Source: Candidatus Poribacteria bacterium (GTDB taxonomy: Bacteria; Poribacteria; WGA-4E; WGA-3G). From it: a stretch of 64,000 bases of DNA. The translations under genes and the position numbers were made by a program. Below the pieces are notes generated by a model. The model worked only from the letters and a program-made list of their open reading frames with translations, was not told the origin of the DNA and ran no database searches. Positions 1-64,000 of this stretch are shown piece after piece (positions within the stretch are counted from its first letter, which is position 1; each line of letters starts with the position of its first letter). The stretch lies in contig JAPPIG010000109.1 of the NCBI GenBank assembly GCA_028820635.1, positions 1 to 64,000 of the forward strand. The letters are read 5' to 3'.

Positions 1-319
1 CCCTCTTTTCTGCTTTTTGTCTCTAAAAAACTAAAAACTGTCCAAACTATAGTAAAATTATAGGTATCAGTAATAGTCGGGAATCGGAGTTCCCTCCTAC
101 AAAGAGGTACCATCTTCTGTAGGCGGTGAATGCCTAAAGACGAATGCGCTTTTGGCATTCGCCATGATTCATACCGTTGATTTCGATCTCCGAATCGCGA
201 CCTATACCCGCAATTTTAGAGTGGACAGGCCATTAGGAAGTCGCTCCTACAGTAAGAGGTTTTAGAGAAAAGGTAGAATTATTGGAGAATTTAATAGCTC
301 TGGGCTTCATAGCATCAAG
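1..319. other. Intergenic region, left window edge
   Basis: No gene is seen. It holds pieces of the dispersed palindromic repeats found elsewhere in the window: a gaatgcc/ggcattc pair near 128-160 and a gtcgctcctacag arm near 240-252 that matches the palindrome at about 25034-25085. No convincing terminator for the fucosidase gene that ends at 320 was found. Confidence 0.5.
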
Positions 320-2620
320 TTAAGCCGAAATTGTATACGTTTTGCCTGCTTCCGTGTGAAAGTTAACAACATCCCTTGACTGAGAATACTTAACTCGTTG
401 CCCATCACATGTCACAGAGACAGTACCGGGTGTCCGTACCCAACAATCATTCCCAAGAGTTGATAACAACTGCGCTTCAGTGAGCTTTCCATTCTCCCAC
501 GTCATATCCACTTCAAATCCGCCACGGGCGCGTAACCCTTTAACATATCCTGTATCCCATGCCTTCGGAAGTGCCGGTAGTAGATTAACCTCACCTGCAT
601 GGCTCTGTAGCAACATTTCAACGATACCGGCAGTACCACCGAAATTACCATCAATCTGGAAAGGTGGGTGCGTATCAAACAAGTTCGTCAACGTACACCT
701 CGCGAGGAGTGCTTGTAGATGGTCATAAGCCGCTTCTGCCTCTTCAAACCTTGCAAAGAAGTTGATGAGCCAAGCGCGACTCCATCCCGTCTGTCCACCG
801 CCGTGCTGCAACCGATATTCTAACGATTTCTTTGCCGCCGCCGCCAATTCTGGCGTGCCGCGCAGCGTTATCTGACAACTCGGATGCAGACCATACATGT
901 GGGACATGTGTCGGTGTCCAGGCTCCGGTTCGTCATAATCGAATACCCACTCCTGTAAACGTCCTGTCTTTTCACTAATCTGAAGTGGCGCGAGCTGTTC
1001 AAGGGCAGCGACCAACTCTGCACGGAAATCCACATCACCACCGAGAACATCAATACAAGCGATGCAGTTCGTAAAGAGTTCATGAATAATCTCCAGATCC
1101 ATTGTTGCAGCATAAGTAAAGAGGGAACGTTCACCATCAGGCTTAAGGAAACTGTTTTCGGGTGAGTGTGACGGATTCGTGACGAGTTTACCTGCAACAG
1201 GTGTCCCTTCAGGTGCTTCAACAAGGAAATCAAGTACAAAACGGGCAGCGCCTTTCATCAACGGGTATGCCTGTTTCTTAAGAAATTCCACATCTCCTCC
1301 AAAAAGGTAATGCTCCCACACATGCTCACACAACCAAGCAGCACCCATCGGTGAAATACCCCATATTCCATCAGCAGGCGTTGTAAATCCCCATACATCA
1401 GAGAGGTGGTGTACAACCCAACCCTCAGCACCGTAGTGGCGTTTCGCAGTCTGATTGCCCGGTTCAACGAGTGTTTCCATGTAGTCAAATAGCGGTTTGT
1501 GGCACTCAGCGAGATTACAGACTTCTGGCACCCAATAGTTCATTTGTAGGTTGATGTTAGTATGGAAATCGCTATTCCAAGGTGCTTTCATGTGCTCGTT
1601 CCAAATCCCTTGCAGGTTTGCAGGTAGGCAACCTGGTCGTGAACTTCCCATCAGTAGATAGCGTCCATATTGGAAGTAAAGTGCAACGAGTCCTGGATCT
1701 GCCGCTCCTTCTTTCACAGCTGCTAAACGTTCATCGGTTGGCAGATTTTCTGCATCGGTAGAACCGAGATTAAGGTCAACTCTTCGGAAAAGGGGTTGAT
1801 GTTCTGCAATGTGGTCTGCCCGAATTGCTTCATAAGATTTTGTTTCAACAGATGCAAGATAATTTTCACAAAGTTCATGCGGGTTTCCACTCGCATCCTT
1901 TTGATTAACATAACTTGTTGCTCCAGCAAGTAGAAGGGTAACAGCATTCGCTTCTTTGACAGAGATTCTGTCATTTTCCGACTGAACCTGCCCATCCTTA
2001 ACGTTCAATTGTAAATACGCTGAAAACCTAACAATACCATCGCTACACTGTCCGCTGAGTCTAAGGGTATTGTTGGAGATAGTTTCAACATTGGCATCTT
2101 GTTCCCGCGTCATCGTCGCATCAAAAGTGATGTGCTCTGATGGATCACATTCAATTCGGATAGCAATTATGTTATCTACTGCCGTAGCGAAAACTTCCCT
2201 ACTGAAATTGGCACTACCACAGCGATAGGTTGTTTTCGTTATGCCTGTTTCCAGATCAAGTTCTCGACGATATTCCGTAACCTCTCCATGTGGAAATTCA
2301 AGTATAATATCGCCCAAAGATTGATATGACTTAATTCGATGTGGCACGCCCAACATCGTTTCGCCTGCGAGTTTTGTCGCTTCGTCGTTTTTATCTTCAA
2401 AAAGCAGTTGCTGCACTTTCGGGAGTGCTTCCAAAGCCTTGGGGTTGTTAGTATCTTGAGGAGCACCTTCCCATAGCGTGTCTTCGTTAAGTTGAATGCG
2501 TTCCCGTTGGACACCGCCGAACACCATCGCACCGATCCTACCGTTTCCAACAGGTAGCGCGTCTGTCCACTGTCCAGCCGGTTTGTCATACCATAAAATA
2601 TAATCATTTGTATTTTTCAT
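320..2620 (-). CDS. Glycoside hydrolase family 95 protein, probable alpha-L-fucosidase
   Basis: Probably removes alpha-linked L-fucose (or L-galactose) from glycans by inversion. The 766-residue protein has the GH95 layout: an N-terminal beta-sandwich opening with [21 protein letters not shown], an alpha/alpha-barrel, and a C-terminal beta domain. Family active-site motifs are visible: the asparagine pair in NINLQMNYW, the acid glutamate in SHSPENSF and the aspartate in QIDGNFGG. There is no signal peptide, so it is probably cytoplasmic and acts on imported oligosaccharides. The ATG at 2620 is preferred because AGAGAG lies 8 bases upstream; an in-frame TTG at 2626 is too close to that site. 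The gene follows the last FGE paralogue by 47 bases on the same strand and could be transcribed from that array. Family assignment is firm; the exact sugar is inferred. Confidence 0.9.
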
Positions 2621-2667
2621 AGTCAATTCTCTCTTGTAAGATTATGTAGACGTATCTACAGTAAGAA

Positions 2668-4032
2668 TCAAAACAGTTTATAATGATTTGATTTAAGTTG
2701 TGTATCCCAAGCACATCTGAACCCGATGTTGGCCGCGAACCTTGTTGAATTAGAGGTCACAAGTTTTGTTGAATATAACGTGGTGATGAGGGGTGAACGC
2801 CCACGACGTATAGCTGTCTGAATGGGTTCTGATGAAGTAAACAGTGACCCACCCCGTAAAACGCGATCAGTTGTAACGGTTCGGAAGTTGAATAGCCAAA
2901 AACCTAAATTCTCTTTCGTACTCGCCCCAGCAACTGGATTCCGATCCGGTGAAGAAGTATAATAATTCGGAGCATACTCATCAAGACACCACTCCCACAC
3001 GTTACCCACTATATCATGCAAACCGTAGTTGTTTGCTGGATATTGTCCTACCGAAGTGGTCTCACCAATACCTTTTCCACAAAACACCATATTGGAATCC
3101 ATGAGATCTCCCCATGGATATTTTTGTCCTGTTAATCCTCCGCGTGCTGCTTTTTCCCACTCCGCTTCTGTTGGCAAACTTTTCCCTGCCCATTGTGAGT
3201 ATGCCATCGCCGCATACCAACTAATGTGTGTTACCGGATGGTCATCCTTTCCAACAGGAAAGTTGTTCCCATGCCAATGTTTTAGGTAGTTTCCATCGTG
3301 GTATTTCCCAAAAATAGATAGGATCTTTTTTACTCTGTTCCACTCGTCACGTTTTGATGGTTTCCCCCATTGCGGGTTGGCATCAATAAACACCTTATAT
3401 TGTGCGTTTGTCACAGGATATTTGTCCATATAGAATGTGTCAACGTACACTTTATACGTTGGCTTTTTACGGATTTTTGTTCTTTCGTTACTGCTTCCTA
3501 TTTGGAACTCACCTGCTTGGATAAGCAACATATCTTCTGGAGTAGAGATCCCTAAAGATGTCTTTTCGGGTGTAGGGAATTCCTGTCGCGAGGTTAGATC
3601 AACAGACAGCAATATTTCAGTCTGTAACGTTGCGATGTGTTCAGACCGCTTTTGTGGGTCTTTTAGCGTATCACGCGCTTGGTTTAAAACTGTTCGCCAC
3701 TGTTCTTGCGTTCTACCGTCCGGACGCGGAAGTCCACCCGCACGTAACGATTCACTGTAGCATTTTTTATGTGCCTCGTCAACTTGAGCCGCTATGATAG
3801 TATCACTTTGGTTTTGGAGTTCTCCAATAGATAGTCCCAGAACTTCAAAATAGTTTTTCCGCTCACCAACAATTAATCCCGATGCTTTTAGAATTTCATC
3901 AGCGTCATGAGTAGAGAGACCATACTGCTGTACCGCCTGCTGGAGCAGACCGATACGTTGTTCTGTTGTAATTGACTGAGAAGCAGCACTGAGAATATTG
4001 ATTGCTGTAATGAATTCTTCACGTTTAGACAT
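2668..4032 (-). CDS. J-like / FGE-fold fusion protein, paralogue 7 (distal)
   Basis: Last and longest (454 residues) of seven tandem paralogues. Residues 1-57 are helical (MSKREEF, then LLQQAVQQYGLS), about 60-135 are J-like (YFEVLG, then DPQKR) with RPD in place of HPD, and about 165-445 form the FGE-sulfatase/SUMF1 fold (IPAGEFQIGS, YPVTNAQYK, LPTEAEWEKAARGG, YPWGD, GNVWEWC). The loop between RGGS and GFRC is the longest of the set, near 40 residues, and contains no cysteine, so the copper-binding cysteine pair of true FGE is absent. RGGSLF replaces the usual RGGSW. The C terminus ends in a divergent tail, DTQLKSNHYKLF. It lies 58 bases behind paralogue 6. Function is unknown; a ligand- or client-binding role is inferred. 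Confidence 0.85.
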   Translation of the reverse strand: MSKREEFITAINILSAASQSITTEQRIGLLQQAVQQYGLSTHDADEILKASGLIVGERKNYFEVLGLSIGELQNQSDTIIAAQVDEAHKKCYSESLRAGGLPRPDGRTQEQWRTVLNQARDTLKDPQKRSEHIATLQTEILLSVDLTSRQEFPTPEKTSLGISTPEDMLLIQAGEFQIGSSNERTKIRKKPTYKVYVDTFYMDKYPVTNAQYKVFIDANPQWGKPSKRDEWNRVKKILSIFGKYHDGNYLKHWHGNNFPVGKDDHPVTHISWYAAMAYSQWAGKSLPTEAEWEKAARGGLTGQKYPWGDLMDSNMVFCGKGIGETTSVGQYPANNYGLHDIVGNVWEWCLDEYAPNYYTSSPDRNPVAGASTKENLGFWLFNFRTVTTDRVLRGGSLFTSSEPIQTAIRRGRSPLITTLYSTKLVTSNSTRFAANIGFRCAWDTQLKSNHYKLF

Positions 4033-4090
4033 CTGATCCGTCCACCACTATGTATTATTCAGACTATGCTACTGGATTAAAAACAATAAT

Positions 4091-5452
4091 TTAAGATGTT
4101 ACTGCCTTCACACAACGAAAACCTATTCTGGCGAGTGTAAGTGTTGGCTTGATTTTATAGCGAAAAGCAGAACGAATGTATTGCGGTGAATCAAGCCAAG
4201 AACCACCGCGTAAAACACGAAACGAAGTATTATTCGTTAATTCATTTGTTACTGATTCATCGGTGTTCGCGCCAGAAATCGGGTTACGATGCGGCGAGTG
4301 CGTATAATAATCTGCGTCGTACGTATCAAGACACCATTCCCATGCGTTTCCAGCCATATCATAGAGTCCGTAGCTGTTTGCTGGATATTCCCCAACAGGC
4401 GTGGTATCACCAACACTGCTGTTATAATTTGCCTGAGAAAAATCAATTGTATTGCCCCATGGATATTCCTGTTCTGTTAGTCCACCACGAGCCGCCTTTT
4501 CCCATTCTGCCTCTGTTGGCAACCGTTTACCAACCCAGCGTGCATACGCCATCGCCGCATACCAACTGACCCAAGTTACTGGATGATCGGCTTTCTCTTC
4601 GGGATAGATATTTTCATGCCAATGTTTCAAGTAATCACCGTCGTGGTACCGCTTAGCAATAGATGTCTTCTGTTTTTTGCCCCATTCATACCATTTTGAT
4701 GACTTATGCCATTGTGGGTTAGCAGTTACAAATTCCATATACTGTGTATTGGTTACCAAGTGTTTGTCCATATAGAACGCGTCAACATAAACATTGTGTA
4801 ATGGTTTTTCACTGTTATCTGCCTTACCATTATTGCTTCCCATTTGAAATTCACCCGCCGGAATTAGCATCATGTCTCCAGAAGCATTAGGAGTTGGAAC
4901 TACTTGCGCTGAGTCGACACTTGAAGGCTTCGGCAGTAAGGCATCCTCTGGAGGACTTACAGTTGCCAGTTCCGAGTCATGATATCTATCTTCAGGATTT
5001 GACGTGTCATGCGAAGGTATTTTAGATAAATCCTCTTGAAACAATAATGTAGTGAGATATTGTTGTCGTTTTTGTGGGTCTTTCAGGGTATCACGTGCTT
5101 GATTCAGAAGTGTTCTCCACTGTTCTTGCGTCCTGCCATCTCTACGCGGGAGTCCGCCAGCACGTAACGATTCACTATACTGTTTTTTATATGCTTCGTC
5201 AACGTGAGTCGCGATGGTCTTTTCGTTTTGGTTTTGTAATTCTTCAAGGGAGAACCCTAAGACTTCAAAATAGTTTATCCGCTCACCAACAATTAATCCT
5301 ATTGCTTTCAGAATTTCATTTGCTTCATCAATAGAGAGGTCGTATTGCTGTACTGCCTGCTGAAGAAGTGCATTGCGCTGCTCACTAGTAATAGTTGACG
5401 ATAGCACTTTTAGTGTGTTGACGACTGTAATATATTCTTCTCGTTTGGACAT
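4091..5452 (-). CDS. J-like / FGE-fold fusion protein, paralogue 6
   Basis: 453 residues. N-terminal helices and the J-like domain (NYFEVLGFSLEELQ) are as in its neighbours, with RRD at the HPD position. The linker before the FGE fold is long (about 65 residues) and polar, with runs such as TSNPEDRYHDSE and PPEDALLPKPSS. The FGE part has IPAGEFQMGSNNG, LPTEAEWEKAARGG and GNAWEWC, where Ala replaces the usual Val. The RGGSW-to-GFRC loop (LDSPQYIRSAFRYKIKP) lacks both catalytic cysteines. No signal peptide or membrane segment is visible, so it is probably cytoplasmic. It sits 50 bases behind paralogue 5 on the same strand. Confidence 0.85.
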   Translation of the reverse strand: MSKREEYITVVNTLKVLSSTITSEQRNALLQQAVQQYDLSIDEANEILKAIGLIVGERINYFEVLGFSLEELQNQNEKTIATHVDEAYKKQYSESLRAGGLPRRDGRTQEQWRTLLNQARDTLKDPQKRQQYLTTLLFQEDLSKIPSHDTSNPEDRYHDSELATVSPPEDALLPKPSSVDSAQVVPTPNASGDMMLIPAGEFQMGSNNGKADNSEKPLHNVYVDAFYMDKHLVTNTQYMEFVTANPQWHKSSKWYEWGKKQKTSIAKRYHDGDYLKHWHENIYPEEKADHPVTWVSWYAAMAYARWVGKRLPTEAEWEKAARGGLTEQEYPWGNTIDFSQANYNSSVGDTTPVGEYPANSYGLYDMAGNAWEWCLDTYDADYYTHSPHRNPISGANTDESVTNELTNNTSFRVLRGGSWLDSPQYIRSAFRYKIKPTLTLARIGFRCVKAVTS

Positions 5453-5502
5453 CTACCAATTTACCTTCGTATTATCAGATTAACTAACGAAACAACTGTT
5501 TA

Positions 5503-6798
5503 TTAGTCTATTGCTTTTACACATCGAAACCCGTAACTATAGTATGTGATAATTGGATCTGCACATCCGCAATAATTGACCCGTGCAGCGCGTTCACTAC
5601 TTGCCCAAGAACCCCCACGCAAAACACGAGCACTTGCAATGCTTAAAAAGTTTGTTGTGATTTCACTAACGCTTTTAGCATCTAAACCGGGGTTTCGATA
5701 TGAGGAACTATCATTGTATTCATCAAGACACCACTCCCACACATTACCCACTACGTCATAGACACCGTAGTCGTTAGGTGGGTACTCACCAACAGGTGTT
5801 GTTCTTCTGATATGCATCCCGTAATTCGCCATGTCTATATCAATATGATCACCCCAAGGATATATTTTCCCGATTAATCCACCGCGTGCCGCTTTTTCCC
5901 ATTCTGGTTCGGTTGGTAAACGCTTACCTATCCACTTCGCATAAGCCATTGCTGCATACCAACTTACATCAACAACGGGATGGTCTGCTTTACCTCGCGG
6001 ATAGTTGTTGCCATTCCAAGTTTGTAAGTAATTACCGTCATGATAATTGTCAGGTATCTTCTTTTTCTCCCACTGAGGGTTGGCATTCAAAAAATTCTTG
6101 TATTGCGAATTGGTCACAGGATATTTGTCCATAAAAAACGGACCTAAGTAAACAGTATGTGTAGTAATTCCACTGCCATCTTCATCTTTACCCTGACTGC
6201 CCATCTGAAACCTTCCTGCAGGGATAAATACCATATCATTAGGAACATCAACACTTGGAGCAACCGGTACGGAATCGGCACTTGAGACATCCTCAATCTC
6301 ACTTTCCGGAGTTGGTTCTGAGTCCTCAAATTCGTCATCGGATTGAGGTAAGTTGTGCGGAACAATTTCTGGCAAATCATCTTGGAATAGGAATGTAGCT
6401 AAATATTCTTTCCGCTTTTGTGTATCTATTAAGGTTTCACGCGCTTGATTTAGGATATTACGCCACTGTTCTTCTGTTTTACCATCGGGACGAATGCGCG
6501 CACCGGCGCGCAACGATGCTTTATAGTGCTGCTCATGCGCCGCTTCAACAATGCTTACGATAGCTTGCTCGTCTAATCCTTGAATCTCCTCAATTGAAAG
6601 CGCTAACACTTCAAAATAGTCTACTTCTTCTCCGACTACCAATCCCAAAGACTTTAGAATTTCTGAGGCTTCTTCAACAGAGAGATCATAATTCTGAACC
6701 GCCTGTTTTAGTAACCCACGCCGTTGGATGTCGGTAATACTCGGTGATACAGTTTTGAAGGTGTTAATCACATCAATGAATTCTTCGCGTTTTGACAT
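5503..6798 (-). CDS. J-like / FGE-fold fusion protein, paralogue 5
   Basis: 431 residues. The J-like domain reads DYFEVLALS and ends in DTQKRKEYLA; the HPD site is RPD (IRPDGKT). The linker is strongly acidic (SDDEFEDSEPTPESEIEDVS) and reads as disordered. The FGE fold keeps IPAGRFQMGS, YPVTNSQYK, LPTEPEWEKAARGG, YPWGD and GNVWEWCLDEY. Its RGGSW loop contains a Cys-Gly-Cys, but about 10 residues downstream of where the FGE catalytic cysteines sit, so it is not evidence of activity. It lies 61 bases after paralogue 4. Confidence 0.85.
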   Translation of the reverse strand: MSKREEFIDVINTFKTVSPSITDIQRRGLLKQAVQNYDLSVEEASEILKSLGLVVGEEVDYFEVLALSIEEIQGLDEQAIVSIVEAAHEQHYKASLRAGARIRPDGKTEEQWRNILNQARETLIDTQKRKEYLATFLFQDDLPEIVPHNLPQSDDEFEDSEPTPESEIEDVSSADSVPVAPSVDVPNDMVFIPAGRFQMGSQGKDEDGSGITTHTVYLGPFFMDKYPVTNSQYKNFLNANPQWEKKKIPDNYHDGNYLQTWNGNNYPRGKADHPVVDVSWYAAMAYAKWIGKRLPTEPEWEKAARGGLIGKIYPWGDHIDIDMANYGMHIRRTTPVGEYPPNDYGVYDVVGNVWEWCLDEYNDSSSYRNPGLDAKSVSEITTNFLSIASARVLRGGSWASSERAARVNYCGCADPIITYYSYGFRCVKAID

Positions 6799-6859
6799 GT
6801 ATCATTCGCCTTTAGAATCGATTGGATCTCGGGCAAAATTGAAAAGATGAAATAGTTGT

Positions 6860-8161
6860 TTAGGACTTTATTTCCTTTACACAGCGAAATCCGAAGGTGG
6901 GAAGTGTATCAATAGGATTACCTTTGAATCGGTGAGAAACTCTGACACCCTCGGAACCGACGCCCCAAGGACCGCCACGCAGTACACGAGAGATATTAAC
7001 GTTTGTGAAACGTCTTACAATCTGCTCCATGCTATTTTCACCTGAAAATGGGTTTCTATGTGGAGAACTCTTATAGAAATCCGCATCATACGCATCAAGA
7101 CACCACTCCCATACATTCCCGCTCATGTCGTAAAGTCCGTAACCGTTGACGGTTGAAAGCCCAACTTGTGTAGTATCATCCGGTTTGTAAATGGAATTAA
7201 ATGCCTCTGCCTCTATAGAGTCGCCCCACGGATATTTTTTCTCACCTAACCCTCCGCGTGCCGCTTTTTCCCATTCAGCTTCTGTGGGTAAACGCTTACC
7301 TTTCCACTGTGCATACGCCATTGCTGCATACCAACTCACTTGTGTGACTGGATGGTCACCTTTACCATCCGGATAGGTCCCATCTTCCCAATCCTTCAAG
7401 TAATCACCATCATGATAATCTATCGGAATATGATCATTGAACAGATCCGACTTGCGCCACTGTGGGTTTGCATTAACGAAATCTCCAAATTCTGCATTAG
7501 TCACGGGGTATTTATCCATAAAGAACGCCTCAAGAAAAACGCTATGAATCGGTTGTTCATCTTCGTTTGCTTCTTCGTCATCGGCCCCCATCCGAAATTC
7601 TCCTGCTGGAACATACACCATGCCATCAGGCACATCAATATCAGGCGGAACTGTCTGATGGCTTAATTCCTGACTAATTGTCTTGTCAACGTCAGAAAAT
7701 TCAAAGATAGGAGATGCTTCGCCTCCAAATTGCATGTCCACCTCATCGTGCTGAAGCATGGCAACGTATTCCTGCCTTTTTTGTGGGTCAATCAAGGTTT
7801 CCCTCGCTTGATTCAAAAGTGTTCGCCACTGTTCTTCTGTTCTGCCATCGGCACGAGGACGACCACCAGCTCTTAATGATTCAGCATATAGTTTTTTGTG
7901 TGCAGCATCAACATGCGCTGCGATAGCATCTTCACTGAAGTTTTGCAATTCCTCAATTGAAATGCCTAACACCGCAAAATAATTTTCCTTTTCACCGACA
8001 ATCAACCCTGATGCTTTTAGTATTTCAGCAGCCTCAGTCGCTGAAATCTGATGCTCCTGCATTGCTTGACGAAGGAGTCCTTTGCGTTGTTCGTCGGTAA
8101 TAGTCGGTGAAACCGCTTTCAGTCTATTGATGAAATCTATAAAGGCATCGCGTTCACGCAT
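6860..8161 (-). CDS. J-like / FGE-fold fusion protein, paralogue 4
   Basis: 433 residues. It begins MRERDAF rather than the MSKRE/DEF of the other six. The J-like part (NYFAVLGISIEELQ) has RAD at the HPD site and ends DPQKRQEYVAML. After a linker of about 40 residues the FGE fold follows (VPAGEFRMGAD, YPVTNAEF, LPTEAEWEKAARGG, GNVWEWCLDAYDAD). Its core motif is RGGPWG instead of RGGSW, and the following loop (VGSEGVRVSHRFKGNP) has no cysteine. Same strand and same spacing as its neighbours, so probably one transcript. Confidence 0.85.
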   Translation of the reverse strand: MRERDAFIDFINRLKAVSPTITDEQRKGLLRQAMQEHQISATEAAEILKASGLIVGEKENYFAVLGISIEELQNFSEDAIAAHVDAAHKKLYAESLRAGGRPRADGRTEEQWRTLLNQARETLIDPQKRQEYVAMLQHDEVDMQFGGEASPIFEFSDVDKTISQELSHQTVPPDIDVPDGMVYVPAGEFRMGADDEEANEDEQPIHSVFLEAFFMDKYPVTNAEFGDFVNANPQWRKSDLFNDHIPIDYHDGDYLKDWEDGTYPDGKGDHPVTQVSWYAAMAYAQWKGKRLPTEAEWEKAARGGLGEKKYPWGDSIEAEAFNSIYKPDDTTQVGLSTVNGYGLYDMSGNVWEWCLDAYDADFYKSSPHRNPFSGENSMEQIVRRFTNVNISRVLRGGPWGVGSEGVRVSHRFKGNPIDTLPTFGFRCVKEIKS

Positions 8162-8212
8162 GTTTTAGTCCTATTTAAAATGTATCTGATTTTTAGCATA
8201 TCAAACGAGAAA

Positions 8213-9481
8213 TTAAGACGATACCGGTTTCACACAACGAAAACCGGTGAGACTGTTTGTTTTCCAAGGTGGTAAGAAGCTGCGATTTGAAACACGCACC
8301 TCATGCTCTGCTGAATGCCAGGAACCACCTCGTATCACGCGAGGCTTTTTCTGTTTTGTAAGGGTATTTATGATACTACCTATACTACCACCTGAAACTG
8401 GGTTTCGGCTTTCCGACACCTGATAGAATCTAATGTTCCATTCATCAAGACACCATTCACCTACGTTCCCTACAATGTCACACAGACCGTATTCATTCGC
8501 AGGATACTTCCCTACTGGTGTTGTTTCCCCAACACGCTGATCAAAGTTTGCATTGCGAGCATATATCGCATTGCCCCATGGATATTTTTGCTCAACTAAT
8601 CCACCACGTGCCGCTTTTTCCCATTCAGCCTCTGTTGGCAATCGCTTACCGACCCATTTTGCATAAGCCATCGCCGCATGCCAACTGACCCAATTCACCG
8701 GATGATCAGCTTTTCCTGTTGGATATTTGCCTTTAAACCAATTTTTCAAGTAGTCGGTATCTCGATATTTTCTAAAAATAAGATGATAATCAAACCACCC
8801 AAGATTGCGCCACTGTGGGTTCGCATCAAGAAACTCTTTATATTGTGCATTTGTCACGGGACATTTATCCATATAAAATGCATCTACGTAGACTGTATGT
8901 GCGGGTTTTTCGTCAACGTTGGCATCATAATCGTCGCTTCCCATTTGGAAATCACCAGCAGGGATAAGCACCATACTATCTTGCTCTGAAGTTCTTGATA
9001 GAGTGGTCTCAGTCTTCGGATCAATAAATGCTTCTTCAGAGAAAGATTCGGTGGGAGGTAACGCATCGTTTTGAAGCATTGCAATGTGTGCTTGACGTAT
9101 TTGTCCATCTTTAAGAGTATCACGCGCTTGATTCAGAAGTGCCCGCCACTGTTCTTCTGATTTACCATCAGGGCGCACGCGTCCACCCGCATTCAAAGAT
9201 TCACGATAAAGTTTTTCATGTGCTGCTTCAACTTGCGATATGATGCTCAATTCACTTTGGTTTTGAAAATCTTCTATAGCAAATCCTAACACTTCAAAAT
9301 AGTTTTCCTTTGTACCGATCACCAGTCCTGATGCACTCAGAATATCAACGGCATCTGCAGCGGAAAGATCATGCTGTTGTACTGCTCTGCGCAGAAGACC
9401 CTTGCGCTGTTCTTCTGTGATAGTTGCTGAAACCGATTTTAAATCATCTATGAATGCAATAAATTCATCGCGTTTAGACAT
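8213..9481 (-). CDS. J-like / FGE-fold fusion protein, paralogue 3
   Basis: 422 residues. The J-like domain has NYFEVLGFAIEDFQ and VRPDGKS at the HPD position; the closing motif is degraded (DGQIRQAH instead of DPQKR). The FGE part shows IPAGDFQMGSDDYD and LPTEAEWEKAARGG, with two local departures: MDKCPVTNAQYK carries Cys where the others have Tyr, and GNVGEWC lacks the usual Trp. The RGGSW loop (HSAEHEVRVSNRSFLPPW) lacks catalytic cysteines. It starts 51 bases upstream of paralogue 4. Confidence 0.85.
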   Translation of the reverse strand: MSKRDEFIAFIDDLKSVSATITEEQRKGLLRRAVQQHDLSAADAVDILSASGLVIGTKENYFEVLGFAIEDFQNQSELSIISQVEAAHEKLYRESLNAGGRVRPDGKSEEQWRALLNQARDTLKDGQIRQAHIAMLQNDALPPTESFSEEAFIDPKTETTLSRTSEQDSMVLIPAGDFQMGSDDYDANVDEKPAHTVYVDAFYMDKCPVTNAQYKEFLDANPQWRNLGWFDYHLIFRKYRDTDYLKNWFKGKYPTGKADHPVNWVSWHAAMAYAKWVGKRLPTEAEWEKAARGGLVEQKYPWGNAIYARNANFDQRVGETTPVGKYPANEYGLCDIVGNVGEWCLDEWNIRFYQVSESRNPVSGGSIGSIINTLTKQKKPRVIRGGSWHSAEHEVRVSNRSFLPPWKTNSLTGFRCVKPVSS

Positions 9482-9513
9482 CTCTTAACCTTTAAGAATA
9501 TGCGGATAAAGAA

Positions 9514-10743
9514 TCATGAATATAAAGATTTAACACAACGAAAACCGATCTCAGGATTCGTGAACCGAGGATGATTGGGACAGCGATTAGAGATATGTAA
9601 GTCTTGAACTGTAGTGATCCAGGAGCCACCACGCAAAACACGGAAACTCTTGACTTTCTTGAAATGATTTGTCACACTTTTTATATCTTCCTCTGACAAC
9701 AGATTCCGATGCGGGAAACTCCCATAGAAACCGTATTCATCAAGACACCATTCCCATACGTTACCCACCATATCGTATAAATCGTACCCGTTAGCAGGAT
9801 AAAACTCTACAGGCGTAGTAGAACCGATGTTTTTTCCATAGTTTGCCTTGCCAATATCTACGACATCTCCCCATGGAAATTTTTGACCTACCAACCCACC
9901 ACGTGCTGCCTTCTCCCATTCTGCTTCTGTCGGTAAACGTTTGCCGACCCACTGTGAGTATGCCATCGCAGCATACCAACTAATGTGAACAACTGGATGG
10001 TCATCTTTACCTTCAGGATAGTTATTCCCATACCAGTGGTGCAGGTAGTAGCTATCAAGGTATGATGAAGAGAGAATTCTTGCGACTCCCTGTGTTTTAC
10101 GCCACCTTGGGTTTGCATTGACAAATGCCTTGTATTGTGCATTGGTTACTGGATACTTGTCCATATAGAATGCGTCTACAAAAACGTTCTGTATCGGTTG
10201 TTCATAACTGAATGATTCACCATCATGACTACCCATTTCAAATTCACCTGCTGGAATAAGCTCCATGTTATCAAGATTCACTTTTTGAAGATATAATGGA
10301 GCTGATGGTGTTTCTCCCGTTTCTTCACCATACTGGTAATTCTCAAGGTGCGCGTGTCGTTTTTGTGGGTGTATTAAGGCATCTCTTGCTTGATTTAGGA
10401 TTGTCCGCCACTGTTCTTCTGTTCTGCCATCGGCGCGGGGACGGCCACCTGCCCTCAACGATTCACTATATAGTTTTTTGTGTGCTGTCTCAACGCGATT
10501 TGCGATGACCGATTCACTTTGGTTTTCAAACTCCGGGGCAAATAAACCTAATACCTCAAAATAATCAATTTGCTCACCAATAACCAATCCTGATGCATCA
10601 AGGATATCAGTCGCCTCTTCAACAGTAAGGTCATGCTGCTGTACCGCTTGTCGGAGAAACCCTTTGCGTTGTTCATTAGAAATAGTCGGCGAAGCATTTC
10701 TAACCGCCTGAATGATTGTAATGAATTCATCACGTTTAGACAT
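9514..10743 (-). CDS. J-like / FGE-fold fusion protein, paralogue 2
   Basis: 409 residues, the shortest copy. The J-like domain (DYFEVLGLFAPEF) has RAD at the HPD site and ends HPQKRHAHLE. The linker is short (about 25 residues, EETGETPSAPLYLQKVN). The FGE fold has IPAGEFEMGSHDG, LPTEAEWEKAARGG, FPWGD and GNVWEWCLDEYGF. The RGGSW-to-GFRC loop (ITTVQDLHISNRCPNHP) has a single cysteine, not at a catalytic position. Only 32 bases separate it from paralogue 3. Confidence 0.85.
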   Translation of the reverse strand: MSKRDEFITIIQAVRNASPTISNEQRKGFLRQAVQQHDLTVEEATDILDASGLVIGEQIDYFEVLGLFAPEFENQSESVIANRVETAHKKLYSESLRAGGRPRADGRTEEQWRTILNQARDALIHPQKRHAHLENYQYGEETGETPSAPLYLQKVNLDNMELIPAGEFEMGSHDGESFSYEQPIQNVFVDAFYMDKYPVTNAQYKAFVNANPRWRKTQGVARILSSSYLDSYYLHHWYGNNYPEGKDDHPVVHISWYAAMAYSQWVGKRLPTEAEWEKAARGGLVGQKFPWGDVVDIGKANYGKNIGSTTPVEFYPANGYDLYDMVGNVWEWCLDEYGFYGSFPHRNLLSEEDIKSVTNHFKKVKSFRVLRGGSWITTVQDLHISNRCPNHPRFTNPEIGFRCVKSLYS

Positions 10744-10774
10744 CAGTTAGTTCTCTTTTCAGAATCGGTCAGAT

Positions 10775-12010
10775 TTACCTATTTTTAATAGAAGGTGGTC
10801 CGCTTTCAGTTGTTACTCCGCAGACACAACGGAATCCGATGACATTGAGTGAAAAAGATGGCGATTCCGCGTTGCGATTCGCTGTCCGCACAAACGACGC
10901 TGGAATACGCCAAGAACCGCCGCGTAACACACGGTTTGACTCAACATCTATAAAATGGTTGGCAATCCATTCAATAGTGTTAGCACCGGAAATTGGATTT
11001 CGGGGTGATGAACTCATAGAAACACCTTCATGATATGCATCAAGACACCACTCCCAGACGTTTCCGCACATGTCATGCAAGTCATAACCGTTCGGCGGGT
11101 ACGTTCCCACAGGTGTGGTTTTGCCAACGTTCCAATCATAATTTGCCATAGAAGGATCGGCAAAGTCACCCCATGGATATTTTTGACCTTCAACTCCGCC
11201 GCGTGCTGCCTTTTCCCATTCAGCCTCTGTGGGTAGCCGTTTACCTTGCCACTGTGCATAAGCCATCGCAGCATACCAACTTACATTAACCACCGGATGA
11301 TCAGCAACAGTTTTCGGAAAACTGTTGCCACGCCAATGCCTTAGGTAATCAACATCGTGGTATTTTTTAGGTATGTCGTGCTTGCTCCACTGTGGGTTTG
11401 CATCAACAAATGCCTTATATTGCGCATTGGTCACCGGATACTTGTCAATATAAAATGCGTCAAGAAAAACGGTGTGTATAGGATATTCATCACCTAAAGA
11501 TTCGTCATCATTGCTACCCATTTGAAACTCACCTGCAGGAATTAACACCATGTTGTCAAGATTTTTGGGTTTTGATGCATCGACTATAAAACTTTCTTCG
11601 TGTTGAGTTGCCATGTATGCGCTGCGTTTTTGTGGGTCTATTAGCGTATCACGTGCTTGGTTCAAGAGTACGCGCCACTGTTCTTCCGTTCTACCATCAG
11701 GACGAGGACGACCACCTGCCCTCAACGAAGCATTATAAAGTTTGTTGTGTGCTGCTTCAACCTGGCTTGCGATAGTCGATTCTTTTAAGTTTTGTATTTC
11801 TGTAATAGAGAATCCTAATACCTGAAAATAATCCACCGTCTCACCGATAGCCAATCCTGCTGCATTCAGGATATTAGACGCGTCATCAAAGGTGAGACCG
11901 TGCTGCTGGACTCCTAATCGCAGGAACCCCTTGCGTTGTTTGTCGGTGATTGTTGGGGATGCGGTTTTGAGGGTATTGATAAATGATATAAATTCCTCGC
12001 GTTTGGACAT
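10775..12010 (-). CDS. J-like / FGE-fold fusion protein, paralogue 1 (proximal to dnaK)
   Basis: First copy after dnaK, 411 residues. Residues 1-57: amphipathic helices (GFLRLGVQQHGLTFDDA). Residues about 60-133: J-like fold (DYFQVLG, AAHNKLY, LNQARDTLIDPQKR), with RPD in place of HPD. Residues about 152-400: FGE fold (IPAGEFQMGSNDDE, YPVTNAQYK, HPVVNVSWYAAMAYAQW, LPTEAEWEKAARGG, NVWEWCLDAY, RVLRGGSW, GFRC). The RGGSW loop lacks the two cysteines needed for formylglycine synthesis, so a binding rather than catalytic role is inferred. The ATG has AAGGA 8 bases upstream. The 268-base leader between dnaK and this gene holds two GC-rich palindromes. Confidence 0.88.
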   Translation of the reverse strand: MSKREEFISFINTLKTASPTITDKQRKGFLRLGVQQHGLTFDDASNILNAAGLAIGETVDYFQVLGFSITEIQNLKESTIASQVEAAHNKLYNASLRAGGRPRPDGRTEEQWRVLLNQARDTLIDPQKRSAYMATQHEESFIVDASKPKNLDNMVLIPAGEFQMGSNDDESLGDEYPIHTVFLDAFYIDKYPVTNAQYKAFVDANPQWSKHDIPKKYHDVDYLRHWRGNSFPKTVADHPVVNVSWYAAMAYAQWQGKRLPTEAEWEKAARGGVEGQKYPWGDFADPSMANYDWNVGKTTPVGTYPPNGYDLHDMCGNVWEWCLDAYHEGVSMSSSPRNPISGANTIEWIANHFIDVESNRVLRGGSWRIPASFVRTANRNAESPSFSLNVIGFRCVCGVTTESGPPSIKNR

Positions 12011-12121
12011 ACATTCGTTCCTTCAGTTCAAACTTAAGGGAGGTGGAAGTCGCGCTCATAAACGGTGTGTAAAATTTTGTCATAATTGACCAGAAAGTTC
12101 ACAGTATTTTATACACATTTC

Positions 12122-12134
12122 GCCCCGCTGGGGC
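12122..12134. repeat. Palindrome GCCCCGCTGGGGC, copy 1
   Basis: A 13-base palindrome (GCCCC, 3-base loop, GGGGC) in the dnaK to paralogue 1 gap. It recurs 48 bases on, at 12170-12182, with a similar left flank (acatttc versus acattcc). It could form a hairpin in the leader of the FGE array; whether it terminates or modulates transcription cannot be told. Confidence 0.6.
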
Positions 12135-12169
12135 TTGTGAAGTTTTTGTCGCGTTTCTATAAACATTCC

Positions 12170-12182
12170 GCCCCGCTGGGGC
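12170..12182. repeat. Palindrome GCCCCGCTGGGGC, copy 2
   Basis: Second copy of the same GC-rich palindrome, in the same orientation as the copy at 12122. Together they make a roughly 48-base repeat unit between dnaK and the first FGE paralogue. No T-run follows on the minus strand, so a simple intrinsic terminator is not supported. Confidence 0.6.
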
Positions 12183-12278
12183 TACAAACAGCGCGAACGG
12201 ATGCTTATTGATAATTTCTTTGCAGACTCGCTTATACACTATTTTTTAAAAAGGATGCCTTGTTTTAAAATCTTTTAA

Positions 12279-13874
12279 CTATTCAACTACAAGGTCTTGT
12301 AGGTCAGTTTTTGCTTGGGCAACTTCCTCTTCATTAAGTGTCGGTCGATCAATAATAGAAAAAATGTCGTAAATAGCTGTTGCTCCATCGTTTGAGAGGG
12401 ATGTGGCTGTTACCTCAAGATTCTGGTCTAAGTTATACTTGTAGATGACTTCAATTGGAGAACCTTGGGGTAGACCTGGGGGCAATTCAAGCGTACATTC
12501 ACCCAATTTATATTCGTCAAATAGGTCAATTTCGTCCTTGGGTTGGTCCTGTTCAAGCCCTTGCACTACTTCAATTAAAACCGAGGGTTGATTGTGATCA
12601 ACCGTCAAAAACTTATCGGCAATTTCGCACGGAACAGCAGTCATTTTGGGAATCATCACGTGAATAATATGTTCACGTTGAGAGTTGAGAACGACAAGTC
12701 CAAGATTGTGTGTGGCACCGTCGGTTACAGTTACTTTCGGTGCACCGTCAGGACCAATAAACCGTTCAATAACAGCATCAGGTATATCTGCAGTTTCGGT
12801 TTCGCCTTCGGATATCTGGCGGAGTGTTCCCTGAATTGCAGCGCCGATTGCGACAACTTCGTCAGGATTGACTTCATGTGGATTGATCTCTTTGCCACTG
12901 ATTGTGGCAATCATCTGCTGCACCATAGGCATCCGAGTTGAACCACCGACCAGCAAGATTTTGTCAATATCTGTCCATGTCATCTCTGCTTCTGAAAGGA
13001 CAACATCACATAAGGTTCGACATCTTTCAAGGAGTTCTGCGGTCAGTTCCTCGAACCTTCCGCGCTCCAGTTCCACCCGAGTTGTCTTCCCATTGTAGCC
13101 ACAAACAATTAGTGCCCTTTGCCGTTGAGACAAAGATTCTTTCGCAGCAATCGCATCAAGTTGAAGGTCTTGATACGTGTGCAGGTCTTCTAATGGATTT
13201 TCTCCGTGTTCTATCTCAAACATCTCTGCAACGTGCGTAATAATTTTATCGTCCCAATCCTTACCGCCAAGTCTGTGGTCACCATTTGTTGCGAGCATCT
13301 GTATCTCTGATTCGGAAACCCTCATGATGGTTACATCAAATGTTCCACCACCGAGATCAAATACGAACACATTTTGATTACTCCCTAATTGATCCATGCC
13401 ATAAGCAAGTGCGGCGGCAGTAGGTTCGTTCAGCACTTGCAGGACATTCAAGCCAGCGATTTTTCCTGCGTTGCGGGTAGCCTCCCTTTCGGCATCGTGA
13501 AAATAGGCAGGGACAGTAATAACTGCATCTGTGATTTCTTCATTCAGATATGTCTCTGCATCCTGCTTGAGCTTTGTCAAAACAAGTGCAGAGAGTTCTT
13601 CAGGGGAGTAGTCTTTTCCTTCAAATGTGCGAAAAAATTCCGTTTTGGATTTTCCCATTTCACGTTTGACAAACTCTACGATCTGTTCAGGAACTGCTCT
13701 GGCATTCTGTTTGGCAATTTTCCCGACTGTCACAAGATTGTCCTCAAACATGATTACCGATGACGTAATACGTTCACTTTCTAAATTCGGAATAATCTCT
13801 GGTTGGCCATGTTCATTGATGTGTGCTATCACAGAGAATGTTGTGCCAAGGTCAATCCCAACAACCTTACCCAT
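12279..13874 (-). CDS. dnaK: Hsp70-family chaperone DnaK, lidless form
   Basis: ATP-driven chaperone of 531 residues. The ATPase domain (about 1-375) has GIDLGTTFSV, EPTAAALAYG, DLGGGTFDVT and GGSTRMP. A beta substrate-binding domain follows (about 385-505, with THNLGL and PVxC-like segments degenerate). Only about 25 residues remain after it, so most of the alpha-helical lid of standard DnaK (about 638 residues) is missing. The ATG at 13874 is chosen because AAGGAGG lies 8 bases upstream; an upstream ATG at 13895 lacks this. It overlaps the end of grpE by 8 bases, which suggests translational coupling. It is probably the dedicated Hsp70 of the downstream J-like/FGE proteins rather than the housekeeping copy, since no ordinary dnaJ is present. 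Confidence 0.92.
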   Translation of the reverse strand: MGKVVGIDLGTTFSVIAHINEHGQPEIIPNLESERITSSVIMFEDNLVTVGKIAKQNARAVPEQIVEFVKREMGKSKTEFFRTFEGKDYSPEELSALVLTKLKQDAETYLNEEITDAVITVPAYFHDAEREATRNAGKIAGLNVLQVLNEPTAAALAYGMDQLGSNQNVFVFDLGGGTFDVTIMRVSESEIQMLATNGDHRLGGKDWDDKIITHVAEMFEIEHGENPLEDLHTYQDLQLDAIAAKESLSQRQRALIVCGYNGKTTRVELERGRFEELTAELLERCRTLCDVVLSEAEMTWTDIDKILLVGGSTRMPMVQQMIATISGKEINPHEVNPDEVVAIGAAIQGTLRQISEGETETADIPDAVIERFIGPDGAPKVTVTDGATHNLGLVVLNSQREHIIHVMIPKMTAVPCEIADKFLTVDHNQPSVLIEVVQGLEQDQPKDEIDLFDEYKLGECTLELPPGLPQGSPIEVIYKYNLDQNLEVTATSLSNDGATAIYDIFSIIDRPTLNEEEVAQAKTDLQDLVVE

Positions 13875-14565
13875 TTGTATTGCCTCCTTTCTCATTTAAA
13901 GGAGGTTCACCCGCGGAAGGTGTATACCGAAAAATTGTGACCTCTTCCGGACGGAACACTTTATCTCGCCAGTTGAACCCAATTTTGTGAACTTCTGCCA
14001 CTTTTTGATCTTGGTTTGGATCATCGGATGAAATTACTTTACGCGTTTTGTGCAACTGCCGATCAAGTGTTTCAGGGGAATCTTTATAAGGCGTCACGTC
14101 CATGCGGTATAATACCTCTTCCAGTTTATATCGAAAGTTTTCCAAATTCTGGCGATACTGCGATAGTTCATCCGGAAGTGTATTTTCTTTATTATTGATC
14201 AGCATGTCGTCAAGTTGAGATTCTATAGATAGAAAACTATCGTAAAGTTGAATGAGGTTATGGATAATCGGTTTGTGTAGCACTTCAAGCAGAAAACTTT
14301 CTTTATAGTCTTTCATTTCAGCATACATTTTATCAAACATCTCTGTCTGATTCTGATTCCGAGCGATTTGCTTTTCGAATAGGTCTTGCAACGCAGCTAA
14401 AGTCTGATTTATTTCTGCAAGAAAATTTGGTTGCGGAATTTCTAAGTCATCCGCGCCTGTTTTCTGTTGAGTTGCATCAACATCGCTGCCTTCTTCCAAA
14501 TGTGAATCTGTACCCATATCGGTTTTTAGTTTTGTACCATCATTTTCATTCATGTGCTTACCCAA
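13867..14565 (-). CDS. grpE: GrpE-like nucleotide exchange factor
   Basis: Releases ADP from the Hsp70 encoded next. 232 residues: an acidic N-terminal tail (about 1-50), a long coiled-coil region (ALQDLFEKQIARNQNQTEMF onward), then the C-terminal beta-wing pattern (KIGFNWRDKVFRPEEVTIFRY), which resembles the GrpE signature. The start is ambiguous: a TTG at 14565 has AGAGA 6 bases upstream, while an ATG at 14553 lacks a clear ribosome site. A perfect-consensus promoter lies about 70 bases upstream. Sequence is divergent from housekeeping GrpE but position and fold pattern support the call. Confidence 0.82.
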   Translation of the reverse strand: MGKHMNENDGTKLKTDMGTDSHLEEGSDVDATQQKTGADDLEIPQPNFLAEINQTLAALQDLFEKQIARNQNQTEMFDKMYAEMKDYKESFLLEVLHKPIIHNLIQLYDSFLSIESQLDDMLINNKENTLPDELSQYRQNLENFRYKLEEVLYRMDVTPYKDSPETLDRQLHKTRKVISSDDPNQDQKVAEVHKIGFNWRDKVFRPEEVTIFRYTPSAGEPPLNEKGGNTNG

Positions 14566-14630
14566 AATTCATCTCTGCTATTGTAAGGGTTTTCTTAAAG
14601 GAGGAGGTACTATCCAGCAAAATCTCCTTG

Positions 14631-14659
14631 ATTATATAATGGATTCGGAGGAATGTCAA
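14631..14659 (-). promoter_or_regulatory. Sigma70-type promoter of the grpE-dnaK operon
   Basis: On the minus strand TTGACA (14654-14659) and TATAAT (14631-14636) are separated by exactly 17 bases: both hexamers match the consensus fully. Transcription would start near 14624, giving a 60-70 base leader to grpE. No CIRCE operator was seen. A repeat element is inserted with its target duplication ending 9 bases upstream of the -35 box. Confidence 0.85.
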
Positions 14660-14675
14660 CGCAATCGCTACAGTA

Positions 14676-14999
14676 GCCAGGGCTATTTAGTTTTATGAAT
14701 TACCAGTTGATAAGTGTTACTGAAAGTTTACACCGTAGGTCGGGTAGAGCGAAGCGACACCTATGGGTGTCAATTTTGCGTCTAATCCCTCTTGTTGGAG
14801 GGCTTTGTAAGCCCGATATTGTAAGTCTTAACCTATAAAATCGGGGTTGAAAACCCCTCCAACAAGAAAATATATCCTAAAATTGACACCCGACATGAAC
14901 GAAACGTGTCGGGTGTCGCTTCGCTCTACCCGACCTACAATATAAACTCTCAGTAAAACCTATTAACCTATAATTCTAAAACTAAATTACCCTGAAACA
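14676..14999. mobile_element. Non-autonomous palindromic element (MITE-like) upstream of grpE
   Basis: A 324-base element whose two ends are inverted copies of about 85 bases each, with matching stretches such as ATTTAGTTTTA, TTACTGA and GTAGGTCGGGTAGAGCGAAG. The 8-base sequence CTACAGTA flanks it on both sides (14668-14675 and 15000-15007), which is the expected target duplication. It has no coding capacity. Inside are the cttgttggagggctttgtaa and ggttgaaaacccctccaac modules that recur elsewhere in the window. Confidence 0.75.
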
Positions 15000-15007
15000 C
15001 TACAGTA

Positions 15008-15179
15008 ACATTTAGACTAAACCTATAATTATTGAGACATTTTATACTCAAGAAGATAGTCAAATATCCGGTTGAGTGTAGAATATATAGACCTAAAAAA
15101 TCAAAATTTCGCAACAAATTTTGCATCTGCAAACGTTATACATTGTGAATCGGTTTACGATTTATAAATGAGGGAATGC
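15008..15179. other. AT-rich intergenic stretch
   Basis: Rest of the 14566-15179 gap after the promoter and the repeat element. It is AT-rich and no gene, RNA or clear terminator was recognised. It lies downstream of the sulfatase gene. Confidence 0.4.
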
Positions 15180-16460
15180 TTACGCTGTTTGCCACGGCAC
15201 ACTGCCAGCTTTCTGTGTTTCTTCTTGGAACAAGCGTCCCATCTCCTTATATAGGTCAGTATTTGTCTGCGAAGCATCAGTTGTTTCCAGCGGATCGCTT
15301 GATAGGTCATAAAGTTCTAAAGGTTGAAAAGGCCTATTGTGCAGGAGCTTTATGTCACCACGCCGAACAGCGTGTTGACACTGTCCGAGGAACTGTTGTC
15401 CGCCCTCCCTTCGCAACCAGTAAAGAAGACGGTCGGAGAAGTCCTGTTTTTCTCCTTGAAGTGTTTGCCAAATTGAACGTCCCTCAATTTCGTGTTTGAT
15501 TGGTACATCAGCAACCTCACATGCTGTAGGGTAGAGATCCATAAGCATTCCTACCTGATCTGTAACATGTCCTTCTGGAATATGTCCTTGCCACATTGCA
15601 CAGGTGGGGACGCGTATACCGCCTTCGTACATTTCACCTTTTTGCCCACGCAATGGACCGTTGTTAGCACCAACTTGCATCGCACCACCGTTGTCCGATG
15701 TGTAGATAACGAGCGTATTGGAAAGTTGACCGGTATCCTCAAGTGTATCCAGCACGCGTCCGATACCAGCATCCATGTGTTCAACAAGTGCCACGTATTT
15801 TGCGCGTTGTGGGGAGATGTCCGGTTCACGTTCCCTCACTCGTTCAATCCAGTCGTCAGGCGGTTGAATCGGTGTATGCGGCGCGTTGTAAGCGAGATAA
15901 AGGAAGAAAGGATGAGATGTATGTGCGTGAGTTCGAATAAAGTCCACGCTCCAATCTGAGAAGAGGTCTGTAGCGTGTCCTCTTGGATCAATCGTGTCGA
16001 AGTCGTGCCGCATGTAGTTAATCTGATGTCGGAGATGCGTGTAATAGTCGTCCATCATATCACCGAGAAAACCGTGAAAATGGTCAAAGCCGCGTTTGCA
16101 CGGATGGTTCTCGTCTTCAAGTCCCAAGTGCCACTTCCCAATGAGCGCTGTGCGATAATCTTTCTGTTTCAATATTGAAGGAAGCGTGATAGCATCTTGT
16201 CGGAAAAAACCCCAGTTGTTCTGTGCATGTGTGCGTATCACACCGGGGACACCGACTCTATCGGGGTAGCGTCCAGTCATAAGTGATGCACGGCTCGGAG
16301 AACAGACGGAGGAATTTGCATAAAATTGTGTAAAGCGTACGCCACCTGCAGCAATTCTGTCTATGTTAGGGGTTTGAATTGAAGGTCCGTTGTGTGCAGA
16401 AATATCGCCATATCCGTGATCATCAGCGAGGATAAGTAGAATGTTCGGTGATTTTGCCAT
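15180..16460 (-). CDS. Cys-type sulfatase (arylsulfatase family)
   Basis: Hydrolyses a sulfate ester, substrate unknown. 426 residues with the N-terminal metal-binding aspartates (LLILADDHGYGD), the formylglycine signature CSPSRASLMTGRYP, and later DNGG and GKWHLG motifs typical of the family. The active-site Cys must be converted to formylglycine; the FGE-fold proteins upstream lack the catalytic cysteines and are unlikely to do it. No signal peptide is visible. The ATG at 16460 is preferred: GGAG sits 6 bases upstream, whereas it abuts the alternative ATG at 16466. The gene lies 44 bases behind the TPR gene on the same strand. Confidence 0.93.
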   Translation of the reverse strand: MAKSPNILLILADDHGYGDISAHNGPSIQTPNIDRIAAGGVRFTQFYANSSVCSPSRASLMTGRYPDRVGVPGVIRTHAQNNWGFFRQDAITLPSILKQKDYRTALIGKWHLGLEDENHPCKRGFDHFHGFLGDMMDDYYTHLRHQINYMRHDFDTIDPRGHATDLFSDWSVDFIRTHAHTSHPFFLYLAYNAPHTPIQPPDDWIERVREREPDISPQRAKYVALVEHMDAGIGRVLDTLEDTGQLSNTLVIYTSDNGGAMQVGANNGPLRGQKGEMYEGGIRVPTCAMWQGHIPEGHVTDQVGMLMDLYPTACEVADVPIKHEIEGRSIWQTLQGEKQDFSDRLLYWLRREGGQQFLGQCQHAVRRGDIKLLHNRPFQPLELYDLSSDPLETTDASQTNTDLYKEMGRLFQEETQKAGSVPWQTA

Positions 16461-16504
16461 ATTCATCTCCGTATATGATTTGATTGTTTTTTAAGGATGT
16501 GCAG

Positions 16505-17668
16505 TCAATTTACTATCTCACACCATGCCGCGGGAACACCTATAGGAGCACCAATTGGTGAAACTTGGAGTTCTGCTGCATCTACATCTTTGACATTAGA
16601 AGTTACCATAGAAAGATTGGTATATGCCTCCTCCAAATTATCAGTATCTATTGCTGCTTTGAATTCTGCGATTGCGGCATCACGTTTTCCTTGTTGATAG
16701 TAGACAATTCCGAGATTGTTTCGCGCCTCTGCTAATCCGCCAGCCTTTTTGTAGGAAGTAGTTGCATCTGCAAGTTTGCCGTGACGGAAGTGGATAATCC
16801 CGATGTTCGTATGTGCTTCAGTAGAATTTGGATCGCTTCGAAGTGCCCCTTCCAACACAGTTTCTGCTTCATCCAGCTTATCTTGGTAAATGTATGCTAA
16901 ACCGAAGTTAATCTGCACTTCCGTTGAATCCGGTGCCATATCAAGTGCTTCTTTATGCAGTGCGATTGCCTCATCAAGTTTTCCTTGCCAACTATAAATC
17001 AGTCCAAGGTTGATATGTGGCTCTTCACCGCCGTCAAGTCCGATGGACGTTTTGAATGCATCAATAGCATTCTCAATCTCACCTTGAAACAGGTACATAA
17101 GACCGAGGTTATTGTGCGGTTCTGCTAATGTCGGATCCGTTTCAATAGCCTTTTTATAAAGTTCGGCAGCTTCGTCAAATTTTCCTTGCCACGTATAAAT
17201 CAATCCGAGATTCAGCTGCGCTTCGCCACCATCGTCAAGCCGTATCGCTTCTTTAGATGATGCCATCGCCGCATCAAGATCACCTTGGCAAATATAAGCA
17301 AATCCTAAACATGTATGTGCTTCGGCAGAGTGCGGATTGCATTGTAGTGCAACTTCAAGTGATTGTATTGCTTCGTCAAGTTTCCCTTGCCATGCATAAG
17401 CCACACCGAGATTTGTGTGAGGTCCAGATAGATTCGGATCAAGATGGCGTGCTTTGAGATGTAAAGCAATTGCTTCATCTAACTCGCCATCCCAACAATA
17501 CAAAACGCCCAAATTGGTGTGTGGTGCAGCCAAACTGGGCGCTATACGAATCGCTTCAATTAGGTTTTCTTGTGCTTTTTCAAGATTTCCATTAGAAATC
17601 TGTTCACATGCCAAACGGTTCAATTCTCGTGCACGTTCAATATTTTCAGAACGATGATCTCCCTTCAT
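16505..17668 (-). CDS. TPR repeat protein
   Basis: 387 residues made almost wholly of about ten tetratricopeptide repeats of 34 residues (repeated patterns such as HTNLGVAYAWQGKLDEAI), a protein-protein interaction scaffold. The repeats are close to each other in sequence, suggesting recent expansion. No signal peptide. The last 20 residues depart from TPR (SPIGAPIGVPAAWC). It precedes the sulfatase and may be co-transcribed with it. Its own start lies only 22 bases from the end of a defective IS element, so the native promoter may have been displaced. Confidence 0.85.
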   Translation of the reverse strand: MKGDHRSENIERARELNRLACEQISNGNLEKAQENLIEAIRIAPSLAAPHTNLGVLYCWDGELDEAIALHLKARHLDPNLSGPHTNLGVAYAWQGKLDEAIQSLEVALQCNPHSAEAHTCLGFAYICQGDLDAAMASSKEAIRLDDGGEAQLNLGLIYTWQGKFDEAAELYKKAIETDPTLAEPHNNLGLMYLFQGEIENAIDAFKTSIGLDGGEEPHINLGLIYSWQGKLDEAIALHKEALDMAPDSTEVQINFGLAYIYQDKLDEAETVLEGALRSDPNSTEAHTNIGIIHFRHGKLADATTSYKKAGGLAEARNNLGIVYYQQGKRDAAIAEFKAAIDTDNLEEAYTNLSMVTSNVKDVDAAELQVSPIGAPIGVPAAWCEIVN

Positions 17669-17691
17669 CTTTATCTGTCCTTATCAAATTA

Positions 17692-18179
17692 GGTTGTGTT
17701 TACATTTGAAAAGTATTGACTTTATGCGGACATTTTATTCTATTGTATTTATGAAAACTGAAAAAACAGACAAGTCCCAAGAACTACCCCGTTCCATCAA
17801 TGACGCAGCCTGGGGAACCATTTTGCCATTTCTCCAAGCGTGTCCAAACGTTTATGTTGGTAATCCAGAAAACTGCAGACGGTTCCTCTCTGCTCTTGTT
17901 TGGATGACGAAAGAAGGCACTACTTGGCGCGCTATACCTAAAGTCTACGGCTATTGGAACACTATCTATCACCGGTTCGGTAGATGGTGCGATATAGGTG
18001 TTTTTCAAGCACTACACGAACATTTTCACGATGTTGGCGAGATTTCCGCTATTCTCCTTCATCGTCTAAAACAGTATCATCGCGTCGCAACACGGTATGA
18101 AAAATACGCAGTCCGGTATCTCGGTTTTGTCTATTTCGCATCAATACTCATGGCAAGATAAGAAAATGTAGACACTACC
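17692..18179 (+). mobile_element. Defective IS5-family insertion sequence (internally deleted)
   Basis: A 488-base element with imperfect terminal inverted repeats: GGTTGTGTTTACATTTG at the left and the complement of AAAATGTAGACACTACC at the right, matching at about 13 of 17 positions. A TA dinucleotide flanks both ends (17690-17691 and 18180-18181), consistent with the 2-base duplication of some IS5 subgroups. It carries one shortened transposase frame and cannot transpose by itself. Confidence 0.75.
17751..18161 (+). pseudogene. IS5-family transposase, internal deletion of the catalytic core
   Basis: 136 residues from the ATG at 17751. Residues 1-95 match the N-terminal helix-turn-helix part of IS5 transposases (CRRFLSALVWMTKEGTTWRAIP, then YGYWNTIYHRFGRW). 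The reading frame then passes straight into the usual C terminus (LLHRLKQYHRVATRYEK). The middle with the DDE residues is gone, near nucleotide 18040, but the frame is kept. It may still bind the element ends. Confidence 0.8.
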
Positions 18180-18191
18180 TAGCACAAATCG

Positions 18192-19007
18192 TTATTTATC
18201 TGTATTTTTATATCTTTCTATACGTAGAGGACGACCAATCCACCGGCCGATTCTAATAAGGTTCTCTCGTATTTGCCATATATTTGGCTGGTTATTTGTA
18301 TTAAATGTTAGCTCCTTTTCGCTTATCCCTAATTCTTTAATTACCTTATCAAAAGTATCTTTTGCTTTTAGGCAATCAATTACTTTTTCTACTTTTTCGT
18401 CGGGAATTTTAACTCGAAGACGACGAGTGAACGAAACTATATTTTCCGATAGCAAACTACCCTCGTTCCTATAGTCATTTTTAATTGCCTTAATAGATTT
18501 ACCCACGCGTATAGACTCGTAGTTCAGATATCTGTCTAAAATTTTCACACATTCTTTAGAGGCATTTCCTATAAGATCCAATTCACAAACCGGACGTTCT
18601 TTCCAATCTTCTTCCCTGATCGGATGAAAGAAGATCCATTTCTGTCCATCGGTGAGGATCGCGATAGAGACATCTTTGTATCCGTGAGAATCCTGTTGAA
18701 AGTGAGAAATATATTCAGCTAATTGTTTTATAGATTTTCTTTTGTCATAGTCACGTAAAATGTGTTCAAAATTTTTTATTTCAATAAAAATAACTGGCTT
18801 TGCCTGCGGCTCACATAATGCCAAGTCTATTCTCTTACTCTTCTTATTAACCTTATATTCAAAGATAACAGTCCACGCATCATAAATTGGCCACCCCAAT
18901 TTCTTAAGTAGCCTAACTACAACCCGATTACAAATGTCCGTCTCACTTATATATCCACCCTCTTTTAATCGTTTGCGTATGTCGTCAACGTGCTCTTCGA
19001 GTGTCAT
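18192..19007 (-). CDS. Restriction-like PD-(D/E)XK protein, HsdR N-terminal domain type
   Basis: 271 residues. The first 150 resemble the nuclease domain of type I restriction R subunits and stand-alone HsdR_N_2 proteins: SETDICNRVVVRLL, WTVIFEYKV, then the catalytic pattern RIDLALCE followed by VIFIEIK (Asp and Glu-X-Lys). The C-terminal part is helical and unrecognised. No helicase domain is attached, so it is a single-domain nuclease-like protein, possibly a defence factor. Its 3' end is 12 bases from the defective IS element, and an ApeA-like HEPN gene lies 125 bases upstream on the same strand. Confidence 0.75.
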   Translation of the reverse strand: MTLEEHVDDIRKRLKEGGYISETDICNRVVVRLLKKLGWPIYDAWTVIFEYKVNKKSKRIDLALCEPQAKPVIFIEIKNFEHILRDYDKRKSIKQLAEYISHFQQDSHGYKDVSIAILTDGQKWIFFHPIREEDWKERPVCELDLIGNASKECVKILDRYLNYESIRVGKSIKAIKNDYRNEGSLLSENIVSFTRRLRVKIPDEKVEKVIDCLKAKDTFDKVIKELGISEKELTFNTNNQPNIWQIRENLIRIGRWIGRPLRIERYKNTDK

Positions 19008-19132
19008 TCGTGTTCTATACCTCCGAATCCGGTATTTCTATAAAATCTATTGTAATCCGGTGAAATAAGGAAAAGCATACCCTTTTAGGCATTGTGAGTA
19101 TTACGCTAACCGATTTCTCCCAAGATTCTTGC

Positions 19133-20659
19133 CTATTCGTCAGAATCAACTGTCGGTGTCCCGAGTATCAAACTGTCCCAATACTCATTGTCTTTGCGAG
19201 TGGATGAAAGGAATTCCTTATCTTTCAAACAATGACTCATAATTTTTTCTATTGATTCCAGACAGAGGTTCTGAACTTTTGTAACAAATTGTGATATAGG
19301 AATAGATTCGTCTTTAATCGTAACATTTTCCTTTTCGTTTGGTTCTCCACCATGAACAACTCTGGAGCGAAATTTGTAGAATTTCTTAAATACTGCAAGC
19401 AGGTCTTCCCTATCTTTTTTCTTATCTCCCAAGGACCAAGATGCACGAACACCTAATTTGTAGGTTGATTCACCACTATCCGGTAAATAGAGAGTTTCAA
19501 AGGCTATTGCCAAGTCAATTATTTTATCTTCAGGAGTTTGATGTGTTTTTGATTTTATCCATCTATTAATTGCTATTTTCAACTTTCCTTGAGCTTTAGA
19601 GTTAAGATTAATCAGGTCGCGATATAGACATTTGGCTTTATCTATTTCAGACTGCCCTGCCTTGACGGAACCCCCAAACAGACGAGGGGAATACCCCATA
19701 CCACCGCCAGGAAACGGATGGAAAAGGTCATCTTCCGTCAAAAACCACCATTTGAAAGCGATTTGAACCGGAGAATTGCACGCTAAAGACAATGCTTGGC
19801 AAAAAAGCTCTCTGAAGGAATTAACCTCGTCATGGTTTGAAAATTTGATGTTATCCGTCTCAATTTGAAAGGGAAGGTCACCTACCAACATCCCATCAAA
19901 TGATTCATGGGAAGATTTGTGAAATATGGATAGGAGAGGGCAATCAATAATAAGTAATGTTTTTCCCATATTAGTTTGTCTTGCGAAACGAGAGTCACGA
20001 ATAGAATGCCCCGGAAAATAAGACTCAAATTCAAATGTTGTTGACTGGGGAAATGGAACGAGTTTTACGCCTTCACAAACCTGTATTTCTTCTTCTACCA
20101 CTATTCCTTCAAGTGATACAATATCTTGGTAAAAACCTTGCTTACCTTTGAGGCTACTGCCTTCATCAAAAGTTGATACTGCCTTTTCCACTCCGTAGGT
20201 GACAGCAATTTTCAGAAGATGTTCCAGAAGATAAGGTACACCAATAACACCAGCTCTGATAGTATGCAAACGAAACCCATCTTTTTCATAAGTAATAGCG
20301 TAACTGGCAGAATAAGGAGAATTAACCTTCTCTTCGTGGATAAACGGTTCCAATTCCCGTCCAATAAATGCAAGAAGTTTTGATTCCGTAGTTTGATTTG
20401 CCATGTAAAACCGAAGATACATCACAATAGATGAAGAATCTATACCATAAGATCCCCACCGTTGCTGTAAATAACCCCGCAATTTAACTTCGGAGAGTGG
20501 TAAAGAAGCATTTCCGAAAAAGAGTTGAGACACCGTACTATCACCATCTACAGGAAGCGATAGCAGTAGAGAATTAACTTCAGAACGGATACCAATTTGC
20601 AACCCCTCCATTGCTTCATTTAGCAACTGATTTAGTTCTACTTTACTTTTCTCTGTCAT
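19133..20659 (-). CDS. ApeA-like HEPN domain protein
   Basis: 508 residues. The C-terminal third looks like the ApeA-type HEPN domain: DLAIAFETLYLPD, YKLGVRASWSLG, and RSRVVHGG with the R-x4-H motif (about residues 431-436) that forms the RNase site in HEPN proteins. The N-terminal 300 residues are unrecognised. HEPN proteins of this type often act as abortive-infection ribonucleases. The start has TAAGGA next to the ATG. It pairs with the neighbouring nuclease-like gene as a possible defence patch; that pairing is inferred from position. Confidence 0.65.
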   Translation of the reverse strand: MTEKSKVELNQLLNEAMEGLQIGIRSEVNSLLLSLPVDGDSTVSQLFFGNASLPLSEVKLRGYLQQRWGSYGIDSSSIVMYLRFYMANQTTESKLLAFIGRELEPFIHEEKVNSPYSASYAITYEKDGFRLHTIRAGVIGVPYLLEHLLKIAVTYGVEKAVSTFDEGSSLKGKQGFYQDIVSLEGIVVEEEIQVCEGVKLVPFPQSTTFEFESYFPGHSIRDSRFARQTNMGKTLLIIDCPLLSIFHKSSHESFDGMLVGDLPFQIETDNIKFSNHDEVNSFRELFCQALSLACNSPVQIAFKWWFLTEDDLFHPFPGGGMGYSPRLFGGSVKAGQSEIDKAKCLYRDLINLNSKAQGKLKIAINRWIKSKTHQTPEDKIIDLAIAFETLYLPDSGESTYKLGVRASWSLGDKKKDREDLLAVFKKFYKFRSRVVHGGEPNEKENVTIKDESIPISQFVTKVQNLCLESIEKIMSHCLKDKEFLSSTRKDNEYWDSLILGTPTVDSDE

Positions 20660-20971
20660 TTCCTTACTCTTTGATTGCTCTTGTCCTACCTGTCGACTCC
20701 TTCATTATTAGTAGGGGAGTAGGGACTATTCTTCTATTTCTCTTATCTGACGTTCCAACTCTTGTAATTCAGAGTATTATATTCTTGGAACAATACGATA
20801 AAGACATCCATTATACCTATGGACAACCAGAAACCGAACGTATTGATAATCACTGCCATTCTAAAAATAATCTTAACTTCAGAATCGTAATAGAAGCCCC
20901 AATGAGACTTCACTTTCAATTAAAGTCTATAATCACCCATTACTTAAAAAAAGAGTGGGCAGTTGGTGCCA
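20660..20971. other. Intergenic region between HEPN gene and GMC oxidoreductase
   Basis: About 310 bases without a supported gene. A plus-strand open frame runs through it but overlaps both neighbouring genes and has no recognisable product. No consensus promoter or terminator was found. Confidence 0.4.
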
Positions 20972-22618
20972 TCACCGACCTATCTCTCTTTTTTCACGAT
21001 TCATTGTCAAATCATCGGTTAGGATTTTCTCTATATTGCGCTCAGCGAAAGCCGCAATCGTCCAAGACGGGTTCGCAGTGGCACAGGACCCTGGTAACAA
21101 TGCCCCATCCATAACATACATTCGCGGATAGCCGTGTACGCGTCCATACAAATCACACGCTTTATCCATCACCATTCCCCCCAAAGGGTGATAGGTACTA
21201 TCTCTTAATATTCCTTGAAGTGGAATGGGAAAGTCTTCTGGCGGACCGAGATAGCCATCATTCGCAGCGTTCATACGCTCGGCGAAGTCTACTGCTGCGC
21301 GTGCAGCGGTGTCGTTGCCCCCAGCGGGCCATATCAATTCCGCTCTGTGCGTAGATGAATCGTAGAAAAAATGTCCGCGCTCGGTATCTAAAGCGAGCAA
21401 AAGATAGAACAAACAGGTATGGTCAAATCCTGTAGGCAAGAAGAGAGATTCGATCCTCGATATTGTCTCTGCATTCTCATAATTTCTTATGCCTTTGATA
21501 ACCGGATAGCCTTGAGGATTTCCAGTGGATTCGTTCACGGTGCATGTGACTAGAATATTCCCATTCGGCCCAAAACCTTGTCCAACTTCGTCGTTGAGGT
21601 TTGGCAAACTCCCGAGTGATCGGGCTTTTACCAGCAACTCCGTTGTGCCAACGCAGCCCGCTGCAAAAAAGAGATAGGTCGTCGTGATTTTTTTTCTTGC
21701 TATTACCTCGCCGGTTTCATCTATCTGTTCAACCGTCACAGCATATTTTCCACTATTTTCTTCCATGACATCAATAACGCGATGCAACGGATGAATAGAG
21801 ACAAAACCTGTCGCTTCCGCCATCGGGAGATAGTTTTGATCCAGGGTATTTTTACATAGGCTATTATTACCATAAAAAAATTCTCCAAGGATAGCAGAAG
21901 GTGCTGTAGTGCCATCGATCTCACTGCGAATAATGTCCCAATCCGTGGCTTGTTCTACATCTACGACTTCAAGGTCGGCGTTGGCTGCATGCTTGGCAAA
22001 AACACGGGCGTAACGGTAGGGGTGAGAGCTGTAAACGTCTGCGGGAACCGTCGTGATATTCAGCATGTGACGGACGCGGTCATAATAGGGTTGGAGTTCT
22101 TGATAGGAGATACCTGCCGGGAAAATCTTATAAAATAGGTTCTCTGGGGGTTGCACACTGATACCACCGTATACGATGGAGCCCCCACCGACAGCTGTGC
22201 CGCGATAGACATGCATGTTTGGGTAGTCCACACGGTCTAAGACCCCTGTATATTTCCCTATAGGAAATGATGGACCGAACGGCAGTGCTGTTTTGTTTCG
22301 CAACCACGTTGAACGATGATCAGGCGGGATAGAACGACTGAACGGCGCAACTCCGGTATCCCAACGCCGACCTTGCTCCAAAACCATCGTCGGTATACCG
22401 GCTTCTCCGAGCCGTAAAGCCGTCACCGCGCCGCCGAATCCAGAGCCGATAATCAGTGCGGGGATGTCGTCTGGTGTTTTTGTTGGTGTTGTGGGTGGCG
22501 AAATGATGTCTAACGGATCGCACCCTGAGATTGCTAAACCGCTGCCTATTGCGAGTCCCGTTAAACCGCTTTTTATAAATTGCCTACGTGTTAGGTGGCT
22601 ACAATTTTTGTTTTTCAT
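20972..22618 (-). CDS. GMC-family oxidoreductase, cholesterol oxidase-like, Tat-exported lipoprotein
   Basis: FAD-dependent alcohol oxidase or dehydrogenase; substrate unknown, sterol-like by resemblance. 548 residues. The N terminus has a twin-arginine motif (TRRQFIK), a hydrophobic stretch and a lipobox (AISGC), so it is probably exported folded and lipid-anchored. Then comes the FAD-binding GSGFGGAVTALRLGEAG, YRGTAVGGGSIVYGG, and near the C terminus the catalytic-type His in YHPLGG and the Asn in NPSWTIAAFAERN, both as in cholesterol oxidases. It stands alone between unrelated genes. Confidence 0.88.
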   Translation of the reverse strand: MKNKNCSHLTRRQFIKSGLTGLAIGSGLAISGCDPLDIISPPTTPTKTPDDIPALIIGSGFGGAVTALRLGEAGIPTMVLEQGRRWDTGVAPFSRSIPPDHRSTWLRNKTALPFGPSFPIGKYTGVLDRVDYPNMHVYRGTAVGGGSIVYGGISVQPPENLFYKIFPAGISYQELQPYYDRVRHMLNITTVPADVYSSHPYRYARVFAKHAANADLEVVDVEQATDWDIIRSEIDGTTAPSAILGEFFYGNNSLCKNTLDQNYLPMAEATGFVSIHPLHRVIDVMEENSGKYAVTVEQIDETGEVIARKKITTTYLFFAAGCVGTTELLVKARSLGSLPNLNDEVGQGFGPNGNILVTCTVNESTGNPQGYPVIKGIRNYENAETISRIESLFLPTGFDHTCLFYLLLALDTERGHFFYDSSTHRAELIWPAGGNDTAARAAVDFAERMNAANDGYLGPPEDFPIPLQGILRDSTYHPLGGMVMDKACDLYGRVHGYPRMYVMDGALLPGSCATANPSWTIAAFAERNIEKILTDDLTMNREKREIGR

Positions 22619-22741
22619 TTGATATTTATTCTATAACTGTTCTGATTCCTTGTATGTTAGGATACCTTCACAAGACATATCTCAATAACTTGTCAAGGCT
22701 GTTTTGCTTTAATTGCTAAGTAAAATGTCAACAGAACTAGA

Positions 22742-22775
22742 AATAAGGCGTAATGTCGTAACATTACGCCTTATT
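22742..22775 (-). terminator. Hairpin terminator of the LamG gene
   Basis: A perfect 15-base-pair stem (AATAAGGCGTAATGT and its complement) with a 4-base loop, 13 bases beyond the stop of the LamG gene. The following minus-strand sequence is only moderately T-rich, so termination strength is uncertain. Confidence 0.65.
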
Positions 22776-22788
22776 GAAAAGGAAACGA

Positions 22789-23580
22789 CTATTTTCTGGA
22801 TTTGATGCTACCCCATGTCGTTGCAAGTTTGTCTGCAGGTTCAACCGGAAGTAACCTTTTGATGCCATCATCCATCAGATCTTTAATATCCGCTTCGGAC
22901 AGTGCGACGTTGAAAATCGCTACATCGTAAAGTATTCCATTAAGCGTTTCTGAATTGTTGTTGGTCCAACCACCGATGTTAACTGGCGAATCGTTCCTTG
23001 GTGGGGGTCCACCAACATTAACAGATCCAATTTCCGATCCATTTTCATAAATCTTAATAGCGTTTGTGCCGTCGTAGGTAGCAGTCATGTACAACCAAAC
23101 ATCTTTCTTGACGGCACCTTGGTTCCAGGCACCTTTCCAACCACCTTGACTAAAATAGGCTTCCCAACCGGTGCCATTTCCACTCGTTCTGAAAGCGTAA
23201 TTTGCCACTGCTCCGGCTGCGGCTCTTTTGCCAACAATATGCCCAAAACCGTTTTCATTTTTATTTACATTGACCCAAGCAGTGATTGACCATGCTTTAG
23301 ATAGATACAAACTGTCGGTATCCGGAACGACTACCCGATCACTTACTCCATTTAAACTCAATGCAGAACCAGATGGGCCTTTAACCCATTTTCCACCTTG
23401 TAGTTCACCGTGATGTTCGTTTCCGGAACTGTCGTTGATAGTTTTACCATCGCCTTCGTCAAGAAGCCAAATTGCTACGGCACTCCCAGGTTCAATCGCA
23501 TCAATTTGCCCTGAAAATGTGAACATGATGACGAATAAAGTAAGACTGATTATCGCTAAACGATTTGTAAATTTTTTCAT
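22789..23580 (-). CDS. Secreted LamG (concanavalin A-like) domain protein
   Basis: 263 residues. A signal peptide covers about 1-28 (KKFTNRLAII, hydrophobic core, cleavage near IDA). Residues 35-240 form a LamG-like jelly roll: VAIWLLDEGDGKTINDSSG, SLYLSKAWSITAWVN, YENGSEIGSVNVGG, YDVAIFNVALS, the usual order for Laminin_G_3 domains that bind carbohydrates. The C terminus is short and basic. GGAGG sits 4 bases before the ATG. It is a single-domain cell-surface or secreted protein; ligand unknown. Confidence 0.85.
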   Translation of the reverse strand: MKKFTNRLAIISLTLFVIMFTFSGQIDAIEPGSAVAIWLLDEGDGKTINDSSGNEHHGELQGGKWVKGPSGSALSLNGVSDRVVVPDTDSLYLSKAWSITAWVNVNKNENGFGHIVGKRAAAGAVANYAFRTSGNGTGWEAYFSQGGWKGAWNQGAVKKDVWLYMTATYDGTNAIKIYENGSEIGSVNVGGPPPRNDSPVNIGGWTNNNSETLNGILYDVAIFNVALSEADIKDLMDDGIKRLLPVEPADKLATTWGSIKSRK

Positions 23581-23714
23581 TTTTCCTCCAATGAATAGGA
23601 ATTTATTGGTTTTATTGATACAATGAGAGGTTGCGATTTACACTGCATAGCGCAAGTAAATCACATTTGCAAATTTTAACACAACTTCCTTTCTGTATCA
23701 ACAAATAATTGAAC

Positions 23715-23899
23715 GGGTATGTAGACATTCGGCTTAACCATATCATTTACTTGTTGGAAGGCTTTGTAAGCCCGATAAATTGGGATCAATGACGAATAGG
23801 CGTGACAGAATATATGTATGGCATCCTATATAATTCGTCGGGGTTGAAAACCCCTCCAACAAGAAAGAAGGAGTATTCATGCCAAAACTTTACATACCC
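23715..23899. mobile_element. MITE-like element with 9-base target duplication, copy A
   Basis: 185 bases starting GGGTATGTA and ending TACATACCC, flanked by the exact direct repeat TAATTGAAC (23706-23714 and 23900-23908). The right end (GAGTATTCATGCC, AAAACTTTACATACCC) resembles the right end of the element at 24991-25225. Inside is an inverted pair: ggctttgtaagcccgat near 23760 and ggttgaaaacccctccaac near 23845. It fills most of the gap between the LamG and mannonate dehydratase genes. Confidence 0.8.
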
Positions 23900-23911
23900 T
23901 AATTGAACAGA

Positions 23912-24904
23912 TCACTTTTCCGAATTTACCGCTTGAATTAGCGCGATGATATATCCGAATTGAAATGCCCATGCTTGCCGCACACGACCAGAAACTCCAG
24001 TAGGTGCTGTATCATCAGGGTGAGAAGGGGCATGGTCGGGCATCAGCATGTAGGAATATTCTACATCTCGCAAAGTTTGTGCGACTCTATACATGTCTAC
24101 ATCTCCCTCATCGGGCCATACCTCTTGGAAGTTATGTAAGCCACCGCGAATATTACGAAAGTGGATATTGAAAATCTTCTTACGCTTACCGAAATACTCA
24201 ATAATTTCGTAAAGTTCGGTCCCAGGATCGTCTAAACCTTCCGAGACGACACCACAGCAGAAATTAAAGCCGTTATACGGACTATCCACAATCTCCGCGT
24301 ACCGTTTTAATCCGTCAAAGATTGGGTAATTCCAACGTTCAACCCCCTTTAGAACAGGTGCTGGTGGATCGTTGGGGTGACAGGCCATTTGAACCTTATT
24401 CTCTTCGGCAACAGGGATGACACGTTCAAGAAAGTATCCAATACGGTCAAACGCTTCTTCTCGACTTACCTCACCTGCGTCTGAGAGCGTGTCATTATCG
24501 TACTTAGAGAAATCAAATGTGCTGTAAGACGAACCGCCGCGTCCCTGTGTACTTGGAGTGCGCTGGTGGTTTAGAATGCAGAAGTTATAATTTAGCCCAC
24601 GCAAACCTGCTTCTGCAGCATTTTCAATTGTTTTGCAAACCCCATCAATATCTTTATCGCGTTGTGGGTCTTGTGCCAACGTAATGCTTCTTGGAATTCC
24701 TATATGAATCATCTCAAGACTGACGCCTGCTGCCTCTGCTTCCGCTTTATGTTCCATCAAGGTTTCTGGTTGAGTGCCTTTGACTGATGCATCCATATGT
24801 GTTACTCCGTGACGAACAAGAAATTCCAACTCTTTTGTAGATGTTCCAATTCCTTGGACACCGACGTGCATCTTTGCTTCTTGGCGAGAATGTGTTTTGT
24901 CCAT
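23912..24904 (-). CDS. uxuA: Mannonate dehydratase
   Basis: Converts D-mannonate to 2-keto-3-deoxygluconate in hexuronate catabolism. 330 residues with a TIM-barrel isomerase-like fold and the family's conserved regions: NFCCGVVSEG, FNIHFRNIRGG, DEGDVDMYRV and MLMPDHAPSHPDD, which carry the metal-binding Cys and His residues. The ATG at 24904 has AAGGAG 9 bases upstream and is preferred to an ATG 36 bases earlier. No other uronate genes are adjacent. Distant homologues exist among sugar isomerases, but these motifs favour UxuA. Confidence 0.85.
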   Translation of the reverse strand: MDKTHSRQEAKMHVGVQGIGTSTKELEFLVRHGVTHMDASVKGTQPETLMEHKAEAEAAGVSLEMIHIGIPRSITLAQDPQRDKDIDGVCKTIENAAEAGLRGLNYNFCILNHQRTPSTQGRGGSSYSTFDFSKYDNDTLSDAGEVSREEAFDRIGYFLERVIPVAEENKVQMACHPNDPPAPVLKGVERWNYPIFDGLKRYAEIVDSPYNGFNFCCGVVSEGLDDPGTELYEIIEYFGKRKKIFNIHFRNIRGGLHNFQEVWPDEGDVDMYRVAQTLRDVEYSYMLMPDHAPSHPDDTAPTGVSGRVRQAWAFQFGYIIALIQAVNSEK

Positions 24905-24990
24905 TCCTTTGGTCTCCTTAAATGATTGAATCCGCTTCATACATTGATACTATAGACATTGTAGCATGTCCAAGAAAATCGGTCAATTTT
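24905..24990. promoter_or_regulatory. Divergent upstream region of uxuA and the TPR gene, left part
   Basis: The 24905-25339 gap separates two divergent genes. Most of it is the repeat element at 24991-25225; this left part is the leader of the mannonate dehydratase gene and ends in one copy of the GTCAATTTT duplication. No consensus promoter was identified on either side. Confidence 0.35.
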
Positions 24991-25225
24991 GGGTGTGTAA
25001 AGTTTTTGTCACTTGTTAGTTCACGGATTATGCGGATTCTGTAGGAGCGACCTCCTGGTCGCGACCGGGAGGTCGCTCCTACAGAAGAGACCCAAGTCAA
25101 TGTCCAATATACTTGTGGCAATTGAGAAATCCAAATCAACACTGAATGCGCGTATGGCATTCAGTGGGGTTGAAACCCCTCCAACAAAAGAAAAAGAGTA
25201 TTCAGGTCAAAAACTTTACACACCC
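24991..25225. mobile_element. MITE-like element with 9-base target duplication, copy B
   Basis: 235 bases with perfect 18-base terminal inverted repeats (GGGTGTGTAAAGTTTTTG at 24991-25008 and its complement at 25208-25225), flanked by the exact 9-base direct repeat GTCAATTTT (24982-24990 and 25226-25234). Inside, about 25034-25085, is a long palindrome with arms ctgtaggagcgacctc. No coding capacity. It lies between two divergent genes, so it may affect both promoters. Confidence 0.88.
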
Positions 25226-25339
25226 GTCAATTTTGCAATGACTTAAAACAGGATTGCAAAGTAGGTCTGAATATGTTAAACTGAATAAACCACATCCAAA
25301 TATCTGTAACCTCTGAGTTCCAAACCAGTTTGATTTTCA

Positions 25340-26197
25340 ATGAATTTGAAACGTATTACATTATTTTTTTTTGTCCTTATTCTCTCATTTTTCTTCAATT
25401 TCACTTCAATTGCAGAAGAGAATCTCCTTGCTCTTGGCGACCATTTTTCTAAATTGGGTAATTATGATGCTGCAATCACTGAATACAAACGTTTTCTGTT
25501 TTTTTATCCTGATGATGCGCGTGCAGCAAGTGCCTATCAGAAAATCGGACTCGCCTATAGGACACAAGGATTATGGCAGGAAGCAATTTCAACGATGCGA
25601 AATGCTGTGCTTCACGCCTTGAATCACGAAGAAAAATCGGAATATCAACTTGAACTCGCAGTAACACTTATTGCCTCACAGAATTACGATCTTGCCAGAT
25701 TTGAATTGATTAGAGTAACAATGCGCACCACCTCTGGACCGCTGTATCAACGCGCACTTTTCTTGCAAGCTGTTGTCTACGTTTATCAGTTTCAATGGGA
25801 AGAAGCGCGCGAGGTGTTACGACACTATACCACAGATGAAATGCTGGATAAACTTTTAGACGAGGCGGTTAATCTACCCCATAAATCTCCCAAAGTTGCT
25901 AAGGTGTTGTCTGCAATCCTTCCGGGAGCAGGGCAGGTCTATGCAGGCAATTGGCGAGATGGATTAAACGCGCTTGCACTAAATGGCGTTTTTGGCTTTG
26001 TTGCTGTTGATAGCGTTCTGGATAAACATTATGTAAATGCGGTAACATCGACGTACTTTATCTTCCAGCGATACTATCTGGGGAATCTTTACCAAGCAGG
26101 CAAGGCAGTAAATGATTTCAATGATGACACATCTCGGCGTGCAGCAGATGATATTTTAAAACGGCTTCAAGAGATTGTAGACACACCGAAGCGTTAG
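25340..26197 (+). CDS. Secreted TPR protein with C-terminal membrane-type domain
   Basis: 285 residues. A signal peptide (about 1-25, very Phe-rich) is followed by TPR-like helices (residues 28-160: LGDHFSKLGNYDAAITEYKR, YQKIGLAYRTQGLWQEAIS). The C-terminal third (KVLSAILPGAGQVYAGNWRDG) matches the glycine-rich SAxxPGxGQxYxG pattern of DUF5683-like envelope proteins. It is one of the few plus-strand genes and converges with the TRAP permease gene, with one base between the two stop codons. Function unknown; periplasmic assembly role is inferred. Confidence 0.75.
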   Translation: MNLKRITLFFFVLILSFFFNFTSIAEENLLALGDHFSKLGNYDAAITEYKRFLFFYPDDARAASAYQKIGLAYRTQGLWQEAISTMRNAVLHALNHEEKSEYQLELAVTLIASQNYDLARFELIRVTMRTTSGPLYQRALFLQAVVYVYQFQWEEAREVLRHYTTDEMLDKLLDEAVNLPHKSPKVAKVLSAILPGAGQVYAGNWRDGLNALALNGVFGFVAVDSVLDKHYVNAVTSTYFIFQRYYLGNLYQAGKAVNDFNDDTSRRAADDILKRLQEIVDTPKR

Positions 26198-26198
26198 C

Positions 26199-28094
26199 CT
26201 ACGTTTCGGTGCGTTTCTGATAAACGAACACAATGCCGACAAGCGTTATCGCAGGGATGAAAGTCCAGAGGGTGTTGGTGTATGCCAAAAAAGCTGCAAG
26301 CGCGAGTAGAATAGATTCATACCAGTGCGTTTTCCGCATAAAGTAGCCCATTGTCACAATGGAAAAGATGACAGTACCGACCAATGCTGTTACGACAGAC
26401 ATCACATATTGAAATGGTGTGCCTGCAATAAACAGGATATGTGTATAGGCAAACAAAAGAGGCACAATGTATAAAAGTTTGGCGAATTTGAAGCATGCCC
26501 ATCCTGTTTTCCATGGGTCTGCACGTGCGATTGCTGCCCCCGCATAAGCCCCCAACGCAACAGGTGGCGTGATATTGGAATCTTGGCTGAGCCAGAAGAT
26601 AATCAAGTGAGCAGCAATGACCGGTATACCCATCTCTGGCGTTGTAAGAATTGGCACAGCCAATTGTGAGGTAATCAGGTAAGCGGCAGTAACGGGAATC
26701 CCCATCCCTAAGATTAAAGAGGCGGCTGCGAGGAGTAACACTGCAATCGCTCTGTTATCACCTGCGACTGATAACACTAAATCTGGAAATATCCTACCTA
26801 AACTTGTCAGATCAATAATGGCGACAATAATACCTATCGTGCCAACTGCCCCACCGATAGCAAGTGAGTTTTTCGCACCGGTGACCATCGCTTCCCAAAT
26901 ACGTTTCGGTGTTAACCTTGTTTCCGGGCGGAAGTAACTGACTACAATCGTGACGAGAATTGAGAAAAACGCTGATTTGTAAGCAGAATAACCTCTCATA
27001 AGAGATAGAATGAGCGTCATCAACGGTAATAGGTAAAACCAACCCGTTTTAAGAAGTGTAAAGAGTTTGGGTATTTCTGCTTCTGGTATCGGTTCAAGTC
27101 CCTGTTTCTTTGCCTCAAAATGTACCATTACCCATACAGATAAGAAATAGAGAACTGCTGGCACAATTGATATGAGCGCGATTTTGCTATAAGGTGCTCC
27201 TGTCCTTTCTGCTATCAAGAATGCGCCTGCCCCCATCACAGGTGGTAAGAATTGTCCTCCAACCGAGGCTGATGCTTCAACAGCACCCGCGATATGTGGA
27301 CGAAAACCGGTCCTCTTCATCAACGGGATGGTAAAAGCCCCGGTGGTAACTGTGTTTGCGATTGCACTTCCCGCTACAGAACCGAAGAAACCAGAGGTAA
27401 CAACAGAAACCTTCGCAGCACCACCAATTGATTTGCCTGTTAACGACATCGGTAGGTCGATAAAGAATTGACCTACACCAGATTTTTCCAAAAACGCACC
27501 AAAAAAGATAAAAAGAATCACATAAGTCGCCATCACGTTTGCCATAATACCGAAAATCCCATCTTGACCAAAAAAGCAGTGTTCAATAATTCGTCTGAAC
27601 GAGAAGCCTGGGTGTGAGATTGTTTCCGGCATGATATGACCAAACAAGGCATATAGAACACCGACAGCGGCGATAATAGGCAATCCCCATCCAACTGTGC
27701 GTCTGCTCATTTCAAAACTTATGATGAGTCCGGTAGCGCCCATCACAACATCTAAATCTTTATATGCACCTGCTCGGTTTACAATATTGGGGTAATCTAT
27801 AATCCAATAACCGATTGCACAGACGCTCAGACATACCAGCAGCATGTCAATAATGGATGGACGCGAAGCGGGAGAACTTTGGCGGAATTTATAGAGAATG
27901 CCAATTAGGGAGAAAGTAAAAAGTAGGTATAAACCGAGATGGAATTGTTCAGCAGCAGAACCGAAACCCGCACTGTAAATGTAGAAACCAACAAACAAGA
28001 CAGCACTAATCTCAAAAATCCACTTTGAAATACCCTTTAATTCAGGACGTTGTGTTGTAAACGCAGCAACTTCTTTTGTGTCTGTTTGTTCCAT
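26199..28094 (-). CDS. TRAP transporter permease, fused small and large membrane subunits
   Basis: Secondary transporter driven by an ion gradient, of the type that works with TAXI solute-binding proteins. 631 residues with about 16-18 hydrophobic segments. The N-terminal part corresponds to the DctQ-like subunit and the rest to the DctM-like subunit (family segments: FFGAFLEKSGVGQFFIDLP, SGFFGSVAGSAIANTVTTG, GGQFLPPVMGAGAFLIAE, LGMGIPVTAAYL). No gene for the periplasmic binding protein lies beside it, so the partner must be elsewhere. Substrate unknown. Confidence 0.9.
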   Translation of the reverse strand: MEQTDTKEVAAFTTQRPELKGISKWIFEISAVLFVGFYIYSAGFGSAAEQFHLGLYLLFTFSLIGILYKFRQSSPASRPSIIDMLLVCLSVCAIGYWIIDYPNIVNRAGAYKDLDVVMGATGLIISFEMSRRTVGWGLPIIAAVGVLYALFGHIMPETISHPGFSFRRIIEHCFFGQDGIFGIMANVMATYVILFIFFGAFLEKSGVGQFFIDLPMSLTGKSIGGAAKVSVVTSGFFGSVAGSAIANTVTTGAFTIPLMKRTGFRPHIAGAVEASASVGGQFLPPVMGAGAFLIAERTGAPYSKIALISIVPAVLYFLSVWVMVHFEAKKQGLEPIPEAEIPKLFTLLKTGWFYLLPLMTLILSLMRGYSAYKSAFFSILVTIVVSYFRPETRLTPKRIWEAMVTGAKNSLAIGGAVGTIGIIVAIIDLTSLGRIFPDLVLSVAGDNRAIAVLLLAAASLILGMGIPVTAAYLITSQLAVPILTTPEMGIPVIAAHLIIFWLSQDSNITPPVALGAYAGAAIARADPWKTGWACFKFAKLLYIVPLLFAYTHILFIAGTPFQYVMSVVTALVGTVIFSIVTMGYFMRKTHWYESILLALAAFLAYTNTLWTFIPAITLVGIVFVYQKRTET

Positions 28095-28123
28095 AAAATA
28101 CTATAACCTGTCTCATAAACCAC

Positions 28124-28395
28124 TTGTAGGGCGAGGTCCCTGTGCCCCATAGGCATTAATTTAGGGACAAATCCCTCTTGTTGGAGGGCTTTGTAAGCCC
28201 GATATATTATCCAAAGGTAGGCGCGTTTTGTAAACGCGCCTATATCTATGCTAAGGATTACCTAACGGCGCGTTTACAAAACGCGCCTACAAAGGCAGTG
28301 TACCGCTAAATTAACGGCTATAGGACGGTCTCTCTGCCCGCCCGTTGCTTGGCACGTCCTATGCAGTGGCGAGGCACGGGGACCTCGCCCTACAA
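28124..28395. repeat. Composite palindromic repeat element
   Basis: About 272 bases between the TRAP and outer-membrane genes. The outer arms TTGTAGGGCGAGGTCCC and GGGACCTCGCCCTACAA are inverted copies (22 of 23 bases over the full arms). Nested inside are a second inverted pair, taggcgcgttttgtaaacgc and its complement, and the gttggagggctttgtaagcc module. No clear target duplication was seen. It fills nearly all of the 28095-28414 gap, which has no gene. Confidence 0.75.
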
Positions 28396-28414
28396 ATGAT
28401 TTGTAAAATCCACT

Positions 28415-29803
28415 CTAAAAATCTGTTGTAACCCCTACCATGATCGAAGTTTTATGGATCGGTTCGAATTGTGAAGTGCCTTCATCCGTTTGAACACGCC
28501 TGAATCGATACTCTTTAATGAAAATTGTTTGCATAGGTGGAAAGATTGCATAACGGATTTCAAGGTTGAGTGCCGATTTTTCATCCAGGTCAAAGAGATC
28601 AGAAATAAAATTTGTTTCTTTATCTTCACCGATATTCCGTTTTGTATAGAATGCACGAAACGTCATACGTGGCACTAATCCGGATTCTTTTATACCAAGA
28701 TAGATTTTGGATGAATAGTTGTTATAGTGTTCATAAGCCCCTAAAAAATGGAGTTGCGGCATCGGTTGCCAGATGAGTTGTGTGAAAAATCCGCGTCTCA
28801 ATGCATTGTTCGTCTCGTAGCCCCAAAATTCTGGCAGCCCGGTTTCATAGGTATAATCAAACACAGCGGGAATGTAGCCATCACTAAAGATACGGTACTC
28901 AAATTTGAAAATGGCTTTGGTAGCAGCGAAGCCAATGCCAACAGCGTTACCCCATCCCAATTCATTTACGGCGTTTTCTGAATGTGATTTAGATTTTTCT
29001 TTAGCTGCTATAGACTCTAACGCAAAATCTTCTGGATTAGGGGGTGGATTTATCATAACGATATCGTCATATAGATCCAACCGAAAAGAATCTCGTTCAA
29101 TAATAGGAAATCCTACATCAAAACCGACCGCGTCCAAAGGTTCTTCGTCTTTTTGCTGTGAATCTGGGTCAATATCGATCAGATAGGTAGCGCCGAGTTC
29201 AAATCGTGTCAGCAGATTGTTATTTTCTGGGCGTTGAAAAGGGCGAAAAAACCCACGCCCACCGTAAATTGTGGGATATCCGAGGTCATTCACCATCGTT
29301 TCCACACCGTATCGGTTATGAGATTTTCTTAAGTTCAGGTGCAGACCGCGCCGATCATGATTAGAATAGCCGGACATAATCGATCCGTGTCCGATTGTTA
29401 GAAAATCGAACTCTCCGAGGCGAAAGTAGAAAGGGTCGTAAGGATCACCATAGCTAATGTAGCGGATCAACCTTAACCATGTGCTTGCGCTGTCCCATGC
29501 TTCAGCATCCTCAGCAAGGAACTGATCTTCAGCATTTTCTGCGTAAGGGTTGTAAAGTAAAACAAGGTCAAAACCGATACCGATTTTTCCGAGTGGAATC
29601 TCCGGTTGAAGTTGAATCCGAACATAGGCATCCCCATTGATGAATGTTAAACCGCCACCGTAGAACCCATTTGTTAAGAAGTGTTGCTCTGCAAGTGGTG
29701 TTAATCGTTCCTGAGCGGAAATTGGAGAGACTATTGTTAAAATAAAAATGGTTGAAGCAAAAATACTACGACTAAATGCGAAAAATACAGTATTATCTTT
29801 CAA
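28415..29803 (-). CDS. Outer-membrane beta-barrel protein (uncharacterised)
   Basis: 462 residues. A signal peptide (about 1-30, ending SPISAQ) is followed by many amphipathic beta strands and a terminal Phe (VGVTTDF), as in barrel proteins. No named family recognised. It starts at a TTG inside the TTGA that also ends the ATPase gene, with GGAAGGA about 10 bases upstream; no other start lies before the signal peptide. The overlap with the ATPase and the permease upstream suggests a three-part export or lipoprotein-trafficking set; this is inferred from order. Confidence 0.7.
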   Translation of the reverse strand: MKDNTVFFAFSRSIFASTIFILTIVSPISAQERLTPLAEQHFLTNGFYGGGLTFINGDAYVRIQLQPEIPLGKIGIGFDLVLLYNPYAENAEDQFLAEDAEAWDSASTWLRLIRYISYGDPYDPFYFRLGEFDFLTIGHGSIMSGYSNHDRRGLHLNLRKSHNRYGVETMVNDLGYPTIYGGRGFFRPFQRPENNNLLTRFELGATYLIDIDPDSQQKDEEPLDAVGFDVGFPIIERDSFRLDLYDDIVMINPPPNPEDFALESIAAKEKSKSHSENAVNELGWGNAVGIGFAATKAIFKFEYRIFSDGYIPAVFDYTYETGLPEFWGYETNNALRRGFFTQLIWQPMPQLHFLGAYEHYNNYSSKIYLGIKESGLVPRMTFRAFYTKRNIGEDKETNFISDLFDLDEKSALNLEIRYAIFPPMQTIFIKEYRFRRVQTDEGTSQFEPIHKTSIMVGVTTDF

Positions 29804-30474
29804 GCTGCAACAATCCTTCCATCTTTCATGTGAATTATACGGTCAGCGTTCTCTTTTAGCCCTTGATGATGGGTCACAATGGCGATGGTGGTTTGGTGTT
29901 CTTGCCGTAGTTCTTGAATTAGGTTCATCAAGTTGTCGCTTTGGCGGCTATCTAAGTTGGCGGTTGGTTCATCAGCAAAGATGATTTTGGGACGATTCGC
30001 AAGTGCTCGGGCAAAAGAGACGCGTTGTTTTTCACCACCAGATAGCTGGGCAGGACGGTGGTGAAGGCGTTCACTTAATCCGACTCGGGTGAGCAATTCT
30101 GTGGAGTGTTTTTCTGCTTCGGAAGCATTTGCCTTGGCAATATCCATGGCAACCATAACGTTTTCAAGAGCGGTGAGATACGGCAAGAGATGGAACAGTT
30201 GAAAAACAAACCCAATCTTTTGTCTGCGAATAACGCTCAAGTCTTGATTTTCGGGATTTATTGCTTCACCATCAATGCGGAGTTCCCCCGCATCTGGTGT
30301 TAAAATACATCCAAGAAGGCTAATCAGTGTTGTTTTTCCACATCCGCTGTCTCCCATAATCATCACCAATTCGCGCTCTTCAATTTGGATGTCAACCGAG
30401 TCAATTGCGACGACAGCAGCATCCCCCGTGCCAAAACGTTTGGTTAAGCCAATTCCTTCTATGATTGTTGCCAT
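29800..30474 (-). CDS. ABC transporter ATP-binding protein (LolD/MacB type)
   Basis: 224 residues. Walker A GDSGCGKTT, signature LSGGEKQR, Walker B KIIFADEPTANLD and a switch His (IAIVTHH) are all present. Family: the ATPases that pair with FtsX-type permeases to move lipoproteins or extrude substrates across the outer envelope. The permease gene lies 97 bases upstream, and the gene overlaps the outer-membrane barrel by 4 bases. It is the energy unit of the set. Confidence 0.93.
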   Translation of the reverse strand: MATIIEGIGLTKRFGTGDAAVVAIDSVDIQIEERELVMIMGDSGCGKTTLISLLGCILTPDAGELRIDGEAINPENQDLSVIRRQKIGFVFQLFHLLPYLTALENVMVAMDIAKANASEAEKHSTELLTRVGLSERLHHRPAQLSGGEKQRVSFARALANRPKIIFADEPTANLDSRQSDNLMNLIQELRQEHQTTIAIVTHHQGLKENADRIIHMKDGRIVAA

Positions 30475-30571
30475 AATAGTACCTTTTAGCGTTTTCTATC
30501 GGGCTTACAAAGCCCTCCCACAGTTTATAAAATGTGCTGATATATTCTGATGTAGTGCGCGTTCTATTTCG

Positions 30572-31759
30572 TCAAACTTCAGCATCCGTAAAACTTTGAA
30601 AACTCTGATTTTGCTGTGTTATGCCGAAATCAATCTCGCCACGAAACGCTATCATCGGATCAACCATAATCGCTTTCCGCGCTGCCAGGTAACCACTTCC
30701 ACAACACACAACGAAACTAATACACACAACAATGATGGATTCAACTAAATTAATTGCTACGAAGATAGGTGCTGCAACTGCAAATATGCAGGATAAGATA
30801 AGTCCAAGCAGTACACCAATGACAGAGATGAGGGCAACCTGTTTGAGTAGAAGTGCCATTACATAACCGTTTGAAGCACCGATAGCTTTTAGTACGCCAA
30901 TTTCCTGTGTCTTTTCCAGCATTGTTACATAAGTAATCATCCCAACTATCAAACCTGCAGCTAACCAGAGCATGACTCGCAAAAATTGCACCGCTTTCAT
31001 CGGATTGTCAACCCAATATTCCATAATATCTTTAAGTGTATGTTCTAAGGTGCGTACTTCTATAGTTTCAAACGCATCTAAATTGGCAGCGACCTTTGTA
31101 GGATTTTCATTATTGTTTGATTTGCCGATCATCATATTGACATAAGGTGTGTTTTCAAGAAAAACTTTCTGTGCCGCACGCACATCCATAAAAAGCAAAG
31201 GGGTATCCAAAACAAACATGAGGCTTTTAGCTTTGCCGACAACTCGCACCTTTTCTTTGCTGATAGAGATCAATTCGCCGACTTCAAGCCCCATCTTTTC
31301 ATCAACAATTACCTCATAAGGAACAGGGTCTTCAGGACGATAATCCTCAAACTGACGCGATTTAAACATTCTCCCTTCAACAACATGTTTCGGACCGCCA
31401 AGTTTGCCTAATGTATAGCCAACAACCATTGCTTTCGTGGGTTTCCCACGAACATTTGGGCGTGCTTGTGCAAAGATCAGTGGGGAGGCGGAATCAGGGA
31501 CTAATCCGGGCGATGCCTTCAAAAATGCCATGTGTTCCTCATCCAATAGTGAAAACCCAATAAATGCGCCACCAGAACCTTCGGCAGAAATCCAGATATC
31601 GGCGCCTGTAGATTTTACATATTGTTGTGCTTGAATACGCATGCCGTTCATAATTCCACCTAATAGCAGAATCAACGAAATCAGCACGGTGATACCGAGA
31701 ACTGTTAGCACAACTCTGGCTCGACGATACCGCATGTCTTTAAGGAACAGATTTTTCAT
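30572..31759 (-). CDS. FtsX-like ABC transporter permease
   Basis: 395 residues with one N-terminal membrane helix (about 15-38), a large extracytoplasmic domain (about 40-265), then three helices at the C terminus: the MacB/LolC topology. Family features include GVLKAIGAS in the first loop and AARKAIMVDPMIAFRG at the C terminus. It works with the ATPase encoded downstream; the 97-base gap holds a short ggcttacaaagccctcc palindrome. The dioxygenase gene ends 12 bases upstream, so the four genes are probably one operon. Confidence 0.9.
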   Translation of the reverse strand: MKNLFLKDMRYRRARVVLTVLGITVLISLILLLGGIMNGMRIQAQQYVKSTGADIWISAEGSGGAFIGFSLLDEEHMAFLKASPGLVPDSASPLIFAQARPNVRGKPTKAMVVGYTLGKLGGPKHVVEGRMFKSRQFEDYRPEDPVPYEVIVDEKMGLEVGELISISKEKVRVVGKAKSLMFVLDTPLLFMDVRAAQKVFLENTPYVNMMIGKSNNNENPTKVAANLDAFETIEVRTLEHTLKDIMEYWVDNPMKAVQFLRVMLWLAAGLIVGMITYVTMLEKTQEIGVLKAIGASNGYVMALLLKQVALISVIGVLLGLILSCIFAVAAPIFVAINLVESIIVVCISFVVCCGSGYLAARKAIMVDPMIAFRGEIDFGITQQNQSFQSFTDAEV

Positions 31760-31771
31760 TTTTGATTGACC

Positions 31772-32668
31772 TTATATTTCGACAAGTCGTTCAGCCACTG
31801 TCTGCCGTTTTCGTCTGTGTAATTGCACGTGATCTAAATACTTCCCTTCGTCTGCCTCAATACCGGTGTCACGTTCAAGAAAGAGTGGAAAATCCGATGC
31901 AGGAGGTTTTGCGTTGTGATACGCATGTTTATAACTCCGCATGATGATGCGTTGTTCACGATTGAGCGTTTCTAACCATTCTGGCGAGGAGTGAAACCGA
32001 TCCGCAGGGGTAACCCACGATGGACAATACGCAATGAAAATATTGTAGCGGACCACATCGCTTTCGTTCGGTTCTACACGATGCCAGATACTGGAGTGCA
32101 TCACCGTCATTGTGCCTTTACGGGGACAGACAACCAACTCTCCAGGAACACTGTTGTGGGTATCGTATCCATCCATATACTGCTGACGATGGCTTCCCGG
32201 CAACACAACGAGATTACCCATCTTCTCATGTGGGAGGTCTGTCAACCAATATCCGATTTTGATTTGGAGCGGCAATTTTGGTGAAAACACGCCGTAGGGA
32301 AGTGCCCGTGCGCCATCGGGATGCCAAATGTTGTATTGTTTACCACCGGGCGGGCGTAGGAAAAATTGACTTTGATGTAGTTTAAGAAGTTCTCCGAAAA
32401 GGTCGTAGGCGAAACCGACATGCCGTTTGTGATCAATTAAACTTGTAAACATAGGGTCGCGTTCGACTATGTTCTCCATGCCGAGATAGCCACCTGGTGT
32501 CCATTTCGAATTGGTAGCAGCGACACGATCTATCGCATCTTTATAGGTGTCAATATCTTCATCGGAGATGGCGTCTTCAATAAAGATAATACCGTCTTCG
32601 TTGAACGTTTCCCACTGTTCTGATGTGAATCCGGGTGGCGCAATCCGATATTTTTGCTCGGTTTCCAT
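31772..32668 (-). CDS. Phytanoyl-CoA dioxygenase family protein (1)
   Basis: Fe(II)/2-oxoglutarate-dependent oxygenase, substrate unknown. 298 residues with the jelly-roll metal site: the HxD pair in IWHPDGAR, the distal His in SSIWHRVEP and a 2-oxoglutarate Arg downstream (VVRYNIF). The ATG at 32668 is chosen because AAGGAGGT lies 5 bases upstream; a 72-base longer frame has no such site. It is followed by a transporter gene set with only 12 bases between, hinting that product and transporter belong together. Confidence 0.92.
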   Translation of the reverse strand: METEQKYRIAPPGFTSEQWETFNEDGIIFIEDAISDEDIDTYKDAIDRVAATNSKWTPGGYLGMENIVERDPMFTSLIDHKRHVGFAYDLFGELLKLHQSQFFLRPPGGKQYNIWHPDGARALPYGVFSPKLPLQIKIGYWLTDLPHEKMGNLVVLPGSHRQQYMDGYDTHNSVPGELVVCPRKGTMTVMHSSIWHRVEPNESDVVRYNIFIAYCPSWVTPADRFHSSPEWLETLNREQRIIMRSYKHAYHNAKPPASDFPLFLERDTGIEADEGKYLDHVQLHRRKRQTVAERLVEI

Positions 32669-32705
32669 TGGACACCTCCTTTCGTTGAATTTAGAAAAAT
32701 AGCAC

Positions 32706-32767
32706 GTAGGTTGGGTTGAACTTGCGTAACCAACACCCAAAATAGGTATCCGTTCAACCCAATCTAC
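32706..32767. repeat. REP-like inverted repeat
   Basis: Arms GTAGGTTGGGTTGAAC (32706-32721) and GTTCAACCCAATCTAC (32752-32767) are inverted copies with one mismatch and a 30-base loop. It lies between the Hfq-like gene and the dioxygenase gene on the minus strand. Confidence 0.7.
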
Positions 32768-32824
32768 CGGTTTAGTCTAACTCACTTTTAACACGAGCAA
32801 ATTCTGTGCCAAAGTAAATATATT

Positions 32825-33358
32825 CTATTTTTGCGGGGGTGTTGCTTCTTTTTTTTGTGTATTAACGATTTCGAACTGATAAACGGCGTGTCTATAGACG
32901 AGTACCATCTGGTTATTCACGTTCATTGTAAAATTATATTCATTATATTCTATCGGTATACCGTAAAGAATGTGCCCGTTTCGGAGTGTCACCTTAACAT
33001 TTTTCTGTGCCAACTTGCGCATAGGGCGTTTCCCGATGATTTTTGGTCGTTTATGTGGGTCTTTATCGGTTCGGAGTTTTTGCTCTTCAACTTCTTTGTT
33101 TACCCGCAAAGCGTTGTCTAATTTCTCCGCGGATTCTGGCATCAGAGAGAAAAGAACATCTACTTTATGAAACGATCCTGTAGATGTATGGATCTCATAT
33201 TTCTCTATTTCTGTGATATTTACCTTTTTGATGCCTTCATAAGTTACGAGCAACACGGGCCCTTGAAACATCTCACGCAACGTTGTGGCTTCAAGGGTTT
33301 GTGTTGGATCGTTTTGTGTGGCTTCAGGCGTTTGTGTTGGATCATTTTGTTCTGTCAT
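32825..33358 (-). CDS. Hfq-like Sm-domain protein with N-terminal extension
   Basis: 177 residues. The last 60 residues resemble the Sm fold of the RNA chaperone Hfq: VTLRNGHILYGIPIEYNEYNF (Sm1-like) and VLVYRHAVYQFEI, which matches the Hfq Sm2 signature YKHAIST at the key Tyr-x-His positions. About 110 residues precede it, versus almost none in Hfq; they include a tandem NDPTQT/LEAT repeat and a segment that may be a second degenerate Sm-like unit. The ATG at 33358 has GGAGGT 7 bases upstream; an upstream TTG overlaps that site. Function as an RNA-binding protein is inferred, not shown. Confidence 0.6.
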   Translation of the reverse strand: MTEQNDPTQTPEATQNDPTQTLEATTLREMFQGPVLLVTYEGIKKVNITEIEKYEIHTSTGSFHKVDVLFSLMPESAEKLDNALRVNKEVEEQKLRTDKDPHKRPKIIGKRPMRKLAQKNVKVTLRNGHILYGIPIEYNEYNFTMNVNNQMVLVYRHAVYQFEIVNTQKKEATPPQK

Positions 33359-33572
33359 GGGATGTACCTCCAAAATTATAATTTCTGATATTTTATCATA
33401 ATATTATGTGATTTGTGAATCTTTGTTTAGACCAATCTACATAGATGATGGACTGCTTTGTGAAATGCATGAGAGAATTGCACAAAAAGGTGCAGACTTT
33501 GTGTCCGATTGCACGGAATAGGGCAGTGAGTCTGCGCGTTAATTTCGTGCAATTTGCGGTTTCAGCACGTTC

Positions 33573-33851
33573 TTAATCCTTTTCAACGTCTTCTGGTTTC
33601 TTTGAGCGAATTGACCAAAAGCCTGGTATCGGGTTCTCTGCAAGTCCCGTTTTCTTCAAAAGTGTCAATGCTCGTGTGATAGGATGCTGAACAGACCTTG
33701 GCGGATTTCCACCTCGTTTAAGATGTGTTTCCTCAACAATACCTGCGATCTCCTCTTTTCCAGCAGCCTGTCCACTAAATAATTCTATAACAAGTTCTTG
33801 TGCCATGAGCGGTGTGAGAGGTAGTCCAACATATTTATACGGATTATTCAT
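33573..33851 (-). CDS. Small winged-helix-like protein, uncharacterised
   Basis: 92 residues, strong ribosome site (GGAGGG 9 bases before the ATG). The middle (QELVIELFSGQ, then HPITRALTLLKKTGLAENP, then GFWSI) has the helix-helix-wing pattern seen in Mrr N-terminal and similar DNA-binding domains. No named family was recognised. It precedes the Hfq-like gene by about 210 bases. Could be a regulator or part of a split nuclease; both are guesses. Confidence 0.6.
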   Translation of the reverse strand: MNNPYKYVGLPLTPLMAQELVIELFSGQAAGKEEIAGIVEETHLKRGGNPPRSVQHPITRALTLLKKTGLAENPIPGFWSIRSKKPEDVEKD

Positions 33852-33909
33852 AAAAATGTTCCCTCCTTAATTTCGGTGTAGATGCAACAGACATGTTCAT
33901 TGATAAAAA

Positions 33910-36846
33910 TTATTTCAAAATCACCATTTTGCGTAGTTGTGAAATAGAATCCGCCTGCAGTTGATAAAAATAGACACCGCTTGCAATACGTTCCCCCATG
34001 CTATTACGACCATCCCAATATGCCGCCCGATTCTTATCCGTATAATAACCTGCCGTACGATGCCCAAGGACAAGTGTTCGAACTATGCTACCTCTCGTAT
34101 CGTAAATTGTAATCTGAACATCGCTGGCGTTTGCCAAGTGATACGGTAGCCATGTTTCTGGGTTAAACGGATTCGGATAGTTTGGCAACAACGCTGTCGT
34201 TTCCGGACGCAGTTTTAGTAAGAGGTTTTGCAATGCACGGATACCTCTGCGGAAGGCAGGACTACTATCATCCGCTTGCATTGCTTGTGTAATCCAACTT
34301 TGGATTTGGTCAACTGTTGGACTGTTGGTAGCAGGTGCAGCTACGTCTTCTTCACCAAGTTGACTGGCAACTGCCACTAAATCTAAAATATTGACGGTGC
34401 CATCGCCATTTACATCTGCTCTCTCGTTTGACGCGTCAAATGAGGCAACGATAACGAGATCAAGTATGTTAATCTCACCGTCTTCGTTGACATCAGATTC
34501 AGCGTAAACAGTCCCATCATCCACCCTAAAGCGAACAATTTCAGTAAAGTCCAACCGAAGTGTATTTCCTGCTTTATCTCTCACGTTCATATAAGCAAGT
34601 CCCCATGTGCCCGGCACACTGCCAACCGGTAAAACTATTTTCTTGTGATATTCCTGAAAAATTGTGGGGTCTCCTTGAAAATACATCTTACTATATCCCA
34701 TAGAATAATGCCAAAAACTGTGCCTAACACCTTGAGGATCTCTTAAATGCATACTGCTTATTTCATAACCGCTGATGTTATCTTTAATCCAAAATGAGAT
34801 ATCAACTATCGTTTCCCCATTGGGGGCATCCGGAATTGTGGGTTCGGCTTTTATAGTGATGCGGTTAACATCCAAAACAGGCGGTTCCATGTCTGGTGTT
34901 TTTGTTTTTACCTCAATGGTTTTTGGTGCCTCGTCTGTTGGACTATCTGTGAAATTAACTCTTGATTCATTCAAGGCGATATCTTTCATTCTAATATCGT
35001 TGAGACTATAAATACTACTTGGCATATATTCAGGGATCTCAAATTTGACAGTCACTCTATCTAATTCGCTATCATAACCACCATATTTAAATTGTCTATA
35101 TATTGAATAAGTCTCTCTTAATTCGTTATTTAAAGCCGCCGCAACATTTTCTATACCTGATTCTTCTATCACTTCCCAACTTGCAGTAACGATCTGATAA
35201 GGTTTACCTTCGGATGTAGTGGCATTAGACAGTGAAAGCTGCATTGAATTAGGCACATATTCCGGCGGTTCATAGTCTGCAAGTGGGTTGTCAATATAGA
35301 GTTTCCACCCAAAATCGGTTTGGGATCCCTGTCTTTCATTGCCCTGAGCATCAACGAGATTAATTGAGTCTGGTCTCCAGTAACCATTCGGAGCATATTT
35401 TGATAATTTTCCAACTCCACGCAAAATGTGTCCAGCGCGGACTTCGTTGCCATCAGGGCTAATAGGATAAAGCCACATATCAAAGAAGGAGCCTTTCTTA
35501 CTAAAAATTCTGACCTGTGATGCTTGAGCAGAATCCAAGTCACTCTCTCTGTAAATTTCAATTTCTATAGTTATCTGCTTATTTTCTTCAGGTTCACCAT
35601 CCACTTGTATATCAACCCGGATTATCCGTCCAGAATATACATAATCGGGATAGAGATTGTAGACTTCAAACGTCAAGTCTTCGCGTATTTTTGAGATATA
35701 CCGTGTTCCATGCATAATACGATTTTGTATGAACTCGTATTTGGCAGGTGAACGAGAACGCAACTTATCAGGTCGGACGATGTAAAAACTAATACTCTCT
35801 GCCATATCTTCATCCGGATTTACGCCATGTGCGTAGGCAGACACAAATTCAGTCTGTTTTGTGGTGGACCAGCCATCTTTATCGTCCGGATTTTCATACC
35901 ATCCACCGAGTTCGATCCAATCCTGTTTGAGTTGTTCGTCAAAAAGGTGTGCCCATAAAAAATGTGCTTTTTCGTGTAGAATTAGACGGTGGATATCGTC
36001 ATATCCTTGCCCTTTAAACGCGGATTCCATAAATTCAATGTACCCCACAGTTGGCCATGCAACCGCAGGTGCTTCTGGATAACGTGGATGTAGCGTTCCA
36101 TCTAAACGTCTCACCAGATATTTCAATCCGGGTGTTTTAAGCATCCCTTGCGGAAATTCCTCAAACATTGACACGAGGGCCATCAACTCTTCGTTTTTGA
36201 ATTCAGAGAAACGCCCCGCGTGTTCGCCAGTTGTGAACCTGGTGAGCTCTGTGTAATCCGGCACATTAACGCTCACAGCATAGCGCTCATGCAGTATATG
36301 GTCTATAGCAGCTCTGTCTGCTCCATTATCTGTTACATACCGAACCACCGCACGGTGGAGCCGTTTAGAAAAATATTTACCCCGAATACCCTCAATTTCT
36401 GCTAATAAAGGTTGAGTATAATTAAAAGCTTCTGCAGCAACAGTAACAACCTTTGTATCACCCTGAAATTCAATCTCAATATCATCTTGGATGTGTTTGT
36501 CACTGAGTTTCCATAGTGAGATCGGTACCCGAGGGTTCTTATCCCTAAAACTGTTTTTTTCTTGCGGTATAGATTCAAAGGTTGATAGCAATTTATATGC
36601 GTGTGCGCCGCTCCATTCAGCACCAACGTGAACGGAATACCGCTTCATTAACCATATTGATGCACTATGGGATGATATTTCTACCTGTTCATCTAATATT
36701 GTTACTTGTACAGGTTCAACAACGGTAGCACTCTCTTGTCCTTCAGGCGTTTCGTCTATTTCCCATTGGTATTCAAAAGTCATACCTTGAGAAACGATTA
36801 TAGACAAAAAGACAACTGAAAATAAAGCAAATAACGTGGTTTTCAT
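33910..36846 (-). CDS. Secreted zinc metallopeptidase-like protein with dockerin and C-terminal sorting domain
   Basis: 978 residues. Signal peptide (1-22). A zincin-type motif LILHEKAHFLW with a later glutamate in EDMAESISFY suggests a gluzincin/mucin-degrading-type peptidase at about 280-370. Beta-rich Ig-like regions follow. A dockerin-type pair of calcium loops lies at about 800-850 (SDVNEDGEINILDLV and ADVNGDGTVNILDLV). The C terminus has PNYPNPFNPETWLPYHLA and ends KMVILK, as in FlgD-like/T9SS-style sorting domains. Probably exported and anchored or incorporated into a surface complex. AAGGAGA sits 5 bases before the ATG. Peptidase activity and secretion route are inferred from motifs. 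Confidence 0.82.
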   Translation of the reverse strand: MKTTLFALFSVVFLSIIVSQGMTFEYQWEIDETPEGQESATVVEPVQVTILDEQVEISSHSASIWLMKRYSVHVGAEWSGAHAYKLLSTFESIPQEKNSFRDKNPRVPISLWKLSDKHIQDDIEIEFQGDTKVVTVAAEAFNYTQPLLAEIEGIRGKYFSKRLHRAVVRYVTDNGADRAAIDHILHERYAVSVNVPDYTELTRFTTGEHAGRFSEFKNEELMALVSMFEEFPQGMLKTPGLKYLVRRLDGTLHPRYPEAPAVAWPTVGYIEFMESAFKGQGYDDIHRLILHEKAHFLWAHLFDEQLKQDWIELGGWYENPDDKDGWSTTKQTEFVSAYAHGVNPDEDMAESISFYIVRPDKLRSRSPAKYEFIQNRIMHGTRYISKIREDLTFEVYNLYPDYVYSGRIIRVDIQVDGEPEENKQITIEIEIYRESDLDSAQASQVRIFSKKGSFFDMWLYPISPDGNEVRAGHILRGVGKLSKYAPNGYWRPDSINLVDAQGNERQGSQTDFGWKLYIDNPLADYEPPEYVPNSMQLSLSNATTSEGKPYQIVTASWEVIEESGIENVAAALNNELRETYSIYRQFKYGGYDSELDRVTVKFEIPEYMPSSIYSLNDIRMKDIALNESRVNFTDSPTDEAPKTIEVKTKTPDMEPPVLDVNRITIKAEPTIPDAPNGETIVDISFWIKDNISGYEISSMHLRDPQGVRHSFWHYSMGYSKMYFQGDPTIFQEYHKKIVLPVGSVPGTWGLAYMNVRDKAGNTLRLDFTEIVRFRVDDGTVYAESDVNEDGEINILDLVIVASFDASNERADVNGDGTVNILDLVAVASQLGEEDVAAPATNSPTVDQIQSWITQAMQADDSSPAFRRGIRALQNLLLKLRPETTALLPNYPNPFNPETWLPYHLANASDVQITIYDTRGSIVRTLVLGHRTAGYYTDKNRAAYWDGRNSMGERIASGVYFYQLQADSISQLRKMVILK

Positions 36847-36868
36847 GATATTCTCCTTTTAGCATCTG

Positions 36869-36943
36869 TCAAACCTTATGAGATTCTCCCAATCTCATAA
36901 GTTCAGTCTTCGTTCGCGCTTGAATATCTGTCAGATTTGGAAA
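36869..36943 (-). pseudogene. Remnant of a second pncB 3' end
   Basis: Translating this stretch on the minus strand gives FPNLTDIQARTKTELMRLGE and then SHKV and a stop. This matches the C-terminal part of the pncB protein encoded at 38257-39669 (FPSLANIQERTRAELMRL) at 15 of 24 positions. Nucleotide similarity continues upstream to about 36975 but with a frameshift and stop codons. It is a decayed duplicate, or the end of an older neighbour replaced by the desaturase gene. Confidence 0.75.
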
Positions 36944-37019
36944 TTATATACCAAAGTCTAATGTCTTTAGGTCAGGGTTAGTTTTACTTTCAGTTTAACC
37001 CAACCTGTATCCATATTCA

Positions 37020-38204
37020 CTACACCCCAACCGCTGATTCGCGCGTGTCACTCTGAAGGAGCCATACCGAAACTGCCTGAACGAGTATCTGATTTGCCCT
37101 TTCAACAATCGAGTTTAACGATGGGATAGAGGCAAACATTTTTTGTGCGCGGTGTCTGATCTCTTTAATCGTTGGCAACTCAAGGATATTCGCCTCTCTG
37201 AGGAATGTTTCAACTTCTGCTTGACTGATGCGTGCCCGTTTACGGAGTTCTTCTAACTTTGGCGTGTGCGCCCACGCTTTCAAAACCGCTTTGCCGATTT
37301 GTTCAATTGAAAAACTTGAAACAAGTTGTTCGGCTGCTCTTTCAATGGTAATTGCGGATAATTTACGTTTACCCTCAATTACATGCTTTGGCGGTGCTCG
37401 GAGGTCCCAAACGATTCTAAAAACGGACAAAGTTTTCAAAATATAATACGTCACATCAATTTGCCACCAATGAAAGCCTTGCTGTGTGGCACTTGGAAAA
37501 TGATGGTGATTGTTATGCCATCCTTCCCCCAGAGTAATGATAGCTAAAAATAAGTTGTTGCGGGAATTGTCTCCTGTGACATACGACTGTTTCCCGAACA
37601 CGTGAGAAAGAGAATTAATCGTAAATGTTCCGTGAAAAAGGAACACTGTACTGAGGAAGAAACCTACGATAAGTCCGGACCAACCTGCAATCGCGAAGAC
37701 GAGAATAGCTAATAGGAATGGCGGTAGTCTCTCCCATTTATCAAGCCAAACGAGTTCTGGATATTTTCGGAAATCCTTAATTATACTATAATCTACGGTA
37801 CGCCCGCGTTTGGAGAAAATCCAAAGCACGTGAGAATGCCAGAATCCGTGTTTAACTGGTGAATGTATATCTTGTTCTGTATCGGAGTATTTATGATGTT
37901 CTCGATGTTTTGCTGCCCACCACAATGTTCCGCGTTGTGCTGAACTCTGTCCCAGAAATGCCAGAAAAAATTGGAATACACGACTTGTTTTGAATGAACG
38001 GTGCGAAAAGTAGCGATGAAACCCCGCCGTGATTCCAAACATGCGGATAACGTACAATGCACCACATATAATCCAGTCAATAGGTTGAACATCTACCCAG
38101 ATAATCGCAAAACATGTGAGGTGAAAAATTATAAAAGGTAGAACACGAGGGTGAACAATGTCCTCTCCATCAACAGGACGCGAGCAACTTGGTTCTATAG
38201 ACAC
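37020..38204 (-). CDS. Acyl-CoA/fatty acid delta-9 desaturase with C-terminal extension
   Basis: Membrane di-iron desaturase. 394 residues; the first 260 have about four membrane helices and the three histidine boxes of the family: HRYFSH, HREHHKYSD and HNNHHH. About 130 further residues, absent in most bacterial desaturases, form a basic helical region (EELRKRARISQAEVETF). The start is a GTG with AAGGAG about 10 bases upstream. pncB lies 52 bases upstream on the same strand. Role in membrane lipid unsaturation is well supported; the extension's function is unknown. Confidence 0.9.
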   Translation of the reverse strand: MSIEPSCSRPVDGEDIVHPRVLPFIIFHLTCFAIIWVDVQPIDWIICGALYVIRMFGITAGFHRYFSHRSFKTSRVFQFFLAFLGQSSAQRGTLWWAAKHREHHKYSDTEQDIHSPVKHGFWHSHVLWIFSKRGRTVDYSIIKDFRKYPELVWLDKWERLPPFLLAILVFAIAGWSGLIVGFFLSTVFLFHGTFTINSLSHVFGKQSYVTGDNSRNNLFLAIITLGEGWHNNHHHFPSATQQGFHWWQIDVTYYILKTLSVFRIVWDLRAPPKHVIEGKRKLSAITIERAAEQLVSSFSIEQIGKAVLKAWAHTPKLEELRKRARISQAEVETFLREANILELPTIKEIRHRAQKMFASIPSLNSIVERANQILVQAVSVWLLQSDTRESAVGV

Positions 38205-38256
38205 TATTGTGATTCTCCTTGTTAGGCTGTTGCCTATGAAATTTACGGAAGTTTTG

Positions 38257-39669
38257 TTAATATATTTTTTTTAACACCGGATGTATTTCAACCGGATAGG
38301 GTTTCGCATCGGTTAAGGTTTTATGAGATTTATGCAATCTCATAAGTTCTGCCCTTGTCCGTTCCTGAATGTTTGCCAAACTTGGAAAATTATACACCAA
38401 TTCTCCGCCTTTGACAATGGGAATTAAGAGCGGTTCTCCATCGGATAGCGGTTCATTCCAGAGCATGATACTGTCCTTAATATAGTTTCCCTTTGCATCA
38501 GTATACCGATAGATCTGCTTTCTTCCGGGTAACGTGGCTTTGGCAGGTTCATCAAGTGACTGTTTACCAACAGGGATACCGTCACGTTCAACTGATTTGA
38601 AGACACCACCGAGCGCGGAAGGTCCGCCCTCACCAGTAACGGGATTAAAGTTAGCACCAGTCGCAAGACGCGTGCCGACTCCGAAACTGTTAATCGGCGC
38701 GCCTTCTTTGAGCAAAGTGCCTATCGTAAATTCATCAAGGTCATGGCTGGCGATTATTTGTACATAATCAAGTCCATCTGCATCAAGAATAAGACGCACC
38801 TCCTTACTGAGTGTCAAAAGATCGCCGCTATCCAATCTTACTGCTTTTAGTCGTGCACCGCGCGCTTCCATCTCATGCGCAACGATACACGCATTTCTTG
38901 CTCCCTCTAACGTATTGTAGGTATCAATCAGAAGTGTCGTGTTGTGTGGGAAAACGTTAGCGTAATCTCGGAAGGCATCAACCTCTGTGGGACGTTCCAT
39001 GACAAATTTATGCGCCATCGTACCGACGTAGGGGATATCGAAATAACGTCCTGCAAGCACAAGCGATGTGCCGTTTGCACCACCGATGAAGGATGCACGC
39101 GCAGCAAGGATACCTGCATCTCTACCATGTGCGCGTCTTGCACCGAAATCGAAGACCGGTTTCCCTCTTGCTGCGTGGACAATTCGTGAGGCTTTTGTCG
39201 CGATCAACGTTTGAAAGTTCATCACACAGAGCAGATATGTCTCAAATAGTTGAACATCCCGGGATCTGCCGGTAACGTTGATAATCGGCTCGTTTGGAAA
39301 AACAGGAGTGCCTTCAGGAACCGCGTAAATGGAACCGTCAAATCGAAAATCTTTCAACGATTCGAGGTAGTCTCTATCTAATTCGCCGCTCTGTGCTAAC
39401 CAGTCGAGTGTAGCATCGGTAAAACGTAAATTCAGTACAAAGTGGATAACCTGCTCAAGACCTGCAGCGATGAGATATTCACCTTGTGGGATTTTGCGGA
39501 CATAGTAATTGGCAGTAATAATAGCATTGTTTCGGTTTTTGAAATCTGCTTGCCCCATCGTGAGTTGATAGTAGTCTACGAACAGTGCCATCTCAGATTC
39601 TGTCAACAGAGCAGATTTTGGTGAGATTGAAGGGGGTGCTTGTTTTGAGATTTTGGAGTTGGTGTTCAT
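38257..39669 (-). CDS. pncB: Nicotinate phosphoribosyltransferase
   Basis: First step of NAD salvage: nicotinate plus PRPP gives nicotinate mononucleotide. 470 residues; diagnostic segments include DYYQLTMGQ near the N terminus, GTPVFPNEPI, DFGARRAHG, GGANGTSLVLA and FGVGTRLATG. Complete, with an N-terminal extension of about 25 residues. The final 30 residues share sequence with a decayed copy 1.3 kb downstream. Lies between the desaturase and CRTAC1 genes on the same strand. Confidence 0.95.
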   Translation of the reverse strand: MNTNSKISKQAPPSISPKSALLTESEMALFVDYYQLTMGQADFKNRNNAIITANYYVRKIPQGEYLIAAGLEQVIHFVLNLRFTDATLDWLAQSGELDRDYLESLKDFRFDGSIYAVPEGTPVFPNEPIINVTGRSRDVQLFETYLLCVMNFQTLIATKASRIVHAARGKPVFDFGARRAHGRDAGILAARASFIGGANGTSLVLAGRYFDIPYVGTMAHKFVMERPTEVDAFRDYANVFPHNTTLLIDTYNTLEGARNACIVAHEMEARGARLKAVRLDSGDLLTLSKEVRLILDADGLDYVQIIASHDLDEFTIGTLLKEGAPINSFGVGTRLATGANFNPVTGEGGPSALGGVFKSVERDGIPVGKQSLDEPAKATLPGRKQIYRYTDAKGNYIKDSIMLWNEPLSDGEPLLIPIVKGGELVYNFPSLANIQERTRAELMRLHKSHKTLTDAKPYPVEIHPVLKKIY

Positions 39670-39686
39670 AGTAGGTAAAATATAAG

Positions 39687-41432
39687 CTATGGTTTCTGCG
39701 TAACCTGCATCATCTGATTTACTGATACATTTTGAAGCGTTTGTATCTTACCATTGGTCCAAGTGATCTGCAGCATTTGTACCTGAGTGGTTTTTCCCAA
39801 TCCGAATTCAGCGATGAAACTGTTAGCAGACATGTAACTTTCACCTGCGTAAATTTCTCGTATCTGAGTAGAATTTGCAGTTTTGAGTTGGATTTTTGCA
39901 CCGACAGCGTTTCGATTTGGGTTTTCACCCACTAACTTAACGTGCAGCCAATTGTTGCTGTTACTCAAATCGTTAGCGTTATTCCGTAATAGGGTTGGTC
40001 GGTCATAGTTATTGGCAATGAATATATCTACATCCCCATCGTTGTCATAATCACCAAACGCAGTGCCACGGCTGACACGCGCGGGAAGATTGGTAATACC
40101 CGTGCTTTTACTCACATCACTGAAAGTGCCATCACCTTCATTCCGAAACAACTGATTATGTTGCGGGATAAGCACTTCAGGTTGGTCAAGTTTCTGAAAT
40201 GTGCTGCCGTTTGCTACAAAGATATCCAAATCCCCATCGTTGTCATAGTCAAAGAGAGAGGTGCCCCATCCAATTTCTTTTAATGTGACTTCTGCAAGCA
40301 TAGCAGAATAGGCTTCGTCTACAAATCGTATACGTTTGGGATTACTATTTTCTATCGCTTCGTTTTCCTGCAACAAATTGCTGTAGAGAACATATTCCTG
40401 ATCTATCCAATGACTGATAAAGAGGTCAATATCTCCGTCTGCATCGTAATCCCCCGCAGCCAAACCCATTGATCCGCGAAAGTCTGCAGCCCATGAGTCA
40501 GCACTAACATCGGTAAACGTGCCGTTTCCCTCATTACGAAAAATGTCGTTTTCAGAAGTATCGTTTGCTACGTACAGGTCCATATCATTGTCATTGTCAA
40601 AGTCACTGAAAATGGCTTGCATACTCCTGCCGCCGGGTGCTGCTACGCCTGCTTCATCAGTAATATCGGTAAACGTTCCGTCACCGTTGTTTCGGTAAAA
40701 CACATTATCTTGTGGTTCAAAGGCGGTAGGATTCAGGGCATTTGGCACGAATTTACCGGATTGCAGGGATTCCTCCTTCTGCTGTTCAAACTTTTTCAGA
40801 TCATACTTGACGTAATTACAAACATATAGGTCTAAATCGTTGTCCCCGTCGTAATCAGCAAATGCGGTACCAGTACTCCACAACGGACAACCGACTCCCG
40901 CTATCTTTGTTACATCAGTAAATGTGCCGTTACCATTGTTTTGATAAAGTACATTTTCTCCATAATTTGTCACATAGAGATCGACATTTCCATCCCCATT
41001 GAAATCTGCGAAAACACAGCCCATACCGTATCCTGTATCTCCAACTTTGGCAGTATCTGTAATGTCAGTAAATGTGCCGTCACCATTATTCCGGTAAAGT
41101 ACATTTGCAGATGTTATAGCGGTCTTTTTGAGATGTGAGGAAGGTTTGGATGGTGTTTCTGAGAATGGCCCAGGTATATTTACAATATAGAGATCGAGGT
41201 CGCCATCATTATCTATATCGGCAAAACCTGCGCCCGAACCCATATCTTCAGGTAGTAAACTGGAACGAACACCTTTTGAGTGCTGAAAGCGGATACCAAC
41301 CTCGTGTGTTACATCAACGAAGGTAGCAGGTTGTGCGATTGCATGTGTTGTGATAAATATCAACACTACAATATAACAAACATATTTTAGAACACGCCAT
41401 CTTTCCGTTGTTGTACCTATAAAGGATTTCAT
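39687..41432 (-). CDS. CRTAC1-family FG-GAP/VCBS repeat protein with ASPIC/UnbV domain
   Basis: 581 residues, exported (signal peptide 1-34, ending AIAQ). Residues 40-490 hold repeated FG-GAP/VCBS blades with calcium-type loops (FADIDNDGDLDLYIVN, FADYDGDNDLDLYVCN, FSDFDNDNDMDLYVAN), predicting a beta-propeller. The end is an ASPIC/UnbV domain (WLHVKLVGENPNRNAVGAKI, then FGLGKTTQVQMLQITW). Probably binds surface ligands or carbohydrate; activity unknown. It overlaps the end of accC by 4 bases (ATGA), so expression is coupled to fatty acid genes although the functions look unrelated. Confidence 0.9.
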   Translation of the reverse strand: MKSFIGTTTERWRVLKYVCYIVVLIFITTHAIAQPATFVDVTHEVGIRFQHSKGVRSSLLPEDMGSGAGFADIDNDGDLDLYIVNIPGPFSETPSKPSSHLKKTAITSANVLYRNNGDGTFTDITDTAKVGDTGYGMGCVFADFNGDGNVDLYVTNYGENVLYQNNGNGTFTDVTKIAGVGCPLWSTGTAFADYDGDNDLDLYVCNYVKYDLKKFEQQKEESLQSGKFVPNALNPTAFEPQDNVFYRNNGDGTFTDITDEAGVAAPGGRSMQAIFSDFDNDNDMDLYVANDTSENDIFRNEGNGTFTDVSADSWAADFRGSMGLAAGDYDADGDIDLFISHWIDQEYVLYSNLLQENEAIENSNPKRIRFVDEAYSAMLAEVTLKEIGWGTSLFDYDNDGDLDIFVANGSTFQKLDQPEVLIPQHNQLFRNEGDGTFSDVSKSTGITNLPARVSRGTAFGDYDNDGDVDIFIANNYDRPTLLRNNANDLSNSNNWLHVKLVGENPNRNAVGAKIQLKTANSTQIREIYAGESYMSANSFIAEFGLGKTTQVQMLQITWTNGKIQTLQNVSVNQMMQVTQKP

Positions 41433-42787
41433 GTTTTTAGGAAATTAGTAAAAATATTTCGGTTTAGAAAGCGCTCGTCATTCAGAATATTTTGATGGAG
41501 TGGAATTGTAGTATTGATACCTTCAATCTTAAATTCGGAAAGTGCTCGCTTCAATCGGGCAATTGCCTCGTCACGATCTCTACCAACAGCGATTAATTTT
41601 GCAACAAGTGAATCGTAGTGCGGGGGAACCGTATAGCCGGTGTAGATATACCCGTCAACACGAATACCGATACCACCAGGGGGTTGATAGTCTGTAACTA
41701 ACCCTGGTGAAGGCATAAACTGATTGGCAGGGTCTTCGGCATTGATTCTGCATTCAATCGCGTGTCCGTTGATGTGAATATCAGATTGGTTGTATCCAAG
41801 TTCCTCTCCCATCGCTAAACGTATCTGTTCTTTAATTAGATCAATACCGGTGATGCTTTCGGTGATAGTGTGTTCAACCTGAATACGCGTATTCATCTCA
41901 AGGAAATAGAAGTTTTCGTTCTTATCAACGACAAACTCAATTGTGCCAGCATTTAGATATCCGATTGACTTAGCGGCTTTGACAGCAGCTTTGCAAATTT
42001 CATTCCGAAGTTTAGCGGAAATAGATGCAGCAGGGGCTTCTTCCAATAGTTTTTGCTGTTTGCGTTGGATGGAACATTCACGTTCTCCGAAATGGACAAC
42101 ATTTCCGTGAGAATCTCCTAAAACCTGAACTTCAATATGACGTGCCTCTTCTATCCATTTTTCAATGTAAACATCGGCGTTTCCAAACGCGGCTTCGCTC
42201 TCAGATTTTGCGATGTGGAATAAGTTGAACAGACTGGGACGATTGTGTGCGATGCGAATGCCGCGGCCGCCGCCGCCAGCGGATGCTTTGATTCCAACCG
42301 GATATCCAATTTTTTCTGCAAGTTCGGCTGCTTCTTCAGCGGATTCAACGGTGGCTTTTTTATCTTTTTTCCTTTTTCTGTTTTGACTGCCGGGGACAAG
42401 TTTCAAACCTGCCTTTGCGACTGTTTCAAGCGCGCGAATCTTGTCACCCATAGTATTGAGGTCATCAATGGAGGGACCAATGAATTTGATTTGATGTGCT
42501 TCACAAATTTCAGCAAACTGTGCGTCTTCAGCGAGGAATCCTGCACCAGGATGTATTGCATCAACATTGGCGAAGTCCGCTACAGCAGTAATGTTGGCAT
42601 ATTTAAGATAACTTTCTGCGGAAGGGGGCGGCCCGATGCAGTATGCCTCATCAGCGTATTCAACGTGGAGAGCGTCTTTGTCTGCCGTTGAGTAAATAGC
42701 AACGGTCTTTATATCCATATCTTTACAGGCACGGATAACGCGGATAGCGATCTCACCGCGGTTTGCAATCAATATTTTTTGAAACAT
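41429..42787 (-). CDS. accC: Biotin carboxylase subunit of acetyl-CoA carboxylase
   Basis: ATP-dependent carboxylation of biotin on AccB. 452 residues with the biotin carboxylase fold: KILIANRGEIAIRVIRACK, ATP-grasp GGGGRGIRIAH, ECSIQRKQQKLLEEAP, EMNTRIQVEHTITE and NAEDPANQFMPSPG. Complete. The spacing region SQNRKRKKDKKATVESAEEA is an unusually lysine-rich insert in the ATP-grasp lid. It follows accB by 4 bases. Confidence 0.96.
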   Translation of the reverse strand: MFQKILIANRGEIAIRVIRACKDMDIKTVAIYSTADKDALHVEYADEAYCIGPPPSAESYLKYANITAVADFANVDAIHPGAGFLAEDAQFAEICEAHQIKFIGPSIDDLNTMGDKIRALETVAKAGLKLVPGSQNRKRKKDKKATVESAEEAAELAEKIGYPVGIKASAGGGGRGIRIAHNRPSLFNLFHIAKSESEAAFGNADVYIEKWIEEARHIEVQVLGDSHGNVVHFGERECSIQRKQQKLLEEAPAASISAKLRNEICKAAVKAAKSIGYLNAGTIEFVVDKNENFYFLEMNTRIQVEHTITESITGIDLIKEQIRLAMGEELGYNQSDIHINGHAIECRINAEDPANQFMPSPGLVTDYQPPGGIGIRVDGYIYTGYTVPPHYDSLVAKLIAVGRDRDEAIARLKRALSEFKIEGINTTIPLHQNILNDERFLNRNIFTNFLKT

Positions 42788-42791
42788 AGTC

Positions 42792-43277
42792 CTAAGTTCG
42801 CCTCACTCGAAAGAGGGGTTGATTGTATTCAACTGCTTCGCCATCTTCTACAAGAATTTCCAAGACTTCACAATCGAAGGGAGCCTCAACATCGTTAAAA
42901 GTTTTCATGACTTCAAGTGTAGCTAATGACGCACCCGCTGTAACAGGATCACCGACTTCAATAAACGGCGGTTCATCGGGTGCTGGTGCCCGATAAAAAC
43001 GGGCAGGCATCGGTGAGCGAATTATGTCGTCACCTGCTTCGTCTTCCGTGACGAGTGTTGGTGCAGCGGTACTTGTTATAGAGGGATTAATTGAGACAGG
43101 TTGAGTGGTGCCGCGTGAAATTTCTATTTCTACTTCACCTTCACGAATCCGAACCGTTGTCAAATCCGATTTTTCCGCAATTGCAATGAGTTCTTCAAGA
43201 CGTTGTAGGAGAGGGTCAGGAGTAACTTCTGTATCATCGGGAGAGTCAACTTTCTCACTTTGTTTTTTTTCTTTCAT
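42792..43277 (-). CDS. accB: Biotin carboxyl carrier protein of acetyl-CoA carboxylase
   Basis: 161 residues: a variable linker then the biotinyl domain. The biotin-accepting lysine lies in LEVMKTFNDVEAPF; the usual AMKM is VMKT here. SPMPARFYRAPAPDEPPFIEVG is the characteristic start of the domain. It sits between efp and accC with gaps of 3 and 4 bases, the common bacterial efp-accB-accC cluster. Confidence 0.95.
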   Translation of the reverse strand: MKEKKQSEKVDSPDDTEVTPDPLLQRLEELIAIAEKSDLTTVRIREGEVEIEISRGTTQPVSINPSITSTAAPTLVTEDEAGDDIIRSPMPARFYRAPAPDEPPFIEVGDPVTAGASLATLEVMKTFNDVEAPFDCEVLEILVEDGEAVEYNQPLFRVRRT

Positions 43278-43280
43278 GTT

Positions 43281-43838
43281 TTAAACCCTTTCAACGTATT
43301 TCCCTGTCCGAGTGTCAACTTTAATTACGGTTTCGTTTTTTACAAAGAGCGGAACATTCACGACAGCACCGGTCTCTAATTTTGCTGTTTTTGAACCGCC
43401 GCTGACAGTATCTCCTCGTAAACCGGGGTCAGTTTCAACAATTTTGAGCTCTACAAAAGTCGGCAATTCTACAGCAAGTGGCGTATCAACATCCATCTTG
43501 ACCGTTATAGTTTCCCCTTCTTTTAAGTATTTTACACTATCTCCGAGTAGTGCTTTGGGAAGCGCATGCTGATCAAAAGTTTCGTTGTCCATAAACCACA
43601 GCAGGTCACCTTCACTGTAAAGAAATTGCATTTCTTGGTCAGTGAGCCGGACAGTGTCAATGGTATCGTTAGCCCTGAAGGTTCGGTCAAGGACTGCCCC
43701 ATCACTTACACGCTTAATTTTCGTACGTGCGAATGCACCTCCTTTTCCGGGTTTCACATGCTGACAGTCTACAACCGTGTAGACGGCATTATCAAGTCGG
43801 ATAACTAATCCGTTTCGTAAATCTTTTAATGCTGCCAT
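43281..43838 (-). CDS. efp: Elongation factor P
   Basis: Relieves ribosome stalling at polyproline. 185 residues, three beta-barrel domains, no insertions. The tip loop is HVKPGKGGAF, with a lysine at the normally modified site, so modification by an EpmA-type enzyme is possible but none is in the window. AAAGGA lies 6 bases before the ATG. It heads the efp-accB-accC-CRTAC1 run. Confidence 0.95.
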   Translation of the reverse strand: MAALKDLRNGLVIRLDNAVYTVVDCQHVKPGKGGAFARTKIKRVSDGAVLDRTFRANDTIDTVRLTDQEMQFLYSEGDLLWFMDNETFDQHALPKALLGDSVKYLKEGETITVKMDVDTPLAVELPTFVELKIVETDPGLRGDTVSGGSKTAKLETGAVVNVPLFVKNETVIKVDTRTGKYVERV

Positions 43839-43989
43839 TAAATTTCCTTTCTAATAATAGCGATGTATGTATTTCGATTTGTGTTTTACTATAAATGTGT
43901 GGCAAACTTGAAAATAGCAATCAAGATTGCCCGGACAGAACATTACTTATAGTTTGTATCAACATTTTCCGGGTAGCGATGTTGTGTTC

Positions 43990-44202
43990 TCATCTGTCTT
44001 CTTCTTTTGATAACGGATACGGGTCTTCCTTCGTCAATTCACCATTTGGCAGTTCATAGTAACGATGCCCGTTAATATCATACACATTCGGAATCCCTTT
44101 TTTGCGGTTCTCTTCTTGTGCTCTTTTGACGGCACGATTGCCAATCCGCAGCATCTCATCCGCCGATTCATGGGTTTCAAGGCTTAACTTGGCGTTATGC
44201 AT
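43990..44202 (-). CDS. Small protein translationally coupled to a zeta-toxin-like gene
   Basis: 70 residues, highly charged (HESADEMLRIGNRAVKRAQE, then DINGHRYYELPNGELTKEDP). No family recognised. The start overlaps the toxin-like gene's stop as TAATG, so the two are made together. A possible antitoxin, although it follows rather than precedes the toxin. Confidence 0.7.
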   Translation of the reverse strand: MHNAKLSLETHESADEMLRIGNRAVKRAQEENRKKGIPNVYDINGHRYYELPNGELTKEDPYPLSKEEDR

Positions 44203-44789
44203 TATACACCTCCATTCTGAATGTCTTGCATAAATATTTTAAAGAAAGCTTCATTAATCACCTTAACTTCTTTACCCTCACCTGAAGCGACTTTTTGAAA
44301 GTGTTCCGTAGAATTATAGAACAGATGCCACACATCCACCATATCCTTGTAAGTATACCAGAAGTTGCGCTTGCTCCGATAAAACCGACGCACGACATCT
44401 TCCGTTGGCACATGGTGTCCGCCCGCCTGTACACGATTCCGCACACGAGCGACACTTGTCTCAGGTGATTTGAGAAAAATAAAAACAATGGTAACCGTCC
44501 AGCCAGCACTTTTTAATTGAGAGATAGTTCTTGCAAATCCTTTACCTGCAAGCGTCACCTCTACAATAAAATCTGTCCCTGCTTGGATAAGCCCCTGGAT
44601 TTCTTGTATAAAAAGTCTTCCAGCTTGAACTTTAACACTGTCCATCTCCTCCGGTCTGGATACCAGTCTTTCTGCGATCGCATCGGCACTGATATACACA
44701 GAGATCTCTGAATCGCGGAGATATTCGGACACAAAAGTCGTTTTTCCGGACCCGTTTGGACCGGCTATGATTATTACATTTTGCGACAA
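44202..44789 (-). CDS. Zeta-toxin-like P-loop kinase
   Basis: 195 residues with Walker A AGPNGSGKTTF, a following YISADAIAE and a lid-type arginine region (VARVRNRVQAGGHHVP), as in zeta toxin/UDP-N-acetylglucosamine kinase and related AAA phosphotransferases. TTG start with AAGGT 6 bases upstream. It is followed by a 70-residue gene that starts at its stop codon. Likely a toxin-antitoxin-like pair, but chromosomal zeta-like kinases with other roles exist. Confidence 0.82.
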   Translation of the reverse strand: MSQNVIIIAGPNGSGKTTFVSEYLRDSEISVYISADAIAERLVSRPEEMDSVKVQAGRLFIQEIQGLIQAGTDFIVEVTLAGKGFARTISQLKSAGWTVTIVFIFLKSPETSVARVRNRVQAGGHHVPTEDVVRRFYRSKRNFWYTYKDMVDVWHLFYNSTEHFQKVASGEGKEVKVINEAFFKIFMQDIQNGGV

Positions 44790-44904
44790 GGTACTACCTT
44801 CTAACTTTTTAGTCCTACTTCCGTATTAACATTTTCCCCGTTGCAGAAAATTCACCTGCTGTTATGGTAGCAAACAAAGACCTAAATTTCATTCACATCT
44901 TCTT

Positions 44905-45114
44905 TTAGAGTAGGTGTAAAGGTTTTGCTTCTGCCGTTGGGCTTTGCGGGTTGTTACATTTCTTCCCACAATTTCTGTCTTTATAACCTTCGTCACATTG
45001 GGTGATGTTGAACTTGTGACACACCTGATCTGCTACATATCCAGCAAACCAAAGTCCGATAATATTGACACCGATCCCTGCGCCAATCATAAGAAAATTT
45101 ATAAGTGTATTCAT
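44905..45114 (-). CDS. Possible small membrane protein
   Basis: 69 residues with one hydrophobic helix (INFLMIGAGIGVNIIGLWFA) and a Cys-containing tail (HKFNITQCDEGYKDRNCGKKC). No ribosome site is visible before the ATG at 45114 and its start region is next to a perfect palindrome. The longer frame upstream is not supported. Existence is uncertain. Confidence 0.35.
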   Translation of the reverse strand: MNTLINFLMIGAGIGVNIIGLWFAGYVADQVCHKFNITQCDEGYKDRNCGKKCNNPQSPTAEAKPLHLL

Positions 45115-45125
45115 TCGTTTATATA

Positions 45126-45159
45126 GTAGGTCGGGTAGAGCTAGCTCTACCCGACCTAC
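45126..45159. repeat. Perfect 34-base palindrome
   Basis: Arms GTAGGTCGGGTAGAGCT and its exact complement, no loop. The same arm sequence forms the inner ends of the element at 14676-14999. It lies beyond the rdgB stop and could act as a transcription stop signal, or be a reduced copy of that repeat. Confidence 0.8.
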
Positions 45160-45166
45160 AAGGGAT

Positions 45167-45775
45167 TCATAATAATTTAAGTGCCAATCGTAATGCTTCA
45201 CTTCTATGACTGATTCGGTTTTTAATCGCATCGCCCAGTTCAGCAAAAGTTTTCTCATAACCGATAGGCACAAAGATCGGATCGTATCCAAAACCACTGT
45301 TCCCCACGGGAGTATTGGAGATATTTCCTTCGCATTTTCCCACGACCACTTGTACTCTGCTTACAGAATTACTACTGTTAGGTGTAGTGGGTTCAGCGAT
45401 AGCAATTGCTGCAACAAATCGTGCAGTCCTATTGGTTTTACCTTCCAAAGCCTCAAGCAGTTTTTGAATACGGACTGCATCAGTTGCATCATCTCCTGCC
45501 CATCGTTTGGAATGAACACCTGGTGCACCATTGAGCGCATCAACTTCTAACCCCGCATCATCAGCAAGTGTCCGAAGACCTGTATAATCAGCGATGACTG
45601 TGGCTTTTTTTGCAGCATTTTCTTGGTATGTATCGCGATCCTCAATCACCTCTGGTGCATCAGGAAAATCTTGAAGCGAGAGGATATGAATGTCCTCTCG
45701 TTGTTGATCTGTATTAAGCATTGCCGTAAGCTCTTTCACTTTGCCGAGGTTACGAGTTGCCAAAACTAACTTCAT
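45167..45775 (-). CDS. rdgB: XTP/dITP diphosphatase (non-canonical purine NTP pyrophosphatase)
   Basis: Removes ITP, dITP and XTP from the nucleotide pool. 202 residues with [14 protein letters not shown] at the start, [29 protein letters not shown] and SHRSEAL, all Ham1/RdgB hallmarks. The ATG at 45775 is used; the earlier TTG frame adds only four residues. It overlaps the 3' end of rph by 26 bases, the usual rph-rdgB pairing. Confidence 0.95.
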
Positions 45776-46508
45776 CAAGGTTCTCAATCATCATGCGGTT
45801 TTGTAAGCGGATGAGTTGTTGGATACCGCTGACAGCAAGGTCAAGCAATTGGTCGTATTCTTCTCGAGAAAATGGATTTTGTTCAGCAGTGCCTTGAATC
45901 TCAATAAACTTTCCATTTCCTGTCATAACAATGTTCATATCAACATCTGCAGCAGAATCCTCAGTATAGCAGAGGTCGAGCATAGGAATTCCATCAATAA
46001 TCCCGACACTTGTGGCTGCGATATTGTCTAAGATTGGCAGTTCATCAAGGAGACCTTGGTGTTGTAGCGTTTTACATGCGTCCCAGAGTGCCAAAAATGC
46101 ACCTGTGATTGCTGCAGTGCGGGTGCCGCCATCTGCCTGAATAACATCGCAGTCCACCCAGATTGTTCTTTCACCTAATGCATCAAGATCAACTGCAGCA
46201 CGGAGTGATCTACCAATCAGGCGTTGGATTTCCTGTGTCCGTCCACCAACTCTACCTTGTGTTGTTTCACGCATCATGCGTTCAGAAGTGGAACGTGGTA
46301 ACATCGAATATTCGGCTGTGACCCAACCTCTCTTACGGATGTTTTGGTCACGCATAAAACGTGGTTGCCGTTCATCAACGGAGGCGGTGCAGATTATCTT
46401 CGTATCACCAGTTGCTATATGAACAGCACCTTCAGCGTGTTTAATATAATTTCGTCTAATTGTAATGGGACGCATCTCATCTGTTTTTCGTCCATCTTCT
46501 CTGATCAT
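45750..46508 (-). CDS. rph: Ribonuclease PH
   Basis: Trims 3' ends of tRNA precursors with phosphate. 252 residues with [59 protein letters not shown] and [15 protein letters not shown]. Complete. Precedes rdgB with overlap. Confidence 0.97.
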
Positions 46509-46693
46509 TTAGTCCTCATTTCAGGTTTTAATCTTTGGCTCAACAGTATTTTATACCTAAAAAGCAATGCCTATAAAAAGTTGGCACTGCTTTATCGGTG
46601 GAACTATCCAGAAACTATATCACAGAATCCCAGAATTTGTCAAGATTTACAAACAGCGAAAATTCATTTCTTAGGCAATATCCTTACGAATCT

Positions 46694-46897
46694 TTAAGAA
46701 TCTTTAAGAAAATCCAATGCTTTTGTATAACTCTTCTTTTCAAGATAGTGCTTAAGCATTGTTGGGGCAGTTGATTCAATATCAACGGATAACTGCTGAA
46801 TTTGGATAAGCTGTTCAGTGATGTCGTCTCCTGTCCCGATGCGGTTGAGCATAGTTTCCAATGTGTTCTGTAGGTCAGATGCTTGTTCCGTTGTCAT
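46694..46897 (-). CDS. Small helical protein, uncharacterised
   Basis: 67 residues (TTEQASDLQNTLETMLNRIG, then a Leu/Lys-rich end), all helical by composition. It starts at 46897, four bases after the end of the dioxygenase gene, and a 42-base longer frame is not needed. Unrecognised; position suggests it is co-expressed with the dioxygenase. Confidence 0.6.
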   Translation of the reverse strand: MTTEQASDLQNTLETMLNRIGTGDDITEQLIQIQQLSVDIESTAPTMLKHYLEKKSYTKALDFLKDS

Positions 46898-46901
46898 CGT
46901 T

Positions 46902-47825
46902 TTACTCACTTTCCGCTTCAATAGGCGGTAATTCGTCAATCGCTTTGCACGTTCGCAATCCTATGCTTTTAGGTGGGTCATCATAACCTTTCCACGAATA
47001 GGGATCAACACCAGATACAGGTACAATACATCTACGATCAGCACTTGCGGGTCTTTCACCTTCTCGGATTGACCAAGGAAGCAATGACCACGAATTGCAG
47101 TAGTGGTTAACAAGGACACGGCGAAATGTACTTCCTCTATTTTTACGGGAACGGTGCAGCAAATAGCCGTTGAAAAAGACAAGTGTTCCTGTTGTCACTT
47201 CTACGGGGACTTCCTCAGAACCGTCAAATCCGTAACTTTCTTGCGCGAAATCAAATTCATCAGGGTTTTCGTGATTACGCTGCGGATATAGGTAACCTTG
47301 CCGATGTGAACCGGGAAGCACCCACAAACACCCATTCTCAACAGTCGCATCATCCATAGCGATCCACGCACCGATTAAGGAACGGTCGCGCGTAGGGATA
47401 TAGATTTCATCTTGATGCCACGCTTGTCCCTGAAAATTAGGTGGTTTGACGAAGAGCATTGATTGCATACACTTGACACTACCATCCCAAAAAGGTAGAT
47501 GTGCGGCGGTGATTTGGCTCAGGATACCACAGATTTTTGGATGTTTGACGTACTTTCCAATAGTATCGCTAACGAAATGTGGTTGATGAATGCAGAGGAT
47601 TCTGCCGATTGCATCTTCGTCTGTAACACTATCGGGCAAAGGTTTCATGTTATCACATTCATATTCACCACGAGCAAGCGTAACTGTATCTTGCCGAAGT
47701 TCTTCAATTTCGCTGTCGGATAGCAAATTTGGAACGACAAGGTAGCCGTTTTCTATGAAAAATTGACATTCCTTATCGGATACGATATTTGGAACTTCAA
47801 TTTTTTCTGTTATTTCAGGACCCAT
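46902..47825 (-). CDS. Phytanoyl-CoA dioxygenase family protein (2)
   Basis: Fe(II)/2-oxoglutarate oxygenase, 307 residues. Metal ligands are visible in WHQDEIYIP (HxD) and in NGYLLHRSRKN (distal His); the fold opens with FIENGYLVVPNLLSDSEI. Substrate unknown. A 67-residue gene follows almost directly. Confidence 0.92.
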   Translation of the reverse strand: MGPEITEKIEVPNIVSDKECQFFIENGYLVVPNLLSDSEIEELRQDTVTLARGEYECDNMKPLPDSVTDEDAIGRILCIHQPHFVSDTIGKYVKHPKICGILSQITAAHLPFWDGSVKCMQSMLFVKPPNFQGQAWHQDEIYIPTRDRSLIGAWIAMDDATVENGCLWVLPGSHRQGYLYPQRNHENPDEFDFAQESYGFDGSEEVPVEVTTGTLVFFNGYLLHRSRKNRGSTFRRVLVNHYCNSWSLLPWSIREGERPASADRRCIVPVSGVDPYSWKGYDDPPKSIGLRTCKAIDELPPIEAESE

Positions 47826-47946
47826 TTGTTTATATTATCCTCCTACATTCCATTGGCATAATCTAAAAAATAAATATTTATGTTCAAATTCTTTTAATCA
47901 AGACCATAAGATAGATTGATATTGCTGAAGTAAAAATGTATAGCAA

Positions 47947-50043
47947 CTAAACACGATTTGCAAGGAACATTTCCGTTATTGCGAGTGCGAAAACTGCTAA
48001 AAGAAGATAAGTTGCAATGCCCTGGTTTTTCTCAACGTCTTCTCGGTATTGTTGTTTCACTTCGGGCGTAAGTTCAGCGGGGGCACGGTCAACTTCAGTA
48101 GAACCGATAAGCATACTGGTCAACTCTTCTGGATTCCGATATGTTAGGTCTGACTCGGCAGTATCAACGTTGACAACAAAATAATGTGGTGATTCTCCAG
48201 AACCGTGTACTGAATAGATACCTGGTTGCTCGGTGTTTTCATAAAAAAGATTACCTTGTTCATTCAATGTCATACGTGTTTCTTTACGATCTGGGTCAAA
48301 AACTGCAACCTCTTTTCCAGCACTGTCTTGAGTCCCATTGTACTCTACACTGTCACCAACACGATAGTCCGGTACTTTGCCAGCTTGCTTTAGCGCGAGA
48401 TATTTGATTGTTTCGTGAAGAAAAGGCAGATAGACACCATGTATAGGCAAGTCATTCCATTCACGGTCAATTGTGGAAGTAAAACAGAGAACTCGTCCGT
48501 TCCCGTAAATTGTCTCAAGGATTGCTGGGTTTCCGTCATCAAAAGCAGCAATTACTGTCCCATCAGAAGTCGGTGTTGTTTGAAAATACCGATAGAACCG
48601 TCCTTTTCCAAAATCGCCGTGGTTTGGATTGCTGAACGGCATAAAAATAGGATGACGATAATCAACACTTGCGATAACTTGAAATTCATCTTTGCCGATT
48701 GGGTCGCCGACTGCTTGCATTAAAGTACACGGCATCAACGAGTTTTCTGTTTCACCAAGGTGTTGTTGGTACACACCCGAATCAATATTATCACCGAGCG
48801 TGATAATTAGTCCGCCGCCCGCATTCACATAGGTTTTTAGTCTTTCTGCCTCGGCTGCTGTGATCTGTTTAACATTTGCGAGGATCAACACATCGTATCG
48901 CTGCATCGCAGCTGCTGATGGTAATGTAGTAGACTCTGTGTAATTAATAGGTGCTCCCTCATCTCCAACATCTTTCAGTGCTCTTGTCAAAAAGAAGGTT
49001 TCATCTTCAATATCAGATCTTTTCTGTTCCCCATTGACAGCGTGAACCCTAATTGATTTCATGCTTTGCACAGTAAAATAGTATCGGTTGTCAATTTCAA
49101 TGGCATCAGTATCAATTTCGACCCAACCTGTATGCATGGATTCTGATTGCAGATCAATTTCCATTCTAAAGACGGCATCCGCGCTATCTTCTGGCTCAAT
49201 ATCCAATTGCGTTGTTTGCACTTTACTGTTATCAATAAATAGACTTACAGGTAGTTTTTGCACCTGTTCAGTGCTGAAATTGTGGATTCGTGCTACCAAT
49301 TCAGTGTCTTTTTGTTCAATGAGTACCACTGGTGGAACGTTAATATCTGTAATCGCTCGGTTGTTCGTCTGTTCAACTGCGATATTGACAAATTCGATGT
49401 CTACATCTGGGCTAAGTCTGTCGGTTTCAAGGAAGTTTTCCCATCCGATTTTCTGTAAATCAGCGATGAGGTATATCTGTTTTTGTCCTGCGGTGACACC
49501 TTGAAGTATCTCGTCAGCGGTTTGGATGGCATCAAGGTAATCTGTTGTACGGTAGGTAGGTTCTGCGCTTTCTATTGCTGTTCTGATGTGATTATGTTCT
49601 GAGTCTATAGGTAAAACTTTCCGTGCTTTGTCTGCAGAGAGAATAAGCGCAACAGCATCGGCACTCTCTAAACCGTCAAGACGAGCAATTGCCTCTTTCT
49701 TAGCACGTTCAAAAACGTCCTCGTATTGCATGCTATATGATGCATCCAAAATGATAACTGCATTCCGCACACCCCCTAATTCAGGGGCAGTTGTAGGATC
49801 AGCCGCAATAAAAGGGCGCGCGAAGGCAAATCCAAGGAGTATTAACATCAAGATTCGCATGAGCAACAGAAGCAACCGTTTCAGCTTATGACGTTGCACA
49901 TTGGTTTGGTGTGACATCTGGATGAAACGAACAGTACTAAAGATAAGCCTACGCGCTCGTTCCCGGTTCAATAAGTGGATAATAAGAGGGATAGATGCGC
50001 CTATGGTTCCTGCAATCGCAAACGCCCCAGCTAAAAAACCCAT
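47947..50043 (-). CDS. BatA/von Willebrand factor A-type membrane protein
   Basis: 698 residues. N-terminal BatA helices (FAIAGTIGASIPLIIHLLNR; second helix at about 57-78) anchor it in the membrane. A VWA domain follows at about 90-230 with the MIDAS DxSxS motif (ILDASYSMQYED). A long extracytoplasmic beta-rich region and a glutamine-amidotransferase-like segment come next (VNAGGGLIITLGDN), then a C-terminal helix. Family members act in the MoxR/aerotolerance-type complexes. It is preceded by a DUF58 gene in the same direction. No MoxR ATPase gene is in the window. Confidence 0.85.
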   Translation of the reverse strand: MGFLAGAFAIAGTIGASIPLIIHLLNRERARRLIFSTVRFIQMSHQTNVQRHKLKRLLLLLMRILMLILLGFAFARPFIAADPTTAPELGGVRNAVIILDASYSMQYEDVFERAKKEAIARLDGLESADAVALILSADKARKVLPIDSEHNHIRTAIESAEPTYRTTDYLDAIQTADEILQGVTAGQKQIYLIADLQKIGWENFLETDRLSPDVDIEFVNIAVEQTNNRAITDINVPPVVLIEQKDTELVARIHNFSTEQVQKLPVSLFIDNSKVQTTQLDIEPEDSADAVFRMEIDLQSESMHTGWVEIDTDAIEIDNRYYFTVQSMKSIRVHAVNGEQKRSDIEDETFFLTRALKDVGDEGAPINYTESTTLPSAAAMQRYDVLILANVKQITAAEAERLKTYVNAGGGLIITLGDNIDSGVYQQHLGETENSLMPCTLMQAVGDPIGKDEFQVIASVDYRHPIFMPFSNPNHGDFGKGRFYRYFQTTPTSDGTVIAAFDDGNPAILETIYGNGRVLCFTSTIDREWNDLPIHGVYLPFLHETIKYLALKQAGKVPDYRVGDSVEYNGTQDSAGKEVAVFDPDRKETRMTLNEQGNLFYENTEQPGIYSVHGSGESPHYFVVNVDTAESDLTYRNPEELTSMLIGSTEVDRAPAELTPEVKQQYREDVEKNQGIATYLLLAVFALAITEMFLANRV

Positions 50044-50089
50044 CCTGTTTGTCTCCTTCGTGCCTTAGCACGCGAGTGTCTCTACAACT

Positions 50090-51052
50090 TTATAGAAACC
50101 CTTGTCGTTTTGCCAGATATGATGAAAGTGCTCGGTCAATCGGTGTTGATGTATTAATCAGGTTGTAATCAATATCCGATTGGTTCAAAGTTGTTCGGTA
50201 ATGGTCAATAAATTCGTTAAAATTGCTCAGATAACTTTCCCGAATCACCTGTGGTGTCGTGATGATTTCTTGGTCATTTTCCGCATCAACAAAACGGATG
50301 AGTCTTTCAAACTCAAATTCTACTTCCTGTTCTGATAGAAGATGAAAAACGATAACTTCATGTCCATCATAACGCAGGTGTTCAAGCCCTTCAATAACCT
50401 CATCAGGATTTTCATCGTAAAGGTCGGAAATAACAATAACTAATCCACGTTTTGTCAACCGCTCTGCAATTTCGTGTAACGGTTCGCCAATTCGGGTTTC
50501 CTTTGCTGATTGAAGATTCTCCAATGTCAATAAGATAGAATGCATGTGCGAGGCACTGCTGCGCGCAGGCAAGTACTGATGTACTTTTTCATCAAAATAG
50601 GCGAACCCAACAGCATCTTTCTGTTTCGCCATGAAATAGGATAGGGAAGCGATAAGAAAACAAGCATAGCGCAGTTTTGATAAAGGTTCTACATTTCCAG
50701 ATGTTTCAGTTTCTGAGACTGCATCTATTTCCTGCAAATCCTCTGGAGATGGATACGCCATTGATTGACTTGTATCTAACAGGATATAACAGTTAAGATT
50801 AGTCTCTTCTTCAAACTGTTTGATGTAATAACGGTCGGTCTTGCCGTAAACCTTCCAGTCGATGTGTTTTGTGTCGTCACCCGGCATATATTGCCTGTAT
50901 TGCGAAAATTCAACACTGAATCCGTGATATGGGCTTTTGTGTAATCCAGAGATGAATCCTTCAACAACAAATTTCGCAATAAGTTCAAGATTACCAATTT
51001 GTGCAAGTATTGTGGGATTTAAGAATCGGCGTCCTTCTGATATCTGTTGCAT
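50090..51052 (-). CDS. DUF58 domain protein
   Basis: 320 residues with the DUF58 signature (GLHKSPYHGFSVEFSQYRQY, MPGDDTKHIDWKVYGK) and a VWA-like domain (YILLDTSQSMAYP). Works with BatA and MoxR-type AAA proteins in many bacteria. 46 bases before BatA and 12 bases after the SpoIIE-type phosphatase gene. Confidence 0.9.
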   Translation of the reverse strand: MQQISEGRRFLNPTILAQIGNLELIAKFVVEGFISGLHKSPYHGFSVEFSQYRQYMPGDDTKHIDWKVYGKTDRYYIKQFEEETNLNCYILLDTSQSMAYPSPEDLQEIDAVSETETSGNVEPLSKLRYACFLIASLSYFMAKQKDAVGFAYFDEKVHQYLPARSSASHMHSILLTLENLQSAKETRIGEPLHEIAERLTKRGLVIVISDLYDENPDEVIEGLEHLRYDGHEVIVFHLLSEQEVEFEFERLIRFVDAENDQEIITTPQVIRESYLSNFNEFIDHYRTTLNQSDIDYNLINTSTPIDRALSSYLAKRQGFL

Positions 51053-51064
51053 GCTTTTATTTTC

Positions 51065-52948
51065 CTATTTCTTTCGGAGGACAAGTAAGGTTAAATCGTC
51101 AAATTGATCGGCATCTCCCTGAAAGTCTATTACTGCCCGATAGATTAAGTTACATATATGTGAGGCATCACTATCGGTGGATGTTTTAGCGACCTCTTCA
51201 AGACGTTCTTCATCATAAAATTCATCTTCAGTGTTGACTGTTTCGGTAACACCGTCAGTATAAAAGATAATAAGATCACCACTTTCAAGTTTTATCTGTT
51301 CCGCTTCGTATTTTGCGATAAGCGGCACCATATCATTCGGAAACATTCCCAACGGCAATCCACCGACGTCTTGTCCTAACCAAACAATGTTACCATCATT
51401 TTTTACAATCAGCGGCGGATTGTGTCCACCATTTAGAGTGGTTAGTGTGTCGGTTTCTGGATTAAGATGGCTATAAAAGAACGTAGCATATTTTTCCTCA
51501 GTTCCACTAACGTAGAGGAGTGAATTGAGAGTCATTGCCATCTCAACGAGTTCATTTTTCATATCTATGGAGTCGCTTTCTTCACGAACTTTTGAACTTG
51601 TTAACTCAGAGAGCAGTCCTGCGCGAAGTGTTGCCATCAATAGCGCGGCTTGCATACCTTTACCAGAAACATCAGCGATAGCAAGTCCCCAACCTCCCGT
51701 TGATAGTTCAATACAGTCGTAATAATCGCCTCCAACGGGACCGCGTGGCTCATAATGTCCAGCAACCTCGTAGCCCGGTATTTCTGGAAGTGTTTCGGGT
51801 ATAAGGTTTTCCTGAATTTTCCGTGCTTCTTCCATTTCTGCCTGTAATTCGCGTGCTTCAAGTGCTTCTTGGTGTAAGTGAGCGTTCTCAATTGCTACAC
51901 CTGCTTGTTTAGCGAAAGAATCAAGGAGAATCTCATCTTCATCTGTGAATTCAGCAATCCTTCCACCGCGTTCCTCTTTGTCCCCCACAACCAACACGCC
52001 TAAAATATCACCATCACGCCCCTGTATAGGACCTGCCATTAAGTTCTTTCCACCGAAGAAAGTTTCTGTTTTAAAGGCGCATCGGTCTGTCATACCCTCT
52101 TTGACAACACCAGCTAACATATCAAATTCAGTTTTTTCATTTGCTTCTGTTGTGTCTGTTTCTACATCTTTTAATGAGATAGAGATCGGATTCTTTTCGT
52201 CTTGGTCACCGTTTTCTGAAATTAAAGTTTCGGGAAAAGCGTACCGCAATTCAAGATTTTGCTGCTCAGGGTGAATTAACATCAGTCCACCTACATTTGC
52301 GTCAAGGAGTGCTACTGCTTGATGGACTACCTGTTCAGCTGCGTCTTCAGGTTGTAACAGTTGGCAAATTTGAGGTGCGCTTTCTGCCAACATAAACAAC
52401 CGAAACTTTTCACTTTGAATGCCTTCTACAATCCGAGAATATGCAATTGCAATTGATATTTGGTGAGCAAGAATGGTCAAAAGCTCTTGTTCCCAGTCTT
52501 CTAATGCTGTGCGACCTAAAAATTTGCCTAAACTCAAAATACCGAGAAATTCTTCGTGGATTTTTAAAGGAACCCAGAGACGATGCGCTGCAGATCCATC
52601 AAGTCGTTCAGAATTTCTGTTGATGAAATTTTGGAGGTCTTTTGGTGGTGTGTCTAATTCAATGAGCGTGCATTCAAGTAGGCTGGCAACTTCGTCAGGT
52701 TCAATTTCAATTGGAGGGATTTCTATTTCTGGAGTTGAGGCAGCAATTGTCAGATAATTATCTGTCGGATGGAAACAAAAAATAGCACCCCGAGTCGCCT
52801 GAAGGGTACCAAGTGTAATTCTAAGATAGGTCTTGCTTGAAACATTAAAATTACTGTGTCCGGAAATTAGCGTCTGACCTAACTGTTCCAGTTCAGATAA
52901 ACTGAATATTAACCTTTGTATAGTTTCTTCTGCTGAACTTAGGTTCAT
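51065..52948 (-). CDS. SpoIIE-family (PP2C-type) serine phosphatase with GAF domains
   Basis: 627 residues. Two GAF-like sensor regions (about 30-190 and 200-390), a coiled segment (EALEARELQAEMEEARKIQ) and a C-terminal PP2C/SpoIIE phosphatase (about 400-625) with GGDYYDCIELSTGGWGLAIAD, DVSGKGMQAALLMA, NGGHNPP and FYTDGVTE. It would dephosphorylate a STAS-domain antagonist, the gene for which lies 126 bases upstream. No transmembrane segment. Confidence 0.9.
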   Translation of the reverse strand: MNLSSAEETIQRLIFSLSELEQLGQTLISGHSNFNVSSKTYLRITLGTLQATRGAIFCFHPTDNYLTIAASTPEIEIPPIEIEPDEVASLLECTLIELDTPPKDLQNFINRNSERLDGSAAHRLWVPLKIHEEFLGILSLGKFLGRTALEDWEQELLTILAHQISIAIAYSRIVEGIQSEKFRLFMLAESAPQICQLLQPEDAAEQVVHQAVALLDANVGGLMLIHPEQQNLELRYAFPETLISENGDQDEKNPISISLKDVETDTTEANEKTEFDMLAGVVKEGMTDRCAFKTETFFGGKNLMAGPIQGRDGDILGVLVVGDKEERGGRIAEFTDEDEILLDSFAKQAGVAIENAHLHQEALEARELQAEMEEARKIQENLIPETLPEIPGYEVAGHYEPRGPVGGDYYDCIELSTGGWGLAIADVSGKGMQAALLMATLRAGLLSELTSSKVREESDSIDMKNELVEMAMTLNSLLYVSGTEEKYATFFYSHLNPETDTLTTLNGGHNPPLIVKNDGNIVWLGQDVGGLPLGMFPNDMVPLIAKYEAEQIKLESGDLIIFYTDGVTETVNTEDEFYDEERLEEVAKTSTDSDASHICNLIYRAVIDFQGDADQFDDLTLLVLRKK

Positions 52949-53074
52949 GACGAATTGTTCCTTTTGTCTTCAAAACTTACGGTAGGGTTTTCAATCCTAT
53001 TGCCCCGTTTGTGCTAAGATAAGGTGTTTTAGGCAGTTTAGGTTTTTAGCGGTGTGTGTTCAGTTCAGAATTTG

Positions 53075-53419
53075 TTAGAAATTTGCGATAGCAGTCTTTT
53101 CATCAGGGTAAATTCCTGCGTATTTTGCAATTGCCATCATACGAAAAGTACGTTCTTGTGTTGCAGACAACCCGCAAAAATTTAACGTTCCGTTCCGTTC
53201 ATCAAGTGCCTCAATGATTTCTATCAGGATGGAGATACCAATGCTGTTAATCAGTGCGGTTTTATCCAAATTGATTACCAGTTGGGTGTATCCTTTTTCA
53301 ATGAGTTCTTGTGCTTTTTTTGAAAGTTGTTCCCCGAGCGAATCATTTAAGTATCCAGCTGTTTCGAGTACAGCGTATTCTTGTTCAGCACGTATCTGAA
53401 TATCAAATTTGTTTAGCAT
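53075..53419 (-). CDS. STAS-domain anti-sigma factor antagonist
   Basis: 114 residues, one STAS fold. The phosphorylatable serine is probably in INSIGISILIEI (KTALINSIG). It would bind the RsbW-like kinase encoded just upstream and be reset by the SpoIIE-type phosphatase. AGGAG and GGGA lie before the ATG. Confidence 0.85.
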   Translation of the reverse strand: MLNKFDIQIRAEQEYAVLETAGYLNDSLGEQLSKKAQELIEKGYTQLVINLDKTALINSIGISILIEIIEALDERNGTLNFCGLSATQERTFRMMAIAKYAGIYPDEKTAIANF

Positions 53420-53456
53420 TCCCTACTCCTCAACAGTAAATTAGTCCGTTTGAGAC

Positions 53457-53891
53457 TTACGATGTCACCTTTTTAATAAAACTAACAGTTGTACCGTTTT
53501 CACCACTCTCAATATCGAATTCATCCATTAAAGTTTTGGTAATCTCTAAACCCCAGCCACGCTTTCGCATATCCGAGTGTATTCCTTGACGTTGAGAAAT
53601 GCTATTATGTTGATCTTCTGGGGTGAAACCGACACCGTTATCTGTTATTTTACACTCTAACTCATCAGCCCTTCTAATATAAATAATGTAAACCTTCCGG
53701 TCTTCACTTTGGCTGTGTTCAAAGGCATTGATACAGGTCTCAATAATCGCGTATTGAATTTCCTCAATCTGTTCTTCGTTAAAGTGATTCAACTCGGCGA
53801 GAACAGACCCTGTTTTGGCCGCGACAAGTTCCATATCATGGTCCATCGGGATTGTTAAACAAACTTCGTCCATCAAAACTGCATTTTCCAT
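53457..53891 (-). CDS. Anti-sigma regulatory factor, RsbW-like serine kinase
   Basis: 144 residues of HATPase_c type: QIEEIQYAIIETCINAFEHS, ITDNGVGF and RGWGLEITKTLMDEF mark the N, G1 and G2 boxes. It phosphorylates the STAS partner and, in the usual system, sequesters a sigma factor; no sigma factor gene lies here. AAGGAGG lies 9 bases before the ATG. Confidence 0.9.
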   Translation of the reverse strand: MENAVLMDEVCLTIPMDHDMELVAAKTGSVLAELNHFNEEQIEEIQYAIIETCINAFEHSQSEDRKVYIIYIRRADELECKITDNGVGFTPEDQHNSISQRQGIHSDMRKRGWGLEITKTLMDEFDIESGENGTTVSFIKKVTS

Positions 53892-54155
53892 CCTAAGATG
53901 ACCTCCTTCTGTAATAATCTGATTCTCACGCGTATGATAAAGAATTCCTAAGCAATAATTACCTTTTTACGCGTTTAAAAAGGATACCAAAGTTTAGAAA
54001 ATATTTCAAGGTCTTTTCAATTGTTGCTTTCAAAGGATTCATTCTGGTAAATAAAAATGTAATATACCATTAATTATTACATATTATGAGTTGATTAATC
54101 AAGGTGCTTTTAACTGCCTTCAAATCTGAAAGAATGAGAAAAAATAGACCTTATC

Positions 54156-54704
54156 TCATAAATCATCTGTATGTATTTTCGTTTCTTCTACAAACCAGCG
54201 AGCATCTACCATTCGCGCCTCTGCTTCAGATCGTTTTGGTTGATATTTTGTAAACTTTACCTTATCACAATTGGCAAGAAACTGCTGGATACGTTCAACA
54301 TATAAGTCACCTATCTGTTCACGTGTCATCTGATAAAGAATCCCTGTGGTTGTCAATTCTAATGCGGGGATTTGAAAACGTGCTTCTATATATCCGCGGA
54401 TAACAAAAGAAATTTGGGTGTGATAAGTTTCCATATCATAAGATGCCGTTTCAAGTATTTTCAACTGTTCAAGCGCAATTTCATGGGGAGGTTGAGTATT
54501 TACTTCTTCAACTGGAGAAAGTGGCAAGATTTGATGACGTTTTCGGATATATAACCATACTATTCCAACGATTACAGCAAGAATGAGTCCACCGAGAAGG
54601 ATGTGAGGTAACAGATTTTGCGGGATGTCTAATGGAGGTTTGATGTCACGGAGGTTTTGCGTATTCAGGGGAGTCTGCAAAATAATTTGGGGAAGAACGG
54701 GCAT
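54156..54704 (-). CDS. DUF4381-like membrane protein
   Basis: 182 residues: one membrane helix at about 35-52 (HILLGGLILAVIVGIVWLYI) followed by a helical cytoplasmic domain (SFVIRGYIEARF, TTTGILYQM, KVKFTKYQP), the pattern of DUF4381-type partners of BatA/DUF58 proteins. It starts 4 bases after the ferredoxin gene. Assignment rests on pattern and neighbourhood. Confidence 0.65.
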   Translation of the reverse strand: MPVLPQIILQTPLNTQNLRDIKPPLDIPQNLLPHILLGGLILAVIVGIVWLYIRKRHQILPLSPVEEVNTQPPHEIALEQLKILETASYDMETYHTQISFVIRGYIEARFQIPALELTTTGILYQMTREQIGDLYVERIQQFLANCDKVKFTKYQPKRSEAEARMVDARWFVEETKIHTDDL

Positions 54705-54708
54705 GGTG

Positions 54709-55302
54709 CTATTGAGAAAGCATTAGCGGTTCAATCACTATAGACTTTGGGTCTGTAGGACATGCGTACTGACATACCCCACATCCAGTACATCCAGAAT
54801 CGAGAACTTCTACTAATCCGTCTGGTGAGAACTTAATCGCTTCTTCTCCAATTGGGCAAGTATCTACGCAGTAGCTGCAGTCCACCGATTTTGTGCGAAG
54901 ACAAATATCAACATTGAAAACTGCGAGTCCGATCCTAATATCTTCTGCAAAGACAGTTTGTAAGGCACCGCTTGGACAGACGTACATGCATGCCAATGAA
55001 TCGCAAATTACACAAGGTTGTTCTTCAGGATCAATGTAGGGTGTGTTAGCAAGTTTTGGATCTTGGCTTTGTAGGGGTTGTATAGCGTTTGCAGGGCAGT
55101 TTTTAACGCAGTTACCACACCGATGACATTTCTCTAAGAATTCAGGTTCGGACAAAGCACCTGGCGGACGTAAAATTACACGGTTCGGTTCATCAAAGGG
55201 AAACTGGTCACCGATCCTTTCATCAAGGAATTCAGCGACAGGTTTCATGATTTGGTTCAAGGCTTCTTTGAAGAAGTCGCGCCTACCTGTTTCGTCAGAC
55301 AT
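54709..55302 (-). CDS. Multi-cluster 4Fe-4S ferredoxin (NapG/MauM-like)
   Basis: 197 residues with four cysteine clusters: CHRCGNCVKNCP, CVICDSLACMYVCP, CSYCVDTCP and CTGCGVCQYACP, predicting four [4Fe-4S] centres, close to NapG/MauM electron-transfer proteins. A GRRDFF start recalls a twin-arginine motif but no hydrophobic segment follows, so it is probably cytoplasmic. Partner enzyme unknown. The SufR-like regulator lies 57 bases upstream on the same strand. Confidence 0.88.
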   Translation of the reverse strand: MSDETGRRDFFKEALNQIMKPVAEFLDERIGDQFPFDEPNRVILRPPGALSEPEFLEKCHRCGNCVKNCPANAIQPLQSQDPKLANTPYIDPEEQPCVICDSLACMYVCPSGALQTVFAEDIRIGLAVFNVDICLRTKSVDCSYCVDTCPIGEEAIKFSPDGLVEVLDSGCTGCGVCQYACPTDPKSIVIEPLMLSQ

Positions 55303-55359
55303 GGAAATTGCCTTAAAATGTGTCTATGTAATAGAGAAGTGAAAGTGGATAGAACTCTA

Positions 55360-56037
55360 TCAGTTTTGAATAGACTGTTCATCAGATGTTGACTCTAAGT
55401 CCTTGTTCTGACATTCATTTTTGGGAATGCGGTAACAACATCTATGGCTACCCTGCATAAGATGTTCAACTCGGTACACCTTTGTTCCCAAAGATTGTCT
55501 AAATAGTCCTAATTCAATCTCACACACGTGTGGGTATTCCTGAGCAATCGCTGCGATAGGACAATTGTGTTCTATTAAGACATAATCGGTATCGTTTTCG
55601 TCAAAACGTGCCATATAACCTTCTTCATCACGAATACGGGCAAGTTCCTTGATGCGTTCTACCAAGTCTTTTCCGTCAAGGCGTTCTTGGTACATCTGTA
55701 ACTGTGATTTCATACGGCTTCGGAAAACCTTATTGATAAATCCGGGTCCGTTGAATTTTGCTACTTCGTTCATCAAACCGACTGCAAAGTTCGCGTAAGT
55801 GGTTGGGAAAAGACTGTTCGCATCATCGGTTAAACTATAAAGGTGATGTGGTCGTCCGCGTCCGTGTTTTTCACTATGATACTCGACTAAGCCTTCCTCT
55901 TCAAGAATTGTGAGATGCTGTCTCACTCCCATAGCACTGATATGCAGTGCTTCTGTCAATTCACTAACGGTCATGCTGCTACGCATCTTCAATAACTGAA
56001 GGATTCGCATTCGTGTTTCGCTCATTTCGCAATTCAC
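55360..56037 (-). CDS. SufR-like iron-sulfur transcriptional regulator
   Basis: 225 residues: an ArsR/DeoR-type helix-turn-helix at about 10-75 (TVSELTEALHISAMGVRQHLT) and a C-terminal domain with cysteines placed as in SufR (EHNCPIAAIA, HVCEIELGLF, GSHRCCYRIP) that could hold a [4Fe-4S] cluster. GTG start at 56037 with AGAGGA 8 bases upstream. It may control the downstream ferredoxin gene. The last 20 residues are polar and variable. Confidence 0.85.
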   Translation of the reverse strand: MNCEMSETRMRILQLLKMRSSMTVSELTEALHISAMGVRQHLTILEEEGLVEYHSEKHGRGRPHHLYSLTDDANSLFPTTYANFAVGLMNEVAKFNGPGFINKVFRSRMKSQLQMYQERLDGKDLVERIKELARIRDEEGYMARFDENDTDYVLIEHNCPIAAIAQEYPHVCEIELGLFRQSLGTKVYRVEHLMQGSHRCCYRIPKNECQNKDLESTSDEQSIQN

Positions 56038-56176
56038 GTGGCTGTTCCTCTTACAAATTTGAGTTTGAAAGTATTATAACATATAAACATACTAAATTCA
56101 AGGTGATAATACAATACGTGCATGCTGCGTAAATTTGGGTTTCGCTTTGTTCTACGCAACCTACGTCGTTTAACGA

Positions 56177-56929
56177 TTACTGCTTAGGTTTATCCGGAGG
56201 TCTTGGCTGGGAATCAAACCCATAAATTCTGCGCATTATTGGGGTTGCGCGTTCAATTACTTCTGGTTCAAGATAATGCACAAAGTCAAACATCTGCTTT
56301 ATAAAAGACCGACAACAGAAACAGATGAGTGCGATGCGCTGCTGGTCCGTTTTGTTAGCCCCTGCTGAATGCCAGACTGCTCCGTTGAACAGAAATACAG
56401 AACCTTTCGGTGCAGAGAGACGCACTTCGTCAGGATGGTGCGTGGTACCGGAAGGTGGTTTTATCTGTTGAAGATGAATACCTGGGACATGACGCGTCCC
56501 ACCATTTTCTGGTGTAAAATCGTCAAGTAACCAGAGACTATTGGCGACCATCGGAAAACTTGGTAACGGTTCTGGCATGTTCCCTAAAACGCTATCAACG
56601 TGATACCCACCATCGGGAGCACCCGGATCAATGATGTTGGAGGTGAGAGTACTCAATGTATAATCCGTGCCAAGCAAATGCTCAAAGAAAGGCATTACCT
56701 TAGGATGTGCAACAAGTTTATCATATATCTTGCCTTTGTTCATCAACCAGCGCACATGTTGACCGTGTCCATCGGTATGGCGCAGCGCAGAACCGTCCTG
56801 CTTTTCTTGCTCTGCCAACCGGAGAATATCGGCTCTATACATCTCGATTTCTTCGTCAGAAAGCACATCTGGAATAACGATACATCCTTGCTCATCCAGT
56901 TGCTTTTTTTGTGCGTCGGTGATGCTCAT
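56177..56929 (-). CDS. Phytanoyl-CoA dioxygenase family protein (3)
   Basis: 250 residues. Metal-site residues in GGYHVDSVLG (HxD) and GAVWHSAGANKT (distal His), with an Arg for 2-oxoglutarate in QQRIALICF. Starts with a typical DEQGCIVIPDVLSDEEIEMYR segment. Substrate unknown. A REP-like fragment lies between it and the regulator gene. Confidence 0.92.
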   Translation of the reverse strand: MSITDAQKKQLDEQGCIVIPDVLSDEEIEMYRADILRLAEQEKQDGSALRHTDGHGQHVRWLMNKGKIYDKLVAHPKVMPFFEHLLGTDYTLSTLTSNIIDPGAPDGGYHVDSVLGNMPEPLPSFPMVANSLWLLDDFTPENGGTRHVPGIHLQQIKPPSGTTHHPDEVRLSAPKGSVFLFNGAVWHSAGANKTDQQRIALICFCCRSFIKQMFDFVHYLEPEVIERATPIMRRIYGFDSQPRPPDKPKQ

Positions 56930-56986
56930 TTTGTGTTTCCTTTATAGATGATTTAATACGAAAAGACACAGTCAAAGCTAAATTGA

Positions 56987-57205
56987 TTATTCAGGTTTTT
57001 CTTGTGAATTTATTGGGGGTTGTTCATCAAAAGGAATCCCCTTCGCTTTTGCTTCCAACCACCGTTTATTCCACGCAGCCATTTCTTGGTAAACTTCAGC
57101 TTTGCCTTCAGCTCTACCTTCAACTTTACCTTCAGCTTTGCCTTCGATTCTGGCTTCTTCAATCTGTCTTCGAAGTTTTGCTCTAAACCTTTCTGTTAAA
57201 TACAT
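56987..57205 (-). CDS. Small protein with lysine/glutamate/glycine repeats
   Basis: 72 residues with a tandem EGKAEGKVEGRAEGKAE stretch after a short helix (LTERFRAKLRRQIEEARI). Such tails occur at the end of PD-(D/E)XK/Rpn-type proteins, so this may be a small piece of such a family, but no nuclease residues are visible. The ATG at 57205 has AAGGAG 11 bases upstream; a GTG 12 bases earlier touches that site. Confidence 0.5.
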   Translation of the reverse strand: MYLTERFRAKLRRQIEEARIEGKAEGKVEGRAEGKAEVYQEMAAWNKRWLEAKAKGIPFDEQPPINSQEKPE

Positions 57206-57252
57206 GAGAATATCCACTCCTTGAAATAATGCAACGAAGATTATAGTTTCAA

Positions 57253-57471
57253 CTACACTAAAAGCCGCAAGATGTACAAAATAGCCTCTGTTGTTTCCAT
57301 TATCGGTTTTCCTAAGCTAAACTTTTCGCGAATAACTAAAAAAGAATAGGCAAAAAAGACCACCGAATAGAGTTTTAAGGCTATGTCAAACCATTTGTGC
57401 CGAATACCGAGAATTGGTACAATCTCTTGCTCTTGATTTGTCTCAGTATTCTCCTCTTTATCTTTTCCCAT
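57253..57471 (-). CDS. Small membrane protein, uncharacterised
   Basis: 72 residues with a hydrophobic stretch (KLYSVVFFAYSFLVI) and a second weak one near the C terminus (AILYILRLLV). The N terminus is acidic. No ribosome site is evident and no family is recognised. Confidence 0.45.
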   Translation of the reverse strand: MGKDKEENTETNQEQEIVPILGIRHKWFDIALKLYSVVFFAYSFLVIREKFSLGKPIMETTEAILYILRLLV

Positions 57472-57547
57472 TTATCGGTTTCAAGTAACAGCAACCTCCA
57501 TGATACAATCTTAATATAACGTATTTCGTGGGATATTTTCCACAATT

Positions 57548-58765
57548 TTATGCAGCAAAGTCTTTTATGCACTCCTCATAGACATTAAAACGTTCTCCTT
57601 CGTGTTCTTCAGCATCTACGAGTTTGAGCCAGAGTGCACTGTCCTTCTTTTTTCCACTGAGTTGACGGCGACTTCCCAGATTCGATGGATCTGGGCCGCT
57701 CCAGACAACTTCACCACCTTGTAAATAGATGAAATCTCCACGATACTTATCTACCATGTCTTTCTGGTTTTCGAGGTAGACTAATCCCTGCTCACACGTT
57801 GTGCGCCGCCAATTAGCAACCATTTCTGGGGTATCTGTTTCTACCGAGTCAAACTCCGCAAGTGGTGCTGTAACCTCGCTTTCCCAATCAATCTCATCCA
57901 AGTCAACAGTGCCGAACCCGCGTTGTGCAGCGATAAGAATATGATTCCGATCGCGTTTAAAGGGCGGTGTCGGCCAATCTGACGCGGGATCATGCCCCAT
58001 CAAGTGCATACCGACGGTATCTGTGGATATTGGATGATCACCCGCTATAAGCGCGTTGCAAATTCTGCCTTCACCACCCCATTCACGTCCCCACTGCCCC
58101 GTAAGCGCATCAATGATATTAAGACACGGTTTTGTAATGAGGGCAAGATCGGGCAGCACATAGGATAGCCGAATTAAGTGGTGATAGTAACTTCGCGTCC
58201 TTCCTTCTGGGAGCAACATCGGCGGTAAACCGAACAGATTCTTAGTGCACAAAGTGATTCCCATAAATGCGTGATTTTTCATCTTTGCTACAGAAACCAC
58301 CGCATCTGCATCGTCAAAGCAAGCACTCAAGGTGTAGCGGTCAAACATTGAACCCCCACCGGGAACATCGTAGTCCTTAAACGGTGGTAAGTTTGAATCA
58401 ACGAACTGTACGTCAAATTCTTTAAGATGATGCTCATAATTGAAACCGGGAGGCATCCGATGCCCGTGTGTATATGGGTTAGTGTCTGTAGCGATAAGTT
58501 GTGCTGTGGTATGCTCCTTGAGCAATCGCAGTACGGCACGGCACACTGCATCGTCTACCAATTCGCGGCGGCGACCTTCAAAATAGATTATGCGCTCATG
58601 CGGTTTCATCATGTTGAATTTGATGACAACCTTTTTAGCAGTCTCAATCGGTTTCCATGAGCGGGTAAGTGGGTCGGTAATACGGCGTAGTGTCTGGTAA
58701 ATTTCCTCTTCACTTGCACGATAATCGCAATGTGCTGCACGAACTTTGAACTGTTTTTCTGACAT
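57548..58765 (-). CDS. DUF362 domain protein
   Basis: 405 residues. DUF362 segments are clear: VVIKFNMMKPHE, ATDTNPYTHGHR, DADAVVSVAKMKNHAFMGIT and ALTGQWGREWGGEGR. Many family members are fused to or partnered with ferredoxins; here the ferredoxin motif is lacking. AAGGAG lies 5 bases before the ATG. Function unknown. Confidence 0.88.
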   Translation of the reverse strand: MSEKQFKVRAAHCDYRASEEEIYQTLRRITDPLTRSWKPIETAKKVVIKFNMMKPHERIIYFEGRRRELVDDAVCRAVLRLLKEHTTAQLIATDTNPYTHGHRMPPGFNYEHHLKEFDVQFVDSNLPPFKDYDVPGGGSMFDRYTLSACFDDADAVVSVAKMKNHAFMGITLCTKNLFGLPPMLLPEGRTRSYYHHLIRLSYVLPDLALITKPCLNIIDALTGQWGREWGGEGRICNALIAGDHPISTDTVGMHLMGHDPASDWPTPPFKRDRNHILIAAQRGFGTVDLDEIDWESEVTAPLAEFDSVETDTPEMVANWRRTTCEQGLVYLENQKDMVDKYRGDFIYLQGGEVVWSGPDPSNLGSRRQLSGKKKDSALWLKLVDAEEHEGERFNVYEECIKDFAA

Positions 58766-59068
58766 TTTCGCTCCTTATGATAATTTACTTAGTGCCGCGT
58801 TAGTAGCGGAAATTGGAAAAATCTGTTATAGATGATACTTATCAAATATATTGGGATTATAACATAATTGTTGAATACACACAATAGGGCAATTTTAGGA
58901 TATGAAAAAAATTGACAAAAACTCCAACTCTTATTGTAGGGGCCCCTATGCCCGCCCATTATATGGTAAGTCCTATGCATTGGCGGGGCACAGGGACCCC
59001 GCCCTACAGTGAAAAGCAAAAAGGATTCTTGGAAATTGAACGAATATAACAAGAAATTTAACACCTGC
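58766..59068. other. Intergenic region with palindromic repeat
   Basis: The gap holds an imperfect inverted repeat at about 58934-59009 (arms TTGTAGGGGC and GGGACCCCGCCCTACA) of the same general type as the element at 28124. An open frame on the minus strand runs through this repeat and has no recognisable product. Confidence 0.5.
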
Positions 59069-59797
59069 CTAATATGTATTAATGATGACACAGACTGTAT
59101 CCATCGTCATAGCCACAAGCCAGTGGATCGCCGCACCATAGACGAATGAACGAGTTTCCAATGCAAGCACACCAAGCAGGATGCCTGCAATAATTGAACC
59201 AAGTGCTTCGGGCAACGGTTTGGAAAAGTGCATTACTGCAAACGGAATAGTCTGGATTAAAATACTATAGTTTCCAAATCTCTTCTCTAACCCAAAAAGC
59301 ATGAACCCACGGAAAAAGAACTCCCATGAAAACATATACACACCGTAGGCAAGTTGATATGGTATAAAAGCCAGCCAACTGCTTGCGACTGCTTTACCTA
59401 ACGGATACTTGTCTAAGAAAGGCGGATATAGTTTAACTGCTAATAATACCACGGGTATCATCAGAACCCATGCCGCTAATGTCACACCCCACCCGAGTTT
59501 TTGCTTACCCAAGCGAATCCCATAATCGGTCAGTGGCTGTTTTGTCCCAAATACTGCAACAATTATTGGAATTAGAAACAGTGTGAGTCCTGTTGATAAA
59601 AACCAGTAATAGTAAGGATGGCTTTTCCCCAATGGCAAAGCATCAAAATACCCTGCTAAATGAGTGCGAAAAAAACGCGGACGGCTATAAGTCCTATGCA
59701 ACGTTAGCAGCACGGCAGAAGCAAGCAAAATTACCGTTGTTTGACGTTCCCACCCTTGTAAATATTTTTCCCTTAACGTTTGGAGATATGATTTCAC
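59069..59797 (-). CDS. CPBP-family intramembrane protease-like protein
   Basis: About 242 residues with 6-8 membrane helices and the CPBP motif region SWEFFFRGFMLFG followed by PFAVMHFSKP (His-box) and a final helix. Where most members have EExxxR, this one has EFFFR: the first Glu and the Arg are kept and the second Glu is Phe. Start chosen at GTG 59797; a TTG 54 bases earlier gives a longer but non-hydrophobic N terminus. The gene is divergent from the glycosyltransferase gene. Confidence 0.82.
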   Translation of the reverse strand: MKSYLQTLREKYLQGWERQTTVILLASAVLLTLHRTYSRPRFFRTHLAGYFDALPLGKSHPYYYWFLSTGLTLFLIPIIVAVFGTKQPLTDYGIRLGKQKLGWGVTLAAWVLMIPVVLLAVKLYPPFLDKYPLGKAVASSWLAFIPYQLAYGVYMFSWEFFFRGFMLFGLEKRFGNYSILIQTIPFAVMHFSKPLPEALGSIIAGILLGVLALETRSFVYGAAIHWLVAMTMDTVCVIINTY

Positions 59798-59878
59798 CTT
59801 GACACCCTGTCTGTTTTGGGATATTATAGCGTGACGAGAAGAAATTAGCAATTGATAGAAAATAGAAGAAATTTCAAG

Positions 59879-60910
59879 ATGTTTGCACCTGAGCAGATAA
59901 AACGCATCTTAATTATCAGACTTGCGCCACTGGGAGAAACGGTTTTAACAACACCTGTCATTCGTGCTTTACGTCAACACTTCCAAGATGCACACATCGC
60001 TTACATGGTAGCACCGACACGAGAGGATTTGGTATCCGCAAACCCACATCTAAATGAGGTTTTAACCTATCAGTCATCAGTACCGAAACTAATCTATCAT
60101 CTTGCTCAGCGAAAATTCCAGATGGCAGTAGTGTTACAGCCAACATTCCGGTTAGTGCTTCATACATTTCTTGCCAGAATTCCGTTCCGTGTGGGGTTTG
60201 AAACAAATACTGGTGGAAAAAGCCTTTTACATGTTGCCGTGCCGAACAACACAGCGCAGCACGAAATACAAAGGTATCTGGATGTTGTTCGGGCACTCGG
60301 TATTGAAGTTGTAGATAATGAACCTGAAGTGTTTGTAGATGATGCAAGCAAAGCATGGGGCAACAATTTTCTTGAAAACCAAAACCTAAATGACAGTAAA
60401 CATATCATCGGTCTCAATCCGGGTGCTGCGACATCTTATCGCCGATGGTCTGCTGAAAACTTTGCTATGCTCGGTGACATGCTCCACGAAGCCTACGACA
60501 CACATATCGTCATCACAGCGGGACCTCAAGAAGGTGAATTAGCCTATCAGGTAGCACAGCAAATGAAATATTCACCAGTTGTAGCCAACAATATAACTCC
60601 GATGCAACTTGCTGCACTGCTTCAACGATGTCATCTCTATATCAGCAACGATACAGGACCGATGCATCTGAGTACTGCAGTCAAAACGCCAACAATTGCC
60701 TTGTTTGGCGGATCAAACCCGACGCAGTGGGGTCCAATGTGGGATAGACATACTGTGATTGCACGGGAAGGCTGCGAACTAATGAAAACGTTGTCGCCTA
60801 AAGAGTGGGACGAACATGCCGATGTAGCACGCCAAAATCTGAATGCTATTAAACCTGAGATGGTATTTGGGGCTACGGAGAAGATGAAATGGAAAACCCA
60901 AAAAATGTGA
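59879..60910 (+). CDS. Glycosyltransferase family 9 (heptosyltransferase-like)
   Basis: 343 residues. GT9 hallmarks: RILIIRLAPLGETVLTTPVIRALR at the start and SNDTGPMHLSTAVKTPTIALFG, the nucleotide-sugar region, near 260. Likely adds a heptose or related sugar to lipopolysaccharide. ATG at 59879 is preferred over a TTG 27 bases earlier; AGAAG lies about 10 bases upstream. Overlaps the next gene by 22 bases. Confidence 0.88.
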   Translation: MFAPEQIKRILIIRLAPLGETVLTTPVIRALRQHFQDAHIAYMVAPTREDLVSANPHLNEVLTYQSSVPKLIYHLAQRKFQMAVVLQPTFRLVLHTFLARIPFRVGFETNTGGKSLLHVAVPNNTAQHEIQRYLDVVRALGIEVVDNEPEVFVDDASKAWGNNFLENQNLNDSKHIIGLNPGAATSYRRWSAENFAMLGDMLHEAYDTHIVITAGPQEGELAYQVAQQMKYSPVVANNITPMQLAALLQRCHLYISNDTGPMHLSTAVKTPTIALFGGSNPTQWGPMWDRHTVIAREGCELMKTLSPKEWDEHADVARQNLNAIKPEMVFGATEKMKWKTQKM

Positions 60911-62358
60911 TCATAAACTGCCTAAAAGCCCTCCGAACGCGATCACATATAAAAATTATATTTCAGATAGTAACACGAGTTTTCTTCTTTGCCATGTGTT
61001 TTCTTGCCGTGTTATATGTTGGGAATCGTCTTGTTCTTTTTTCGTTTTCTATATCACTTATAACGTTTTTAGTCGTTATCGGGGCAGTAGTCTTTGGTAT
61101 CTGTTTAGGTATCAGACATCGTCCAACGTTGTCTGACATTGCAGGATATGTTGATGAACACCTTGAACTCAAGGAACGCGCCAGCACATCATTAGAGTTG
61201 ATACAGGAAAATCGAGAGGATGAGTTAGCACAGTTGCAAATTCGCGATACTGCAGAAGGTATGAGAAACGTAGATTTTGCAAAGATAGTCCCTTACACGC
61301 CACCACGATTGTTGAAATGGGCATCAATTCCCCTTTTAATCATCGGACTTTCTTTTACTGTGCCTCGCCAATATGAACTACCTCAACCACCAACAACCGT
61401 AGAACGAGAAGCGATTGAAAAGACAATTGAAAATCTTTCGGTTGGGCTTGAAAATGTTCAGGATTCAACAGTCCAAGAAGAAATCAGAAAAACAATAAAA
61501 CAACTCAAAAATGTTAAAGATGTTGCATCTGCACAGGAACATCTACGTGCGTTAAATAAAAAGGTGCAAAAAAAGAAATCAGAATTCCCCGCTGAGTCGG
61601 CTATTGCACAAGCAACACAAGCAACGGAGCACTTCAATGGAATGGATGCTAATACTTTTGCTGATGAACTTCAACGTCTTGCGAAGCAATCGGAACTTAC
61701 ACCCGAACTGCGTGATGAACTTACAAAACTCTTTGATAAAATGGCAGAAAACGGTCCGAAAGGGGAACTAAGTCGTGCATTAGATCAGGTTCAGGGCAAG
61801 GCTGTCTCTCCGGACACATTGCAAGAAATCGTTGATGCCCTTAAGAAACTCAATGAACTCAACCAACTTGAAGCACAACTCACAGAGAGCCGAAAAGATA
61901 TTGCATTGGCGGGTATTGAAACTAATCAACCTGCAGGAGGGGTTGCCAATAGTGACGGTGCACCAGGTAGAGAATCTGGAAAGCAAAAAACACAAGGCAC
62001 ACAAGTAACAAGCGGTCCTTCTGATATTACACCCTCTGACAACGGAACCACACCTTCTGTTGATGAAAACGCTACCGAAAAACCGCTTACCGGCGATGCA
62101 GCTCCGTCTTCAGAGATTACGGGCAATGAGTTAAAAATAAATTCAGAGACTGCATCAAATACGCAAAGCATTACAAGGGTTTTCACAGGGAAAGCGGGAA
62201 ATGCGGGAAATGAGCCAGAATATCTACCGTTTAGTGATGTTGTGCTTTCAGCACAGCGCGAGTACGCGCAGGCAATTGAAAATAATCAAATTCCAGTGCG
62301 TTATCAATCGCAAATTAAAGCATATTTGGAGGCAATTGCCAAAATTGATGAGAAATAA
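60889..62358 (+). CDS. DUF4175-like membrane protein
   Basis: 489 residues: two N-terminal membrane helices (about 27-70), a third near 145-160, and a long helical, partly coiled, then disordered region rich in Thr, Ser and Gly (320-440). RHRPTLSDIAGYVDEHLELKE followed by RASTSLEL resembles the start of DUF4175-type proteins. They are often near BatA/DUF58 genes, which here lie 10 kb away. It overlaps both neighbouring genes, suggesting coupled translation. Confidence 0.7.
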   Translation: MENPKNVIINCLKALRTRSHIKIIFQIVTRVFFFAMCFLAVLYVGNRLVLFSFSISLITFLVVIGAVVFGICLGIRHRPTLSDIAGYVDEHLELKERASTSLELIQENREDELAQLQIRDTAEGMRNVDFAKIVPYTPPRLLKWASIPLLIIGLSFTVPRQYELPQPPTTVEREAIEKTIENLSVGLENVQDSTVQEEIRKTIKQLKNVKDVASAQEHLRALNKKVQKKKSEFPAESAIAQATQATEHFNGMDANTFADELQRLAKQSELTPELRDELTKLFDKMAENGPKGELSRALDQVQGKAVSPDTLQEIVDALKKLNELNQLEAQLTESRKDIALAGIETNQPAGGVANSDGAPGRESGKQKTQGTQVTSGPSDITPSDNGTTPSVDENATEKPLTGDAAPSSEITGNELKINSETASNTQSITRVFTGKAGNAGNEPEYLPFSDVVLSAQREYAQAIENNQIPVRYQSQIKAYLEAIAKIDEK

Positions 62359-63022
62359 GGTAATTAAGCTCGCTATCGTAATCGGAGTTTTGGCTGTCAC
62401 CTATTTTTTGTTATGGTATTATGGTGTTACGGCGTCCATTGCTCTTAAAAACGTCTACAAAATCAAAGAATGGGTTTCAGGATTTGGCATAATCGCGCCA
62501 TTAATCTACATCGGTTTTTACATTGTTGCGACGCTTTTCTTTTTGCCGGGTTTGCCAATTACAGTGCTTTCAGGGATCGTCTTCGGTCCGGTATGGGGTG
62601 TTGTTTATGTGTGGATAAGTGCAACAGTTGGGGTCTCCCTTGCCTTCCTCGTTGCACGCTATGTTGCACGCGGGCTTGTTGAAAACTGGGTTTCAGGGAA
62701 CGATCAATTCCGAAGAATTGATGAAAAAGTAGAGCAGGAAGGATGGCGCATTCTTATGTTCACGCGTTTAGTTCCGATCTTTCCCTTTAATTTACAAAAC
62801 TACGCTTACGGCCTAACGAAAATTAAGTTTCACACCTACGTGCTTGTTTCATCAATATTTATGCTGCCTGGAACTATAGCTTATGTGCAAATCGGTGGTG
62901 CGCTTGTCAGTGGAGAAGGCAATTTGGATAAGACCTTGATCTATCTATCTATCGCAGGTGTGCTTATCGTTTTGGTATCTCTAATCCCTAAATTTCTGCG
63001 TAGACACCAACCAGATTTATAG
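62348..63022 (+). CDS. TVP38/TMEM64-family (VTT/DedA-like) membrane protein
   Basis: 224 residues with about six helices. VTT-domain features: FFLPGLPITVLSGIVFGP, ATVGVSLAFLVARY and FTRLVPIFPFNLQNYAYG. Family proteins act as scramblases or flippases for envelope lipids. ATG at 62348 overlaps the previous gene's end by 11 bases. The longer upstream frame lies inside the previous gene and is not used. Its stop overlaps the end of the next gene on the other strand by 6 bases. Confidence 0.9.
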   Translation: MRNKVIKLAIVIGVLAVTYFLLWYYGVTASIALKNVYKIKEWVSGFGIIAPLIYIGFYIVATLFFLPGLPITVLSGIVFGPVWGVVYVWISATVGVSLAFLVARYVARGLVENWVSGNDQFRRIDEKVEQEGWRILMFTRLVPIFPFNLQNYAYGLTKIKFHTYVLVSSIFMLPGTIAYVQIGGALVSGEGNLDKTLIYLSIAGVLIVLVSLIPKFLRRHQPDL

Positions 63023-64000
63023 GGATTTTCGTTCGTTACGAATCAAAGCCTCCACAACAGCAAGTGCTTCCGAGCGCGTCCGTATCTCACCGTAAAACTG
63101 CTGTTCCTCAATTTGTTTCAAAAGCATTCCAATTTTTTTCCCGTTCTTTATACGGAATTTCTGTATTAGGTCTTTGCCTGTAATAAGTCGCCCTCGTTTG
63201 AGGATAGGTAAGAAGTGTCCATAGTAGGTGTCCACAATTTTTCTGAGTACTTCTGGCGGAATCGGATCTGCCGCAGCCGAGTATAGAAGCCCACCCCACC
63301 AATCAGATGTTGAAGCTCTTAAAAAATCAACTATCTGTTTCTTTGTCAGTTCCTTATCTGAAAGTTGTTGATATCCCATCACGATACATTTCATAAACCG
63401 CCATGCTTTCTTACTCAACCGAAGTAGTTCGCCAATACCTTCAATATTTCCTTGAAGAAGTAGACAGAGCTTAATCAGTGATCGACGATTGGCATAAAAA
63501 CCTAATTCTCCACTGAGATAGGTATTGATTTCATCTTTATAGGAAAAAAGCGTTTCAGATATCGGATTGTCCTCAAAGTTTTCTAACGAATGCCACAAAG
63601 TAGGTGTTTGTTTTATGTTTGGAAATACCTGGGCTAACAGACCTATTTCAAAAATTTGCTGCAAATAGGGTGTCGCTTTTTCAACGTTGAGAGTTTTCAA
63701 AAATTCGTCTCGCAGTCGTTCTTTGGAGATTTGCGGTAACAGATGTTTATGCTTTTCAACTAATTCTGTGGACTTTTGAGACATCCCAAAATCTAACTGT
63801 GCTGCGAATCTATAAATTCGTATTAGACGCAGTGGATCGCTAAGTATGACTTGCTCACTTGGAAATTGGAGTTGACGTATAGCTAAATCGTTTCTACCGT
63901 TACAGGGATCAATTATTTCAGAACTATCTGATTCCATAACCGATTCAAGCGGGATTGCCATTGCGTTGATTGTTAGATCGCGTAAACACAGATCATCCGT
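63017..64000 (-). CDS. tRNA nucleotidyltransferase / poly(A) polymerase family, truncated by window edge
   Basis: The reading frame continues to the right edge without a start: the last codons encode DDLCLRDLTINAMA, the conserved RDxTINAMA motif of the class II nucleotidyltransferase head. After it comes DPCNGRNDLA, SDPLRLIRIYRFAAQLDF (the RNA-binding/neck motif) and a helical body to the C terminus. So about 315 or more residues of the C-terminal part are visible and the catalytic DxD region lies outside. It adds CCA or A residues to tRNA 3' ends; which one cannot be told from this part. Confidence 0.9.
   Translation of the reverse strand, partial: TDDLCLRDLTINAMAIPLESVMESDSSEIIDPCNGRNDLAIRQLQFPSEQVILSDPLRLIRIYRFAAQLDFGMSQKSTELVEKHKHLLPQISKERLRDEFLKTLNVEKATPYLQQIFEIGLLAQVFPNIKQTPTLWHSLENFEDNPISETLFSYKDEINTYLSGELGFYANRRSLIKLCLLLQGNIEGIGELLRLSKKAWRFMKCIVMGYQQLSDKELTKKQIVDFLRASTSDWWGGLLYSAAADPIPPEVLRKIVDTYYGHFLPILKRGRLITGKDLIQKFRIKNGKKIGMLLKQIEEQQFYGEIRTRSEALAVVEALIRNERKSL

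Follow-up and report, generated by a model that had tools for sequence, protein, structure and literature searches.

A tandem array of J-like/FGE-fold fusion genes with a lidless dnaK: a candidate Hsp70-adaptor recognition system in Poribacteria

A 64,000-nucleotide stretch of a Candidatus Poribacteria genome (contig JAPPIG010000109.1, positions 1 to 64,000; hereafter the window) encodes on its minus strand, between positions 2668 and 14565, grpE, a lidless dnaK and seven paralogues of 409-454 amino acids. In our reading the block specifies a dedicated system of recognition by a rewired Hsp70 and its adaptors, kin to Hsp70-containing conflict systems; as a chaperone-driven system of this sort, it seems not to have been described before. 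What we observe directly is the architecture and linkage of the genes, their co-occurrence, the absence of the unit from one relative, the residue changes and the swapping of binding domains.

Organization of the array

The features of the cassette and its flanks are given in Table 1. A preliminary description had placed grpE, dnaK and seven consecutive genes on one strand, with gaps of 31 to 61 bases between the seven; the ORF coordinates bear this out, the six gaps within the seven-gene run measuring 31, 32, 51, 61, 50 and 58 bp, while 268 bp separate dnaK from gene 1. The paralogues share 51-61% pairwise identity over aligned columns, and each of the seven matches the Pfam FGE-sulfatase profile (7.7e-53 to 2.2e-69). 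No TM stretch occurs in any of the seven, and they look cytosolic as judged from their sequences. The promoter-like site upstream of grpE is the sole 12/12 consensus match among the 39 sites of the scan (shuffles, mean 27.1 sites). A search of the window for the heat-shock element CIRCE, tolerating up to 3 mismatches, had no match.

Table 1. Positions of the cassette genes, a promoter-like site and the flanking genes in the window.
Feature	Position	Strand	Remarks
Whole cassette	2673..15172	-	Delimited by comparison with a congener, G041, whose site is empty
grpE, listed with a TTG start	13867..14565	-	Pfam GrpE 4.4e-12; 29-bp overlap with dnaK
Lidless dnaK, 538 aa	12279..13895	-	Pfam HSP70 7e-121; ATPase motifs retained; Arg167 equivalent is Gln
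Gene 1	10775..12010	-	Helical N-terminal module, aa 1-57; J-like, 58-138; FGE/C-type-lectin fold, ~151-396
Gene 2	9514..10743	-	Architecture as gene 1
Gene 3	8213..9481	-	Architecture as gene 1
Gene 4	6860..8161	-	Architecture as gene 1
Gene 5	5503..6798	-	Architecture as gene 1
Gene 6	4091..5452	-	Architecture as gene 1
Gene 7	2668..4032	-	Architecture as gene 1; variable tail carries an insert
Promoter-like site TTGACA-17-TATAAT, upstream of grpE	14631..14659	-	12/12 consensus; matched by pattern, which does not prove function
Flanking gene, presumably a sulfatase; outside the system	15180..16466	-	CSPSR motif; adjoins the other flank without the cassette in G041
Flanking gene, which we take to be a GH95-type glycosidase; outside the system	320..2626	-	Present without the cassette in G041

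G041 cleanly lacks the entire block, its two flanking homologies lying 5 bp apart; relative to the window, homology ends at 15173 and restarts at 2672, in the stop codon of gene 7. This clean empty site, found in one relative, indicates that the block comes or goes in one piece of 12.5 kb.

A cryptic J-like domain lacking HPD

The J-like domain is cryptic: it goes undetected by the Pfam DnaJ profile at E≤1, and a six-frame search of the genome with PF00226 gave 5 matches, none of them in the array. A profile of the seven paralogues nevertheless matches the J-protein Jac1 (3uo2; E 9.1e-4), and in hhalign columns 58-135 align with J-domains of the same genome that do have HPD (for one target, Prob 62 and E 7.4e-5). 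An AlphaFold2 model of residues 1-140 has a mean pLDDT of 86.7. When it was searched with Foldseek, 17 of the best 20 matches were titled J, DnaJ, Hsp40 or HscB (J-kinase chimeras included), the remaining three being P58(IPK), which contains a J domain, and two chains of large assemblies that carry no title; among these 20 the probability is 1.00 for the first nine, the best E is 0.086 and none reaches E≤0.001. The model thus supports a four-helix J fold, and the profile comparisons agree. The helical N terminus, J-like domain and FGE/C-type-lectin fold earlier ascribed to each of the seven proteins are all recovered, the J fold by way of model and profiles.

The HPD motif is found in none of the 118 J-like rows aligned, and ordinary J action cannot be assumed for a domain without it. 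Tyr92, Arg103, Asp105, Gly106 and Trp112 are present in 117 of these rows, the other having a gap. J-like copies of G063, a genome in which a DnaK NBD, the N-terminal module and GrpE are fused in one ORF, are without the conserved RxDG loop, which counts against an adaptor reading.

Lid loss and Arg167 replacement in the array-type DnaK

The alpha-helical lid is absent from the DnaK of the array, in which the match to the HSP70 profile stops at position 508 of 599 and the alignment to a 615-aa DnaK stops at residue 508 of that protein, after the substrate-binding beta domain. The ATPase residues D8, K70, D194 and T199 are retained in all 31 readable array-type DnaK rows. The equivalent of Arg167 is Gln in 29 of these and His in two, and is never Arg; in the G063 fusion it is Lys. 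Canonical DnaK retains Arg167, and so do three other Hsp70s encoded at such loci. One Hsp70 that retains it has a lidless length (555 aa; the extra Hsp70 of the two-Hsp70 locus L072) and was left out of the array-type counts, since in sequence it sides with the vWA-fused kind. The DnaK of L054 is split into two ORFs, and its 383-aa part has a gap at position 167. The equivalent of linker Leu390 is Thr, Lys or Ser in 32/32 array-type rows; this change is not array-specific, since two vWA-kind rows have Arg there.

Two papers report that DnaK R167H suppresses DnaJ D35N (PMC7289447, PMC5519331), and the first also states that substitutions of Arg167 raise basal activity somewhat and render J stimulation ineffective. 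In the alignments, loss of HPD on the J-like domain is matched by loss of Arg167 on the DnaK, and the contact appears to have been rewired.

Occurrence and co-occurrence

The J-like family was found in 29 of 84 genomes of the phylum, all within one Poribacteria family. Lidless dnaK is present in every one of these 29 genomes (28 at E≤1e-150, G054 from its neighbourhood) and, at the same threshold, in none of the remaining 55 (Fisher, 3e-23 over 84 genomes and 7e-17 over the 58-genome family, both ignoring phylogeny). J-like/FGE genes in genomes without this dnaK, which would have spoken against a linked system, were thus not seen. Three arrays (L058, L060, L065) have no dnaK nearby, and their genomes carry a dnaK array elsewhere.

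The proposal of a complete Hsp70 cycle set holds for dnaK and the J-like/FGE fusions, which occur as a unit, but not in full: the J-like partner is missing HPD, and grpE adjoins dnaK in only 18 of 30 dnaK-containing loci. Its place is filled by an ankyrin-cluster gene in seven of these loci (one member Pfam-checked), and five have neither; when the 12 loci without grpE were searched for GrpE under relaxed conditions, none turned up. Cluster c10 was considered as a diverged GrpE and rejected, given the Pfam ankyrin repeats in the member tested. Among virus-borne sequences, 22 IMG/VR pattern matches were obtained and none was confirmed.

Binding domains and their variability

Depending on the protein, the J-like module is followed by a lectin fold, WD40 or ankyrin. 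Variability among the paralogues is concentrated in the lectin-fold loops, and few parts vary as much as the tail. Between species, the binding faces of close relatives are mostly conserved, a pattern more in keeping with fixed targets than with an arms race. The closest relative lies in another genome for 93 of 96 proteins. In the 45 between-genome pairs listed, out of 71 pairs with >72% identity, dN of the tail falls short of dS in 43, matches it in one and exceeds it in one. Between close pairs from different genomes the tail is thus under purifying selection; the pairs were chosen for closeness, and rare swaps may have escaped them. The catalytic Cys pair of FGE occurs in none of 89 parsed tails, the seven of the window included (of 107 J-linked FGE ORFs, 18 unparsed were left out). 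The full-length model used 63 of 93 sequences (7 from the window and 56 of 86 others). Many other FGE genes of the same genome match over the FGE part only.

Comparison with known systems

The preliminary description named no homologous system; a related published class does exist, the Hsp70/GrpE/DnaJ-FNIII theme of GAP1-N2 systems, as set out by Kaur et al. 2020 (PMC7159879). It shares with the array Hsp70 and GrpE, a DnaJ-domain fusion protein and, in some cases, a second Hsp70 or FGE-type domains as variable parts. The window cassette likewise has Hsp70 and GrpE with a J-fusion protein, with the reservation that its J-like domain is without HPD. It differs from GAP1-N2 systems in having no recognised GTPase or effector and no TM, and in its tandem array of J-like fusions that have lost HPD. 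No match to GAP1-N2/GAP1-M (PF20013, PF20014) was found in the genome, the FNIII-repeat protein is absent from the window cassette, and Poribacteria has no occurrence in the main text of PMC7159879. Elsewhere in the same genome, locus C125 encodes Hsp70-vWA, GrpE, a lidless Hsp70, a caspase-domain gene, TM-FGE proteins and a protein with J-like, HYDIN-like Ig and TM parts; the HYDIN-like Ig match is below the cut-off there and in L069. L072 encodes a caspase-PEGA-FGE protein. FGE-type CLec domains have been proposed as sensors in a different conflict architecture (PMC10907252).

No effector gene was recognised in the window cassette or consistently beside arrays, most neighbours being judged without Pfam. 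PADLOC, given gene 1 as the one representative of the seven paralogues, returned no match for it or for grpE, and for dnaK a weak match to the Hsp70 region only (PDC-M61B, 2.3e-5). A literature search, with most subscription papers outside its reach, found, among the papers listed, no description of such an array.

Canonical J proteins that work with DnaK (DnaJ, HscB/Jac1) resemble the array proteins in their J fold, fused recognition domain and neighbouring Hsp70, but the array has no HPD, a longer helix II and loop, and a DnaK without Arg167 and lid. The same genus also has an HPD J-domain fused to FGE (G000:C9:10905-11915), likewise a J plus lectin-fold fusion; its G000 copy reads a canonical HPD, unlike the array, and has no dnaK within its 3.2-kb locus. 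J-including matches to this fusion occur in at least 13 genomes at E≤1e-90. The fusion is present, too, in G041 and G044, neither of which yielded the array.

Alternative readings

The J-like domain could be a vestigial or structural tether that holds DnaK without driving its ATPase, DnaK then serving as an ATP-dependent scaffold. The loss of HPD in 118/118 rows, the ineffective J stimulation reported for Arg167 substitutions in PMC7289447 and the replacement of the Leu390 equivalent in 32/32 array-type rows, though not a specific change, would all suit a tether; yet a vestige would not retain loop and helix residues near-invariant over 118 rows, and the DnaK keeps its ATPase residues. We regard this reading as unlikely. 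Less probable again is an Hsp70 set reserved for assisting FGE-type domains that fold with difficulty; the J-like part would then be joined directly to its client. J-like part and lectin fold do share one chain, and lidless dnaK accompanies the family in 29/29 genomes; against this, many FGE genes of the same genome match over the FGE part only, and WD40 and ankyrin substitute for the FGE fold behind the same module.

The lectin fold itself invites two further readings. Diversity-generating retroelements (DGRs) use it in their variable proteins (TvpA, 2y3c; E 1.5e-14), and the place of variability is alike, the tail of the paralogues being one of their most variable regions, as expected of hypervariable, antigen-receptor-like proteins diversified by a retroelement. 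This idea is largely refuted and very improbable: the assembly (93.7% complete) has no RVT_1 match, tail dN is below dS in 43/45 of the between-genome pairs listed (of 71), 93/96 proteins are closest to a relative in another genome, and the faces are mostly stable and orthologous; the J-like fusion is a further difference from DGR proteins. That the proteins activate the adjacent sulfatase as formylglycine-generating enzymes is, in our estimation, barely credible. Their fold is that of such an enzyme (2q17; 34% identity over the aligned region), a putative Cys-type sulfatase gene lies next to them in the window, and the cluster to which that gene belongs, c2, counts 21 members over the loci. 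The catalytic Cys pair is, however, missing from all parsed tails (0/89), which refutes a Cys/copper FGE mechanism in these, and the two flanking genes remain adjacent without the cassette in G041. Cys-less enzymes of the FGE fold exist (PvdO), so the proteins may have another chemistry.

Proposed mechanism and significance

On balance we lean, by a modest degree of confidence, towards a dedicated Hsp70 adaptor system that would work as follows. Each of the seven proteins may bind a different target through its C-terminal lectin-fold domain, while the constant N-terminal module and the HPD-less J-like domain would dock on the co-encoded lidless DnaK. Assisted by GrpE, this DnaK would spend ATP on changing the state of the target-bound complex; as it has no lid, it is more likely to be a fast assembly/disassembly switch than a refolding chaperone. 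Loss of both HPD and the partner Arg167 would insulate the pair from the DnaJ/DnaK that does the housekeeping. As to its role, we consider recognition in a conflict setting most likely, whether anti-invader or self/non-self. A broader idea, to which we give a little under an even chance, is a chaperone-powered receptor repertoire, in which an orthogonal Hsp70-J pair, insulated by reciprocal HPD-Arg167 loss, would be the shared signalling or remodelling engine for interchangeable lectin-fold, WD40 and ankyrin recognition proteins.

If the J-like domains dock on the array DnaK, they would form with it a natural orthogonal Hsp70-cochaperone pair without HPD, the motif held to define J proteins. 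The array would then put the HPD-Arg167 mechanism to a natural test and show an Hsp70 employed as the engine that a receptor repertoire shares, and Poribacteria would have in it a candidate recognition system.

Organization and occupancy of the cassette

The grpE gene, a lidless dnaK and the seven tandem J-like/FGE paralogues form a cassette on contig C123, which constitutes the window within a 5.97-Mb assembly. grpE and dnaK overlap by 29 bp, 268 bp separate dnaK from the first paralogue, and the gaps among the seven are 31, 32, 51, 61, 50 and 58 bp. In the congeneric genome G041, the two flanking genes, which we take to encode a sulfatase and a GH95 enzyme, are adjacent (95% and 92% identity to the window, respectively) and the entire block is absent; homology with the window ends at 15173 and restarts at 2672, with 5 bp between them in G041. 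Judged from this empty site, found in this one genome (the G044 contig ends short of the junction, and a flanking gene was unmatched in G029), the block is a unit of ~12.5 kb that is either carried or missing as a whole, with the flanking genes outside it.

Coordinates of features in the window and at related loci
Feature	Position	Strand	Remark
grpE	13867-14565	minus	
Lidless dnaK	12279-13895	minus	538 aa
Seven paralogue genes	12010 down to 2668	minus	409-454 aa each
Putative promoter, upstream of grpE	14659-14631		perfect sigma-70-type site (pattern match)
Short ORF	17694-18161	plus	presumably like part of an IS5-type transposase
G063 fusion ORFs	L106 (G063:C22), 4331-6313 and 6942-9089		
C125 locus	L007 (G000:C125:1-20000), 3852-19674		

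The J-like domain and its putative contact with DnaK

Pfam did not recognize the J-like domain of the seven paralogues. A profile built from them matched Jac1 (E 9.1e-4), hhalign aligned the full domain with four HPD J-domains from the same genome (Prob 62, E 7.4e-5 for one of them), and the helices occur in J order in an AlphaFold2 model; 17 of the best 20 Foldseek matches in the PDB were chains titled as J-type, none at E<=0.001. Together, these four lines back a predicted J fold. None of 118 aligned J-like rows has the HPD motif, while Tyr92, Arg103, Asp105, Gly106 and Trp112 are conserved in 117 (the remaining row has a gap there). In the divergent copies of G063, which fall outside these rows, the Arg-x-Asp-Gly loop is missing.

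Arg167 of DnaK is described as the partner of the HPD aspartate. The DnaK R167H change reportedly suppresses DnaJ D35N (PMC7289447, PMC5519331). Among array-type DnaKs (32 rows, one truncated, with 31 readable at this position) 29 carry Gln and 2 carry His at the equivalent residue; the G063 fusion has Lys. Arg167 is kept in canonical DnaK, in the Hsp70-vWA fusion of C125 (the second Hsp70 locus of the source genome), in a similar G063 protein and in an extra 555-aa Hsp70 at L072 that, though lidless in length, was placed with the vWA kind on sequence. Loss of both halves of the HPD-Arg167 contact in the same loci is consistent with an orthogonal pair; since the sequences are related, this loss may represent one or a few events.

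Linkage with lidless dnaK and grpE

A search across the phylum found the N-terminal/J-like family in 29 of 84 genomes, all within one 58-genome family, and lidless dnaK (E<=1e-150) in 28, with G063 counted via the NBD in a fusion. The sole mismatch is G054, in which the J-like gene is adjoined by two dnaK genes and grpE, so that co-occurrence is 29/29, versus 0/55 in the other genomes at E<=1e-150. A scan of named genomes, which was seeded by two short peptide patterns and may miss more remote relatives outside the phylum, gave 35 related loci whose titles all name either Candidatus or uncultured Poribacteria. dnaK is present in 30; L059 and L061 begin near a contig end and L058, L060 and L065 have no dnaK nearby, and for all five the same genome (matched by isolate name) has a dnaK array at another locus. 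grpE adjoins dnaK in 18 of the 30 loci, an ankyrin cluster takes its place in 7, and neither is found in 5. The ankyrin-cluster gene is directly upstream of dnaK, in the grpE position, at L047, L049, L050, L053, L055, L062 and L066 (repeats confirmed by Pfam in one member, L047).

The putative recognition domains

The C-terminal domain has an FGE/C-type-lectin fold (full-length model, mean pLDDT 85.6), with 2q17 as best structural match (E 1.1e-22) and TvpA 2y3c also matched (E 1.5e-14). As the catalytic Cys pair is in none of the 89 tails parsed from 107 J-linked FGE ORFs, these proteins are unlikely to activate sulfatases through the known chemistry. Transmembrane-like stretches are absent from all seven paralogues (maximum Kyte-Doolittle 1.32).

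Tail loops rank among the most variable columns across 96 paralogues. A hypervariable repertoire is nevertheless very unlikely: of the 45 between-genome pairs listed (out of 71 over 72% identity), 43 have a tail dN lower than dS, one has equal values and one has a higher dN, and the nearest relative lies in another genome for 93 of the 96 proteins. Mosaics occur between L050 and L066 (N-terminal module 63%, FGE core 94%) and between L042 and L052 (FGE core 93%, tail 69%). These comparisons suggest an old, largely stable repertoire in which modules have been shuffled. Split J-like/FGE copies inside arrays (L041, L043, L056, L059, L063) could reflect turnover or, in some cases, sequencing errors.

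Modularity and related loci

WD40 repeats follow the N-terminal and J-like module in seven proteins at six loci (L044, L045, L046 with two, L048, L052, L063; one confirmed by Pfam). At L106 of G063, one ORF joins a DnaK NBD, the N-terminal module and GrpE, and its neighbor joins the N-terminal module, the J-like domain and ankyrin-like repeats (the latter judged from sequence); the former fusion argues for a partnership of these components.

Intermediate loci connect the array to C125, which encodes Hsp70-vWA, GrpE, a lidless Hsp70 (70% identical), a J-like protein with a TM segment and a HYDIN-like Ig match under the cut-off, and two TM-FGE proteins; upstream lies a gene with a caspase domain. 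The two TM-FGE proteins appear identical for a large part of the FGE domain but differ in their tails. L071-L075 carry J-like through FGE in a single chain (1018-1047 aa), with a secreted-looking FGE protein (608-634 aa) upstream of grpE; the one tested, at L072, has caspase and PEGA domains.

A canonical HPD J-domain is joined directly to an FGE domain at G000:C9:10905-11915 (L113, L116), with no dnaK within the surrounding 3.2-kb locus; matches reaching the J part occur in at least 13 genomes of the genus. Upstream of a J-like/dnaK locus, at L070:4249-4947, is a BsaWI-type restriction endonuclease gene (Pfam RE_BsaWI, 6.9e-31), adjoining a gene of the same cluster and what is probably a methylase gene (the methylase judged from sequence).

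The cassette is probably a relative of the GAP1-N2 conflict systems that lies outside that class; the GAP1 component was not found in the source genome. Most likely, the cassette is a dedicated Hsp70 adaptor system carrying a stable repertoire of recognition domains, for which we infer docking, ATP coupling, targets and a possible immune role.
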